From Pseudonocardia endophytica (lineage in GTDB: Bacteria; Actinomycetota; Actinomycetes; Mycobacteriales; Pseudonocardiaceae), in assembly GCF_004339565.1 (NCBI RefSeq), contig NZ_SMFZ01000002.1, positions 2,604,001-2,668,000 on the forward strand: a DNA stretch of 64,000 bases, given 5' to 3'. The translations under genes were made by a program, and so were the position numbers. Below, piece by piece: positions 1 to 64,000 of the stretch. The notes beneath the pieces were generated by a model. That model saw only the letters and a list, made by a program, of their open reading frames with translations, was not told where the DNA came from and ran no database searches. Each line of letters starts with the position of its first letter. Position 1 is the stretch's first letter.

Positions 1-105
1 CGGCTTGCGCCGTGCCCGGCGCACGATCCAGTCCCCGATGCCACCCTGCACGCTGTTCCTCCTCGAACCCCCGCGAGCGAATCAGGAGTCGACTCGTCAG
101 TCAAG

Positions 106-3100
106 TCAGCCGACGAGGACGTGCGCCGCCCACCGGGACGGGGCGGTCGGCTGGTCCGAGCGCAGCGCGAGCACGGCGCGGTGGAGGGCCCGCGCGGCGG
201 GGTCGGCGTCGGTCGTCGACGCCAGCTCGGCGTAGAAGCCCTGCGCGATCCGCCGTGCCGCCGTGTCGGCGACCGGCCAGAGCGTCCCGACGACCTGGTG
301 GAACCCGGCGATCCGGAACGCCGTCGCGATGTGCACCGCCTCGTCCGCGAGGCGGTCGCTCGACGTGGCGGTGGAGCACGCCGACAGGAACGCCAGCCCG
401 GCGTCCGGGAGGGACAGCGCGGCGAGGTCGGCGACGGTCAGCGGTGCCGTCCGGTGGTCGTGGAGTACCAGCCGGCTGAGGGCGGGGGTGACCGGGTCGT
501 ATGTCGCGTGACAGGCGAAGTGCGCGAACCGGTGGGTGGCCAGCGCGTCGAGGACGGCCTCGCGGGTGGCGTCCGGTCCGGAGAGGACGGTCGCCGCCGG
601 GAGGATGTCGGTGATCCGCTCGATCTCGGCGCGCGCGCCGGGGAGGGCGGTCGCCCCCGGGGTCGTGCTCATCTCGACCGCCAGGACGTCCTCGCCCGTG
701 GAGGCCCGGTGGCCGGTCCCCGCCGCTCGTCCGGACCGGAGCGCGTCGATCGTCGGCGTGTAGGAGGAGACGACGTGATCCATGACGGACGGTCCGGTAC
801 CCGGGCGGCGGTGGTGCCCGGCGGCATGGAGCGGGAGGAAGGACGCGATCCCGACCGGGCACCACCGGATCGCCGGAAGATCGGACCGTCCGGGACGGAC
901 CGGCGGGCTCAGGTCCAGCTCCGCGAGGACCGGACCGGTGACGTGGTCCCACAGCCAGGCCAGGTCGTCGAGCATGCGTCGTTCGACGTCCGTGCCAGCC
1001 GGCAGGCGGAAGGCGTCGGCGCGAATGCGGAGCTCGTCGTAGGTGCAGTCGAGCCGGACGGTCCGGACCGGCTCGTCGCCGACCACGAGGAGGGCGTCGC
1101 ACCGGTGCGGGCCGGCGGTGACGACCACGATCGGCTCGTCGACGGGCGAGGACGTCCACGGGCCGATCTCCGCCGGACGGAGGAACTCCTCCAGCCCGGC
1201 CCGGGTCCGGATCCGGTCGATCAGTGCCTCCCACCGCGCGACGACCTCCAGGTGACGGTCCCTCCTGCCGTCGTGCGGGGGAGCGGCACCCTGCCCGCTC
1301 TCGTAGAGATCGAGGCCGGCCAGGTCGGACGCGCCGAGCAGGTCCCGCAGGAGCTCGAACTCCTCCGCCAGTGCGGGGTCGGCCTCCCGGAGCAGGTCGA
1401 GCTCACGTCGGCCGTCGAGGGCCTCGCGGAGCAGCACACCGCGTGAGTGCTCCAGGAGCTGGACCGCGTGCTCGGGGCGGCCGGCCTCCAGCGCGACCGA
1501 CGCCGCCTCCGCCGGGAGTCCGGCGAGCTCGCCGAGTCCGTGTTCACGGTCCGCGCGCCGGAGGCGGCGGGGCGCGATCCCGGGAAGCCGGGTGACGGCG
1601 TACTCGTACGCGGCCAGTGCGACGTCCGGCCGCCGCTTCTCCGCCGCCATGGCCGCCCTGCCCAGGAAGAGGTGCGCGACGACACGGGTCCGGGGCGCGA
1701 CGCCGTCGTCGTCCAGCTCGGTGCAGTGCGCCCGGATCTCGTCCACGATGCCCGGGTCGCGGACCGGCGCGAGTGCGCGGATCAGCGACAGCACGGCCAG
1801 TTCACGCACCTCGGATCCGACCGGTGCGACGGCGACGGCCCGGCGCCCGGCCCGCACGGCCTCCTCCAACGCGGTCTCGTCGCCGGTGACCTCGTACAGG
1901 GTTCGCGCGATCAGGCTGAGATTGCTCAGCCGGCCGCCGACGGGTCCGCTCCCCGGGGCGGTGGCCTCCGCCGCCGTCCTGGCCACCCGGACCGCCTCCC
2001 GGAACGGGGCCGGGTCCGGCGGAGCCTGCTCGGCGTCGGCAGGCACCGGCCCGCTCAGTGACGCGATCTGCAGCGCGTTGGCGAGGTTGCCCAGCCGGGC
2101 CGCGTGATGGGCGCTGCCCGGGACGCTCAGGCGGACGGCCTCGTCGCAGGCACGGACCGCCGCGTCGATCGACCCGGGACGACCGGTCCGCTTGAACAGC
2201 TCCATCTCGGCGACGCTCAGATTCACCAGGCACGGCGCCCGGTCGACCGGATCCGGCCCGGACGCCGACACCGCGTCACGGCAGACGTGCACCGCCTCGC
2301 GGAGCAGTTCGAGGTCGGCGGTCGCCTGGTACTGCGAGCGCAGGGCCAGCCCGAGAGCGGTCAGGCAGGAGGACCGTTGGGACCTGTCGGCCACGGCGAC
2401 GGCCCGGCGTCCGAGTGCGGCCGACTCCTCCAGTGCCGCGATCGACCGGTCCAGTACGCCGTACCGTGCGTGCACCGAGTTGCCGAGACTCCGCAGGCAG
2501 GCCGCCTCGTGATCGTGACCGGGCGGACAGACCGCGACCGCGCGGCGTCCGGTCGCGACGGCCTCGTCCAGCAGCTCGGGCCGGTTCGTGGCCAGGGCGA
2601 GGTCGCGCAGGCCCGCGCCGAGGTCGGAGAGCAGAGCGCCGAGGTCCGGATCGTCGACCGCCGTCTCGGCCACCCGGCGGCGATCCAGCGCGACGAGCTC
2701 GGCCAGGACGTCCGGATCACCCGTGCTCCTGGACAGCTCACCCAGGCACAGGGAGAGCACCTCACGGAAGGCGGTGACGGCCGCCGGCGACGGATCGACG
2801 ACGGCTTCGCGGGCCAGCGGGGTCGCACGTGCGAGAAGCCCGGGCCCAGGGCTGTTCCGTGCCAGGTCGACCAGGAACGTCCGCAGGTTGCCCCGGTACC
2901 GCGCTCGCTCGGGGTGCTGCTCCGTCACGGCGTCGACGAGTGATCCCTGGACCCGCACCAGGTCGTCGACGACGTCGGCGTCGCCGGTCCGCCGGAACAG
3001 GAGCACGTGGCCTACTGCGAGGTTCGCCAGGCAGGACGGCCGGTCGGGATGGTCGGGTGACATGACGTCGAGGACCTCGTCGAACGCCCGGATCGCCTTC

Positions 3101-3141
3101 CTCAGCGGGCGTGTGCCGCGACGGCGCCCGGCACGCTCCAT
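106..3141 (-). CDS. TPR-CHAT protease-domain protein (first of two)
   Basis: 1011 aa. The first 600 or so residues are Ala/Leu/Arg-rich helical repeats with TPR character, recurring roughly every 45-50 residues (for example around CLANLAVGHV, LVNLSVAEME and SNLSLIARTL). The C-terminal third is a CHAT domain: the HFACHA motif gives His878 and the LSACSTA motif gives Cys922, the caspase-like catalytic dyad, followed by the usual VGTLWPV strand. CHAT proteins are clan CD cysteine proteases, here presumably held by the TPR scaffold and freed by a partner or ligand. The ATG at 3141 is the only normal start after the upstream in-frame stop; no clear ribosome site precedes it. It lies 90 bp after the membrane-protein gene on the same strand and is paired with a second CHAT protein at 6025-9735. 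Family call is firm; target and trigger are unknown. Confidence 0.85.
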   Translation of the reverse strand: MERAGRRRGTRPLRKAIRAFDEVLDVMSPDHPDRPSCLANLAVGHVLLFRRTGDADVVDDLVRVQGSLVDAVTEQHPERARYRGNLRTFLVDLARNSPGPGLLARATPLAREAVVDPSPAAVTAFREVLSLCLGELSRSTGDPDVLAELVALDRRRVAETAVDDPDLGALLSDLGAGLRDLALATNRPELLDEAVATGRRAVAVCPPGHDHEAACLRSLGNSVHARYGVLDRSIAALEESAALGRRAVAVADRSQRSSCLTALGLALRSQYQATADLELLREAVHVCRDAVSASGPDPVDRAPCLVNLSVAEMELFKRTGRPGSIDAAVRACDEAVRLSVPGSAHHAARLGNLANALQIASLSGPVPADAEQAPPDPAPFREAVRVARTAAEATAPGSGPVGGRLSNLSLIARTLYEVTGDETALEEAVRAGRRAVAVAPVGSEVRELAVLSLIRALAPVRDPGIVDEIRAHCTELDDDGVAPRTRVVAHLFLGRAAMAAEKRRPDVALAAYEYAVTRLPGIAPRRLRRADREHGLGELAGLPAEAASVALEAGRPEHAVQLLEHSRGVLLREALDGRRELDLLREADPALAEEFELLRDLLGASDLAGLDLYESGQGAAPPHDGRRDRHLEVVARWEALIDRIRTRAGLEEFLRPAEIGPWTSSPVDEPIVVVTAGPHRCDALLVVGDEPVRTVRLDCTYDELRIRADAFRLPAGTDVERRMLDDLAWLWDHVTGPVLAELDLSPPVRPGRSDLPAIRWCPVGIASFLPLHAAGHHRRPGTGPSVMDHVVSSYTPTIDALRSGRAAGTGHRASTGEDVLAVEMSTTPGATALPGARAEIERITDILPAATVLSGPDATREAVLDALATHRFAHFACHATYDPVTPALSRLVLHDHRTAPLTVADLAALSLPDAGLAFLSACSTATSSDRLADEAVHIATAFRIAGFHQVVGTLWPVADTAARRIAQGFYAELASTTDADPAARALHRAVLALRSDQPTAPSRWAAHVLVG

Positions 3142-3231
3142 CAGCCAGAGCGCGCGGCGCGCGCGCTGGTTGTGCTTCAGGAGATCGTCAACGATGCGGA
3201 TCCCTCCGGCCCCGGGTGACGTGCGGACGCG

Positions 3232-4062
3232 TCACGGTACGGACTCCGCGATCCGACGTGCCGGGATGCGAGCCACCAGGCTCCCCACGACGACTCCGAG
3301 CACGAGGGAGACCGGATGGCTCCATACGAGGGCGGCGAGCCAGACGGCGGCCCCGACGATCAGCGGTCCGAGCCACATCATCGAGCGCAGCCGGAACGGC
3401 GCCATGCTGAACGTCGTCGCGATCAGGCCGAGCACGAACGCGGCAGCCGTCATGCCGAGGAACACCCCACACGCCTGACCGAAACCGGGCGGCCCGAGCA
3501 GGTACCCGACGACGCCGCCCACGACGGATCCGGCCGCGACCATGACGATCGCCCACGAGTCGTGGACCTCGACGTAGCCCGTGCTGTTCCGGTGCGCCAC
3601 CTGCCAGGCGGCCACCAGGAGGTCGGGGAACGTGGACGCGCCGACGAACGCCCCGATCACGGCACCGTTCCAGCCGGCGAGCAGCCCACCGACGGCGAGC
3701 CCGACGACCAGGCCGGCGAGGAGCCCCCACGGGGCCAGGTGGGTTCCGTCCCGCTCCTCGTGGCGCCTGCGCGACGCGGCGGTCGCGGGCCCGGTGTCCG
3801 GGAGATGGTCGGCATCGAGCACGATCCGACGGGCCGCGTCCGCCGGGATGAGGACGGAGCGCAGGACCTTCAGCAGGAACCGGTCCCGCTCGTCGGGTGT
3901 GTCCCGGCCGGCGTGCTCCACGAACGCGACCATGTGGCCACCGAGCCGAACGAACCCCACCGTGCGGAACACGTTCTCCTCGGTCTCGTAGGTGTACTCC
4001 AGCGGGAGGTCGGTGGTCCTGTCGACGTGCAGGACCGCCATCCGCAGATCGAATCCAGGCAT
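3232..4062 (-). CDS. Four-helix membrane protein of unknown function, CHAT-associated
   Basis: 276 aa from the ATG at 4062, chosen over an upstream in-frame start (4104) because GGAGAGGA stands directly before it. The first 95 residues or so are soluble (strand-rich, around VLHVDRTTDLPLEYTYETEE). The rest is hydrophobic, with about five stretches near residues 105-130, 135-150, 170-195, 200-220 and 230-260 that are rich in Gly, Val and Ala. I do not recognise the family. It is transcribed away from the small protein at 4188, sharing a 125-bp intergenic region, and sits upstream of the first CHAT gene, with which it probably forms an operon. Its place suggests a membrane anchor, sensor or pore partner for the CHAT system; that is inference from context only. 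Confidence 0.7.
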   Translation of the reverse strand: MPGFDLRMAVLHVDRTTDLPLEYTYETEENVFRTVGFVRLGGHMVAFVEHAGRDTPDERDRFLLKVLRSVLIPADAARRIVLDADHLPDTGPATAASRRRHEERDGTHLAPWGLLAGLVVGLAVGGLLAGWNGAVIGAFVGASTFPDLLVAAWQVAHRNSTGYVEVHDSWAIVMVAAGSVVGGVVGYLLGPPGFGQACGVFLGMTAAAFVLGLIATTFSMAPFRLRSMMWLGPLIVGAAVWLAALVWSHPVSLVLGVVVGSLVARIPARRIAESVP

Positions 4063-4066
4063 GCGG

Positions 4067-4074
4067 TCCTCTCC
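4067..4074 (-). promoter_or_regulatory. Ribosome binding site fixing the start at 4062
   Basis: On the minus strand this reads GGAGAGGA, followed by CCGC and the ATG at 4062. It decides against the longer reading from 4104. Confidence 0.6.
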
Positions 4075-4187
4075 GTGAGCCGGGGTCGGACAGGACGATG
4101 TCACGGGAGGTCGGGGAGGGTCCCCGCACGAGCCGTCGAATGCGGGCCGTGGTCGGGAACGGGTGACGGCCCGCTACTGTGCCGCGC

Positions 4188-4502
4188 ATGCCCGATCATC
4201 GGCTGGTGCTCGACGAGGACCTGCGCGCCGACGCGATCGACGTGCTGAAGGACGCGGCGAGCTGGTCTCTCGGCGGGCCACGGTGGGGAGCCGTGGCGGG
4301 TGCCCTGTCGACGATGGGCGACGCCGCGCGGGCCGGGGACGTCGACGCGTTCCGCAGGGCCGTGTACGCGCTCGAACTGGCGGGCCCGGTGCGGGCGGTC
4401 GGCGCCGACGAGCAGCCGGTCGTCACGGCCCCCGAGACCGTCCGGGTGGAGATCGGCCGGCTGTCCGGCATCGTGGAGAGCGCCGAGACGGACGAGGGCT
4501 AG
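4188..4502 (+). CDS. Small CATASP-like protein
   Basis: 104 aa from ATG 4188 (a GTG three codons earlier at 4179 is possible; no strong ribosome site precedes either). The protein is a compact acidic helical unit: a leading segment DLRADAIDVLKDAASWSL, a middle Ala-rich helix with AGDVDAFRRAVYALELAGPV, and a tail VTAPETVRVEIGRLSGIVE. This arrangement matches my memory of the CATRA-associated small protein family, which sits beside CHAT/TPR genes in actinomycetes; I cannot run a profile search to prove it. It ends 3 bp before the next gene, so the two are co-transcribed. No catalytic motif is visible, so a regulatory or adaptor role is inferred. Confidence 0.6.
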   Translation: MPDHRLVLDEDLRADAIDVLKDAASWSLGGPRWGAVAGALSTMGDAARAGDVDAFRRAVYALELAGPVRAVGADEQPVVTAPETVRVEIGRLSGIVESAETDEG

Positions 4503-4505
4503 CCG

Positions 4506-5999
4506 GTGCCGACGTCGCCCGCGTTGGAGGGCTTCGAGCTGGTCACCCACGTCTTCGTGGCAGCGACCGGGGACGCGGCGGCGGATCAGGATCGTGCGAC
4601 GCGGCTGTGGGCGGGCCTGGACGGGACGCTGGACCGCAGGACGGCGATCGGCCACCATCCGACCGAGGTTCTCGAAGGCGCGCGCCCGGGCCCCGACGGA
4701 GTCCTGGCCGCGGCCAAGGCGTCGGGTCCGGCCGTCCACCAGGCACTGCTCCGGCGCGAGAACGACATGATCTGGCTCGCGACCGTCCGCGCCGTCGCGC
4801 CGGGGGAGCCGGGCACCTGGCCCGACCTCGAATCCGACTGGGATCGCTTCGACGGGCCGCGGGGCGACGCCGTGATCGGTTCCGTCCGGATCCTCCAGGC
4901 GCGGACGGACCGTCCGGGTGTCGCGCCCGACCCGGTCGAGCTCTCCGACGCCGTTCGGGCCGCCACCGGGATCGACGGAGCCTGGGCCGACACCGGCATC
5001 GCCTGGACGGATGCCCAGCTCGGCTCGTTCGCGGTGTGGGAGGCGCCGCCTGCCGGCCCGCCGCCGCACGATCCGGACGGCCGGACACACCGCCGGCTCG
5101 TCGTCGTCGCCGCGCACGACCGCGATCCTCAGCTGAGTGCCTGGACCTGGACCCGCGGTCCGTACCCGACGCCGCTCGGGCGTTACCTCCTCCAGGCGGC
5201 GACACTGCGTCACGAGTACCGGCTCCGAGGCCGTCGCGACGGTGGGACGTCGCTCGACGAGGCCGACCGGCGCTGTGAGCGCGTACTGGCCCTCGTCCGG
5301 GGTCCGATCACCGCCGACGTCGATCCTGCCCTGACCGCGCTGACGGAGCTGACGTCCACCGGGCCGGAGCTCGTCACCCGAGCCACCCGGCTGCGGGAGG
5401 GCGCTCGGAACGTGACGATCGCCCGTCGCAACATGGTCCTCCACCTCGGCCCGGCCGTGGCCGGTCCCTTCGACGACGACCGCCGCCTCGCCGAGTGGCT
5501 CGAGCGGCAACTCGACAACGACCTGACCTATGTGGACACAGCGCTCGAACGGCTGCGGAGCGTGGCCGGTCTCGGTGAGCGGTTCGTGGAGCGTGGACTG
5601 CAGCGGGCCCAGGAGCGACTGCAGAGGCGTCGCGAGCTCCAGCAGCGTCGCCAGGAACGGTTCAACCTGACGCTCACCGGGCTGGTCGGTGCGATCCTGA
5701 TGGCGCTGGCCGCGATCCAGGCGTTCGGCTACACACCCCCGCTCCCACCGGCGGCGGTTCCGGCCATGATCGCCCTGCTCGGCGCGTTCGCCCTGCTCAT
5801 GTCCATGATCGTGGTGCGGATCTCGACCACGTCGCGGGCTGTGGGCTGGGCGCTGATCGTGGCAGCGGGACTTGTCGGCGCGACGGCGGGATGGCTCGTC
5901 CAGTCGTGGGCCCAGGAAGGCCCGGTGGGCGTGACCTGGGCCGCGGCCGGGGTCGGTGCGGTCGTGGGAGTGTGTGTGACGCTGTTCCGCCGCCCCTGA
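4506..5999 (+). CDS. CATRA-type protein: soluble N-terminal part, coiled coil, four membrane helices
   Basis: 497 aa from GTG 4506, with a GAGGG ribosome site just upstream inside the end of the small protein gene. Residues 1-250 are soluble and alternate strands and helices, starting with ALEGFELVTHVFVAA; they contain LLRRENDMIWLATVRA, which I associate with the CATRA N-terminal module. Residues 350-385 form a charged heptad-like coiled coil (ERGLQRAQERLQRRRELQQ). Residues 388-495 hold four hydrophobic helices. It probably anchors the CHAT system in the membrane and carries a sensor or effector-linking part. It converges on the second CHAT gene with 25 bp between stops. The membrane topology is clear; the family name rests on recall and context. 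Confidence 0.65.
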   Translation: MPTSPALEGFELVTHVFVAATGDAAADQDRATRLWAGLDGTLDRRTAIGHHPTEVLEGARPGPDGVLAAAKASGPAVHQALLRRENDMIWLATVRAVAPGEPGTWPDLESDWDRFDGPRGDAVIGSVRILQARTDRPGVAPDPVELSDAVRAATGIDGAWADTGIAWTDAQLGSFAVWEAPPAGPPPHDPDGRTHRRLVVVAAHDRDPQLSAWTWTRGPYPTPLGRYLLQAATLRHEYRLRGRRDGGTSLDEADRRCERVLALVRGPITADVDPALTALTELTSTGPELVTRATRLREGARNVTIARRNMVLHLGPAVAGPFDDDRRLAEWLERQLDNDLTYVDTALERLRSVAGLGERFVERGLQRAQERLQRRRELQQRRQERFNLTLTGLVGAILMALAAIQAFGYTPPLPPAAVPAMIALLGAFALLMSMIVVRISTTSRAVGWALIVAAGLVGATAGWLVQSWAQEGPVGVTWAAAGVGAVVGVCVTLFRRP

Positions 6000-6024
6000 T
6001 CCGCCACGACGGTTCCGCGATCAC

Positions 6025-9000
6025 TCAGGCGCCGAGGTGGACGAAGCCCGCCCACGCCAGCGGGTCGTCCCTGGGCGAACGCTGCAGCTCCAGTTCGGGT
6101 GCGGTCGTCCGCGCGGCCGGATCGACCGCCCATGCCCTGGCCCGGTGCAACGCCTCGGCCGGTGGGAGTCCCTCGACCCTCAGGTAGTGGTGCAGGCGGA
6201 TCATCAGGCCCGAGGTGAAGCTGTCCGGTACGGCCCACAGCGACCCGACGGCGGATCGTGCCCCGGCCGCGAGGAACGCCGTGGCGAGGCTGAACGCCTC
6301 GTCGTAGTCGGCGCCGCCGACGTTCGTCGAGCACGCCGCGAGCACCACGGTGTCCAGCGTCAGCGGCGCGGTCGGACGTCGTTCCAGCAGGTCGGCGACG
6401 GTCAACGCACCGTCGGCCAGCTCGAGGGCCGAGCGGGCGGGATCGTCGGGTTCGGCATTCCCGTGGCACGCGAGGTGGACGACCGAATGTGATCGGTCTC
6501 CGGCGAGACGGTCGAGTACGTCGTCACGGTCGCCCGGCCCGGCCGCGTGTATCCCCGGTGAACCGGGGCCGAGGTAGTCGCCGTCCGGGTAGTACCGACG
6601 GTGGAGTGCGTGCGCCTCCTCGAGGGCCTTGCTCAGACCGCTGCCGGCCGGAGCGCCGAGAACGAGGGCCCGTCCGTCCACCGCACGGGATCGACCCACG
6701 GAGCGGCAGAGCAGCCGGCCCGACGGCGTGTGGGACACGACTGCTCGCACCGCCAGCGTCTCGACCGGATCCCCGCCGCGTGGGCGTGCCGCGTGCCAGG
6801 GGACGAGCGCGGCACGGCCGACCGGCACGAGGACGATCCGGGGGAGTCCGGGGTCGACGGCGTGTGCCCGGACGGCCGGGAGCAGTGCCGCGACAACGGT
6901 CTCCCACGCCCAACCGGTCAGGTCGCCGAGCTCGGAGCTCCAGATCGCCCGGTCGCCGCCCTCTCGATGGGCGCGCTGGTAGGCCTCTGCGTAGCGGTCG
7001 ATCGCGCCGTTCGGCTCGTCCCGCAGCCCGGGCAGTGCCAGCACCTCGACCTCGGCCCCGGCAGGCACGACGACCGCCAGACCGGGCTCGTCCCCATCGC
7101 CGGGGAGCAGGTAGACCAGTGCGTCCGACCCCTGGACGCGCAACGCCGACCGGATCTCCGGGAGCGACGGGGGGTCGAGGAGGCCTGCCGGGTCGTCGGC
7201 GAGCGCGTCCAGGACCCGCCGCCAGAGGTCCCCGCTCAGCCCCGAGCCGGCCAGAGCGGGCACCTCGGCGTCCAGCAGGTCGCGGCCTCCGCTGCGCTCC
7301 CACTCGTCGGCGAGCTCCGTCCGGCCCTGTGCCCGTAGCCGGGTGGCGACGTCGCGCGTGGTCAGTGCGGCGTGCAGGACGAGACCACGTCCGGCCTCCA
7401 GGGCGGCGACGAGATCATCCGCTGCACCGTCTCCGGCGCACTGCCGTGCGAGGGCCATCGCGTCCGCCGCCGCCGACCGCGCGACGCGTACCGCCTCGTC
7501 GCTCCCGGACTGACCGAGCACGAGCCGCGTCCGTCCGCGCAGCGCGTCCGCGCCGAGTCGCCGCGACGCCGCCCGGTCACCCGGTGCGTCACGTAGTCGG
7601 CGGGCCTCCGCGGCGGTACTGCTGCTCGGGCCCCACCGAGGGTGCTCCGGGCCCGGCAGCTCGGCGAGCGTCCGGTCCGACCACAGCACGGCATTCTCGA
7701 CGGCCTCGCGGTCGGTCGGTACCGCCCGCGCCCGATCGGTCCACATCAGACTCAGCTGGGTCGTGCACGCGGGACGTAGGCCGTTGTGCCGCAGTGGTCC
7801 GTTCGCGTCCGCCTCGACCATGGCGGCCATCTCGGCCAGGAGGCGCCGGGCGTCGTGGTCGGGGGCGGTCCGCATGCGGGCGGTCAGGTCCATGATCCGG
7901 GCGATCGACCCCATCGCCTCCTGGAACGGTCCCGGCACGTCGCTGTCACCGGCGACCGCGGGCGGGCCGGCCGGGGCGCGGCCCGCGAGCATCTCGCCGA
8001 GCCAGTCCAGCATCGCCCGGAGCGGATCGTTGCCCGAGCCGCTCCCGTCGATCTCCTCCTGCGCCTCGGCGACGGCGGTGCGCAACGTCTCGAGGTCGGT
8101 TCCCTCGATCACGGCGGCGAACAACCGGGCCAGCCGGGCGAAGGCCCGCCCGTCGGGACCATGCTGCTCCACCACCGTGATGGCCGAGTTCAGCTGAGCC
8201 AGATCAGCGGTCCGGAACGCGTCCGTCATGGCGTGCACCGCGAAGAGCGGAGCCATCAGCGGCCCGACCTCGTCGGAATGATCGCTGTCCCGGATCGCTG
8301 TCAGCACCGCGTTCCCGTCGGCGGGCCGGCCGCTGACGACGGCGTCGTGGTCGGCGACGGCGACACGGGCGATCCCGAGCCGGGTGTGCCACTCCGGCGG
8401 CGGCTCGGGGTGTGCGGCGGCCAGCGCGATGAGCCTGCGGATGCGGTCGATGTGGATCGAGCCCTCACCCGCGAACCAGAGATCGAGCGCGACCGCGGGC
8501 ATCGCCGTCAGGGCGACGGCTGCCGCGTCGGGTTCGCCGGACGCGACGGCCCGCTCCAGGGCGGCGTTCGCGTCGTCGAGCAGGGTGGCTGCCATCGGCC
8601 GCAGTGCCGAGTCCCGTGTGCGCCGGGCCCGGTCCTCGACGAGCTCGAGCCGGTAGGCGAGGCCGGCCAGCGCCGTCCCGGGATCGACCGGGCCGGCCGA
8701 CAGCATCGCGGCGAAGCACCCGTCGGCGCGGTCGCGGTCGTCGTCCGAGCCGGCCAGCCGCCAGCGGAGCAGGTGCGCGTTCCCCGTCTTGTGCCACATC
8801 TCGACGCGTTCGTCGCCGGGCCGCGCGAGCGGGTCGCCGAGAAGCGCGAGGGCCTCGGCGATCCCGGACGGATCGTCGGTCAGCTCGGCCTGCATCACGA
8901 GCCATTCGGCGAGCTCGTCGGAGACGTCGAGGTCGTCGGGCCGCTCGGCGCGGACGCGCCGCAGCAGTCCGATCACCCGGGCCGCGGCCGCGGGGTCCTC

Positions 9001-9735
9001 GTCGCGCCACATGCGGGCTTCGACGAGCCCGGCCTCCAGCAGATCCATGTCGGCCGGTTCGACACCGGGATCCGGCAGCGCCCGGAGCCGGTCGAGCGCG
9101 TCGGCCGCCAGGTCCAGGTGCCCGGTCATCGTGGCCGCCCGGCAGACGGTCGTCAGTGCGTCGCCGAGTAGCGGAACCATGTCGGGGACGTCCGTCAGCC
9201 CGTTCGCCAGCTCGGTCAGGTGACCGGTGAACAGGGCGGTTTCCTCCGGATCGGTCTCCAGGAGGCGGGCGGTCCCGGCGAACATGGACAGGACCGCGTA
9301 CGCCCGCGGGTCCGAGGCGCGCGCCGCCTCGGCCTCCAGCGCGGGTACCGGGGACACGTCCCGCGCCTCGGCGTCGCGGAGCAGCACCATCCCGAGGTCG
9401 ATCGCGAGGCCGCCGCGGTCGACGTCCGGATGGGGCGCGCCCCGCCATGCCCGGCGGGTCCACCCGACCGCCTCGGTGAGATCGTCCGTGTTCCCGGTCA
9501 GCTCGGCGCGCAGGTCCAGCGCGCAGCCGAGATCACGGTGCCGGGGAACGATCGCGGGATCGTCGGGAAGCGTCGCGGCCACGGCGGCTCGCAGGGCGTC
9601 GACCGCCTCGTCGAGCATGTCGCGGGCGTCCGTCGGCGCGACGTACGCCTCGATCGCCCGCTCGATCAACCGCGAGCCCAGCCGGGCCAGCTCGTCGGCG
9701 GACGGACCCGCGGTCGGGTCCAGGGTCCGATCCAT
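6025..9735 (-). CDS. TPR-CHAT protease-domain protein (second of two)
   Basis: 1236 aa from ATG 9735; a longer in-frame reading from 9807 exists, but GGGAGG stands before 9735. Residues 1-800 are helical repeats of TPR type, less regular than in the first CHAT protein. The CHAT domain fills the last 350 residues: HLACHG supplies His1091 and LAACSTN supplies Cys1135, followed by AVGSLWAVPD, so the caspase-like dyad is intact. It is divergent in sequence from the 1011-aa CHAT protein, so the two are old paralogues rather than a recent copy. It is read away from the zinc-ribbon membrane protein at 9866 with a 130-bp shared upstream region. A role in cell-death-like or signalling proteolysis follows from what is known of CHAT families; the substrate is unknown. 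Confidence 0.85.
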   Translation of the reverse strand: MDRTLDPTAGPSADELARLGSRLIERAIEAYVAPTDARDMLDEAVDALRAAVAATLPDDPAIVPRHRDLGCALDLRAELTGNTDDLTEAVGWTRRAWRGAPHPDVDRGGLAIDLGMVLLRDAEARDVSPVPALEAEAARASDPRAYAVLSMFAGTARLLETDPEETALFTGHLTELANGLTDVPDMVPLLGDALTTVCRAATMTGHLDLAADALDRLRALPDPGVEPADMDLLEAGLVEARMWRDEDPAAAARVIGLLRRVRAERPDDLDVSDELAEWLVMQAELTDDPSGIAEALALLGDPLARPGDERVEMWHKTGNAHLLRWRLAGSDDDRDRADGCFAAMLSAGPVDPGTALAGLAYRLELVEDRARRTRDSALRPMAATLLDDANAALERAVASGEPDAAAVALTAMPAVALDLWFAGEGSIHIDRIRRLIALAAAHPEPPPEWHTRLGIARVAVADHDAVVSGRPADGNAVLTAIRDSDHSDEVGPLMAPLFAVHAMTDAFRTADLAQLNSAITVVEQHGPDGRAFARLARLFAAVIEGTDLETLRTAVAEAQEEIDGSGSGNDPLRAMLDWLGEMLAGRAPAGPPAVAGDSDVPGPFQEAMGSIARIMDLTARMRTAPDHDARRLLAEMAAMVEADANGPLRHNGLRPACTTQLSLMWTDRARAVPTDREAVENAVLWSDRTLAELPGPEHPRWGPSSSTAAEARRLRDAPGDRAASRRLGADALRGRTRLVLGQSGSDEAVRVARSAAADAMALARQCAGDGAADDLVAALEAGRGLVLHAALTTRDVATRLRAQGRTELADEWERSGGRDLLDAEVPALAGSGLSGDLWRRVLDALADDPAGLLDPPSLPEIRSALRVQGSDALVYLLPGDGDEPGLAVVVPAGAEVEVLALPGLRDEPNGAIDRYAEAYQRAHREGGDRAIWSSELGDLTGWAWETVVAALLPAVRAHAVDPGLPRIVLVPVGRAALVPWHAARPRGGDPVETLAVRAVVSHTPSGRLLCRSVGRSRAVDGRALVLGAPAGSGLSKALEEAHALHRRYYPDGDYLGPGSPGIHAAGPGDRDDVLDRLAGDRSHSVVHLACHGNAEPDDPARSALELADGALTVADLLERRPTAPLTLDTVVLAACSTNVGGADYDEAFSLATAFLAAGARSAVGSLWAVPDSFTSGLMIRLHHYLRVEGLPPAEALHRARAWAVDPAARTTAPELELQRSPRDDPLAWAGFVHLGA

Positions 9736-9865
9736 CCCCGTGCGGCCTCCCTGCGTTTCTGCCGTGCGCCGGTGAGTCGGAGTCGCAGCTCGCGGCGTTA
9801 CCCCCACCCGAACGATCGATGCGTCGTGTAACGCCGATCACCGACGAGCCGACGAGGTCCGGGAC

Positions 9866-12016
9866 GTGCCCCTCTCGCGAAAGGTCGTGCCCGTGGACGC
9901 CCTCGGCCCCGTCCTGGTCGGCGTGTACCTCATCGGGATCCTGGTCTCGGGCACGGTGATCCGGGCCCGCGCCGGGACCGGCGTCTGGCTACGGCTGAAG
10001 GTCTTCGGTCCCGACGGGTTCGGTCCGGTGTGGATCGCGACGGCGACGGCCTGCTCGATGGCCTGGCCCGTCACGCTGGCCGTATGGCTCGCCAGGGGCC
10101 GCCCCGAGCCGCGGGTGGTGTTCAACGAGAAGGCGGAGGAGCGCAGTCGTCGGGAGACCGCGGCCGCCGCGGCCGCCCAGCCGGCACCCCCGCGACCGGC
10201 GGTGGCGAGCCAGACCGCGCGGGCCGGGTCGGTCCCGCCGGCGAGTCCGATCGCGCGGGCCGGAGCGGCGGTGGTTCCGCCCGTGAACCCGGTCGCCCGG
10301 ATCGCCCCGGCCACGACCACCGTCCCGACCACCAGCTTCGGCTACACCGCTCCGCCCGACGCCGTCGTCGACGGGTGGGGCTGCCCGAACCGCGACTGCG
10401 GGCGCGGCGGCCCCGACGTCCCGCAGCGGTGGCCGCACCCGTGCCCGGGGTGCGGAACCGCGACCGACCCGACGTTCGCCGAGCCGTGGGCGCACGACGC
10501 TCGCGGCCCGTTCCTGCGGGCTGCCGTCGCCGGGTCCGCCCCGGCCGTCCGGGAGGTGTGGGTCGGCGCTCTGGCCGGCTGGGAACACGCCGATGCGTTG
10601 CGCAGAGCCGACGCCGCCGCGGCGGAGCGCGCCCGGCTCCGGGCCCGCGACGTGCTCGGCCAGGTCTCCGAGGCCACCGCCGGGTCGCTGCAGGCCGGGA
10701 TCGTGAACGGATGCCTGGCCCACGGCCTCGCCGACTCCGCCGCGGACGAGCTCCTGTACTGGTCGGCCCGCGTCCGCACGGCAGGCGCCGCCGCCGACTC
10801 CGGACGACGCGCGGACTGCCGCACCCTGATGGACGGTTCGCTCGACTTCCTGGAGAGCGCTGCCGGTGCCGGGCACCGGTTCGCCCCCGAGATCCGTCGC
10901 TCCGCCCTGCTCCTCCGGTCAGCCGTGGGGGATCTTCTGGCCGCCGGCGTCGACGAGCGGGCGGCGCGGGTACTGGACGGCGCGCCGTTCCCGGTCGCGG
11001 TCCCGGCGCCACGGACAGCGCAGGCATCCGCCGCGACCGCCGTCGACCCCGCGCCTGCGGCCGCCCCGCCGTGGCCGGAGAGCAGGCCAGCACGGTCGAC
11101 CGTCGTGCAGCCCACGACCGGTTCCCGGGCGGCGCAGGCCGTGCCGCCGGACTCCGGGTCATTCCCGCCGCCGGTGGCCCGTCCCGTGGCCGCGCGACCG
11201 ACGACCCGGGCCGAAGCGCGGTCCGAGGACCCGGACCGCGTGTTGGCGGCCGTGCTCGGCGGTGTGGTCGTCGGCAGCGCGCCGGTCCTCGACGCCGTGC
11301 GCGCCTGGGTCCCGGACGGCTCGTCGGCGGTCGAGGACCCGGCGCCCGCCGACGGTCCAGCGACGATCGGTGGTGCTGCCCTCGGGCGGGTCCGCCGCGG
11401 TGCGGGCAAGCTCGTCGGCTCGTCCGGACCGGGCACTCCCGACTGGGCCGCGGCCGGCCCGCACCACCGGGCCGCGTGGTGGTCGGAGCGGATGGGTGCG
11501 GTGGTGGCGGCCGCGGTGGCGGCGGCCTCCTCGAGCGGCCCCGTCGCGGAGCACGCCAGCCTCCGGCCCGCCGTGTCGATGGCCGGGCAGGCGTTCGTGC
11601 TCTGCGCGGTCGCCGCCGAGTTCGGTGTGGCCGACCGTGACGAGCTGGTCGCCCTCCTGGCCGACGTCCTGTTCGGACGGACACCGCCCGCCTCCGCGAC
11701 GGAGCCCGATCCGGGGACCCTCGCCGACGTCGCACGCCGGCTCGACGGCACGGGCGCTGCCCGGGTCACGGCGTTCACCGAGATCGCGTGGAGGCTCGGA
11801 CGCTCCCTGCTCACCCTTCGCACGGAGCTGACGGACCGCCCGGAACCGGCCCGGCGCAGCCGGCTCGGGAAGGTGCCGGGTCTCGGTGCGGTCGGCGGTT
11901 TCCTCGACGAGCGGTCGGCCCTGCGGGAGGTGACGGCGTCCGGTGTCGCCTGGCTCGAGAGGCGCTCGGCCCCGCCCGGTCCACCGTTCGGCGACCCGGT
12001 GTCGCGTTCGTCGTAA
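9866..12016 (+). CDS. Membrane protein with zinc ribbon and long helical/low-complexity C-terminal part
   Basis: 716 aa from GTG 9866; a second GTG at 9893 preceded by AAAGG is equally possible and would trim nine residues. Two hydrophobic helices lie near residues 8-28 and 50-75. After an Ala/Pro-rich spacer comes a four-Cys zinc ribbon (CPNRDC then CPGC, near residues 173-200). Next is a helical region, a Pro/Ala-rich low-complexity linker (about residues 370-450) and another helical domain (about 530-700). I do not recognise the protein. It leads a two-gene plus-strand operon with the 397-aa membrane protein, 65 bp downstream, and meets the minus-strand AAA operon head-on. The combination of membrane helices and zinc ribbon is echoed in the 255-aa protein at the far end of that operon. 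Confidence 0.7.
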   Translation: MPLSRKVVPVDALGPVLVGVYLIGILVSGTVIRARAGTGVWLRLKVFGPDGFGPVWIATATACSMAWPVTLAVWLARGRPEPRVVFNEKAEERSRRETAAAAAAQPAPPRPAVASQTARAGSVPPASPIARAGAAVVPPVNPVARIAPATTTVPTTSFGYTAPPDAVVDGWGCPNRDCGRGGPDVPQRWPHPCPGCGTATDPTFAEPWAHDARGPFLRAAVAGSAPAVREVWVGALAGWEHADALRRADAAAAERARLRARDVLGQVSEATAGSLQAGIVNGCLAHGLADSAADELLYWSARVRTAGAAADSGRRADCRTLMDGSLDFLESAAGAGHRFAPEIRRSALLLRSAVGDLLAAGVDERAARVLDGAPFPVAVPAPRTAQASAATAVDPAPAAAPPWPESRPARSTVVQPTTGSRAAQAVPPDSGSFPPPVARPVAARPTTRAEARSEDPDRVLAAVLGGVVVGSAPVLDAVRAWVPDGSSAVEDPAPADGPATIGGAALGRVRRGAGKLVGSSGPGTPDWAAAGPHHRAAWWSERMGAVVAAAVAAASSSGPVAEHASLRPAVSMAGQAFVLCAVAAEFGVADRDELVALLADVLFGRTPPASATEPDPGTLADVARRLDGTGAARVTAFTEIAWRLGRSLLTLRTELTDRPEPARRSRLGKVPGLGAVGGFLDERSALREVTASGVAWLERRSAPPGPPFGDPVSRSS

Positions 12017-12081
12017 CGAGCGCGTTCCGGGTCCCGAGATCGCGGAAGAGCCGCCGACAGCCGGCGGGAGAGGACGACGAC

Positions 12082-13275
12082 GTGAGCGACCACCCCACAC
12101 GGGCCGCACGACCCGACCGGCCGCTCTGGGGGCCCGTGCGGCGTCCGGGCGAGGTGACTCCACCCGGTCCGCTCGACGCGCCCACCGCGGAGCCCGACGC
12201 GGCGACGCCGGCCGGGCCGCCGTCGACCGGCCCTGACATGCCGGGTGCGTCGCCGTGGTCCGGCCCGGAGGGGCCCGCCGCCTCGCCGTGGTCAGGCCAG
12301 CAGGCGCAGGGCGCGCCGTGGTCGAGCCCGGAGGTGCCGGGTGCGTCGCCGGGGACGGTCGCGGCCGGCGTGGCGGCGCTGCCTGCCCCGGACACCGCGG
12401 CCGCCCCCGGATGGGCTCCCGCCCCCGGGGCACCCGACGGTCCCGCCATGTTCGGCGGACCGGCAACCGGCAACCCGTACGCAGGCACGCTCGGGGGCGA
12501 CCTCTACGGGCCGGCGACCCCGTCCCACCCCCTGTCGTCCCCCTTCACCGAGACCCGTCAACGGCCCACCGTCCCTCCTCAGTGGACCGGACCGGACCGG
12601 ACCCACGCGACTCCGCCGCCCACGGTCCCGCCTGCTCCGGCGACCCCTGCTGCCGCAGGTGAGTGGAGCCGGACGAGGCTGATCGCCGTCGGCATCACGT
12701 GCGCGGTCGCGCTCCTCGTCGCCGGATCCGGTGTGGTGTGGGCGATGAACCGCGTCCCGGGACCGGCCGCGGACGCGGCGTCCGTCGGACAGGACCCGGT
12801 CAGCCCGGCGTCGGTCGCGCCCGCCCCGGCATCCACCCAGGCCGCCCCCGACCCGACCGTGCGGTCCGGCTCGGGACTGGTCCAGGTCGACGCGGCAGCC
12901 GCCTCGAACCCGCTGGCCCAGCCGGTCGCCGACCTCCTGGACCGGCACTTCACCTCGATCAACACGCTGGACTACCCGACGTGGACCAGCACGGTGTCGT
13001 CACGGCGTGCCGCCGACCAGACGGCGGACCGGTGGCGGTCGGACTACCGGAGCACCCGCGACGGCGACGTCCACGTCACCTCGATCTCCGACGACGGCAG
13101 CGGCGCCGCGACCGTCGGGCTGCGGTTCACCAGCCAGCAGGACGTCGCGGACGCGCCGTCCGACCTCTCGGTCGGGAAGATCTGCTGGTCGAGCCGGTGG
13201 CCGATCACCGGGCTGCCGTCGGCCGGGACGATCGGCACCGCACCCAAGGGCACGACGACCAAGCAGGCCTGCTGA
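12082..13275 (+). CDS. Proline-rich single-pass membrane protein with small extracytoplasmic domain
   Basis: 397 aa from GTG 12082, just after GGAGAGGA; a reading that starts farther upstream would overlap the preceding gene and is rejected. Residues 1-190 are Pro/Gly/Ala-rich and disordered, with imperfect repeats around PGASPWSG, PAASPWSG and QGAPWSS (residues 53-90). One membrane helix follows (RLIAVGITCAVALLVAGSG, residues 197-220). Residues 275-397 form a small alpha+beta domain starting NPLAQPVADLLDRHFTSINT and containing two Cys, one near the C terminus, as expected for a domain outside the membrane. No family recognised; the fold looks like a SnoaL/NTF2-type or DUF4878-like periplasmic domain, which is a guess. 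Its stop is six bases from the stop of the convergent AAA gene. Confidence 0.7.
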   Translation: MSDHPTRAARPDRPLWGPVRRPGEVTPPGPLDAPTAEPDAATPAGPPSTGPDMPGASPWSGPEGPAASPWSGQQAQGAPWSSPEVPGASPGTVAAGVAALPAPDTAAAPGWAPAPGAPDGPAMFGGPATGNPYAGTLGGDLYGPATPSHPLSSPFTETRQRPTVPPQWTGPDRTHATPPPTVPPAPATPAAAGEWSRTRLIAVGITCAVALLVAGSGVVWAMNRVPGPAADAASVGQDPVSPASVAPAPASTQAAPDPTVRSGSGLVQVDAAAASNPLAQPVADLLDRHFTSINTLDYPTWTSTVSSRRAADQTADRWRSDYRSTRDGDVHVTSISDDGSGAATVGLRFTSQQDVADAPSDLSVGKICWSSRWPITGLPSAGTIGTAPKGTTTKQAC

Positions 13276-13281
13276 CCTCCC

Positions 13282-14829
13282 TCAGCCCAGCACGACCCGT
13301 CGCGGCCGGGGGCGTCCGTGCTCCGGCACGGCCACCGGCCGACCGGACGCCGGGATGGCCCGGTCGCCGAACGCGCGGATCTCGGCGATCCGTTCGGGCG
13401 CCGAGACGGACAGCGGGACGACGTTGCGGAACGCGTCGCGCATGAACTCGTCGGTGACGTGCGGGTCGCCGATCCGCATCGCCTCGTGGCCGATCTCCTT
13501 GACCGCGGACTCCAGGTCCGACCCCGCGAAGCCCTCGCTCATCTCGACGAGCTGCTCGACGACGTCCGGTGGCACGGGGACGCGCAGGTAGCGGCGCAGG
13601 TACATGCCGATGATGTCGCGTCGTTCCACGGCGTCGGGCAGGTCGACGAAGAACATGTCGTCGAACCGGCCGCTGCGCAGCAGCTCCTGCGGCAGTGACC
13701 GGACGTCGTTCGCGGTGGCGACGACGAAGACCCGCGCCTCGGACTCCTGCAGCCAGTAGAGGAACTGGCCGACCAGCCGCGTCGTCACGCCGGTGGAGTC
13801 GCTGCCGGAGCCGGCCAGGCCCTTCTCGATCTCGTCGATCCACAGCACACAGGGGGAGACGGTGTCGGCCGTGCTCAGCGCCTCCTTCAGGCGGCCCTCC
13901 GACTGGCCGACGTACTGACCGAAGATGGACGCCATGTCCAGCCGGTACAGGGGGAGCTGCCAGTTGGCGGCGATCGCCTTGGCCGACAACGACTTGCCGC
14001 AGCCCGGGACGCCGATGAGCAGCACTCCGCGAGGCGGGCGCATGCCCCGGTCGCGCAGGTCCATGGTCAGCAGGGGGCGCTTCTTGCGCAGCCATTCGCG
14101 CAGGCCGTCCAGCCCACCGACCTGGTTCTCGCCCTCGCGCAGCGTGACCCGCTCGATCCCGTTGAGATCACTGAAGATCGAGTCCTTGGCGCGGCTCAGC
14201 TCGGCGAGGTCTCCCCGGCTGATCCCGCCGCGGACGACCAGTGTGGACAGGATGTTCAGCGCCTCGATCTTCGTGATTCCACTGAGGATCGACGCGGCGA
14301 GTCCGAAGTCCTGTTCGGTCCACTCGATCGGGATCTGGCTCCGGTAGCCGTCGAGAAACCCCCGGATCTCGGCGCGCATCTCGTCCAGGTCGGGGACGTC
14401 CAGGGTGATCGACATGCCCAGCCGCTGCAGCCGGGGCCAGATCGGATCAGCGGTGAGCACGACGATCGTTCCGCCGCGCTGCTCCCCGAGGGCGGCGAGA
14501 TCGGCGAAGCGACGGCTCATGTCGTTGTCGTCGCCGAGGTTCTGCACGTCGGTGAACACCACGGTGACGTTCTGCCGGGCCTGGAACTGCTGACCGGTGA
14601 ACTCCAGTGCACCGAACAGCGACCGGTCGTCGATCACCTCGGCGCCGGTGCGCAGGTCGCACAGGCCCTGGCTGTGGCTGTGCACCAGGACCTGCAGCTG
14701 CTTCGCCCCCGCGACGGCGGCGAGCATGTCGCGGACACGGGCCTGCTCGACGGTGCGCACCGAGACGAACGGGATGCGGGCCAGCAGGAAGGACTCGATC
14801 TTGTGTGCGGTCTCGGCGCCGTTGGGCAC
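13282..14829 (-). CDS. AAA+ ATPase, Ycf46-like
   Basis: 515 aa from GTG 14829, with CAGGAG upstream. The N-terminal 220 residues ([20 protein letters not shown] onward, with a FTDVQNL strand) resemble the degenerate first half seen in Ycf46-type AAA proteins. The C-terminal half is a full AAA+ module: Walker A GVPGCGKS with Lys279, Walker [10 protein letters not shown] with Asp332/Glu333, a sensor-1 Asn in VVATANDV, and an arginine finger region in [14 protein letters not shown]. It should use ATP to remodel or extract a protein partner. It is the last gene of a six-gene minus-strand operon with a coiled-coil membrane protein and small soluble proteins, so those are its likely partners or substrates. 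ATPase class is firm; role is unknown. Confidence 0.85.
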
Positions 14830-14845
14830 TGCGAGGAACTCCTGT

Positions 14846-15364
14846 CTACAGGATGACCCGTCGTCCGACGGGTGGGGGCGGAGCGCCTGGCGACGCCATG
14901 GGTGGTGCGGGCGGAGGGACGGCCGTCAGCCGGTTCTCCCGCACCGTCGCGATCAGCCGGTCGGCGCCTGGCCTGCGCCGCACGGCCTGTTCGAGGCTGT
15001 CCTGCGCCTGACCGGTCAGGTCCCGCAGCGCCGTCGACAGGGCCGTGCGGACCTCCTCGGGAAGCCGGGGATCGGCGGCGAGCGCCGTCAGTGGCCGGAG
15101 CCTGCCGCGTGCGGCGACGAGGATCGCGGCGAGCTCGGTCGGGGTGCCGAGCGGGCCGACGTCGAGGTGCCGTCGCAGCGTGTCGGTCCACCGGTCGGCC
15201 CTGGCCCGGAACGCGGCCGCGAGCCGGTCCAGGAGCCTGCCGACCATGTGCGGTCCGAGCTGCTCGTCGACGACCGTCAGGTGACGGGACGGGAGATCCT
15301 CGCCGCGGGCGAACGCGTCGAGCCAGCTCACCCACTCCGCGTAGGGGCCGTGCGCGGTCCGCAC
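14846..15364 (-). CDS. Small helical protein of the AAA operon, unknown
   Basis: 172 aa from GTG 15364, one base after the stop of the 105-aa gene, so translation is coupled. The protein is almost wholly helical and rich in Arg, Leu and Ala (EWVSWLDAFARGEDLPSRHL, then LLDRLAAAFRARADRWTDTL), ending in a Pro-rich tail PPAPPMASPGAPPPP. No known motif seen. It lies between the 105-aa protein and the AAA ATPase, with only 16 bp to the latter, so an adaptor or substrate-recognition role beside the ATPase is plausible but unproved. Confidence 0.7.
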   Translation of the reverse strand: MRTAHGPYAEWVSWLDAFARGEDLPSRHLTVVDEQLGPHMVGRLLDRLAAAFRARADRWTDTLRRHLDVGPLGTPTELAAILVAARGRLRPLTALAADPRLPEEVRTALSTALRDLTGQAQDSLEQAVRRRPGADRLIATVRENRLTAVPPPAPPMASPGAPPPPVGRRVIL

Positions 15365-15365
15365 C

Positions 15366-15683
15366 TCACCGCCCCCGGTGGCGCTGGACGAACTCGGTGG
15401 GCGGCAGCAGGTCCCACGACGGGAACCGCATGCCGAGCGGCCGCCCGGACGAGTCCTCGTCCGGTGAGCGGGTCTCGTGCCGTGGGGCAGCGGCCGGTGC
15501 CTGCACCGGGATCCGGAGCGTCGGCGGCGAGGACTCCTCGGCGGGCTCGGCGGGCTCGGCCGGCAGTGACGCCCACCCGCCGCCCCAGCCGTCGTCGGCG
15601 GGCCGGTCCGGCGCCGGGCGTGGTGACGGACGGTGGTGGAGAACGGGCTCTCCCGCGGGAGGCGGCGGCACGGGCTGCGACAT
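15366..15683 (-). CDS. Small Pro/Glu-rich protein of the AAA operon, unknown
   Basis: 105 aa. The ATG at 15683 overlaps the stop of the 579-aa gene as TGATG, which fixes the start; a much longer reading in this frame runs through that gene and is an artefact. The sequence is low complexity: Pro-rich at the start (SQPVPPPPAGEP), a short Trp/Gly stretch (DGWGGGWASL), Ala/Glu/Pro repeats (PAEPAEPAEE), then a conserved-looking end FPSWDLLPPTEFVQRHRG. It looks like a disordered linker peptide with one short interaction motif at the C terminus. No family recognised. Confidence 0.65.
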   Translation of the reverse strand: MSQPVPPPPAGEPVLHHRPSPRPAPDRPADDGWGGGWASLPAEPAEPAEESSPPTLRIPVQAPAAAPRHETRSPDEDSSGRPLGMRFPSWDLLPPTEFVQRHRGR

Positions 15684-17422
15684 CAGGCGACTCCCTCGCG
15701 TGCGTGGTCGTGGTGGCCGGTGACGAACGCGTCCCGGCTCAGCGCGGACATGTAGGTGCGGAACCCGTGGGCCCGTGCGATCTCCTGCTCCCAGGCCGAC
15801 CGCCAGTCCACGACCTCGGCGATCGCGCCCCTGACCTGCGCGCAGGCCTGGTCGCGTCGCCGGTCGCCGAGCACCCGGATGTGGTCCTTGCGGGGCTGCA
15901 GCCGGTAGTAGCCGTAGCCGGCCCACACACCGAGGGCGAGCATGACGATCACGAAGAACACGGCGCCGCCCGCACCGGCGTTCGCGGCGGTGACCACCGC
16001 CAGGATCGCCGCGAGCACGGCCCCGGCGATCGCGAACGGCCCGGCGTCGAACCGGACCGCGGCGATCTGCGCCTCGGTCTCGGCGTCGATGTGCCGTGAC
16101 AGGGAGGCGACCAGGTCCTGTTCGGACGCTCGCTCGTCGATCCGGCCGGTCCAGCCCTCGGTGGCCAGATCGACCCCGGCCGGCATCGCCTGCAGGTTGG
16201 CCGCCTCCAGCTGCCCGTCCGCCTCGATGATCCAGTCCTTGGCGAGCGCGACGGCCAGGCGCTGGGTGCCGTCGGAGGCCCCGACCTGGTCCGGGTAGAA
16301 GCCGGCGTTGGTGATCAACGTCAGGAAGTCGACCGTCCCGTCGTGGACCGGTGCGGCTGCGGCAACGGTGGCCGCGGCGGCCTTCTTGTCGCCGTCGTGC
16401 GCGATGATCGCGTCCAGCTCGGCGTGTCGGCGGCGCAGCGGCGCCTCCTCCTCGTCGTAGGACGTGACGAGCGTGTCCAGGATGTCGTCGACCCGGCGCT
16501 CCAGGTTCGGGTCCCGGTGCAGCGGCCGGTCGAAGATCCCGCGGAAGTGGGCTTCCGCGCGGCCGTGCACGGTGGCCCCGGCGTAGAGGTCGGCCAGCAG
16601 CGGCCACGTCGGGCTGATCGCCGGCAGCACCGTGTACCCGGTCGGTGCGGGTGCTCGCAGGCCGTCGACGAGCTGCCGCCACCGCGTGACCTGGGCGGCG
16701 ACGATCGCCGGGTCGGCTCCGAGTCGCTCGTACCACTCGTGCAGGTGGCTCATCACCATCGGCTTCGCGTCGGCTCCGAGCGCGCCGGTGGCGGACGCGT
16801 CGAGCACGACCGTGAACTCCTGGGACAGCAGGGCCGGGTCCTGCCGGGCCATGTACTGCCGCAGCCAGCGCGCGGTGGCCGCGTCGCGCCGGTGACGGCG
16901 GAGCACGAGCGCGAAGAACAGCGCCGTCTTGTCGTTGTCCCGGCTCAGCGCCTCGCCGAGCGCGCGCTCGGCGAGCAGCTGGTCGTCGCGGATCCAGGCG
17001 GCGAGCGCGACGAGCGCCGGTGCCAGCCAGTACCGAGGCGTGGTGATCATCAGTTCCTCGGCGGTGCCCTGCATCGTCTCCTGGGTGACGATGCCCGAGT
17101 CCATGCCCTGCAACGTGCCGGTGGCCAGGCGCCGGACCTCGGCGAAGTGCCCGTACTTGCCGTCGAGCTCCTGTACGACGGCGATCACCTGCGACTGCGC
17201 GAGCTGCAGGTTGTTCGCCAGCTCGTCGCGGAGCAGGAACTCGTCGAACAGGCGCCGGAGGTCGTTGAGCTCGGCGCGGGTGACGTCCTGGTTGTCCGAG
17301 ACCTGCTCGACGGTCTGGTGGAGGGCCAGCTGGAGCCGCTGCAGCTGGTCGAGGTCACGGCTGAGGCCGTTGATGTTGCCGGAGAGTCTGTTGATGGCGT
17401 GGGCGACACCAGGATCAGACAT
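15683..17422 (-). CDS. Coiled-coil protein with two C-terminal membrane helices, unknown
   Basis: 579 aa from ATG 17422, with GGAGG upstream and only 3 bp after the previous stop. Residues 1-95 are a long coiled coil (INRLSGNINGLSRDLDQLQR and onward). Residues 95-460 are helical with several Trp and His. Near residues 478-525 are two membrane helices (GPFAIAGAVLAAILAVVTAA and AVFFVIVMLALGVWAGYGYY) joined by a short Gly-rich turn, and the last 50 residues are cytoplasmic. It is the largest protein of the operon and the probable scaffold at the membrane. I cannot name a family. Partners suggested by the operon are the 105- and 172-aa proteins and the AAA ATPase. Confidence 0.7.
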   Translation of the reverse strand: MSDPGVAHAINRLSGNINGLSRDLDQLQRLQLALHQTVEQVSDNQDVTRAELNDLRRLFDEFLLRDELANNLQLAQSQVIAVVQELDGKYGHFAEVRRLATGTLQGMDSGIVTQETMQGTAEELMITTPRYWLAPALVALAAWIRDDQLLAERALGEALSRDNDKTALFFALVLRRHRRDAATARWLRQYMARQDPALLSQEFTVVLDASATGALGADAKPMVMSHLHEWYERLGADPAIVAAQVTRWRQLVDGLRAPAPTGYTVLPAISPTWPLLADLYAGATVHGRAEAHFRGIFDRPLHRDPNLERRVDDILDTLVTSYDEEEAPLRRRHAELDAIIAHDGDKKAAAATVAAAAPVHDGTVDFLTLITNAGFYPDQVGASDGTQRLAVALAKDWIIEADGQLEAANLQAMPAGVDLATEGWTGRIDERASEQDLVASLSRHIDAETEAQIAAVRFDAGPFAIAGAVLAAILAVVTAANAGAGGAVFFVIVMLALGVWAGYGYYRLQPRKDHIRVLGDRRRDQACAQVRGAIAEVVDWRSAWEQEIARAHGFRTYMSALSRDAFVTGHHDHAREGVA

Positions 17423-17425
17423 GTC

Positions 17426-17881
17426 TCAGTCCTCCATCGAGACGACGGAACCGTCGGCGCGCACGCACACCAGCCGGTCGGGGTAGACCTCGATCACGAG
17501 GTAGTGCTCGGTGCGGGCCAGCGAGCGGGCCGACTCCAGCCGGCCGGGGAGTGCCTGGCCCCGCACGTAGTGCTCGATGATCTGGCCGTCGATCGTCAGC
17601 GTGTGCGCCTCGTAGGGCGGGCCGAGGTAGCAGTGCCCGACGAAGCCGAGTGGCACCGACGCCCACTGGTCGGCGAACTCGCGGGCGATCGCGTCGGCGA
17701 CCTCCGCGAGATCCAGCGGGCCGAGCGTCGCCGACACGTCCAGCCGCCCGATCGCGGTCAGGTAGCGGGCGGAGCGCGGTGTGGTGAGAACCCGTCCACC
17801 GGTGTGGGTGGACGGTCGGGTGTTCCGCAGCGCGTCCGGTGTCACCAGCCGCCCCTCGGAACGGACGATCGGTCGGGGCAT
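17426..17881 (-). CDS. Small soluble protein of the AAA operon, unknown
   Basis: 151 aa from ATG 17881, with GAAGG upstream. The middle is a compact alpha+beta unit: LGFVGHCYLGPPYEAHTLTI, then QIIEHYVRGQALPGRLESA and a strand EHYLVIEVYPDRLVCVRADG. The end VYPDRLVCVRADGSVVSM reads like paired strands. No catalytic motif, signal peptide or membrane segment. It stands 43 bp after the zinc-ribbon membrane protein and 3 bp before the coiled-coil gene, so it belongs to the same transcript. Function not recognised. Confidence 0.7.
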   Translation of the reverse strand: MPRPIVRSEGRLVTPDALRNTRPSTHTGGRVLTTPRSARYLTAIGRLDVSATLGPLDLAEVADAIAREFADQWASVPLGFVGHCYLGPPYEAHTLTIDGQIIEHYVRGQALPGRLESARSLARTEHYLVIEVYPDRLVCVRADGSVVSMED

Positions 17882-17924
17882 CAGGACTCGCCTTCGGTGG
17901 GGAGGAACGGGGGAACGGATCCGG

Positions 17925-18692
17925 TCACGACAGACCGTCGACGACCAGGACGACCACGCAGGTCAGGACGATGAGCGCCGCGGTCGCGTCCGCGATCCGC
18001 GCGGCGACGACCGTCGGTGCCGGACGGGCACCGATCACGGCGCCGTCCTCGAGCCGGACGGCTTCGCGGACCCGGACGGTGCCGTCGTGACCGGCTCGGC
18101 CGTACACCTCGACGACGTCCCCGCGCCGCGGTGGGTCTCCGACCGGCTCGCCGTCGAGGTGGCATGTGTGCCGGGCCCCGGACGTCTCGGTCAGCTCGAC
18201 CGTGCGGCGTCGCCACGCGTACGCCCCGACGGGGCCGTCGCCACCCGAGACGCGGAGCGCGATCGAGGCGACGCGGGCGACGACCAGCACGCCGCCGAGA
18301 GCCAGCAGCAGGACGACGGTCTGCGACGCGGGCCCTCCGACCACGGCGACCCCGAGCACGCCGAGGACCGCCGCGACCGTGATGACCACGGCCGCCATGC
18401 GATGCCGGACGGCGACGTGACGGGACTCCTCGATCCGGCCGGTGACGGTCCCGGTCACCAGGGGGCCGGCCGTCCGGGGAGACCGACGACGTGGGCGCCG
18501 TGCCGATGGCGGGCGGACGGGTGCGGTGCTGGCCGTCGCGACGGTCGCGGGCGATGCAGGGACGGCTGGGCCGAGGATCACCGCACGGCCGACGGGTGCC
18601 GCAGCGGGACGGGGGAGGGCCGCACCGCACCGCGGGCAGTCGAGATCGGTCGACGAGCCAGGGGCATGACACCGGGAGCACTGTGCGGTCAT
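17925..18692 (-). CDS. Zinc-ribbon membrane protein heading the AAA operon
   Basis: 255 aa from ATG 18692, preceded by GAGGCGAGGG. Residues 5-23 form a zinc ribbon of the CxxC-CxxC type (CSRCHAPG then CPRCG). A basic Pro/Arg linker follows (about residues 60-72). Three membrane helices are visible: AAVVITVAAVLGVLGVAVV, TVVLLLALGGVLVVARVASI, and a last one at the C terminus (ALIVLTCVVVLVVDG). Between the second and third is a short beta-rich domain containing GDVVEVYGRAGHDGTVRV, OB-like in feel. It heads a minus-strand operon that runs to the AAA ATPase at 13282, and mirrors the plus-strand zinc-ribbon membrane protein at 9866. Family not recognised. Confidence 0.7.
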   Translation of the reverse strand: MTAQCSRCHAPGSSTDLDCPRCGAALPRPAAAPVGRAVILGPAVPASPATVATASTAPVRPPSARRPRRRSPRTAGPLVTGTVTGRIEESRHVAVRHRMAAVVITVAAVLGVLGVAVVGGPASQTVVLLLALGGVLVVARVASIALRVSGGDGPVGAYAWRRRTVELTETSGARHTCHLDGEPVGDPPRRGDVVEVYGRAGHDGTVRVREAVRLEDGAVIGARPAPTVVAARIADATAALIVLTCVVVLVVDGLS

Positions 18693-19226
18693 GTCATCCC
18701 TCGCCTCGACCTCCGCGTTCCTCCTCCCGGGTCGGCAGATGGGAGCAGGGTGTTACCACCGTCCACAGATTTGACGACGGGGTATCGCGCAGGCGCGGCC
18801 ACGAGGTCGCCGGCAACACCGGTGACCGACTCGGGACTGGGTGCCCGCACCGCTCGTCAATGTTGGCGATGTCCTCTCTCATGGAGAGGGCCACGCTTCG
18901 TGACGAGGTTCCGAGGAGCGATCCCCGTCCAGAGGTTGCCATGTCGACTGCATCCTTGAACAACGCTGAGACAGTGGCCGATGATGACGAGCCGACGAGG
19001 AGCGGCGTCTATCTTCTCGACAGGCGGGACCTGCCCCTGAGGCGGCGACACGGTTATCGGATCAAGGGCCACTACGCGAAGGCGCAGGACCCGAGCGTCG
19101 ACGACGCGATCCCCCGCACCGGCAGATCGGGCCGAGCCCTGCCGTGCGGTGCGGCCGCGATACCGAGAGCGTCGTGACGGTCGTGCGCGGCGCCGGGGTC
19201 TCAGACGCCGCGGCCGTAGCGCACGA
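18693..19226. other. 534-bp region between the AAA operon and the LmbE gene
   Basis: Lies upstream of the AAA-operon leader and downstream of the LmbE gene, both minus strand, so it should hold the promoter of the former and the terminator of the latter. I can place neither with confidence. The minus-strand open frame here reads as non-coding. On the plus strand a small ORF at 18941-19177 is listed separately. Local G+C is lower than in the flanking genes. Confidence 0.4.
18941..19177 (+). CDS. Possible small orphan ORF, 78 aa
   Basis: ATG 18941 is preceded by AGAGG at good spacing. The predicted peptide starts MSTASLNNAETVADDDEPTR, then a basic middle part (DLPLRRRHGYRIKGHYAKAQ), and ends in a Gly/Ala/Pro-rich tail. 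No family recognised. For: ribosome site, mostly G/C third positions through the middle, and isolation between two genes of the opposite strand. Against: third positions loosen toward the end, no partner gene, no homologue I can recall. An acidic leader followed by a basic core is also the shape of a peptide precursor, but no modifying enzyme is next to it. Confidence 0.35.
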   Translation: MSTASLNNAETVADDDEPTRSGVYLLDRRDLPLRRRHGYRIKGHYAKAQDPSVDDAIPRTGRSGRALPCGAAAIPRAS

Positions 19227-20054
19227 TCACGCGGCCAGGGCGTCCGAACCGGGTTCGACCACGAATGCCTCGTCCGCCCACCACCGGCGGAACGTCCGCA
19301 GCCCGACGCCGTCGACAAGCCTCTGGGCCTGGCTGTCCTGTGCGCGCAGGGCGGCCACCTTGCGGTCCAGCCGCTCGCCACGGAGGCGGAGGTGGACGTC
19401 CGGTCGCACGTGCGCCGCCGGGCTGTTCATGAAGATCCCGAACGAGTCGTTGATCTCGGCGAACCGGCTGGTGAACCGCGGTGGCAGCACGGCCTGCAGC
19501 AGGGTGGAGCCCGGTCGTGCGTCGCGGCGGGCCCGCCGGGTCCAGGCGCCGACGGCCCGGTGGTCGAGGTGGCCTGTCACGCCGTCGGACCCGAACGTCA
19601 CGATGGTGTCCGGCCGCGTCTCGTCGATGATGGCGCTGACGGCGTCGACGGCCGCGCCCTCCGGCACGTTCGGGCAGTCGCCGTCGGTGTAGCCGAGCCA
19701 GCGGTGCTCGGTCACCCCGAGCACGGCGAGTGAGGCCGCGAGCTCGCGCGCCCGGTGCGCACCGAGCCGGTCGGGGGGCCACGCCGCCGGATCGTCGGTA
19801 CCCAGCTCGCCGCGGGTGGCGGTGACCACGACGACGCGGTCGCCGCGATCCCGCGCGTCCAGGATCAGGCCGGAGGACAGGAACGCCTCGTCGTCCGGGT
19901 GCGCCCACACACCCAGCAGGGTGCGGGGCGGTGCGACCTCCGCACGGGTACGGCGATCGAGGGAGACCGCACCGGTGCGGCGGTCACGCGGCCGTCCGTC
20001 GGCCGTGGCGGCGGTCCCGCCGCGGCGGACGAGCGTGGAGAGCTCGATGGTCAT
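19227..20054 (-). CDS. LmbE-family zinc deacetylase (GlcNAc-PI deacetylase fold)
   Basis: 275 aa from ATG 20054, with GAAGGA upstream; a longer reading to 20186 would invade the neighbouring gene and is rejected. The family signature WAHPDDEAF places zinc ligands at His52 and Asp55, with the third in the GHLDHRAVG motif. These hydrolases remove acyl groups from amino sugars (mycothiol enzymes MshB/Mca, lincomycin LmbE) and several act in natural-product clusters. An N-terminal extension of about 40 residues (STLVRRGGTAATADGRPRDR) is unusual and may be disordered. The gene follows the biotin-carrier gene by 46 bp. Family is secure; the substrate, whether mycothiol conjugate or an aminated intermediate of this cluster, is open. 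Confidence 0.85.
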   Translation of the reverse strand: MTIELSTLVRRGGTAATADGRPRDRRTGAVSLDRRTRAEVAPPRTLLGVWAHPDDEAFLSSGLILDARDRGDRVVVVTATRGELGTDDPAAWPPDRLGAHRARELAASLAVLGVTEHRWLGYTDGDCPNVPEGAAVDAVSAIIDETRPDTIVTFGSDGVTGHLDHRAVGAWTRRARRDARPGSTLLQAVLPPRFTSRFAEINDSFGIFMNSPAAHVRPDVHLRLRGERLDRKVAALRAQDSQAQRLVDGVGLRTFRRWWADEAFVVEPGSDALAA

Positions 20055-20100
20055 GCCGGAGTCCTTCCGGTCCAGGGCCAGGGCCGCGCCGGCCGGAATG

Positions 20101-20328
20101 TCAGGCGGCGGCCGGCGCGACGACCGCGACGAGGTCGCCGCTGGTGACGACGTCGCCCTCGGCGACGGCGACACGGACGACGACACCGCTGTCCTCGGCG
20201 AGGACCGGGATCTCCATCTTCATCGACTCGAGCAGGACGATCGTGTCGTCGTCGGCGACGCGGCTCCCCTCCGCCGCGGCCACGCTCAGCACTGTCCCCA
20301 CCATTTCCGCGCGAATCTCGGTGCTCAC
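20101..20328 (-). CDS. Biotin/lipoyl carrier protein of an acyl-CoA carboxylase
   Basis: 75 aa from GTG 20328, preceded by GGGGGAA. It is a single biotinyl domain: the attachment motif ESMKME puts biotin on Lys37, and the two halves (VGTVLSVAAAEGSRV and SGVVVRVAVAEGDVV) show the usual pseudo-repeat of the barrel. It should carry carboxybiotin between a biotin carboxylase and the carboxyltransferase encoded divergently at 20626. No biotin carboxylase is in the window, so the housekeeping subunit probably serves. The stand-alone carrier of this size resembles small carriers of actinomycete and biosynthetic carboxylases. It shares an operon with the LmbE gene. Confidence 0.85.
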   Translation of the reverse strand: MSTEIRAEMVGTVLSVAAAEGSRVADDDTIVLLESMKMEIPVLAEDSGVVVRVAVAEGDVVTSGDLVAVVAPAAA

Positions 20329-20625
20329 GACGGTTCCCCCATGGTCGTTCTCTTCCGGACGTATTTCCCGATCGGACGATAGCGCCGCCGGACAGCGAGT
20401 CGGCCCCTGTCACGACGAGTCCGTCCGCGACAGCGGTGACCACTTCCGGTCGGACGGAAACGGTCACCGGCGACGCCCTGGATTCGGCGACCGGGCACCG
20501 TCATCCTGCGGTCGGACATCACGACAACCGCGTCGGAGGAATCCGGGAATCCGGATCCGAACGATATCGACGCATCGATTCCGACCGTCCGGGTCGGCCG
20601 GCACCCCTGCCCGAGGAGATCGATT
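20329..20625. promoter_or_regulatory. Divergent promoter region, carrier protein / carboxyltransferase
   Basis: 297 bp between the biotin carrier (minus) and the carboxyltransferase (plus). G+C is lower than in the genes. It contains a large imperfect palindrome at 20434-20469 (listed separately), and several GTCGGAC-like words (near 20450 and 20512). Short direct repeats GAATCCGG lie near 20540-20560. I could not place clear -10/-35 boxes. Confidence 0.5.
20434..20469. repeat. 36-bp palindrome, candidate operator
   Basis: Left arm CGGTGACCACTTCCG (20434-20448), spacer GTCGGA, right arm CGGAAACGGTCACCG (20455-20469). Thirteen of fifteen arm positions pair; the two mismatched bases are central in each arm. 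Position between two divergent carboxylase genes suggests a regulator binding site; a transcript hairpin is the alternative. Confidence 0.6.
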
Positions 20626-22038
20626 GTGACTGCCGCAGAACACGCCGGACCGCCCGTCGACACCGCAGCGCCGACGGCTCGCATCGCCCGGCTCCTCGAC
20701 CGGGGGAGCACGGCGCTCCTCCACGAGCCCGACGACTCCGGCGTCCAGACGGCGCGCGGGCGCGTCGACGGCGTCCCGACGATCGTCTACGCCACCGACC
20801 CGGGCCGCATGGGCGGCGCGCTGGGGGCCGCCGGATGCCGCCACCTCGTCGCGGCGATCGACACCGCGGTGGCCGAGGGGAGCCCGGTGATCGGCCTGTG
20901 GCACTCCGGAGGTGCCCGGCTGACGGACGGGGCGGCGGGTCTCGACGGCGTCGGGCACCTGTTCGCCGCCCAGGTGCGCGCCTCGGGGCGGGTGCCGCAG
21001 ATCTCGGTGGTGCTCGGGCCCGCCGCGGGCGGCGCGGCCTACGGGCCAGCCCTGACGGACGTGGTCGTGATGGCCCCGGCGGGCCGGGTCCTGGTCACCG
21101 GTCCGGACGTCGTGCACAGCGTCACCGGCGAGCGGATCGACCAGGAGTCGCTGGGCGGCCCCGAGGCGCACGGCCGCCGGTCGGGGGTGGTGCACGTCGT
21201 CGCCGACTCCGAGGACGACGCGCTGGTCCGCGCCCGTCGACTGACGGCGCTGCTGACCAGGCCCGGCCTGTTCGACCTGTCGACCGGCCCCGGTCCGGTC
21301 GACCCCGGCTCGCTGCTGCCGGAGCGCCCGCAGCGGGCCTACGACGTCCGGCCGCTGGTGGCGGCCGTCCTCGACGGCGGCGCGACATGGGAGGAGCTGC
21401 AGGCCGGGTACGCGCGGAACGTCGTCACCGGGCTCGGCCGCCTCGGCGGCCACACGGTCGGCGTGGTGGCGAACAACCCGTTGCGGCTGGGCGGGTGCCT
21501 CGACTCGCCCGCTGCGGAGAAGGCCGCCCGGTTCGTCCGCTTCTGCGACGCGTTCGCGGTACCGCTCGTCGTGCTCGTCGACGTGCCGGGATATCTGCCC
21601 GGCGTGACCCAGGAGTGGGAGGGGGTGGTGCGCCGCGGTGCGAAGCTGCTGCACGCGTTCGCCGAGGCGGTCGTGCCGCGGGTGACGGTGGTCCTGCGCA
21701 AGTCCTACGGCGGCGCGTACATCGCGATGAACTCCCGCGCGCTCGGCGCGACGAGCGTGCTGGCGTGGCCGGACGCGGAGATCTCCGTGATGGGCCCGGT
21801 GGCGGCCGTGCGCGTGCTGAACCGGCGCGAGATCGCGGCCGCCCCCGAACCGGACCGGGAGGCCGTGACCCGGCGTCTCGCGGCGGAGCTGCGGATGCGG
21901 ACCGGCGGGCTGGAGGAGGCGTGCACGATCGGTGCGGTCGACGAGGTCGTCGAGCCCTCGCAGACCCGGCGGCGGATCGTGCACGCGCTCGCGACGGCAC
22001 CGGCGCGGCGCGGCCGGCACGCCAACATCCCGCTCTGA
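20626..22038 (+). CDS. Acyl-CoA carboxylase carboxyltransferase (AccD/PccB type)
   Basis: 470 aa from GTG 20626, preceded by GAGGAGA. Both crotonase-fold halves are present. The N-terminal half has HSGGARLTDG and GPAAGGAAYGPALTD; the C-terminal half has GGCLDSPAAEKAARFVRFCD, VPGYLPGVTQEW and SYGGAYIAMNSRALGA, all classic for the biotin-dependent carboxyltransferase family. It transfers CO2 from carboxybiotin to acetyl- or propionyl-CoA, so it supplies malonyl- or methylmalonyl-CoA to the PKSs nearby. At 470 aa it is somewhat shorter than typical PccB (about 510-530), with a trimmed N terminus. It pairs with the divergent biotin carrier. Substrate choice cannot be read reliably from the sequence by eye. 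A hairpin follows at 22043. Confidence 0.88.
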   Translation: MTAAEHAGPPVDTAAPTARIARLLDRGSTALLHEPDDSGVQTARGRVDGVPTIVYATDPGRMGGALGAAGCRHLVAAIDTAVAEGSPVIGLWHSGGARLTDGAAGLDGVGHLFAAQVRASGRVPQISVVLGPAAGGAAYGPALTDVVVMAPAGRVLVTGPDVVHSVTGERIDQESLGGPEAHGRRSGVVHVVADSEDDALVRARRLTALLTRPGLFDLSTGPGPVDPGSLLPERPQRAYDVRPLVAAVLDGGATWEELQAGYARNVVTGLGRLGGHTVGVVANNPLRLGGCLDSPAAEKAARFVRFCDAFAVPLVVLVDVPGYLPGVTQEWEGVVRRGAKLLHAFAEAVVPRVTVVLRKSYGGAYIAMNSRALGATSVLAWPDAEISVMGPVAAVRVLNRREIAAAPEPDREAVTRRLAAELRMRTGGLEEACTIGAVDEVVEPSQTRRRIVHALATAPARRGRHANIPL

Positions 22039-22042
22039 CGCC

Positions 22043-22072
22043 CGGCCCGTCGAAGATCGGTTCGGCGGGCCG
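22043..22072 (+). terminator. Terminator of the carboxyltransferase gene
   Basis: Arms CGGCCCGTCGAA (22043-22054) and TTCGGCGGGCCG (22061-22072) pair over 12 bp with one G-U wobble and a 6-base loop, five bases after the stop codon. Confidence 0.7.
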
Positions 22073-22167
22073 ATCCGGACCAACCGGGTAGACCTCCCCG
22101 GCTCGTGCAGGCATGATCTGGGCCGCGGGTGTCCGGGGGGATCACGCCGCTGCTGCTGGGGGGCAGG

Positions 22168-25100
22168 ATGCAGCTGAGCGTTCTGGGCTCGTTGGAGCTC
22201 CGGATCCAGGGTGAACGGGTCCGTATCGGTGGCCGTCGCGAGTGCGTGGTGCTGGCCGCGCTCGCCCAGCGTCCGAACCGGGTCGTGCCGGTGGAGACGC
22301 TGGTCGACGCGGTGTGGGGGGAGGAACCCCCGACCACCGCGCGCGCCCAGATCCAGAGCTCCGTCCACCGGCTCCGCAAACATCTGGGCGGGACGGGCCA
22401 GGCGATCGAGACACAACCGTCCGGGTACCGGCTCCACATCGCCGACGGGGTGCTGGACAGCGAGCGGTTCGCCGGTCTTGTCGGCGACGTCGGACCGCTG
22501 ACCGAGGCGGGCGACATCGAGGGCGCCGTCGCGGTGCTGGACGAGGCGCTGGCGCTCTGGACCGGACCGGCGTTCCACGGCGTGGACAGCGACCTGGTCC
22601 GGCAGGGGGCCGTCGCGCTGCAGGACGACCGGCTGGCGGCCGTCGAGGAGCGCGTACGGCTGCTGCTGGAGCTGGGCAGGCACGAGTCGGTCGTGGGTGA
22701 GCTGCGGACGCTCTGCGCGGAGAACCCGCTGCGCGAACGGCTGCGCGGGCTCCTGATGCTCGCCCTCTACCGCTCCGGCCGCCAGGTCGAGTCGCTCGAG
22801 GTCTACCGCGAGGCGCGCCGGACGCTGCTCACGGAGGCGGGCGTCGAACCGGGAACCGAGCTGCAGGAGCTGGAACACGCGATCCTGAACCGGCACGCCG
22901 AGCTCGACCCGCCCACCACGCCGCAGGCCGGCCCGGCCGACGGCGGCCCGGCGCGACCGGGCAGCCCCCGCCAGCTGCCCATGTGTGCGGCCGACTTCGT
23001 CGGCAGGCAGGACCGGGTCGCCGAGATCCTCGAGGTGCTGGACGCCGCGGAGCACGACGATGCGTCGCGGTTCGCCGTGCCGGTGATCGCGATCTCCGGG
23101 GCGGGCGGGGTCGGCAAGTCCGCACTGGCCCTGCGCGTCGCGCACGAGATCGCCGACAGGTACCCGGACGGCCACCTGTACGCCGACCTGCACGGCGACC
23201 CGCGGATGGAGAACACCCACGCCCAGCTGGCGCGCTTCCTCCACGCGCTCGGGTACGGCGAGTCGACCATCCCGGAGGACCCGCAGGAGCGCGCCGCCAC
23301 GTTCCGCACCCGGCTCGCCGGACAGCGCCAGCTGCTGGTCCTCGACAACGCGTCCACCGAGGACCAGGTGATGCCGCTGCTCCCGGGCAACCCGCTCTGC
23401 GCGGTCATCGTGACCAGCCGGATGCGCCTGTGCGGGTTGCCCGGAGCGCACTGGATCGACCTGGACCTCTTCGACGACGCCACGTCGACCGAGATGCTCG
23501 CGGAGATCGTCGTCGACGGGCGGACCGTCGACGAACCCGGTCCCACCGCGGATCTCGTGCGCTACTGCGGCCGGCTCCCGCTCGCGCTGCGCATCGCCGG
23601 TACCCGCCTGGCGTCCCGGCCGCACTGGAAGGTCGCCGAGCTGACCCGCAGGCTGGCCGACGAGGCCCGGCGGCTCGACGAGTTCAGCTACCGCGGCATG
23701 GACCTGCGTCCCAGCATGGCGCTGACCTACGGCACCCTGCCGGAGCAGGCCAAGCGGCTGTTCCGGCTGTTGGCCGTCCCCGAGGTGCCGGAGTTCTCGG
23801 TGTGGACGGCGGCCTCGCTGCTGGACACCGGCGTCGACGAGGCGGAGCACCTGCTGGAGACGTTGGTCGACGCCCGGATGGTGGAGTACCGCCAGCACGA
23901 GGGCAGCCAGATCCGGTACGGCTTCCACGAGCTCGTCCGCTTCTACGCCAGGGAGCTCTCCGAGCAGGTCGAGTCCGACGGCGAGCGCCGCGCGGCACTG
24001 CATCGCATGCTCGGCGCGTGGATGACGATCGCCCAGCAGGCGCACCGCCACGAGTACGGCGGTGACCATCTGGTCCTGCACGGCACGGCGCCCCGCTGGA
24101 CCGTCCCGCCGCACCTCGTCTCCGAGGAGCTCTCCGCGATGCCGGCCGGCAGGCTCGAGACCGAGCCGGAGACGATCACAGCCGTGATCCGGCAGGCAGC
24201 GGCGCTGGAGATGGACGAGCTCTGCTGGGACCTCGTGCTCACGTCCGTGAACCTGTTCGCGGTGCGGGGGCTGCTCGACGAGTGGCTGGAGACGGTCGAC
24301 ATGACCCACCGGCTGTGCGAGCGGACCGACAACCGCACCGGCCGCGCGGCGATGCTCTACGCGATGGGCACGCTGCGGGCGATGCAGCAGAAGGGGCTGG
24401 GAGACGCCCCCCGCTACTACTCGGGCGCCCTCGACCTGTTCCGGGCCGACGGGAACGAGCACGGACAGGCGCTGGTGCTCACCGGGTGGGCGGCGGTCGA
24501 CCGGATCCGCGGCGACGTCCCGGCGATGCTCGAGCGGTACGGGGACGCGCTCGTCAGGATGCGGCAGGTCGGTGACCCGGCAGGCGAGGCGCGTGTCCTG
24601 TCCGGGCTGGCCGCGCACCACGTCGGCGAGCGGGATCACGAGACCGCCGAGACCCTGCTCACCGACGCGTTGCGCCTCAGCCGGGAGGCGGGCCACCTCC
24701 GCGGCGAGATCGACGTGATCACCGGGTTCGTGACGCTGTACCTGGCGACCGGCCGGATCTCCGCTGCCCGGACGGCGATCCACCGGGTGCTGCGGGAGGT
24801 GCGGGCGGTCGGGGACCGGATCGGCGAGGCGCGGGCCCTCTACGGACTGGCCGCCGTCCGCCACAAGGAGGGCAGGCTGGACAGCGCCGAGACGACGGCG
24901 GCCGGTGCCCTGGTCATGGCGGAGGAGGCCGGTGATCCCCTGGTGGTCGGCGAGACCCGGCACCTGCTCGGCGAGATCGGGATGATCCGGGGCGAGGAGT
25001 CGGCGGCCGAGGGGCACCTCGTCGCGGCGACGGCACTGTTCCGGGATCTCGAGGGGCACCTGCTGCAGGCCAGGTCACTGGCGTTGCTGGCGGAGGTCCG

Positions 25101-25284
25101 CGACAGCCTGGGGGAGATCGACCAGGCCGCGGAGGCCGCCGCTCGGGCGAACGCCCTCCTGTCGGACATCGACTCCCGGGAGGCCGTCGACCTGAGGGCG
25201 TCGCTTCCCGAGGCGTACCGGGAGGACGGGGCGCTGCCGGCGCAGTCGGACCCCGCGGTCCCGGACGCCGGTACCCCGGCCTGA
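22168..25284 (+). CDS. AfsR/SARP-family regulator with NB-ARC and TPR domains
   Basis: 1038 aa. The ATG at 22168 gives the usual SARP start MQLSVLGSLEL and is preferred to a start 13 codons earlier. Domains in order: OmpR-like winged helix DNA-binding domain (residues 1-95, GGRRECVVLAALAQRPNRVV), BTAD helical domain (about 100-245, ending GVEPGTELQELEHAIL), NB-ARC ATPase (about 275-590, P-loop GAGGVGKS with Lys317, VLDNASTEDQV as the second motif), and C-terminal TPRs (about 700-1020). This is the AfsR layout: a transcription activator with an ATP switch and a ligand- or protein-sensing repeat domain. In biosynthetic clusters such proteins activate the pathway by binding short direct repeats at promoters. 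It lies between the extender-supply genes and the PKS genes and is a probable cluster activator. Bounded by terminators on both sides. Confidence 0.9.
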   Translation: MQLSVLGSLELRIQGERVRIGGRRECVVLAALAQRPNRVVPVETLVDAVWGEEPPTTARAQIQSSVHRLRKHLGGTGQAIETQPSGYRLHIADGVLDSERFAGLVGDVGPLTEAGDIEGAVAVLDEALALWTGPAFHGVDSDLVRQGAVALQDDRLAAVEERVRLLLELGRHESVVGELRTLCAENPLRERLRGLLMLALYRSGRQVESLEVYREARRTLLTEAGVEPGTELQELEHAILNRHAELDPPTTPQAGPADGGPARPGSPRQLPMCAADFVGRQDRVAEILEVLDAAEHDDASRFAVPVIAISGAGGVGKSALALRVAHEIADRYPDGHLYADLHGDPRMENTHAQLARFLHALGYGESTIPEDPQERAATFRTRLAGQRQLLVLDNASTEDQVMPLLPGNPLCAVIVTSRMRLCGLPGAHWIDLDLFDDATSTEMLAEIVVDGRTVDEPGPTADLVRYCGRLPLALRIAGTRLASRPHWKVAELTRRLADEARRLDEFSYRGMDLRPSMALTYGTLPEQAKRLFRLLAVPEVPEFSVWTAASLLDTGVDEAEHLLETLVDARMVEYRQHEGSQIRYGFHELVRFYARELSEQVESDGERRAALHRMLGAWMTIAQQAHRHEYGGDHLVLHGTAPRWTVPPHLVSEELSAMPAGRLETEPETITAVIRQAAALEMDELCWDLVLTSVNLFAVRGLLDEWLETVDMTHRLCERTDNRTGRAAMLYAMGTLRAMQQKGLGDAPRYYSGALDLFRADGNEHGQALVLTGWAAVDRIRGDVPAMLERYGDALVRMRQVGDPAGEARVLSGLAAHHVGERDHETAETLLTDALRLSREAGHLRGEIDVITGFVTLYLATGRISAARTAIHRVLREVRAVGDRIGEARALYGLAAVRHKEGRLDSAETTAAGALVMAEEAGDPLVVGETRHLLGEIGMIRGEESAAEGHLVAATALFRDLEGHLLQARSLALLAEVRDSLGEIDQAAEAAARANALLSDIDSREAVDLRASLPEAYREDGALPAQSDPAVPDAGTPA

Positions 25285-25285
25285 C

Positions 25286-25313
25286 GACCGGGCCACTGCC
25301 GTCGGGCCCGGTC
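25286..25313. terminator. Bidirectional terminator between SARP and condensation genes
   Basis: GACCGGGCC (25286-25294) pairs perfectly with GGCCCGGTC (25305-25313) across a 10-base loop. It sits in the 40-bp gap between two convergent genes. Confidence 0.65.
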
Positions 25314-25324
25314 CCGGTCGCTCG

Positions 25325-26683
25325 TCAGACGACCGATACCGGCGACGGGAACAGCGCGTCCGGCACGTCGTCCACCGCCTCCCACAGGTCGTCGACCCGG
25401 CTCGGGAGACCGGTGGCGGCCCGTGCGGTGCCCGCGGCGACGGTACGGAGGATCCCGGCCAGCCCGTCGGCGTCCACGACGTCGGGATCGGTGCGCAGCC
25501 GGATCTCGGTCGTCCCCCGCAGCAGGTTCACGCGGACGTCGATCGGCTGACCGCAGGCGCGCGGGGCCGGCGTCCACGTCACCTCGGCGGGCTCGTCGTG
25601 CCCGGCGGGCGGCTCGTCGTCGAGCTGGACGTAGTTGAACCAGAACGGGAACTGGTGGTTGAACCAGCAGTCGTGGTCGCCCTGCGCGCCGCGTTCGGCC
25701 GCCTGCCGGGCCACCCGGTCGATGTCGTAGCAGGAGTGCCGGTAGGCCTTCGTCACCGTCCAGTGCACCGCCGTGAGGTGGTCACCGAGCGAGCCCGCGC
25801 CGTCGACCTCGACGACGACGGGCATGAGCTGGTTGAACGTGCCGAGCGCCTGCCGGTAGGACGGCGGGAACCGGTTGGAGGACATCACGCCGACCGGGAT
25901 CCGGTGCGCTCCGGTGTGCCGGGCCAGCGCCGCCGTGAGCATCGCCAGCAGCGCCGCGGGCACGGTCGTCCGATGGCGCTGTGCGGCCTCGGCCGCGAGT
26001 GACCCGAGCAGGCCGGACCGCAACGTCGCCTGGATCCGCTCCTTGGTGGTGTCGTACGGCAGTGTCGGCAGCCGCAGCAGGCCCGGCAGCCCGTCCACTC
26101 CCGCCCAGTGCTCGGCCCAGTAGCGCTCGGCCGCCTCCTGCCTGCGGGCGAACGCCGGGTCGTGCTGGGCGGCCCCGACCTCGCGCTGGCTCGGCGTGCC
26201 GGGGTCCGGTGCGTCCGGGTCCTCGACGAGCCTGCCGAACTGGCGCACGACCTCCAGGGAGGTCCACACGTCGCTGATCAGGTGCGAGAACGAGAACACC
26301 AGCAGCATCGGCTCCCCGTCCGTGCTGACCAGCAGCGCCCGCCAGAGCAGGCCCCCGGTCATCGGGATCGCGACGGCGAGGAAGTCCTCGGTCAGCTCGC
26401 CGACCTCGGCGGGGCCGATCCGGCGGTCGATCCGCTCGACCGGGATCTCGACGTCGTCGTGGATCCGCTGCACCGGGGCGCCGGACTCGGTGTGGTACGT
26501 CGTGCGCAGGATCTCGTGCCACGCCACGAGCCGGGACAGCGCGTGCTCGACCCGGTCCGTGGGGATGCCCCGCAGATCCAGCGTCGCCGGCACGTTCGCC
26601 TCTTTCATGCAGCTGGGCGGATACGTCTCGATCTCGCGCCAGCTGTAGAGCTGACCGTGACTCAGGGCCGCTTCCACAGACAC
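25325..26683 (-). CDS. Free-standing condensation-domain acyltransferase
   Basis: 452 aa from GTG 26683, chosen because AGGAGG stands seven bases upstream; an ATG at 26749 lacks such a site. The whole protein is one condensation (C) domain: the start ALSHGQLYSW, the catalytic-site motif reads SHLISDVW with His134 and Asp138, a DFxxx-type middle region, and GTFNQLMPVVVEV at the second core motif. The textbook HHxxxDG is altered: first His is Ser and the final Gly is Val; the catalytic second His stays. Such free C domains form esters or amides between a carrier-bound acyl group and an alcohol or amine (compare PapA-type enzymes). It is read away from PKS1 and shares its upstream region, so it may offload or attach the acyl chain made by PKS1/PKS2. 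Enzyme class is well supported; reaction is inferred. Confidence 0.8.
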   Translation of the reverse strand: MSVEAALSHGQLYSWREIETYPPSCMKEANVPATLDLRGIPTDRVEHALSRLVAWHEILRTTYHTESGAPVQRIHDDVEIPVERIDRRIGPAEVGELTEDFLAVAIPMTGGLLWRALLVSTDGEPMLLVFSFSHLISDVWTSLEVVRQFGRLVEDPDAPDPGTPSQREVGAAQHDPAFARRQEAAERYWAEHWAGVDGLPGLLRLPTLPYDTTKERIQATLRSGLLGSLAAEAAQRHRTTVPAALLAMLTAALARHTGAHRIPVGVMSSNRFPPSYRQALGTFNQLMPVVVEVDGAGSLGDHLTAVHWTVTKAYRHSCYDIDRVARQAAERGAQGDHDCWFNHQFPFWFNYVQLDDEPPAGHDEPAEVTWTPAPRACGQPIDVRVNLLRGTTEIRLRTDPDVVDADGLAGILRTVAAGTARAATGLPSRVDDLWEAVDDVPDALFPSPVSVV

Positions 26684-26859
26684 CGTGGCTCCTCCTGAAG
26701 AGATTCTCCCGACGAAGCCATCGTCGGTATTCCGCGCGCAGTCCGACAAGGAATGCGCGACGGCACCTTTCTGCGTCCCGTTGCTGTCACCGCTCCTTAC
26801 TTGTCGGGCCGCGAATGCGCTGCCGACGATGAGATTCCTCAGCGGGGGAAAGGATCGCG
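26684..26859. promoter_or_regulatory. Divergent promoter region, condensation gene / PKS1
   Basis: 176 bp, lower in G+C than its surroundings. It holds a perfect 7-bp inverted repeat CCGACGA/TCGTCGG with 5-base loop at 26709-26727, and the related words GAGATTC and CCGACGA recur near 26820-26835, just before the PKS1 ribosome site. Both could be activator sites; no clear -10/-35 box. Confidence 0.4.
26691..26696 (-). promoter_or_regulatory. Ribosome binding site fixing the condensation-gene start
   Basis: AGGAGG on the minus strand, seven bases before GTG 26683. It decides against the ATG at 26749. Confidence 0.7.
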
Positions 26860-29800
26860 ATGGAGACCGAGAACAGGCTGCGCGACTACCTCAAGCGGGC
26901 CACCGTGGAGCTCACGGAGGCCCGCAGGCGCCTGGCCGAACTGGAGCAGACGGGGACCGAGCCGGTCGCCGTCGTCGGGCTTTCCTGCCGGTACCCGGGT
27001 GGCGCGGACACCCCGGACGAGCTGTGGCGCCTGCTGCGCGACGGCCGGGACGCCGCCGTGGAGGTGCCGGAGTCCCGCTGGAACTTCGAGGACTTCCTGC
27101 CTCCCGAGGGCCCCGCCGCGCAGTCGATCTACAGCAAGCGCGGTGCGCTGCTCGACGACATCGCGGGCTGGGACGCGGGCTTCTTCGGCTGCTCGCCGCA
27201 GGAGGCGCTGCGGATGGACCCGCAGCAGCGCCTGCTGATGGAGCTGGCCTGGGAGGGCATGGAGGACGCCGGGCTCGACCCCGGCGGCCTCGCGGGCAGC
27301 CGCACCGGTGTGCTGGTCGGGCTGATGGACTCGACCCAGTACGGGCGCATGCAGCTGTCGAGCCTCGGTGCCGACGTGGGCGCCGACCCGTACTTCGCGC
27401 AGGGCACCTCGTCCAGCGTGGCGGCCGGGCGGCTCGCCTACCACTACGACCTGCGCGGACCGACGCTCACCGTGGACTCGGCGTGCTCGTCGTCGCTGGT
27501 CGCGGTACACCTCGCGATCGAGGCGCTGCGGCGCGGCGAGTGCGACACCGCGCTGGCCGCCGGCGTCGCGCTGACCATGCACCCGGACATGTTCGTGCAG
27601 GGCTGCGTCACGTCGATGTTCGCGCCGGACGGCCGGTGCAAGACGTTCGACGCGGCCGCCGACGGCTACCTGGTCGGTGAGGGCGCGGGCCTCGTCGTGC
27701 TGACCCGGCTGTCCACCGCGTTGGAGAAGGGCTACCGCGTCCGCGCCGTGCTGCGCGGCTCCGCGGTCAACCAGGACGGCCGCAGCAACGGCCTCACCGC
27801 GCCGAACCGCACGGCCCAGGTCGAGGTGATCCGCCGCGCACTCGACGACGCGGGCGTCGCACCGGGCGAGGTCGACTACATCGAGGCGCACGGCTCCGGC
27901 ACCGGCCTCGGTGACGCCATCGAGCTGTCCGCGCTGCACGACGTGTTCGGCGGGACCGGCCGGGCCGGGCACCCGCTGCGGGTCGGCGCCGTCAAGACGA
28001 ACCTCGGGCACACGATGTCCGCTGCGGGCGTCGCCGGGTTGATCAAGACCGTGCTGGTGCTGGAGAACCGGGTCGTGCCGCCGAACGTGCACCAGAGCGA
28101 GCCGTCGGACGCCGTCCCGTCGGACGGCACGGTCCGCCCGGTCACCGGCGAGTGGTCCCTCCCGGACGACCGTGAGGTGCGGGCCGGGGTCTCCTCGTTC
28201 GGATGGTCCGGGACGAACGCGCACGTCGTCGTCGAGACGGCGCCGGAGGCATCGGGGCAGCATCACGAGTCCGGTGTGGACGCCGGCGACGGGCCCGCGC
28301 AGGTGCTGCCGGTCTCCGCGCGGTCCCCGGAAGCACTGCGCGACCAGCTCACCCGCCTCGGGAACCATCTGGCGGACGGCGGTCCGGCGCTCGTCGACGT
28401 CGCCCGCACGCTGCAGGACGGCCGCGCCCGGCACGCCGAGCGGCGTGCCGTCGTCGCCGCGGACGCCGCCGGTGCGGCCGCCGCGCTCGCCGCCGCGGCG
28501 TCCGGTCCGGAGGGCACCGCCCCGGCCGGAGCCACACGGGTCGCGTTCCTGCTGCCCGGCACCGGCGACCAGTACGCGGGCATGGGCCGCGCGCTCTACG
28601 ACACCGAGCCGGTCTACGCCGCGGCTGTCGACGAGTGCGTCCGGATCGCCCACGAGCGCTGCGGGATCGACCTGCGGCCGTCGCTGTTCTCCGAGCCGGC
28701 CGCAGGGGCCGGTGACCTGGCCGCGCTGCTCGGCCGCGGCCCCGGCGCGGACGGGGCGGGCGAGGACCCGCTGCGGCACGCGGAGACGGCGCACCCGTTC
28801 CTGTTCACCGTGCAGTACGCGACCGCGGAGCTGCTGCGGCACTGGGGGATCGAGCCGGACGTCCTGGTCGGGTACAGCCTCGGCGAGTACGTCGCGGCGT
28901 GCCTGTCCGGTGTGTTCACGCTCGAGGACGCGATGCACCTGGTGGTGGAGCGCGCCCGGCTGATCGAGGCCGCGCCGCCGGGGCTGATGCTCGCGGTCGC
29001 CGCGGACGAGGCCACGGTGCGCGCGCACGTCGGCGCGGACGCGGGGGTGGACCTCGCGGCGTTCAACGGCCCCTACATGACGGTGCTGTCCGGCGAGGCC
29101 GGCGAGGTGCACGCGGCCATGGCGCAGCTGCAGGACGGCGACGTCGCCTGCCAGCTGCTGCGCACCGAGCACGCGTTCCACTCGTCGCTGCTGGAGCCGG
29201 CGCGGGACAAGCTCGGCGAGCTGCTCGCCGAGGTCGGGCGCACGGCGCCGCGGATCCCGATCGTCTCCAACAGCACCGGTCGGCTGCTGCGCGACGACCA
29301 GGCCGTCGGCAGCGACTACTGGACCGCGCACATGGTCAACCCGATCCGGTTCGCCGACAGCGTGCGGACCTGCCTGGACGAGGGTGTGACGGTGTTCCTC
29401 GAGCTCGGCCCCGGGCAGCTGCTCGGCGGCCTGGTCCGGCAGAACCTGACCCCGTCCACCGGCGCGCGTACCCTGGGCACGCTTCCACCACTGTGGACGT
29501 CCGGTGAGCGGCCCGACGTCCGCGGCGAGCTGCTCGGCAGCTGCGCCCGGCTCTGGGAGTCCGGTGTGGACGTCGAGTGGTCACGCACCCGGCACGGCGC
29601 GGGCCGGATCGTCAGCCTGCCCACCTACGCGTTCCAGCGGTCCCGCTACTGGCCGGAGGTCGGCCGGAGGGCCGCCGCGCGACCCGCCGCGCCCGTCGCC
29701 GACGAGCCGAGGGAGGTGGGCTACCGGTCCACCTGGAACCGGGACGTCACCGAGCCGCCCGCCGGGACCGCGCTGCCGGGCACGCTCGTCGTGTTCTCCG

Positions 29801-31623
29801 ACGCGGACGGCATCGGCTCGGCGCTCGCCGCACGGGCCGCCGCGGACGGCACCCGGGTGGTCGAGGTCGTCGCGGGCGACCGGCGGGAGGACGACGGCGC
29901 GCGGATGGTCGTCGACCCGGCCGTGCCGGAGCACATGACCGACGTGGCCACCGCCGTGGCGGGCGCGGCCGGTGACGGGCCGGTGCACCTGGTCCACCTG
30001 TGGAGCCTGCTCGACGAGGGGAGCGGTGACCTGTCCCACCGGCTGCGCTGCGGCTACCACAGTCTGATGCACGCGGTACAGACGTTCGGCGAGCAGCCGG
30101 ACGTCCGGCTGCTCACGGTCAGCCGGGGCGCGGCGACGATCATCGGAGGGGACGCGCCCGCACCGCACCGGGCCGCCGTGCACGGCCTCGGCCGCTCGGT
30201 GCGCCACGAGTACCCCGGCCTGACCTGGTCGGGCGTCGACCTGGACCCGGACGGCACCGACGCGTCGGCCGCCGCCGCGGCACTGGCGGACGAGCTGCGC
30301 CGGGACCGGACGGACCCGCGCGGCGTCCTCGCGGGCGTGCGTCGCGGCCGTCGCTGGACCGAGGACTGGACCGAGCTGCCCGCGCCGGACACCTCGGCGG
30401 ACGAGGTCGCGTCGCCCTGGCGCGCGGACGGGGTCTACCTGATCACCGGCGGCACCCGCGGGCTGGGCATGGGCCTGGCACGGCACCTGGTCCGGGCCGG
30501 CGTGCGGAAGCTGACCCTCGTCGGCCGGACCTCGCTCGCGGACGGCGAGCCGGGAAGCGCCGCGGCGGCGAGCGCCGCCGACGTCGCGGACCTGGAGTCC
30601 GCGGGCGCCGAGGTGCTGACGCTCACCGCGGACACCGGCGACCCGGAGGTGCTGCGCGCCGCGTTGCGCACCTGCCGTGAGCACTTCGGGGCGCTCGACG
30701 GGATCGTGCACGCGGCCGGGGCGCCCGCGAGCGGCGTGCTGGCCCGGCAGACGGCCGCGTCGAGCACCGCGGTGCTGGCGCCCAAGGTGGCCGCGATGGA
30801 GCCGCTGGCGGAGCTCGTCGGCCCGGACAGCCCGCCGGAGCTCCGCCCGGAGCTGCTGGTGCTCTACTCCTCGGCGATCGTCGCGTTCGGCGGCATCGGG
30901 GAGAGCGACTACTGCGCCGCGAACACCGCGCTGGCGGCCTACGCCGACGCGCTGGCCGACACCGCACCGTCGACGACGGTGCTGAGCGTGTCCTGGGCGC
31001 ACTGGCAGCACGACGCCTGGCAGCGCACGGCCGCCGAGCAGGGCAGCGAGCTGGCCACCCGCGCCGACGAGTACCGGGCGCGGTACGGCTTCACCGAGGA
31101 GGGCGGCTGCGCGTTCCTCGACCACCTGATCCGGACCGGCGCGGGCAGCACGGCGGCGTTCCGCCAGCCGCTGGCCGAGATCGCCCGCGAGTGGACGGCC
31201 GTGCTCGACCTCGACTCGCTGGTCGACGCCGCGGCGACCGAGGCCGCCGAGCGGTTCCCGCGCCCGCAGCTGCGCACCGGGTTCGTCCCCGCGCGCACCG
31301 CGACCGAGATCCTGGTCGCCGAGGTGTGGCAGTCCTACCTCGGCATCGACGAGGTCGGCGTGCACGACCCGTTCTTCGACCTCGGCGGCAACTCGCTCGT
31401 CGGCATGGCCGTCGTGCGGGCCGTCGCGAAGCAGCTCGACACGACCATCGCGCCCGCCGTGCTGTTCGAGCACCCCACCGTGGCCGCGTTCGCCGCGGCG
31501 GTGGGCGACGCCGGACCCGACCGGCAGGACGAGACCCGACAGCGGCTCGCGGACAGCTCGGCCAGGGGCCGGCGCCGTCTGCGTGCCCGCACGACCAATC
31601 GGAGAGGGGACCGACGTGGCTGA
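26860..31623 (+). CDS. PKS1: type I PKS module KS-AT-KR-ACP
   Basis: 1587 aa from ATG 26860, preceded by GGGGGAAAGG. Order: N-terminal docking coiled coil (residues 1-30); KS (about 34-460) with Cys209 in DSACSSS, and His in EAHGSGT and KTNLGHT; AT (about 560-870) with Ser673 in GYSLG and HAFH ending at His774, the malonyl-CoA signature; KR (about 950-1440) with GGTRGLG NADPH loop at 1197, Ser1338, Tyr1351 and Asn; ACP (about 1475-1550) with Ser1512 in LGGNSL. No DH or ER. The AT motif [14 protein letters not shown] and the LGGNS carrier motif are typical of cyanobacterial, myxobacterial and PpsE-like PKSs, unlike PKS3/4 below. It adds one malonyl unit and reduces the ketone. The docking helix means it takes its substrate from another protein. 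It overlaps PKS2 by 8 bp. Confidence 0.9.
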   Translation: METENRLRDYLKRATVELTEARRRLAELEQTGTEPVAVVGLSCRYPGGADTPDELWRLLRDGRDAAVEVPESRWNFEDFLPPEGPAAQSIYSKRGALLDDIAGWDAGFFGCSPQEALRMDPQQRLLMELAWEGMEDAGLDPGGLAGSRTGVLVGLMDSTQYGRMQLSSLGADVGADPYFAQGTSSSVAAGRLAYHYDLRGPTLTVDSACSSSLVAVHLAIEALRRGECDTALAAGVALTMHPDMFVQGCVTSMFAPDGRCKTFDAAADGYLVGEGAGLVVLTRLSTALEKGYRVRAVLRGSAVNQDGRSNGLTAPNRTAQVEVIRRALDDAGVAPGEVDYIEAHGSGTGLGDAIELSALHDVFGGTGRAGHPLRVGAVKTNLGHTMSAAGVAGLIKTVLVLENRVVPPNVHQSEPSDAVPSDGTVRPVTGEWSLPDDREVRAGVSSFGWSGTNAHVVVETAPEASGQHHESGVDAGDGPAQVLPVSARSPEALRDQLTRLGNHLADGGPALVDVARTLQDGRARHAERRAVVAADAAGAAAALAAAASGPEGTAPAGATRVAFLLPGTGDQYAGMGRALYDTEPVYAAAVDECVRIAHERCGIDLRPSLFSEPAAGAGDLAALLGRGPGADGAGEDPLRHAETAHPFLFTVQYATAELLRHWGIEPDVLVGYSLGEYVAACLSGVFTLEDAMHLVVERARLIEAAPPGLMLAVAADEATVRAHVGADAGVDLAAFNGPYMTVLSGEAGEVHAAMAQLQDGDVACQLLRTEHAFHSSLLEPARDKLGELLAEVGRTAPRIPIVSNSTGRLLRDDQAVGSDYWTAHMVNPIRFADSVRTCLDEGVTVFLELGPGQLLGGLVRQNLTPSTGARTLGTLPPLWTSGERPDVRGELLGSCARLWESGVDVEWSRTRHGAGRIVSLPTYAFQRSRYWPEVGRRAAARPAAPVADEPREVGYRSTWNRDVTEPPAGTALPGTLVVFSDADGIGSALAARAAADGTRVVEVVAGDRREDDGARMVVDPAVPEHMTDVATAVAGAAGDGPVHLVHLWSLLDEGSGDLSHRLRCGYHSLMHAVQTFGEQPDVRLLTVSRGAATIIGGDAPAPHRAAVHGLGRSVRHEYPGLTWSGVDLDPDGTDASAAAAALADELRRDRTDPRGVLAGVRRGRRWTEDWTELPAPDTSADEVASPWRADGVYLITGGTRGLGMGLARHLVRAGVRKLTLVGRTSLADGEPGSAAAASAADVADLESAGAEVLTLTADTGDPEVLRAALRTCREHFGALDGIVHAAGAPASGVLARQTAASSTAVLAPKVAAMEPLAELVGPDSPPELRPELLVLYSSAIVAFGGIGESDYCAANTALAAYADALADTAPSTTVLSVSWAHWQHDAWQRTAAEQGSELATRADEYRARYGFTEEGGCAFLDHLIRTGAGSTAAFRQPLAEIAREWTAVLDLDSLVDAAATEAAERFPRPQLRTGFVPARTATEILVAEVWQSYLGIDEVGVHDPFFDLGGNSLVGMAVVRAVAKQLDTTIAPAVLFEHPTVAAFAAAVGDAGPDRQDETRQRLADSSARGRRRLRARTTNRRGDRRG

Positions 31624-34600
31624 CCAGCCGATCTTCGACGCGGACGTCGAGGACGACGAGGAGGCCGTCGGCATCGCCGTCGTCGGCATGGCGGGGCGGT
31701 TCCCCGGAGCGCCCGGCGTCACGGACCTGTGGCGGACGATCTGCGCCGGCGAGTCGGGCATCACCCGGTTCACCGAGGAGGAGCTGCGCGCCGCGGGCGT
31801 GCCGCAGGAGCTGATCGACGACCCGGACTACGTGCGGGCGGGCGCCGTCGTCGACGGCGTCGAGGACTTCGACGCCGACTTCTTCGGCATCGGCTCCACC
31901 GAGGCGCAGATCATCGATCCCCAGCACCGCCTGTTCCTGGAGCATTGCTGGGAGGCGCTGGAGGACGCGGGCTGCGACCCGTCGCGCTTCGACGGCACGA
32001 TCGGCGTGTTCGCCGGCTGCGCGATCAGCTCCTACATGACCAACAACCTCGCCGACAGCGAGGCGATGGCCCGGCTCGGGGAGCTGACCGTCGGCCTGGG
32101 CAACGACAAGGACTCGCTGACCACCCGGGCCGCGCACACGCTGGGACTGGGCGGGCCGAGCTACACGATCCAGAGCTACTGCTCGACGTCGCTGGTCGCC
32201 GTGTGCGCGGCCGCCAGCAGCCTCGCGGCGTGCGAGGGCGACCTGATCCTCGCCGGCGGCGTCGCGGTCTCGGTACCGCACCGCGTCGGCTACCTCTACC
32301 AGCCGGGTGGGATCGCCCCGCCGGACGGCGAGTGCCGGGCGTTCGACGCGGCCGGGCTGGGCGCCCCGCTCGGCAACGGTGTCGGCGTCGTGGCGCTGCG
32401 CAGGCTGTCCGACGCGCTGGAGAACGGCGACCGGATCTACGCGGTGATCCGCGGCTGGGCCACGAACAACGACGCGGGCCGCAAGGTCGGGTTCACCGCG
32501 CCCGGCGTGCAGGGACAGGCTGCCGTGATCGAGGAGGCGCTGGGCAGCTCCGGGCTGACCGCGGCCGACATCGACTACGTCGAGGCGCACGGCACCGGCA
32601 CGGCGCTCGGCGACGCGGTCGAGCTGTCGGCACTGCAGCAGGTGTTCGACGGCGAGTCGGTCCGGATCGGGTCCGTCAAGACGAACGTCGGGCACCTGGA
32701 CCGGGCGGCGGGCGTGACGAACCTGATCAAGGCGTCGCTCGCGCTGCACCACGACGAGATCCCGCCGACCCGCAACCTCGGGACGCCGAACGAGCAGCTG
32801 AGCGCCGGTGGAGCGGACATCGAGGTCGTGACCAGCCGCACGCCGTGGCCGGCCAGGCCGGACCGGCTGCGCCGGGCGGGGGTCAGCTCGTTCGGCATCG
32901 GCGGCACCAACGCCCACGTCGTCGTCGAGGAGGCGCCGCGGCCCCCGCACGCGGGCGGGCCGGACCGCGCCGAGCTGATGGTGTGGTCGGCGCGCAGCGC
33001 CGCCGCGGCGGACGCGATGACGTCCCGGCTGGCCGAGCACGTGTCAGGGGACGTGCCCGCCGGGGACGTCGCCTACACGCTGCAGACCGGTCGCCGGGTG
33101 TTCGAGCACCGGCGGATGCTGGTCGTCCCGCCAGGACAGGACGCCGCGGACGTGCTGCGCGCCCGCGGCCCGGTGTCCGGCGAGGACAGCCGCACCGACC
33201 GCGAGGTCGCGTTCCTGGTCGCCGGTACCGGCGACCACCGCCCCGGGATGGCCGCGGACCTGTACCGCGCCGAGCCGGTGTTCGCCGGGGTGCTCGACGA
33301 CTGCCGGGCCGAGCTCGTCGGTCTGGTCGACGGCGGCGAGACGATGCTGCGCGACCCGCTGGGCTGGACGCTGCACGCCGACCGGGAACCCGCACCGGAG
33401 CTCCTCGACGCGGGCGTGTTCACCGTGCACTACGCCATGGGCAGGCTGCTGGGGTCCTGGGGGATCCGGCCGTCGCTGATGGCGGGCGACGGCGTCGGCG
33501 AGTACGTCGCGGCCTGCCTGTCCGGCGTGCTGACGCCCGCGGACGCGCTCGCGCTGCTCGTCCACCGCGCCGAGCTCGTCGGGCGCACGCCCGCCGGGGC
33601 GACGGCGTCGGTCCCGCTGCCCGCGGCCGAGCTGCTCCGGCGGATCGACGCGGCGGGTATCGATGGCGTCGACACGGCGGCCGTGCACGGTCCCGAGCTG
33701 ACCGTGATCGCCGGGCCGCCGGACGCGGTCCGTGCGGTGGGTCTGGCGCTCGGGGCGGACGCGATCCCGTGCCGCCCGGTGCCGGGGGAGCACGCGCTGC
33801 ACTCCCGGATGCTGGAGCCGGTCGCCGACGAGCTGACCGAGCGCGTCGCGCGCACGATCACGCCGCGCCCGCCGGAGATCCCGTACCTGTCCGCCGTGAC
33901 CGGGGAGCCGGTGACCGAGTCCCAGGTGCTCGACCCCGCCTACTGGGCGCAGCAGATGTGCGCGCCGGTGCAGCTGGACACGATGCTCGGCGAGCTGCTC
34001 CGCGACCCGGAGCGCGCGCTGCTGGAGATCGGCCCCGGCCGCACCGTGACCGGGTCCGTGCGCGGCAGGCCGGACTGCCCGCCGTCGCGCTGGCCGACGG
34101 TCGTGTCCGCGCTGCCCGACGAGGACGACCCGCGCGCCGACGTGCTGCTCACCGAGACGCTCGGCAGGCTGTGGCTGGCCGGCGTGCCGGTCGACTGGGA
34201 CGGCTACCAGGCCGGACGGCCGGTCGCGAAGACCGGGCTGCCGACCTACCCGTTCCAGCGCCGTCGCTACTGGATCGAGCCGACCCCCCGGCGCCGCTGT
34301 TCCGAGGCCGCCGCCCGGACCCGGCGGGCCGCGCTGCTCGAACCACTGTGGACCGAGGACGGGGGCACCGGCCCCGGCGGCGGCACGGGCACCGTCCCGC
34401 CGCGCTGCGTGCTGCTGGCCGACCGCTCCGGCGCCGCCGAGGCGCTGGCCGGGACCCTGCGGGACGCCGGCGCCGACGTCACCGTGGCGTCCGACGTCGA
34501 CGGCGGAGCCGACGGCACCGCCGTCGTCGTGGACCTGCGCCTGCTCGACGACCTCGCATCCGGCGAGGAGACCGACGGCACCGGTGCCGACGCCGTCGCG

Positions 34601-37507
34601 GCCGTTGCCGCCCGGCTCGACGCCGTGGCGAACGGTGGGCCGGCACGCGTCGTGCTGGTCACGCGCAACGGCCAGGCCGTGCGCGACGGCGAGCGTCCCT
34701 CGCCCGGACACGCCGCGGCCGCGGCGCTCTGCGTCGTCGCGAACCAGGAGTACGCGGACCTGTCGTGCCGCGCCGTCGACGTCGGTCCGGACGACGACGC
34801 GGCCGCCGCAGTGCACGCCGAGCTGTGCCGGGACACCGACGACGTGCTCGTCGCCCACCGTGAGGGGAAGCGGTTCGTGCCGGAGTACCGGCCGACGACA
34901 CCCGGGACGGACGCGCAGGCTGCCGTCCGTCCCGGTGGCACCTACCTCGTCACCGGCGGGCTCGGCGGCGTCGGCCTCACCGTCGCCCGCCACCTGGCGG
35001 AGGCGGGCGCCGGCACGCTCGTACTGACGAGCCGGACCGGCCTGCCGGACGACCCGGCACACCTGCGCGCGACGGCCGTGCGTGAGCTGCGCACGCTGGG
35101 CGCCAGGGTGCTGACGCCCGCGGTGGACGTGACCGACGAGGACGCGATGCGCTCGATGCTGGCCGGGACGGTCGGCGACGGGAAGCTGGACGGCGTCGTG
35201 CACGCCGCCGCGGCCACCGGACTGGACACGTTCCGCGCCCTGTCCGACACCGATGCGGCCGTGGTGGCCGACCACTTCGCGGCCAAGGTCGGCGGAGCGC
35301 TGGTCCTGCGGCGCCTGCTCGACGAGCGGCCCCTGGAGGCGGCTCCCGGGTTCTGCGCCCTGTTCTCCTCGACGTCGGCACTCCTCGGCGGGATCACGTT
35401 CGGCAGCTACGCCGCGGCCAACGCCGCGCTGTCCGCCGTCGGACACGAGATGGCCGCCCGCCACCGCGCGGGCGCGACGCCCACCCGCTGGGTCACCGGC
35501 TGCTGGGACCCGTGGGGGAGCACGGTGGCGGACCTGGACGGCCCGGACGGCGCGACCACGATGGGGGCCGAGCTGGCCCGCCTGGCGATGACCGAGCCGG
35601 AGGCGCTCGCCGCGTTCGACGGGCTCGTGTCTGGTGTGGACGGATGCCGGGTGGTGACCGTGGCCGGTCTGGACGACCGCATGCCACGCGCCGGAGCCCC
35701 GGCGCAGGCCCCCGCCACGACCGGTGACCGGTTCCCGCGCCCGGACCTCGCGGCGCCGTACGTCGCGCCGTCCACCGGCACCGAACGCACCGTGGCCGAG
35801 CTGTGGTCGGCGGTGCTGGGGGTCGAGCCGGTCGGTGCCGACGACGCGTTCTTCGACCTGGGCGGGAACTCGCTGCTCAGCGTGCAGATGACCGGCCTGG
35901 TCCGGAAGCGCCTCGGCGGGTCCGTGCCGCCGGTGGCGCTGCTCGAGGCACCGACCGCCCGCGCGTTCGCCGCCCTGCTCGACGAGCAGGGCGTGGCGGT
36001 CCCGCAGGAGCGGGCACCGGCCGCCGTACCGGAGCCGCGGCCGGATCGGGAGTCCGGCGGGCCGGGCGCGTCCGGGGTGGACGCCTACCTGCCCAGCTGG
36101 CGCCCGCGGACGGTGCCGCTCGGCGACCTGGACGCGCGGCTGCGGGCCGCGGGGCCGTGGATGCTGCTGGTCGACGACGAGCGCGGGGAGGACCTGGTCG
36201 AGCGGCTGGCCGTGGCCGGTGCCGAGGCCGTCGTCGTGCGGCCGGGGGACACGCTGTCCGCCGAGGCGCACGGCGACTTCACGCTCCCGGTCGGCGAGCC
36301 CGGCCGGTACGCCGAGCTCCTGCGCGCGCAGGTGGTCGCGCCGCGCACCGTCGTGGCCGGGTTCAGCCTGGCCGACGGCGGTAACGAAGCGGCGCACGCC
36401 GACCTGGACGGCCGGTTCGCGGCCGCCCAGGAGCGGGGCCTGCGCTCCGTGCTCGACCTGGTGGACGCGTTCGCGGCCGAGCACCGGCGCGGCGCACCCG
36501 CGGTGGAGCTGGTCGTGCTGACCTCGGGCGCGCTCGGCGTGCTCGGACCGGACGCCGAGCACCCCGAGCACGGAGCGCTCGCCGGCCTCCCGTCCACGCC
36601 CGCCGCCGACGACCCGTTCCTGACCTGCCGGCACGTCGACGTGGACGCGGAGCCGGACGTCGAGCAGACGCTCGCGGCCGTGGTCGGGGGCCACGACGGG
36701 ACCAGCGTGGTCCGGTCCGGCGGTACGTGGCTGCGGCACTACGAGCCGCTGCCCGCCCCACCGGACGGCCCGCTGCCGCTCGTCGGTGCCCGGGACACGG
36801 TGCTGGTCACCGACGGGCTCGGCGGGACCGGGCGGCCGATCGCCCGGCACCTGGCGCGGGCCTACGGGTGCCGGCTGGTGCTGACCGGAGGGGAGACCCT
36901 GCCCCCGCGGGAGCAGTGGGACCGTCTCGACGACGACGACCCGGCGGCCGCGACCGTCGCCGACGTCCGCGAGCTGGAGGACGCGGGCGCGACCGTGCGC
37001 GTACTGGCCGCGGACCCGGCCGACGAGTCGCAGCTCGGCGCCGCCGTCGACGCGGCCGCCGCCGAGTTCGGCGGGATCGACGTCGTGGTGCACGCGGCCG
37101 AGCCGGTACCGGCTGAGCCCGCCGCGTCCTGCCGGGCCGCGGTGCACGACTTCCGGGTGCTCGACTCCGTGCTCACCGACCACGCCGTCGGCCGCAGGGT
37201 CGTCGTGCTCACGCAGCCCGACGACGGCGGCCGCCGCAGCCACGCCGCGACGAACGCCGCGCTCGGCGCCCAGGTCGCCGCCGCGCGGCTGGGCAGGCGG
37301 GGGCACTGGACCACCGTCGAGCCCGCACCGTGGCTGCCCGCCACCGCACGGCAGGAACCGGCCGCGATGGTCGAGCGGGCACTGGCCACCGAGCACGTCG
37401 CGACGGTCGTGGTGGCCACCACCCCGCCCGTGACCCGGCACCCGGCCGCGCGGCCGGTCGAGCGACCGATGACCGAGACCACGTCGTCCGCAGGAGGCGC
37501 GCGATGA
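31616..37507 (+). CDS. PKS2: KS-AT(inactive)-KR-ACP followed by a degenerate KR
   Basis: 1963 aa from GTG 31616 with GGAGAGGGG upstream. KS (about 18-440): Cys189 in QSYCSTS, EAHGTGT, KTNVGHL; its loop [20 protein letters not shown] is PpsE-like. AT (about 530-850): the nucleophile motif GxSxG reads GDGVG, so Ser is Gly626; the distal motif is HALH (His729). The AT cannot load itself. KR (about 890-1320): GGLGGVG at 1114, Tyr1265 in GSYAAAN, intact. ACP (about 1380-1455): Ser1419 in LGGNSL. After the ACP is a full second KR-like unit (about 1480-1930) with structural half and GLGGTG loop, but Tyr replaced by His1876 and the Ser lost. No thioesterase. It needs a trans-acting AT or takes no new extender. 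Follows PKS1 with 8-bp overlap and is coupled to the dehydrogenase by ATGA. Confidence 0.88.
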
Positions 37508-38664
37508 GCGACACCGACCACACCCGCACCGTCCAGCGTTTCGTCCGCAGGGAGGTGCTCGGCCGGGAGCCCGAACTGGACTCGCTGGCCGAGGCCCCGC
37601 TCCCGCTGTACGCGGAGTTCGGGCGGACCGGGCTGGCGAACTGGTGGCTGCCGGAGGAGTTCGGCGGCCTCGGGGTGGACGTCGAGCGGGGCGCCCGCAT
37701 GGTGTCCGCGCTCGCCTACGGCGACGCGGGCGTCGCGTTCACCCTGTTCATCTCCGTGCTGGCCACCACCATGGTGGACCTCTACGGCAGCGACGAGCTG
37801 CGCAAGCAGTGCTTCGACGGGCTGGCCGAGGAGGGCGGCTTCTGCGCCACGCTGGGCAGCGAGCACGCCGCGGGCAGCGAGCTCGCGAACATCGGCACGA
37901 CCGTGCGCCGCGACGGCGAGGAGCTCGTGCTCGACGGCGCCAAGGCGTTCTCCACGAACACCGACTTCGCCCGGTTCGTCGTCGTGATCGCCCGGTCGGC
38001 CGACGACCCGGACGACTACCGGGCCGTCGTCGTGCCCCGGGAGACGCCGGGCCTGACCGTCGAACGTCGCTGGGACGTGATGGGCGTGCGAGCGTCCGCG
38101 ACCTACGAGGTGACGCTGTCCGACTGCCGGGTGCCCGCCGGGAACGCGCTGCGCGGCCACGGGCTGCGCCTGCTGGAGATCGGGCTGAACGTCAGCCGGA
38201 TCTTCATCGCCGCCACCGCCGTCGGGATCGCCCGCCGCGTCCGGGACCTCTGCATGGACTACGCGGCGTCCAAGTCGGTCGGCGGCGCGCCACTGAGCAC
38301 GAACGCCGTCTTCGCGAGCCGGCTCGGTCAGTTCGAGATGCAGATCGAGGTGATGGCCAACCAGTGCGGTGCCGCGGCACGGGACGTCGACGCGATCCGG
38401 GAGCGTCCGGACGCGGCCGAGGAACTGTTGCGGAAGGGAACGCTGAAGTCCGCGATCGTCGCGAAGATGTTCTGCGGGCAGACCGGATGGCAGATCGCGT
38501 CGACGGCCTCCGAGATGTTCGGCGGAATCGGGTACACCGCCGATTCCGCTATCGGAAAGCTGCTGCGCGACGTCCGCTACGTCTCGATCATCGAGGGCGG
38601 CGACGACGTCCTGCGTGACATGGTGTTCCAGCGGAACGTGGTGCCCGTCTCGAAGCGTTCCTGA
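37504..38664 (+). CDS. Acyl-CoA dehydrogenase family flavoprotein
   Basis: 386 aa from ATG 37504; a longer reading inside PKS2 is rejected because this ATG overlaps the PKS2 stop as ATGA after GGAGG. The ACAD fold is complete: N-terminal helical part, middle beta domain ([32 protein letters not shown]), C-terminal helices with the conserved FGGIGYT, and the catalytic Glu in the IIEGG motif near the end, matching IYEGT of the family. Enzymes of this class oxidise the alpha-beta bond of an acyl-thioester with FAD. Coupled translation with PKS2 points to an acyl-ACP substrate made by PKS1/PKS2, so it may install a double bond that these modules cannot make (they have no DH). It is unlike the FkbI-type dehydrogenase at 60451. 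A strong hairpin follows. Confidence 0.85.
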
Positions 38665-38681
38665 CCCGCCTCACGACGAAG

Positions 38682-38707
38682 GGGCCGGTGGCGTCCGCCA
38701 CCGGCCC
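38682..38707. terminator. Strong bidirectional terminator
   Basis: GGGCCGGTGGCG (38682-38693) and CGCCACCGGCCC (38696-38707) pair perfectly over 12 bp with two bases between; folding in practice leaves 10 bp and a 6-base loop. Flanking ACGAC/GTCGT extend the stem. It lies between the convergent dehydrogenase and DUF5988 genes. Confidence 0.75.
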
Positions 38708-38721
38708 TGTCGTCCTGCGTG

Positions 38722-38937
38722 CTACTCGGCGATCGTCGTGCGGGTCACCCACCGGTACACGACCGGCCCCTGAGCTGCGTCGTCGTGCCGCTCGAAGTGC
38801 TCGTAGCCCCCGCGGTGCGGGATCTTCAACCGGTCCGGGCCGGTCGGCAGCGCCGCCACGAGCGCGTCCGCGAGCGTGGCGCCCGCCGGCCCGCCCTCGA
38901 GCACGACATCGGTTCCGCTGTCGATGGTCCTCTCCAT
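38722..38937 (-). CDS. DUF5988-like small protein
   Basis: 71 aa from ATG 38937, set by GAGGAGG at 38944-38950; a longer reading to 39096 has no support. The pattern VVLEGGPAGATL, then RLKIPHRGGYEHFER and a final VYRWVTRTTIAE is that of the DUF5988 family as I recall it: small proteins scattered in actinomycete PKS and NRPS clusters, with no known function. It is the only minus-strand gene between PKS2 and PKS3 and has its own promoter region upstream of PKS3. Possibly regulatory or a protein-protein adaptor; nothing in the sequence proves it. Confidence 0.75.
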   Translation of the reverse strand: MERTIDSGTDVVLEGGPAGATLADALVAALPTGPDRLKIPHRGGYEHFERHDDAAQGPVVYRWVTRTTIAE

Positions 38938-39147
38938 GATCTGCCTCCTCGTCGCTCCCCGTGATGCGTTTCCGAACAATGTGACAATTGCTACCGGCGC
39001 CGGGAGGGAATCGTCAACGACGTCACCGGCGTCAGCTTGTCCCCGCCTTCTCCGGTCCCCTTCCGCATCTTGCCGGTCACGGGAGCCTAGACACATGCTG
39101 ACTGGGATTTATCCAGCTTCTTCGCATGATTCACAGGCGGTGGACGA
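38938..39147. promoter_or_regulatory. Divergent promoter region, DUF5988 / PKS3
   Basis: 210 bp with notably lower G+C, including an AT-rich part near 38973-38992 and 39094-39130. It must carry the promoter for the main PKS genes (39148 on). TTGCCG at about 39072 and TAGACA at about 39088 are seen but only 12 bases apart, too close for a standard promoter. Confidence 0.45.
38944..38950 (-). promoter_or_regulatory. Ribosome binding site of the DUF5988 gene
   Basis: GAGGAGG on the minus strand, six bases before ATG 38937; it fixes the short start. Confidence 0.7.
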
Positions 39148-52854
<13,707 letters not shown>

Positions 52855-52873
52855 AAGAGGACAGGACTCACTC

Positions 52874-55800
52874 ATGGCGAACGAGGACCGGCTCCGCGAC
52901 TACCTCCGACGAGCGACCGTGGACCTGGCGAACACCCGGCAGGAGCTGGCCGACGAACAGGCCGGCAGGCACGAGCCGATCGCGGTGGTGGGGATGGGCT
53001 GCCGGTTCCCGGGCGGCACGTCGTCCCCCGCGGATCTGTGGGAGGTGGTCGACGAGGGCAGGGACGTCGTCGGCGAGTTCCCGACCGACCGCGGATGGAA
53101 CCTCTCCGAGCTCTACGACCCGGACCCGTCGAACCCGGGGACGACGTACACGCTGCGCGGCGGCTTCCTGCCCGACGCCGGGGACTTCGACGCCGGGTTC
53201 TTCCAGATCAGCCCGCGCAACGTCGTCGCCATCGACCCGCAGCACCGGCTCGTGCTGGAGACCTGCTGGGAGGCGTTCGAGCAGGCGGGCATCGACCCGG
53301 CCGGCATCCGCGGCAGCCGCACCGGCGTCTACGTCGGGTCGATGTACGACCACTACTCGACCCAGCACCTGGGCGACACGCCCGCCGAGTACGACGGCAC
53401 GCTCATGGTCTACAGCGCGCCCAGCATGATCTCCGGCCGCGTGTCCTACACGTTCGGCTTCACCGGGCCGGCCGTCAGCGTGGACACGGCGTGCTCCTCG
53501 TCGCTGGTGGGCGTGCATCTCGCGACGCAGGCGCTGCGCCGCGGCGAGTGCGGCATGGCGCTGGCGGGCGGCGTCACCGTGATGGCGTCCCCGGACCCGT
53601 TCGTCGCGTTCTCCCGCCAGCGCGGGCTCGCCGAGGACGGCCGCTGCAAGGCGTTCTCCGCCGACGCCGACGGCGCCGTGTGGTCCGAGGGCGCAGGGGT
53701 GCTGCTGCTGGAGCGGCTGTCCGACGCGCAGCGCAACGGCAGGCGGATCCTCGGCCTGGTCCGCGGCACGGCCGTCAACCAGGACGGCGCCAGCAACGGC
53801 ATCACCGCGCCGCACGGCCCCGCCCAGGAGCAGGTGATCGGGCAGGCGCTGGCCGACGCGCGGCTGACCCCGCAGGACGTCGACCTGGTCGAGGCGCACG
53901 GCACCGGGACGCCGCTCGGCGACCCGATCGAGGCCGGCGCGATCCTCGCCACCTACGGGCAGGGACGGGGCGACGCGCGCGCGGTGCGCTTCGGGTCGGT
54001 GAAGTCCAACCTCGGCCACACCCAGGCCGCCGCCGGCGTGGCGGGCATCGTCAAGATGCTGATGGCGATGCGGCACGAGCGGCTGCCGCACTCGATCAAC
54101 GTGAGCGAGCCGTCGGCGCACGTGGACTGGGCGGCCGGTGCGGCCGAGCTCGCCACCGAGAGCGCGGACTGGCCGCGCCACGGCGACGCGCCCCGCCGTG
54201 CGGCCGTCTCGGCGTTCGGCATCGGCGGCACGAACGCGCACGTCGTGCTCGAGGAGCCCGGTGAGCCGGAGCCCGTGCCCGCCGACGAGCACGTCGGGCC
54301 GCTGGCGTGGCCGCTGAGCGCATGCTCGGAGACGGCGCTGGCCGAGCAGGCACGCAGGCTGCGCGACCACGTGGCCACCGACGCGTCGCTGCGCCCGGTC
54401 GACGTGGCGCACACGCTGACCGCGGGCCGCTCCCGGTTCGACCACCGCGGCGTCGTCGTCGGACGGGACCGCGCGGAGCTGCTCGACGCCCTGACCGGCT
54501 GGGTCGACGGACGCCCCGGTGCCGCGGTCACCGGCGTGGCGACCGCCGCCGGACACCGGGTGTTCCTGTTCACCGGCCAGGGCGGCCAGCGCCCGGGCAT
54601 GGGCCGCGAGCTGTACGAGACGTTCCCGGTGTTCGCCGTGGCCCTCGACGAGGTCTGCGACGCGCTCGACACGCACCTGGACCGCCCGCTGCGCGAGATC
54701 ATGTGGGCGGCCGACGGCACGCCGGACGCCGCCGAGCTGAACGAGACCCGCTGGACGCAGCCCGCGCTGTTCGCCTACGGGGTCGCCGTGTTCCGGCTGC
54801 TGGAGTCGTTCGGCGTCGCGCCGGACACGGTCGCGGGCCACTCGGTCGGCGAGCTGGCCGCCGCCCACGTGGCCGGCGTGTGGAGCCTGGCCGACGCCGC
54901 GCGCGTCGTCACCACCCGCGCGCGGCTGATGCAGGAGCTCGACGAGCGCGGCGCGATGGTGGCCGTCGCCGCGTCCCACGACGAGGTCGCCGTCGAGCTC
55001 ACCGACGTCGCGGACCGGGTGTCGGTCGCCGCGGTGAACGGCCCGGAGAGCGTCGTCGTCTCCGGTCACGAGCAGACGGTGCTCGCGGTGGCGGAGCGCT
55101 GGGCGGAGCAGGGCAGGCGCACCCGCCGGCTCGACGTCAGCCACGCGTTCCACTCGCCGCTGATGGAACCGATGCTGGACGCGTTCGCCGACGTGCTGGC
55201 CGGCGTCACGTTCGGCGCCCCGCAGCTGGGCTACGCGACGAACCTCGGCCCGGACCGCACCTGGACCGACCCCGCGTACTGGGTCGACCAGATCCGCAGC
55301 GCCGTGCTGTTCGCCCCGATGGTCGCTCGCCTGGCCGCCGCGGGCGCGACCACCTACCTGGAGGTCGGTCCGCGTCCGGTGCTCGCCGGGATGGTGCAGG
55401 GGTGCCCGACCGGTGGGGCCACCGTGACCACGGTGTGCCGCAAGGACCGCCCGGAGCCGGACGCGCTGCTGGCCTGCCTGTCCGACGTGTTCGTCTCCGG
55501 CGGCGAGGTCCGGTGGAGCACCGACGGCGGCACCGTCGCCGACCTGCCGACCTACGCGTTCGACCGCAAGCGGTACTGGCTGCAGCCGGCGCGCTCGCGC
55601 GTCGACGTGGCGGCGGCCGGTCTGGACCGGGCCGCGCACCCGCTGCTGAAGGCCTGCCTCGACGTCGCGGACCAGGACGGCCTCGTCGCCACCGGGCTGC
55701 TGACCACCGGCGACCAGCAGTGGTTGGCCGACCACCGGATCGGCGGGGCCGTTGTGGTGCCGGGAACGGCCGTGCTCGACGTCGTCGCCGAGGTCTGCAG

Positions 55801-58318
55801 GCGTGCGGGCTACGGCCGGATCGACGAGCTGACGTTCGAGCGGCCGCTCGTGCTGCCGGATGACGCGGCGCTGCTGCTGCAGGTCGCGGTGCGCGACGGC
55901 GCGGTGTCCGTGCACTCCCGCCCGGACGAGAACGAGCCGTGGGCGCGCAACGCGACCGGCACTGTGTCCGCGTCGGAGCCACTGGGCGGTGCCTGCGTGT
56001 GGGCCGACCGCTGGCCGCCGCCGGGCGCCACCGAGGTCGACGTCGAGGACGCCTACGACCGGCTCGAGGAGCTCGGCTACGACTACGGACCCGCGTTCCG
56101 CGGCGTCGTCGGAGCCTGGCGTTCCGGGGAGGACCGCTACGTCGAGGTCGCCGTGCCCGACGGCGTGGACACCGACGGCTGCGGGCTGCACCCCGTCCTG
56201 CTGGACGCGGCGTTCCACCCGTACATCCTGGACGGCGTCGACGAGGCGGGCGACCCGGAGCTGCCGTTCGCGTTCCGCGGCGTCCGGGTGTCCGGCTCGA
56301 ACCCCTCCACGCTGCGGGTTCGCCTGGGTACCGGCCCGTCCGGTCCGACGGTCGAGGCGGCCGACGCCGACGGCAACGCCGTGCTCTCCGTCGAGGAGAT
56401 CGCGACGCGGCCGGTGTCGGTCGCCGCGCTGGCCGCCGCGGCGGGCTCGACGACCGGGCCGGTCGGCAGCCACCGCGTCGACTGGACCCGGTGCACGGCC
56501 ACGGCCGACGCGGGCGCCCGGTGGGCGAGCGTCGGGGCGATCGAGGTGGCGGGCCTGCCCCGGTACTCGACGTTCGACGAGCTGGCCGAGGCGTGTGCTG
56601 TTGGCGACGGGCGTCCCGCGTTCGTCGCGTTCGCGTGCCCGAGCGACGGCGCCCGCGAGACCGACGGCGCCGCGGGCGTCGCGGCCCGCGCGCGGGCGGT
56701 GGCCGGCGAGGCGCTGGCCGCCGCGCAGCGGTGGGTCGGCGACGAGCGGTTCGCCGGCGTGCGGCTGGTGTTCCTCGCCGGCGGCGAGGACCCGGTGTCC
56801 GCAGCGGTGTGGGGCCTGGTCCGGGTGGCCATGGCCGAGCACGCCGGCCGGTTCGCCTTGGTGGACAACGGTTCCGGCGGCGACCCGTGGGCCGCCGTGG
56901 CCGGAGCGGTCGCCGCAGGCGAGTCCCAGTGCCGGGTCCGCGACGGGCAGGTGCTCGTCCCGCGGATCGTGACCCGCACGCCGGAGCCCGCCGCGCAGCA
57001 GCCCGGGCTCGGCGACGGCACGGTGCTCGTCACCGGCGCCACCGGCGGGCTGGGCGCGCTCGTCGCCCGGCGCCTGGTCGAGCGGCACGGAGCCCGCGAT
57101 CTGCTGCTGACCTCGCGCCGCGGTCGCGCGGCCGACGGTGCCGACGAGCTCGTCGCCGGGCTGGAGGAGCTCGGGGCGTCCGTGCGGATCGAGGCCTGCG
57201 ACATGGCCGACCGCGACGCCGTGTCCCGCCTGCTGGCGTCGGTCGGCGCGGACCGCCCGCTCGTCGGCGTCGTGCACTGCGCCGGCGTCCTCGACGACGG
57301 CGTCCTGACCGCCCTCACGCCGCAGCGGCTGGACACCGTCTTCCGCGCCAAGGTCGACGCCGCCGCGGTGCTGCACGAGCTCACCGCGGCGCTGCCGCTG
57401 CGGGCGTTCGTGCTGTTCTCCTCGCTGGCCGGGGTACTCGGCAACGCCGGACAGGCCAACTACGCCGCGGCGAACACGTTCCTGGACGCGCTGGCCGCGC
57501 AGCGGACCCGTCAGGGGCTCGCGGCGCACTCGCTCGCCTGGGGCCCGTGGTCGGTGTCCGGCATGGTCGATGGCCTGGACGACGCGGAGGCGTCGCGGAT
57601 CACGCGGGGCGGCATCACCCCGCTGTCCGCCGAGCAGGGGCTCGAGCTGCTCGACGCCGCGATCGCGGAGGCGCCCGGCGGGGACCCGCTGACGGTGGCG
57701 ACCCGCTGGGACAAGGCGGCGCTGCGCAGCTCCGCGCAGAGCGGCGGGACGGTCCCGGTGATGCTGCGCGACCTCGTCCCCGCCCGTCGGGACGCGGGCG
57801 GCGCCGGCGCGGCGTCGCTCACCGACCGCCTCGCCGGAGCCGCCGAGACGCAGGCCCGGCCGATCGTGCTCGACTTCGTCCGCGCGCAGGTGGCGGGCGT
57901 GCTCGCGCACGGCTCGGCCGAGGACGTCCCGACCGACCAGCCGTTCAGCGAGCTCGGCTTCGACTCGCTGGCCGCCGTCGAGCTGCGCAACCGCCTGACC
58001 GCGGCGACCGGGCTCGAGCTGCCGCCCAGCCTGGTGTTCGACTTCCCGACGGTCTCGGCCGTCGTCGACCACCTGCACGCGTCGCTGGCGCCGTCCCCGC
58101 CGGAGGCCGCGTCCATCGCGGACACGGTGGGGGACATGCTGGAGCGGCTCGAAATCGACCTGCTGGCGGCGGACACCGAGGAGCGGGACCGGGTGGCCGT
58201 CGTGCTCCGCCAGGCACTGAAGGAGCTCACCGCGACCGACGAGCTGGAGACCGTCGAGCTCAGCGTGGCGTCGGCCTCCGACGAGGAGATCTTCTCCATG
58301 CTGGACCGTCAGCTGTAG
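52874..58318 (+). CDS. PKS4: type I PKS module KS-AT-DH-KR-ACP
   Basis: 1814 aa from ATG 52874; an upstream in-frame reading overlaps PKS3 and is rejected. Order: N-terminal docking coiled coil (1-30, [16 protein letters not shown]); KS (36-465) with Cys207 in DTACSSS, EAHGTGT, KSNLGHT; AT (558-880) with GHSVG Ser657 and HAFH (His760), the malonyl-CoA signature; DH (915-1190) with a canonical HxxxGxxxxP at His954 and LLDAAFH; KR (1200-1600) with GATGGLG, LDD (B-type stereochemistry) and Tyr1530; ACP Ser1698 in LGFDSL; C-terminal docking helices (about 1745-1814) ending [13 protein letters not shown]. It should extend the PKS3 product by two carbons and leave a trans alkene. The 19-bp gap from PKS3 means one transcript. 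The docking tail shows that a further module exists, but none follows here; the operon ends in a hairpin at 58339. Confidence 0.92.
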
Positions 58319-58338
58319 CGACCCGGCCCGGAACGACC

Positions 58339-58373
58339 GTGGCGCCCGTGCGGATCATCCGCACGGGCGCCAC
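58339..58373 (+). terminator. Terminator after PKS4
   Basis: GTGGCGCCCGTGCGGA (58339-58354) pairs perfectly with TCCGCACGGGCGCCAC (58358-58373) around TCA: a 16-bp stem, 20 bp after the PKS4 stop. Confidence 0.85.
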
Positions 58374-58577
58374 GTCCGTCTCGAACCCACGCGGGTCGAG
58401 TGGCGCGACGGGGCGCCCCCCGCCGCGGCGTCTCCGCCGGGGTGCACGCCCGTCCGTTCTCGCCGGCGTGATCCACTCCGGCGGAGCGGGACGTTCGCAG
58501 CGCGAACGGCTCCCGCCACCACCGTCGATCATGCGCGTGCGTCGCGGCAGGCGTCGCGGGCCGCGGGCGACGCGGAA
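58374..58577. other. Non-coding gap between two terminators
   Basis: About 200 bp between the PKS4 terminator and that of the thioesterase operon. I see no gene, promoter or repeat in it. Confidence 0.6.
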
Positions 58578-58610
58578 CGGCCCCGGAGTCCGATGAGGAC
58601 TCCGGGGCCG
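58578..58610 (-). terminator. Terminator of the thioesterase/FkbH operon
   Basis: CGGCCCCGGAGTCC (58578-58591) pairs perfectly with GGACTCCGGGGCCG (58597-58610) around a 5-base loop: a 14-bp stem, 18 bp past the thioesterase stop. Confidence 0.85.
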
Positions 58611-58628
58611 TGGTGGTCGTACGGTCGG

Positions 58629-59387
58629 TCAGGCCCAGGTACTCAGGGCCTCGCTCAGGTGGCGCCGAGCCGTGTCGCGCTGCTCGAGCACCGCGAAGTG
58701 GCCCCCGGTCAGCGTGCGGACCGTGCAGGACGACGTCGTCTGCTCGCTCCAGCGCCGCTGCTGCGCGTCCGTGGCGCGCGGGTCCGCGTCGCTGGACAGC
58801 ACCGTGACCGGCAGGTCCAGCGGCGGCTCCGGGCGGTAGGCGTAGGACTCCTTGACGCCGAAGTCCGCGCGCACCGCGGGGAGGATCATGTCCAGGCAGG
58901 CCGGGTCGTCCAGCAGCCAGGACGGGGTCCCGCCGAGCCGGCGGAGCATCTCCACGAGCTCCGCGGTGGTCATCGTGCCCACCCCGGTGCGGTCCTCGGT
59001 GACGCACTGCGGCGCGACGCAACCGGACACGATCGCCGTGACCGGTCCGGTGCCGCCGCGGCGGCGGATCTCGCGCAGCAGCTCGAACGCCACCAACGCG
59101 CCGAGGCTGTGCCCGTACACCGCGTAGGGCTCGCCGCCGGCGGCGTCCAGCACGACCGTCGCGAGCTCGTCGACGAGCGTGGTCATCGTCGCGTGGCCGG
59201 GCTCGGCCAGCCTGCTCTCCCGTCCGGGCGGCTGCACGGGCAGCACCGCCACCCCGGGAATCCCGCCCTGCCACGGCCGGTAGGCGCTGGCGCTGCCGCC
59301 GGCGTGCGGCAGGCAGAACAGCGGAAGCCCCGACTGTCCCTTGTGGAACGGGAGCCACGGCGACGCGACCGTCGTCGGAGCGCTCAC
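58629..59387 (-). CDS. Type II thioesterase
   Basis: 252 aa from GTG 59387, which overlaps the FkbH stop as GTGA and follows GGAGG. Alpha/beta hydrolase of the PKS-editing class: LPLFCLPHAGGSA near the start, nucleophile Ser94 in YGHSLGAL, acid in SSDADPRAT and His in GGHFAVLEQ. Such enzymes free stalled or mis-primed acyl groups from carrier proteins, and in KSQ-primed systems clear wrong starters. It is the last gene of the extender-unit operon and is directly convergent to PKS4 with a double hairpin between. Not a chain-releasing type I domain, so release must occur elsewhere. Confidence 0.9.
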   Translation of the reverse strand: MSAPTTVASPWLPFHKGQSGLPLFCLPHAGGSASAYRPWQGGIPGVAVLPVQPPGRESRLAEPGHATMTTLVDELATVVLDAAGGEPYAVYGHSLGALVAFELLREIRRRGGTGPVTAIVSGCVAPQCVTEDRTGVGTMTTAELVEMLRRLGGTPSWLLDDPACLDMILPAVRADFGVKESYAYRPEPPLDLPVTVLSSDADPRATDAQQRRWSEQTTSSCTVRTLTGGHFAVLEQRDTARRHLSEALSTWA

Positions 59388-60454
59388 GACAGCACCTCCA
59401 GCCGGACGTAGGAGGCAGGCTCCTGCAGGTCGGACAGCGAGGCCTCCAGCACGACGTCGGCGCCGTCGCGGGACACCTCGGTGAACCCGGCGAACCCGTA
59501 CGTCACCTGCATCATCCGGTTCCGCCCGGTCTCGACGAAGTCGGCCTGCAGGCGCGCGCCCGCGTCCCGCGCGAGCCGCATGACGTGGTTGAGCAGCACC
59601 ATGCCGACGCCGCGGGACATCACCCGGCAGGACATCAGCATCATGTGCAGCCGCCAGACCGGCCCGGCCGTCTCGACGAGCGCGACGCCGACCTTGCCGT
59701 AGCTCCCGAACCGGTCGGTCAGCGACGCGGTCAGCAGCAGGTGGTCGTCGGAGCCGCGGAGTTCGTCGAGCTCGTCGTAGGAGTAGGTGCGCCCGGTCGC
59801 GTTGAGCTGGTTCGTGCGCACCGTCAGCTCCTCGGCGCGCTGCAGGTCCTCGCGCCGGGCGGGCGCGATGATGAACGTCATGCCGAGGCTCGCGAGGAAC
59901 TCCTCGTTCGTCCCGACGAACTCGCGTTCCTGGTCGTCGCGGGCCAGCTGGCTGCGGTAGAGCTCGCGGCGCCCCGCCGACTCGTCGGTGACGAAGCGCG
60001 GGCGGAACTCGCTGCGCGCCAGCGCCTCGTCCACGTCGACGACGTCCACACAGGTCACGTCCGGCAGCTCGTGCGCCACCTCGGCGCGCTCGAACTCCTG
60101 GTCGTCGACGAACGCTAACGCGTCGAGACCGAGGTTCAGCGCCGACGCGATCTCGCGGATCGAGTGCGACTTGGCGTTCCAGTTGATCTGCGGGCAGAGG
60201 AACATCTCCTCCAGCCCGAGCTCGCGCAGGCGCGCCAGAGCCGTCTGCTCGTCGTTCTTGCTGGCGACGGAGTTCAGCACCCCCATCGCGTCCAGGGCGT
60301 GGATGTGCGCGACGATCCGCTCGCGCACGTCCACCCGCCCGTCCTCCAGCAGGACGCCGTCCCACAGCGTGTGGTCCAGGTCCCAGACCACGCACTTGAT
60401 CCGGCCCTGCACCGGCTTGGCCGGTGTCACCCGGTCCGCCACGGCCTGGCTCAT
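59384..60454 (-). CDS. fkbH: FkbH-like glyceryl-ACP synthase (HAD superfamily)
   Basis: 356 aa from ATG 60454, overlapping the dehydrogenase stop as ATGA. The HAD motif VVWDLDHTLWDGVL gives the nucleophile Asp and its partner; later parts show SKNDEQTALARLRELGLEEMF, NWNAKSHSIREIASALNLGL and VDDQEFERAEV, as in FkbH. The C-terminal half (GNAT-like) moves the glyceryl group to the carrier. FkbH takes 1,3-bisphosphoglycerate, removes phosphate and loads a glyceryl unit onto the ACP (here 61617-61874). It opens the route to hydroxymalonyl-ACP. Neighbours are FkbI, FkbJ and FkbK homologues in the usual order, which secures the call. Confidence 0.92.
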   Translation of the reverse strand: MSQAVADRVTPAKPVQGRIKCVVWDLDHTLWDGVLLEDGRVDVRERIVAHIHALDAMGVLNSVASKNDEQTALARLRELGLEEMFLCPQINWNAKSHSIREIASALNLGLDALAFVDDQEFERAEVAHELPDVTCVDVVDVDEALARSEFRPRFVTDESAGRRELYRSQLARDDQEREFVGTNEEFLASLGMTFIIAPARREDLQRAEELTVRTNQLNATGRTYSYDELDELRGSDDHLLLTASLTDRFGSYGKVGVALVETAGPVWRLHMMLMSCRVMSRGVGMVLLNHVMRLARDAGARLQADFVETGRNRMMQVTYGFAGFTEVSRDGADVVLEASLSDLQEPASYVRLEVLS

Positions 60455-61614
60455 CGGTCCCCCCTGCTCCCCACGCCGCGGTAGGCGACGTCGGCGATGG
60501 TCGTGCGCTGGATCTCGTTGCTGCCCTCGATGATCTCCATGACCTTCGCGTCCCGGTAGAAACGGCCGACCGGGTAGTCCGGGCCGCAGCCGTTCGCCCC
60601 GTGCACCTGCACCGCCTCGGAGGCGTGCCGCGCGGCGGCGGTGGACGCGAAGTACTTCGCCATCCAGGTGGTCATGATCGTGGACGCGTCGCCCGCGTCC
60701 TTCTGCCGTCCGGCCTCGGCCACCAGCAGACGCGCGGCGTGCACGTCGGTGACCATGTCCGAGACCTTCGCCTGGATCAGGGCCAGGTCGCGCAGCGGGA
60801 CGCCGCCGACCTCGCGGTGCGTCGTGTAGGACGCGCACGCGTCCACACAGGCCTGCACGATGCCGACCGAGCCCGCGGCGACGCTGTACCGACCGAGGTC
60901 GAGCGTGCCGGCGAGGACCATCCCCGCGGTGAACCCGGTCGGGCCGAGCGGGCCGTCCTCGCCGAGCCGCACGCCGTCGAGCGTGACCTCGGCGAGCATC
61001 GACGCCCTGGTACCCATGATCTCGGTGATCGGCCGGACGCCGACGCCGGGAGCGGTCCTCGGCACGAGGAACGCCGCGACCCCTTCCGGAGTGCGGGCGA
61101 ACACCAGGAACAGGTCGGCGCGTTGACCACCCGTGATCCACTTCTTGACGCCGTCGAGCACCCAGCCGTCCGCGGTGCGTTCCGCCGTCGTCCGGATCCC
61201 GCCCGCGTCGCTGCCCGCCTCCGGCTCGGTCAGGCAGAACGCGCCGAGCATCTCGCCGCGTCCGAGCGCCTCGCCGTACCGTTCGATCTGCGCCGGGGAT
61301 CCCCAGCGCCGCAGCGCCCAGCTCACCATCGTGTGCACGGTGAGCAGGCTGCGCACCGAGGAGCAGCCGCGGCCGAACTCCTCGTGCACCTCGCCGAGCG
61401 TCGCCAGGTCCGTCCCGGTGCCGCCGAGCTCCTCGGGAAGGAACGGGGCCCAGAAACCGGCCGCGGCCATGCGCCGCAACAGGTCCTCCGGGATCCGTCC
61501 GTCCCGTTCGAACCCGCAGGCGAACGGTGCGACGTGGGCGTCCACGAACTCCCGCGCCGACGCCCGGTCGACGACGGTCCGCTCCCGTTCGAGCGTCTCC
61601 ACGCGGGCCCCCAC
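60451..61614 (-). CDS. fkbI: FkbI-like acyl-CoA dehydrogenase of hydroxymalonyl-ACP pathway
   Basis: 387 aa from GTG 61614. ACAD fold: FLPEELGGTGTDLATLGEVH, CLTEPEAGSDAGGIRTTAER for flavin and substrate binding, VHGANGCGPDYPVGRFYRDA, and the catalytic Glu in MEIIEGSNEIQRT. In FkbI it oxidises 2-hydroxy-3-oxopropionyl-ACP to hydroxymalonyl-ACP, after FkbK has acted. The stop overlaps the FkbH start by ATGA, and the start lies 2 bp past the ACP stop, so all are coupled. Unlike the dehydrogenase at 37504 it belongs plainly to the extender pathway. Confidence 0.9.
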   Translation of the reverse strand: MGARVETLERERTVVDRASAREFVDAHVAPFACGFERDGRIPEDLLRRMAAAGFWAPFLPEELGGTGTDLATLGEVHEEFGRGCSSVRSLLTVHTMVSWALRRWGSPAQIERYGEALGRGEMLGAFCLTEPEAGSDAGGIRTTAERTADGWVLDGVKKWITGGQRADLFLVFARTPEGVAAFLVPRTAPGVGVRPITEIMGTRASMLAEVTLDGVRLGEDGPLGPTGFTAGMVLAGTLDLGRYSVAAGSVGIVQACVDACASYTTHREVGGVPLRDLALIQAKVSDMVTDVHAARLLVAEAGRQKDAGDASTIMTTWMAKYFASTAAARHASEAVQVHGANGCGPDYPVGRFYRDAKVMEIIEGSNEIQRTTIADVAYRGVGSRGDR

Positions 61615-61616
61615 GA

Positions 61617-61874
61617 TCAGGCCGTTCGGGCGGCGAGCGCGGAGCGCTGCCGGTCGACGAGCTCGTCCATCACCACGGCCGTCCGGAAGTTGTCGATCCG
61701 CAGCTCGTCGTGCGAGATGGTGATGTCGAACGTCTTCTCCAGGAACAGCACCAGCTCCATTGCGAACAGCGAGTTGACGAAGCCGAGGGCGAAGATGTCC
61801 TGGTTCTCGTCGATCTGCTCCTGGGGGTACCGGTTGCGGACGAACTCGAGGATCTGCTGCGCGGTCTCCGACAT
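61617..61874 (-). CDS. fkbJ: FkbJ-like acyl carrier protein for extender unit
   Basis: 85 aa from ATG 61874 with AAGGAG upstream. Single ACP domain: IDENQDIFALGFVNSLFAME carries the phosphopantetheine Ser in an unusual GFVNSL context where LGxDSL is normal, as FkbJ carriers often show. It holds the three-carbon unit while FkbH, FkbK and FkbI work on it and then presents hydroxymalonyl to an AT. Between FkbK (29 bp) and FkbI (2 bp). Confidence 0.9.
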   Translation of the reverse strand: MSETAQQILEFVRNRYPQEQIDENQDIFALGFVNSLFAMELVLFLEKTFDITISHDELRIDNFRTAVVMDELVDRQRSALAARTA

Positions 61875-61903
61875 GGCGGACGCTCCTTGGGTTGTGATCG
61901 TCG

Positions 61904-62770
61904 TCAGGCGACGGCGCGGGCCGCGCCGCCGTCGTAGGTGTAGAAGCCCCGGCCGCTCTTGCGGCCGTGCAGGCCGGCGTCGGTCATCTGCTTGAGCAGG
62001 GGGCACGGGCGGTACTTGCTGTCGGCGTAGTGCTCGTGGAGCACCTCGACGCTGTAGAGGATCGTGTCCACACCGATCAGGTCGGCCGTCTCCAGTGGAC
62101 CCATCGGGTGTCCGAAGCAGCCGCGGAACACCTCGTCCACCGACGCGGCGTCGGCGACGCCCTCGTGGACGAGGAACGCGGCCTCGTTGACGGTCAGCAT
62201 GAGGACCCGGTTGGAGACGAACCCGCACGCGTCCTTCACGTCGATCTCCCGCTTGCCCATGGCGTGCAGCAGCCGGCGCGTGCGCTCGACGGTCTCCTCC
62301 GACGTGTGCACGCCGGGGATCAGCTCCACCACGTGCTTGGCCGGGACCGGGTTCATGAAGTGCACGCCGACGACGCGCGACGGGCGGCCGTGCACCGAGG
62401 CCATCGTGGTGATCGGGATGGCCGAGGTGTTCACGACGACGACGGCGTCGGAGTCGAGCACGGCGTCCAGCTCGGTGTGCACCGCCCGCTTGACGTCCCA
62501 GTTCTCGGTCACGTTCTCGATCACCAGCTCGGCACCGGCCAGCCCGGCCACGCCGACCGCGGTGCGGATCCGGCCCAGCACATCGTCCGGGTCGAGCCGG
62601 GGACCACCGGTGAACGGGCTCATCCGGCAGTTCGTCCGGATCCCGTCCAGCGCGGCGGTCAGGATGGACTCGTCGGTGTCGACGAGCACCACGTCGTGTC
62701 CGGTCTGCGCGAGGTTCTGGGCGACTCCGATGCCCATCACCCCGGCGCCGACCACTCCGATCACGGTCAT
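61904..62770 (-). CDS. fkbK: FkbK-like 3-hydroxyacyl dehydrogenase
   Basis: 288 aa from ATG 62770. Rossmann start IGVVGAGVMGIGVAQNLAQT with NAD-binding GxGxxG, catalytic His in HFMNPVPAKHVVELIPG, and the C-terminal helical domain with GFVSNRVLMLTVNEA and a final GRGFYTYD, all as in the 3-hydroxybutyryl-CoA dehydrogenase family. In the FkbH-K pathway it oxidises the C3 hydroxyl of glyceryl-ACP to the aldehyde. Order and spacing with the ACP and FkbI/H secure the role over a beta-oxidation one. Starts 24 bp after the permease stop. Confidence 0.92.
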   Translation of the reverse strand: MTVIGVVGAGVMGIGVAQNLAQTGHDVVLVDTDESILTAALDGIRTNCRMSPFTGGPRLDPDDVLGRIRTAVGVAGLAGAELVIENVTENWDVKRAVHTELDAVLDSDAVVVVNTSAIPITTMASVHGRPSRVVGVHFMNPVPAKHVVELIPGVHTSEETVERTRRLLHAMGKREIDVKDACGFVSNRVLMLTVNEAAFLVHEGVADAASVDEVFRGCFGHPMGPLETADLIGVDTILYSVEVLHEHYADSKYRPCPLLKQMTDAGLHGRKSGRGFYTYDGGAARAVA

Positions 62771-62794
62771 GTTCTCCTCCGTTGTGGTGTGGCG

Positions 62795-63547
62795 TCAGGC
62801 CCGCGGGCCGAGACGGCCGCGGGAGACCCGGTACACGGCCACGCAACCCGCGGCCAGACCGATGGCGAGACAGACGAGCGCGGGGACGACGGCGCCGGCG
62901 AGATCGCCGACCACCGCAGCCCGCAGCAGGGACAGCGCCCAGTACACGGGCGTGAACGGCGCGATCGCCTGGACCCAGCCGGGCATCAGGTCCACCGGCG
63001 CGAGTGCCCCGCCGAGGGCGCCGAAGCCGATGGCCGACAGGTCGCCGACCATCGCCAGCTGCGGGAAGTCCGGCAGCACGGTGCCCAGCGCCGTCCCGAT
63101 GGCCAGCAGCGTGAACGCCCAGATCGCCACGGCGGCGACCACGTAGCCGATGTTCGGCGGGAACTCCAGCCCCGCCACCAGGCAGCCGTACCCGATCAGC
63201 ACCAGCTGCTGCAGGATCACCAGCAGGTAGACCGGCACCGCCTTGGCCACCAGTACCTCGATCCTGCGCGCCTGCGTCGTGTGCAGCTGTTCCCAGGTCC
63301 GCCAGTGCCGCTCGACGAGGATCGAGTTGCCCACGATGACCATCGCGTAGACGGAGAACATCACGAGCGGCCCGAGTGCGGCCTGGGTGCCGTCCACGCC
63401 GCCGACGGCGTCGTACAGCGGCCGCAGCAGGACCATCAGCACCATCGGGATCAGCACGTAGCTGATCAGCTGCGCGGGATCGCGCAGCTGGAGCGTCAGG
63501 TTGTGCCGGGCCATGACCTCGGTGCGGTGCAGCGTCGGCGCACGCAT
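62795..63547 (-). CDS. ABC-2 type transporter permease
   Basis: 250 aa from ATG 63547, set by GGAGG at 63553-63557; a longer reading to 63757 lacks support. Six membrane helices of the ABC-2/DrrB family are visible, starting after a cytoplasmic MARHNLTLQLRDPAQLISYV, with the LAMVGDLSAIGFGALGGALAPVDLMPGWVQAIAPFTPVYWAL signature region near 165-205 that is typical for drug exporters. It should export the product or an intermediate. Its ATPase is not in the window, being neither up- nor downstream on this strand, and may lie to the right of 64000. It heads the operon that runs to the thioesterase. Confidence 0.85.
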   Translation of the reverse strand: MRAPTLHRTEVMARHNLTLQLRDPAQLISYVLIPMVLMVLLRPLYDAVGGVDGTQAALGPLVMFSVYAMVIVGNSILVERHWRTWEQLHTTQARRIEVLVAKAVPVYLLVILQQLVLIGYGCLVAGLEFPPNIGYVVAAVAIWAFTLLAIGTALGTVLPDFPQLAMVGDLSAIGFGALGGALAPVDLMPGWVQAIAPFTPVYWALSLLRAAVVGDLAGAVVPALVCLAIGLAAGCVAVYRVSRGRLGPRA

Positions 63548-63801
63548 GGGGACCTCCGGGTTCGGCGAACTCGTCTGCGAATTTCGCACGATCGCCGCAT
63601 CGGGCGGAATCGTCGTGCGGCGCCATCTTCCGGTCGTCACTTCCTGCCACTGGCGACGCCGCCGAGCCGGGTTACCGTGCTGATCGAGGCGCCGAATCGC
63701 ATCGGCATTTCCGGACGGCCGCTCAGGAGCCGTCCACCTCGAATCCATTTCTTTCACCGGCTCGTCGGCGGGGGCCTGTCGACGCCGATCAGGAGGCGAT
63801 C
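63548..63801. promoter_or_regulatory. Divergent promoter region, permease operon / carrier protein
   Basis: 254 bp with slightly lower G+C. It should carry promoters both ways. No convincing -10/-35 pair or palindrome was found by eye. Confidence 0.4.
63553..63557 (-). promoter_or_regulatory. Ribosome binding site of the permease gene
   Basis: GGAGG on the minus strand, five bases before ATG 63547; it fixes the short start. Confidence 0.65.
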
Positions 63802-64000
63802 ATGGACGCGAAGTTCCAGGACATTCTGCTGGCGCACCTCCAGCACGCCGACACGACGGAGCTGCACGAGTCGGACGACCTGTCCGCTCTCGGGCTCGAC
63901 TCGATGGGCGTGGTCCAGCTGATGACCGACCTGGAGGACACCTACGAGTTCGTCATGCCGGACGAGGCGCTGACGGAGGAGACGTTCGCGACGGTCGGGT
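63802..64000 (+). CDS. Discrete acyl/peptidyl carrier protein (cut by window end)
   Basis: The first 66 codons are seen from ATG 63802, after AGGAGG at 63791-63796. They hold a carrier domain with phosphopantetheine Ser in ALGLDSMGVVQL, then MTDLEDTYEFVMPDEALTEE, ending at the window edge shortly before the domain should close. It is probably a free-standing carrier of 75-90 aa. It differs from the FkbJ carrier and so serves another acyl or aminoacyl group. It is first of a plus-strand set that continues to the right; its partners (ligase, AT) are not visible. Confidence 0.85.
   Translation, partial: MDAKFQDILLAHLQHADTTELHESDDLSALGLDSMGVVQLMTDLEDTYEFVMPDEALTEETFATVG

Follow-up and report, generated by a model that had tools for sequence, protein, structure and literature searches.

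A butyrolactol-like polyketide synthase module of Pseudonocardia endophytica with an eroded, nucleophile-less acyltransferase that may be served by the acyltransferase of another protein

The window analysed here, a stretch of 64,000 nt (positions 2,604,001 to 2,668,000 of contig NZ_SMFZ01000002.1) from the 7.57 Mb, two-contig genome of Pseudonocardia endophytica, carries a modular polyketide synthase (PKS) cluster, whose positions are counted below from the first nucleotide of the window. Two PKS genes with overlapping frames lie on its forward strand. PKS1 (26860-31623) encodes, according to its domains, a KS-AT-KR-ACP protein with a docking domain (PF08990) at the N-terminus and an acyltransferase (AT) that reads GYSLG at the nucleophile elbow (Ser673), as the initial annotation had stated. 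PKS2 (31616-37507) is an open frame of 1963 aa with the Pfam domain order KS-AT(inactive)-KR-ACP followed by a degenerate KR, and its GC3 stays at 0.93-0.97 along the whole gene, with no sign of a hidden frameshift. Its stop overlaps the forward-strand gene of an acyl-CoA dehydrogenase recognized by domain matches (37504-38664), which shares 24-30% identity with its best matches in relatives, these being FkbH-linked dehydrogenases. Also on the forward strand, and assigned from domains and motifs, are PKS3 (39172-52854), with a KSQ loading module and two extension modules that have GHSQG ATs, and PKS4 (52874-58318), with one extension module and a GHSVG AT. Gln replaces Cys in the first KS of PKS3 (39658-39660, VDAGQSSSL), which marks a KSQ loading module.

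All four genes for a hydroxymalonyl-ACP extender unit were found in the cluster, within 58629-62770 on the reverse strand. A stand-alone thioesterase (58629-59387, PF00975), a gene that also adjoins FkbH in relatives, is followed by an FkbH-type glyceryl-ACP protein (59384-60454, TIGR01686 with 271 bits) and by an acyl-CoA dehydrogenase (60451-61614), a discrete ACP (61617-61874) and a 3-hydroxyacyl-CoA dehydrogenase (61904-62770), the last three assigned to the hydroxymalonyl-ACP set from domain matches and from gene order in relatives. These are the genes named for hydroxymalonyl-ACP formation in the butyrolactol A report (PMC5355916). In the window they stand on the strand opposite to the PKS genes, after PKS4, and relatives have them after PKS2 or after the last PKS protein; judged by gene order, the cluster is evidently rearranged in the placing of this set.

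The AT of PKS2 (33197-34066, forward strand) has lost its nucleophile. At 33479-33502, ATG GCG GGC GAC GGC GTC GGC GAG encodes MAGDGVGE, and the GYSxG elbow is replaced by GDGVG (33485-33499, forward strand), with Asp625 (GAC) and Gly626 (GGC, 33491-33493) at the positions where PKS1 has TAC AGC; counted from the upstream GTG at 31583 as an alternative start, Gly626 is residue 637. The exchange of the catalytic Ser for Gly had been noticed from the sequence alone and is confirmed by alignment with family members, which finds no substitute nucleophile Ser elsewhere in the PKS2 AT and rules out a displaced one. GYS[LVI]GE at the elbow, against GDGVGE in PKS2, and HAFHS at the His motif, against HALHS, are found in 65/65 of the best-matching related ATs (53 loci from the first searches plus 12 more), a set of best-scoring matches from which eroded orthologues could be missing. 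Descent from ATs is evident from a PF00698 match of 99-103 bits, and His729 is kept together with Arg651, which we take to be the carboxylate-binding Arg. A change of GEQ to GDH on the oxyanion side was not counted as a defect, as relatives with an intact elbow have GEH. A structural model of the domain, built from a shallow alignment of the six window ATs, has an AT fold with a mean pLDDT of 77.7 and matches solved ATs with TM scores (query) of 0.69-0.75 among the first 50, ZmaA-AT being one of the closest solved relatives; the PKS2 AT is predicted to keep the AT fold despite the lost nucleophile.

The initial annotation had taken the rest of the AT to be kept and had regarded a single AGC-to-GGC change as enough to explain a lone defect in an otherwise sound module. 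We aligned module 1 of PKS2 with 18 orthologous modules sharing the unusual KS site QS[YA]CSTSLV, one of them (L056) incomplete, and called a column invariant when all relatives with a letter there had one residue at an occupancy of >=85%. Orthology of module 1, paired with PKS1, is indicated by the common KS site and by a mean KS identity of 72% to the 18 modules. In the PKS2 AT, 19/69 invariant columns are changed, compared with 4/174 in the KS (Fisher p = 1.9e-8); the altered AT positions include the one preceding the nucleophile (Asp625 for Tyr), the QP/HP Pro and the HAFH Phe. The corresponding counts are 0/24 for the KR, 0/11 for the structural KR half, 0/13 for the post-AT linker, 1/12 for the KS-AT linker and 4/16 for the ACP. 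When the relatives were left out one at a time, with the window sequence kept out of the reference, their ATs showed 0-5 changes in 69-74 columns, with the exception of L050 (13/82), whose KS is likewise high (11/185). Terminal branch lengths (AT/KS 0.788/0.269 in the window) do not by themselves single out the PKS2 AT, because the relative L041 has the same AT/KS ratio (0.350/0.122), and the invariant-column count with leave-one-out was therefore relied on instead. By this measure the AT is eroded as a whole domain and the KS and KR are not, so that one base change accounts for the Ser codon only and the description of the remaining AT as kept does not hold. The AT of PKS1 has 10/95 invariant columns changed, with its catalytic residues standing, compared with 0-5 in 13 relatives and 15/100 in L049.

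The residues for which the module had been called sound are indeed present, all on the forward strand. Domain matches, residues and invariant columns identify the KS (31667-32965; QSYCSTSLV), which keeps Cys189, His325 and His360, and the KR (34919-35494), which keeps Ser1252 and Tyr1265; the ACP (35777-35992; LGGNSL), identified by domain match and residue, has Ser1419. Soundness does not extend to the AT, nor to what follows the ACP, a dead KR relic (36023-37504, forward strand) that the initial annotation did not mention. Residues 1470-1963 (~490 aa) best match the KR halves of the AT-less modules L073-L076 with 272-302 bits; the structural and catalytic KR halves remain, the catalytic Tyr is replaced by His1876, and the KS with part of the linker before the relic and the ACP after it are lost. 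On bit scores and alignment, the C-terminus is the relic of an AT-less last module of the type KS-KR-ACP, and the gene is shortened, with module 1 fused to the remains of that last module. L045 and L046 likewise have a one-module PKS2, there with an intact AT, and the PKS2 frame of L056 is broken after the AT.

Matches to the AT were found at 1e-30 in 207/297 sampled genomes of the same family, at 1e-60 in one of 62 genomes of the genus, namely the present one, at 1e-75 in 5/394 genomes of a class sample that includes the present genome, and at 1e-85 in 28/341 genomes of another family; a separate scan of genome contigs with the AT gave three distant mycobacterial places at 25-28% identity. 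The best matches sit in a conserved pair of PKS1 (KS-AT-KR-ACP) and PKS2 (one to three modules), beside which relatives carry genes for a hydroxyacyl-CoA dehydrogenase, an ACP, an acyl-CoA dehydrogenase, FkbH and a thioesterase. We read 33 such loci, first 21 (L041-L056, L060 and L080-L083) and then 12 (L111-L122) selected because the frame holding their AT was short. At 15 loci the module preceding PKS2 retains its AT intact, at 14 that AT is eroded or lost, and at the remaining 4 the module was not seen. Gly stands at the Ser place in 12/12 eroded ATs whose elbow aligns (elbows read GHGTG, GSGVG, GRGTG, GHGVG, GTGVG, GAGAG, GAGVG and GQGSG), and the His-bearing small subdomain is deleted in the four that were aligned in full; for L054, a pattern match had given GALHGE as the elbow, which alignment replaced by GSGVG. 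The eroded ATs before PKS2 may descend from few events, and the window case is independent by position, because it concerns a different slot, module 1 of PKS2 and not the module before it. Modules of the form KS-KR(-ACP) without an AT occur at no fewer than 8 of the 33 loci, most of which were read as stretches of 20 kb, and the ACP of the one in L051 lies beyond the stretch read.

At 14/33 loci (L054, L055 and L111-L122) the place of PKS2 is taken by a homologous KS-AT protein, and no KR or ACP was found in its frame; examples are 7754-10732 of L054 (reverse strand) and 6578-10375 of L055 (forward strand). All 14 have Ser for the catalytic Cys of the KS and have lost its first catalytic His, and all 14 keep an intact AT (GYSVGE, HAFHS). 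The preceding module, seen at 11 of these loci (not at L112, L115 and L119), has KS, KR and ACP with the AT eroded in ten cases and missing in one. Extender genes directly follow 12/14 of the dead-KS/AT proteins, and none were found in the fetched DNA of L115 and L119. If active, such an AT must act across proteins, because its own protein has no ACP and the neighbouring module has an ACP and no usable AT. The dead-KS/AT proteins are possibly dedicated hydroxymalonyl trans-ATs; by comparison of sequences, AT action across proteins very probably occurs in this butyrolactol-like family, and we regard these loci as the strongest comparative evidence for trans-loading in it. They share with the window a homologous AT, an adjacent module whose AT has Gly instead of Ser and, in 12/14 cases, the same extender genes. 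The losses are opposite, however: the dead-KS/AT homologue of PKS2 keeps the AT and has lost a functional KS, the KR and the ACP, whereas PKS2 of the window keeps KS, KR and ACP and has lost the AT.

The closest characterized chemistry is that of butyrolactol A, in which, according to the published report (PMC5355916), labelling traced C-1 to C-8, four two-carbon units, to hydroxymalonyl-ACP, the PKS proteins before the extender genes have 3,462, 3,135 and 1,169 aa, and no O-methyltransferase genes were found close to the cluster. The 1,169-aa protein is too short for KS-AT-KR-ACP and its size matches the AT-less modules of the family. The same source gives S. cattleya as the origin of homologues of three of the PKS proteins (71-76%), and the corresponding S. 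cattleya proteins have GHSQG and GHGVG ATs, then GYSVG and GYSLG ATs, then no AT. Labelling and sequence concern different strains, and we infer which module adds which unit. Chain extension by AT-null modules is very probable in this butyrolactol-like family, the butyrolactol chemistry being one line of evidence for it. Like the butyrolactol A PKS and the pSCAT cluster of S. cattleya, the window has a PKS pair beside hydroxymalonyl-ACP genes and a module without a usable AT. In S. cattleya, however, the eroded AT precedes the PKS2 pair and has its small subdomain deleted, whereas in the window it belongs to module 1 of PKS2 and is almost full length; PKS2 of the window, unlike that of S. cattleya, is one module plus a relic.

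Active counterparts and other AT-null modules are known from other lines. ZmaA-AT of the zwittermicin pathway of Bacillus cereus (4qbu), a solved hydroxymalonyl-ACP AT, takes its unit from a carrier protein and has a GYSFG elbow (PMC4207774); it is active and keeps the GYSxG of the family, in contrast to the PKS2 AT, which has lost the elbow. The last module of irumamycin, module 12, has an AT whose catalytic Ser is replaced by Gly and whose motifs are poorly conserved, and the ACP of this module is proposed to be served by the neighbouring AT11 (PMC11672594); that assembly line is of the malonyl/methylmalonyl type with a TE, and its module 12 is not a hydroxymalonyl module. In the literature searched for inactive ATs, AT-less modules, Ser-to-Gly changes and split KS-AT proteins, with subscription journals thinly covered, irumamycin module 12 was the sole direct parallel found, and we do not claim the AT-null modules and dead-KS/AT proteins of the family as unpublished. 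Trans-AT PKSs and an AT-null DEBS share with PKS2 a module without AT activity of its own: an AT-inactivated DEBS module 6 was rescued in trans by a FabD-type transacylase, according to a review (PMC6164871). In those systems the AT is discrete. In the window cluster, a search for discrete AT genes, an option raised by the initial annotation, came out negative: among the 30 AT matches listed for the genome, the six in the window belong to PKS1-PKS4, and no AT match lies in the 20 kb to the right of the window, which leaves no discrete loader within the cluster. Judged by frame length, two ATs of the genome are stand-alone proteins, namely FabD and an AT of another cluster ~91 kb away. The latter is a 332-aa protein (GHSVGE) beside another PKS, encoded at 9742-10740 of the stretch L071, to the left of PKS2.

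Our preferred reading, to which we give a probability of roughly 0.55, is that PKS2 extends the chain and that its ACP is loaded by the AT of another protein, that of PKS1 being the first candidate. From PKS4 the chain would be handed to PKS1, which has the docking domain, and then to PKS2, which would serve as a condensing and reducing module with its own dead AT as a scaffold at most. The set encoded at 58629-62770 (FkbH, acyl-CoA dehydrogenase and hydroxyacyl-CoA dehydrogenase) would charge the discrete ACP with hydroxymalonyl, and the unit would be transferred to the PKS2 ACP most likely by the GYSLG AT of PKS1 just upstream; that AT would then charge the ACPs of both proteins, and PKS2 would contribute the final polyol unit ahead of release. 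The PKS1 AT is the only one in the cluster with a GYSxG elbow, and the PKS1 and PKS2 ACPs, which share 46% identity, compared with 19-30% to the ACPs of the window's four other modules, appear to be of one class. We infer the extension by PKS2 itself, the identity of the loading AT and the unit taken. Trans-loading, which had been listed among several options, is thus the best supported of them, with AT-null modules recurring in the family and 14 loci placing an AT on a dead-KS protein without an ACP. Three observations count against loading by PKS1: the dead-KS/AT proteins are homologues of PKS2, so that the polarity is reversed with PKS1 as the donor; 4/16 invariant columns of the PKS2 ACP are changed; and the PKS1 AT is itself mildly divergent. 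The degenerate C-terminal KR counts against extension as such, as the gene could be on its way out.

The strongest competitor starts from this last point and holds that PKS2 is a relic or a pass-through, the later modules having been lost and the chain leaving from PKS1 or merely being handed on. The dead AT, the dead C-terminal KR, the loss of the KS and ACP of the last module and the partly changed ACP (4/16 columns) would fit. The frame, on the other hand, runs uninterrupted through 1963 aa and shows normal codon use, and the KS (4/174) and KR (0/24) are little changed and keep their catalytic residues, which would be unexpected had the module been idle as long as its AT; we consider a relic or pass-through unlikely, if a serious contender. 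Loading of the PKS2 ACP by a stand-alone AT, FabD or the 332-aa protein ~91 kb to the left, would give a malonyl rather than a hydroxymalonyl unit. Both genes are in the genome, and the rescue of DEBS module 6 (PMC6164871) provides a precedent, but the discrete AT adjoins a different PKS, and the S. cattleya cluster, which has two AT-null modules, showed no stand-alone AT over the 105 kb covered; we hold this route to be improbable. Still less probable is that PKS1 acts twice and makes the second extension without PKS2: iteration of module 11 is discussed for irumamycin, with its Gly-for-Ser AT in module 12 (PMC11672594), but stuttering by PKS1 would leave the conserved KS and KR of PKS2 unexplained. 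A sequencing or assembly error at 33491, where one base suffices to turn Ser into Gly, is untenable, because 19/69 family-invariant AT columns differ (the adjacent codon and 17 further positions scattered over ~270 residues among them) while the KS and KR columns, the reading frame and codon use hold.

Beyond the loading of PKS2 by another AT, the family lends itself to a broader reading, for which we see about even odds: the hydroxymalonyl AT would have become a function shared across proteins, with a dedicated AT in many clusters carried on a dead KS next to an AT-null module, amounting to a transition from cis-AT to trans-AT operation without recruitment of a FabD-like enzyme. As part of this, modules would have lost their AT at varying positions of the assembly line and to varying extents, from PKS2 of the window (nucleophile lost, fold kept) through S. 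cattleya and others (small subdomain gone) to the last modules without an AT. The origin of AT-less modules from cis-AT modules has so far mostly been inferred from end states, and here full, nucleophile-less, truncated and absent ATs are found in one family together with the reciprocal dead-KS/AT proteins. AT sharing between modules could be tested in this family with two proteins, and product predictions made from domains may overlook such modules or assign them wrongly.

A minor observation concerns two stand-alone condensation-domain proteins in a PKS cluster, encoded at 25325-26683 of the window and at 4862-6742 of the stretch L070. Genes for an adenylating enzyme and, identified by eye, a PLP decarboxylase-like protein lie to the right. 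Together these genes suggest that the product contains an amine or amino-acid portion.
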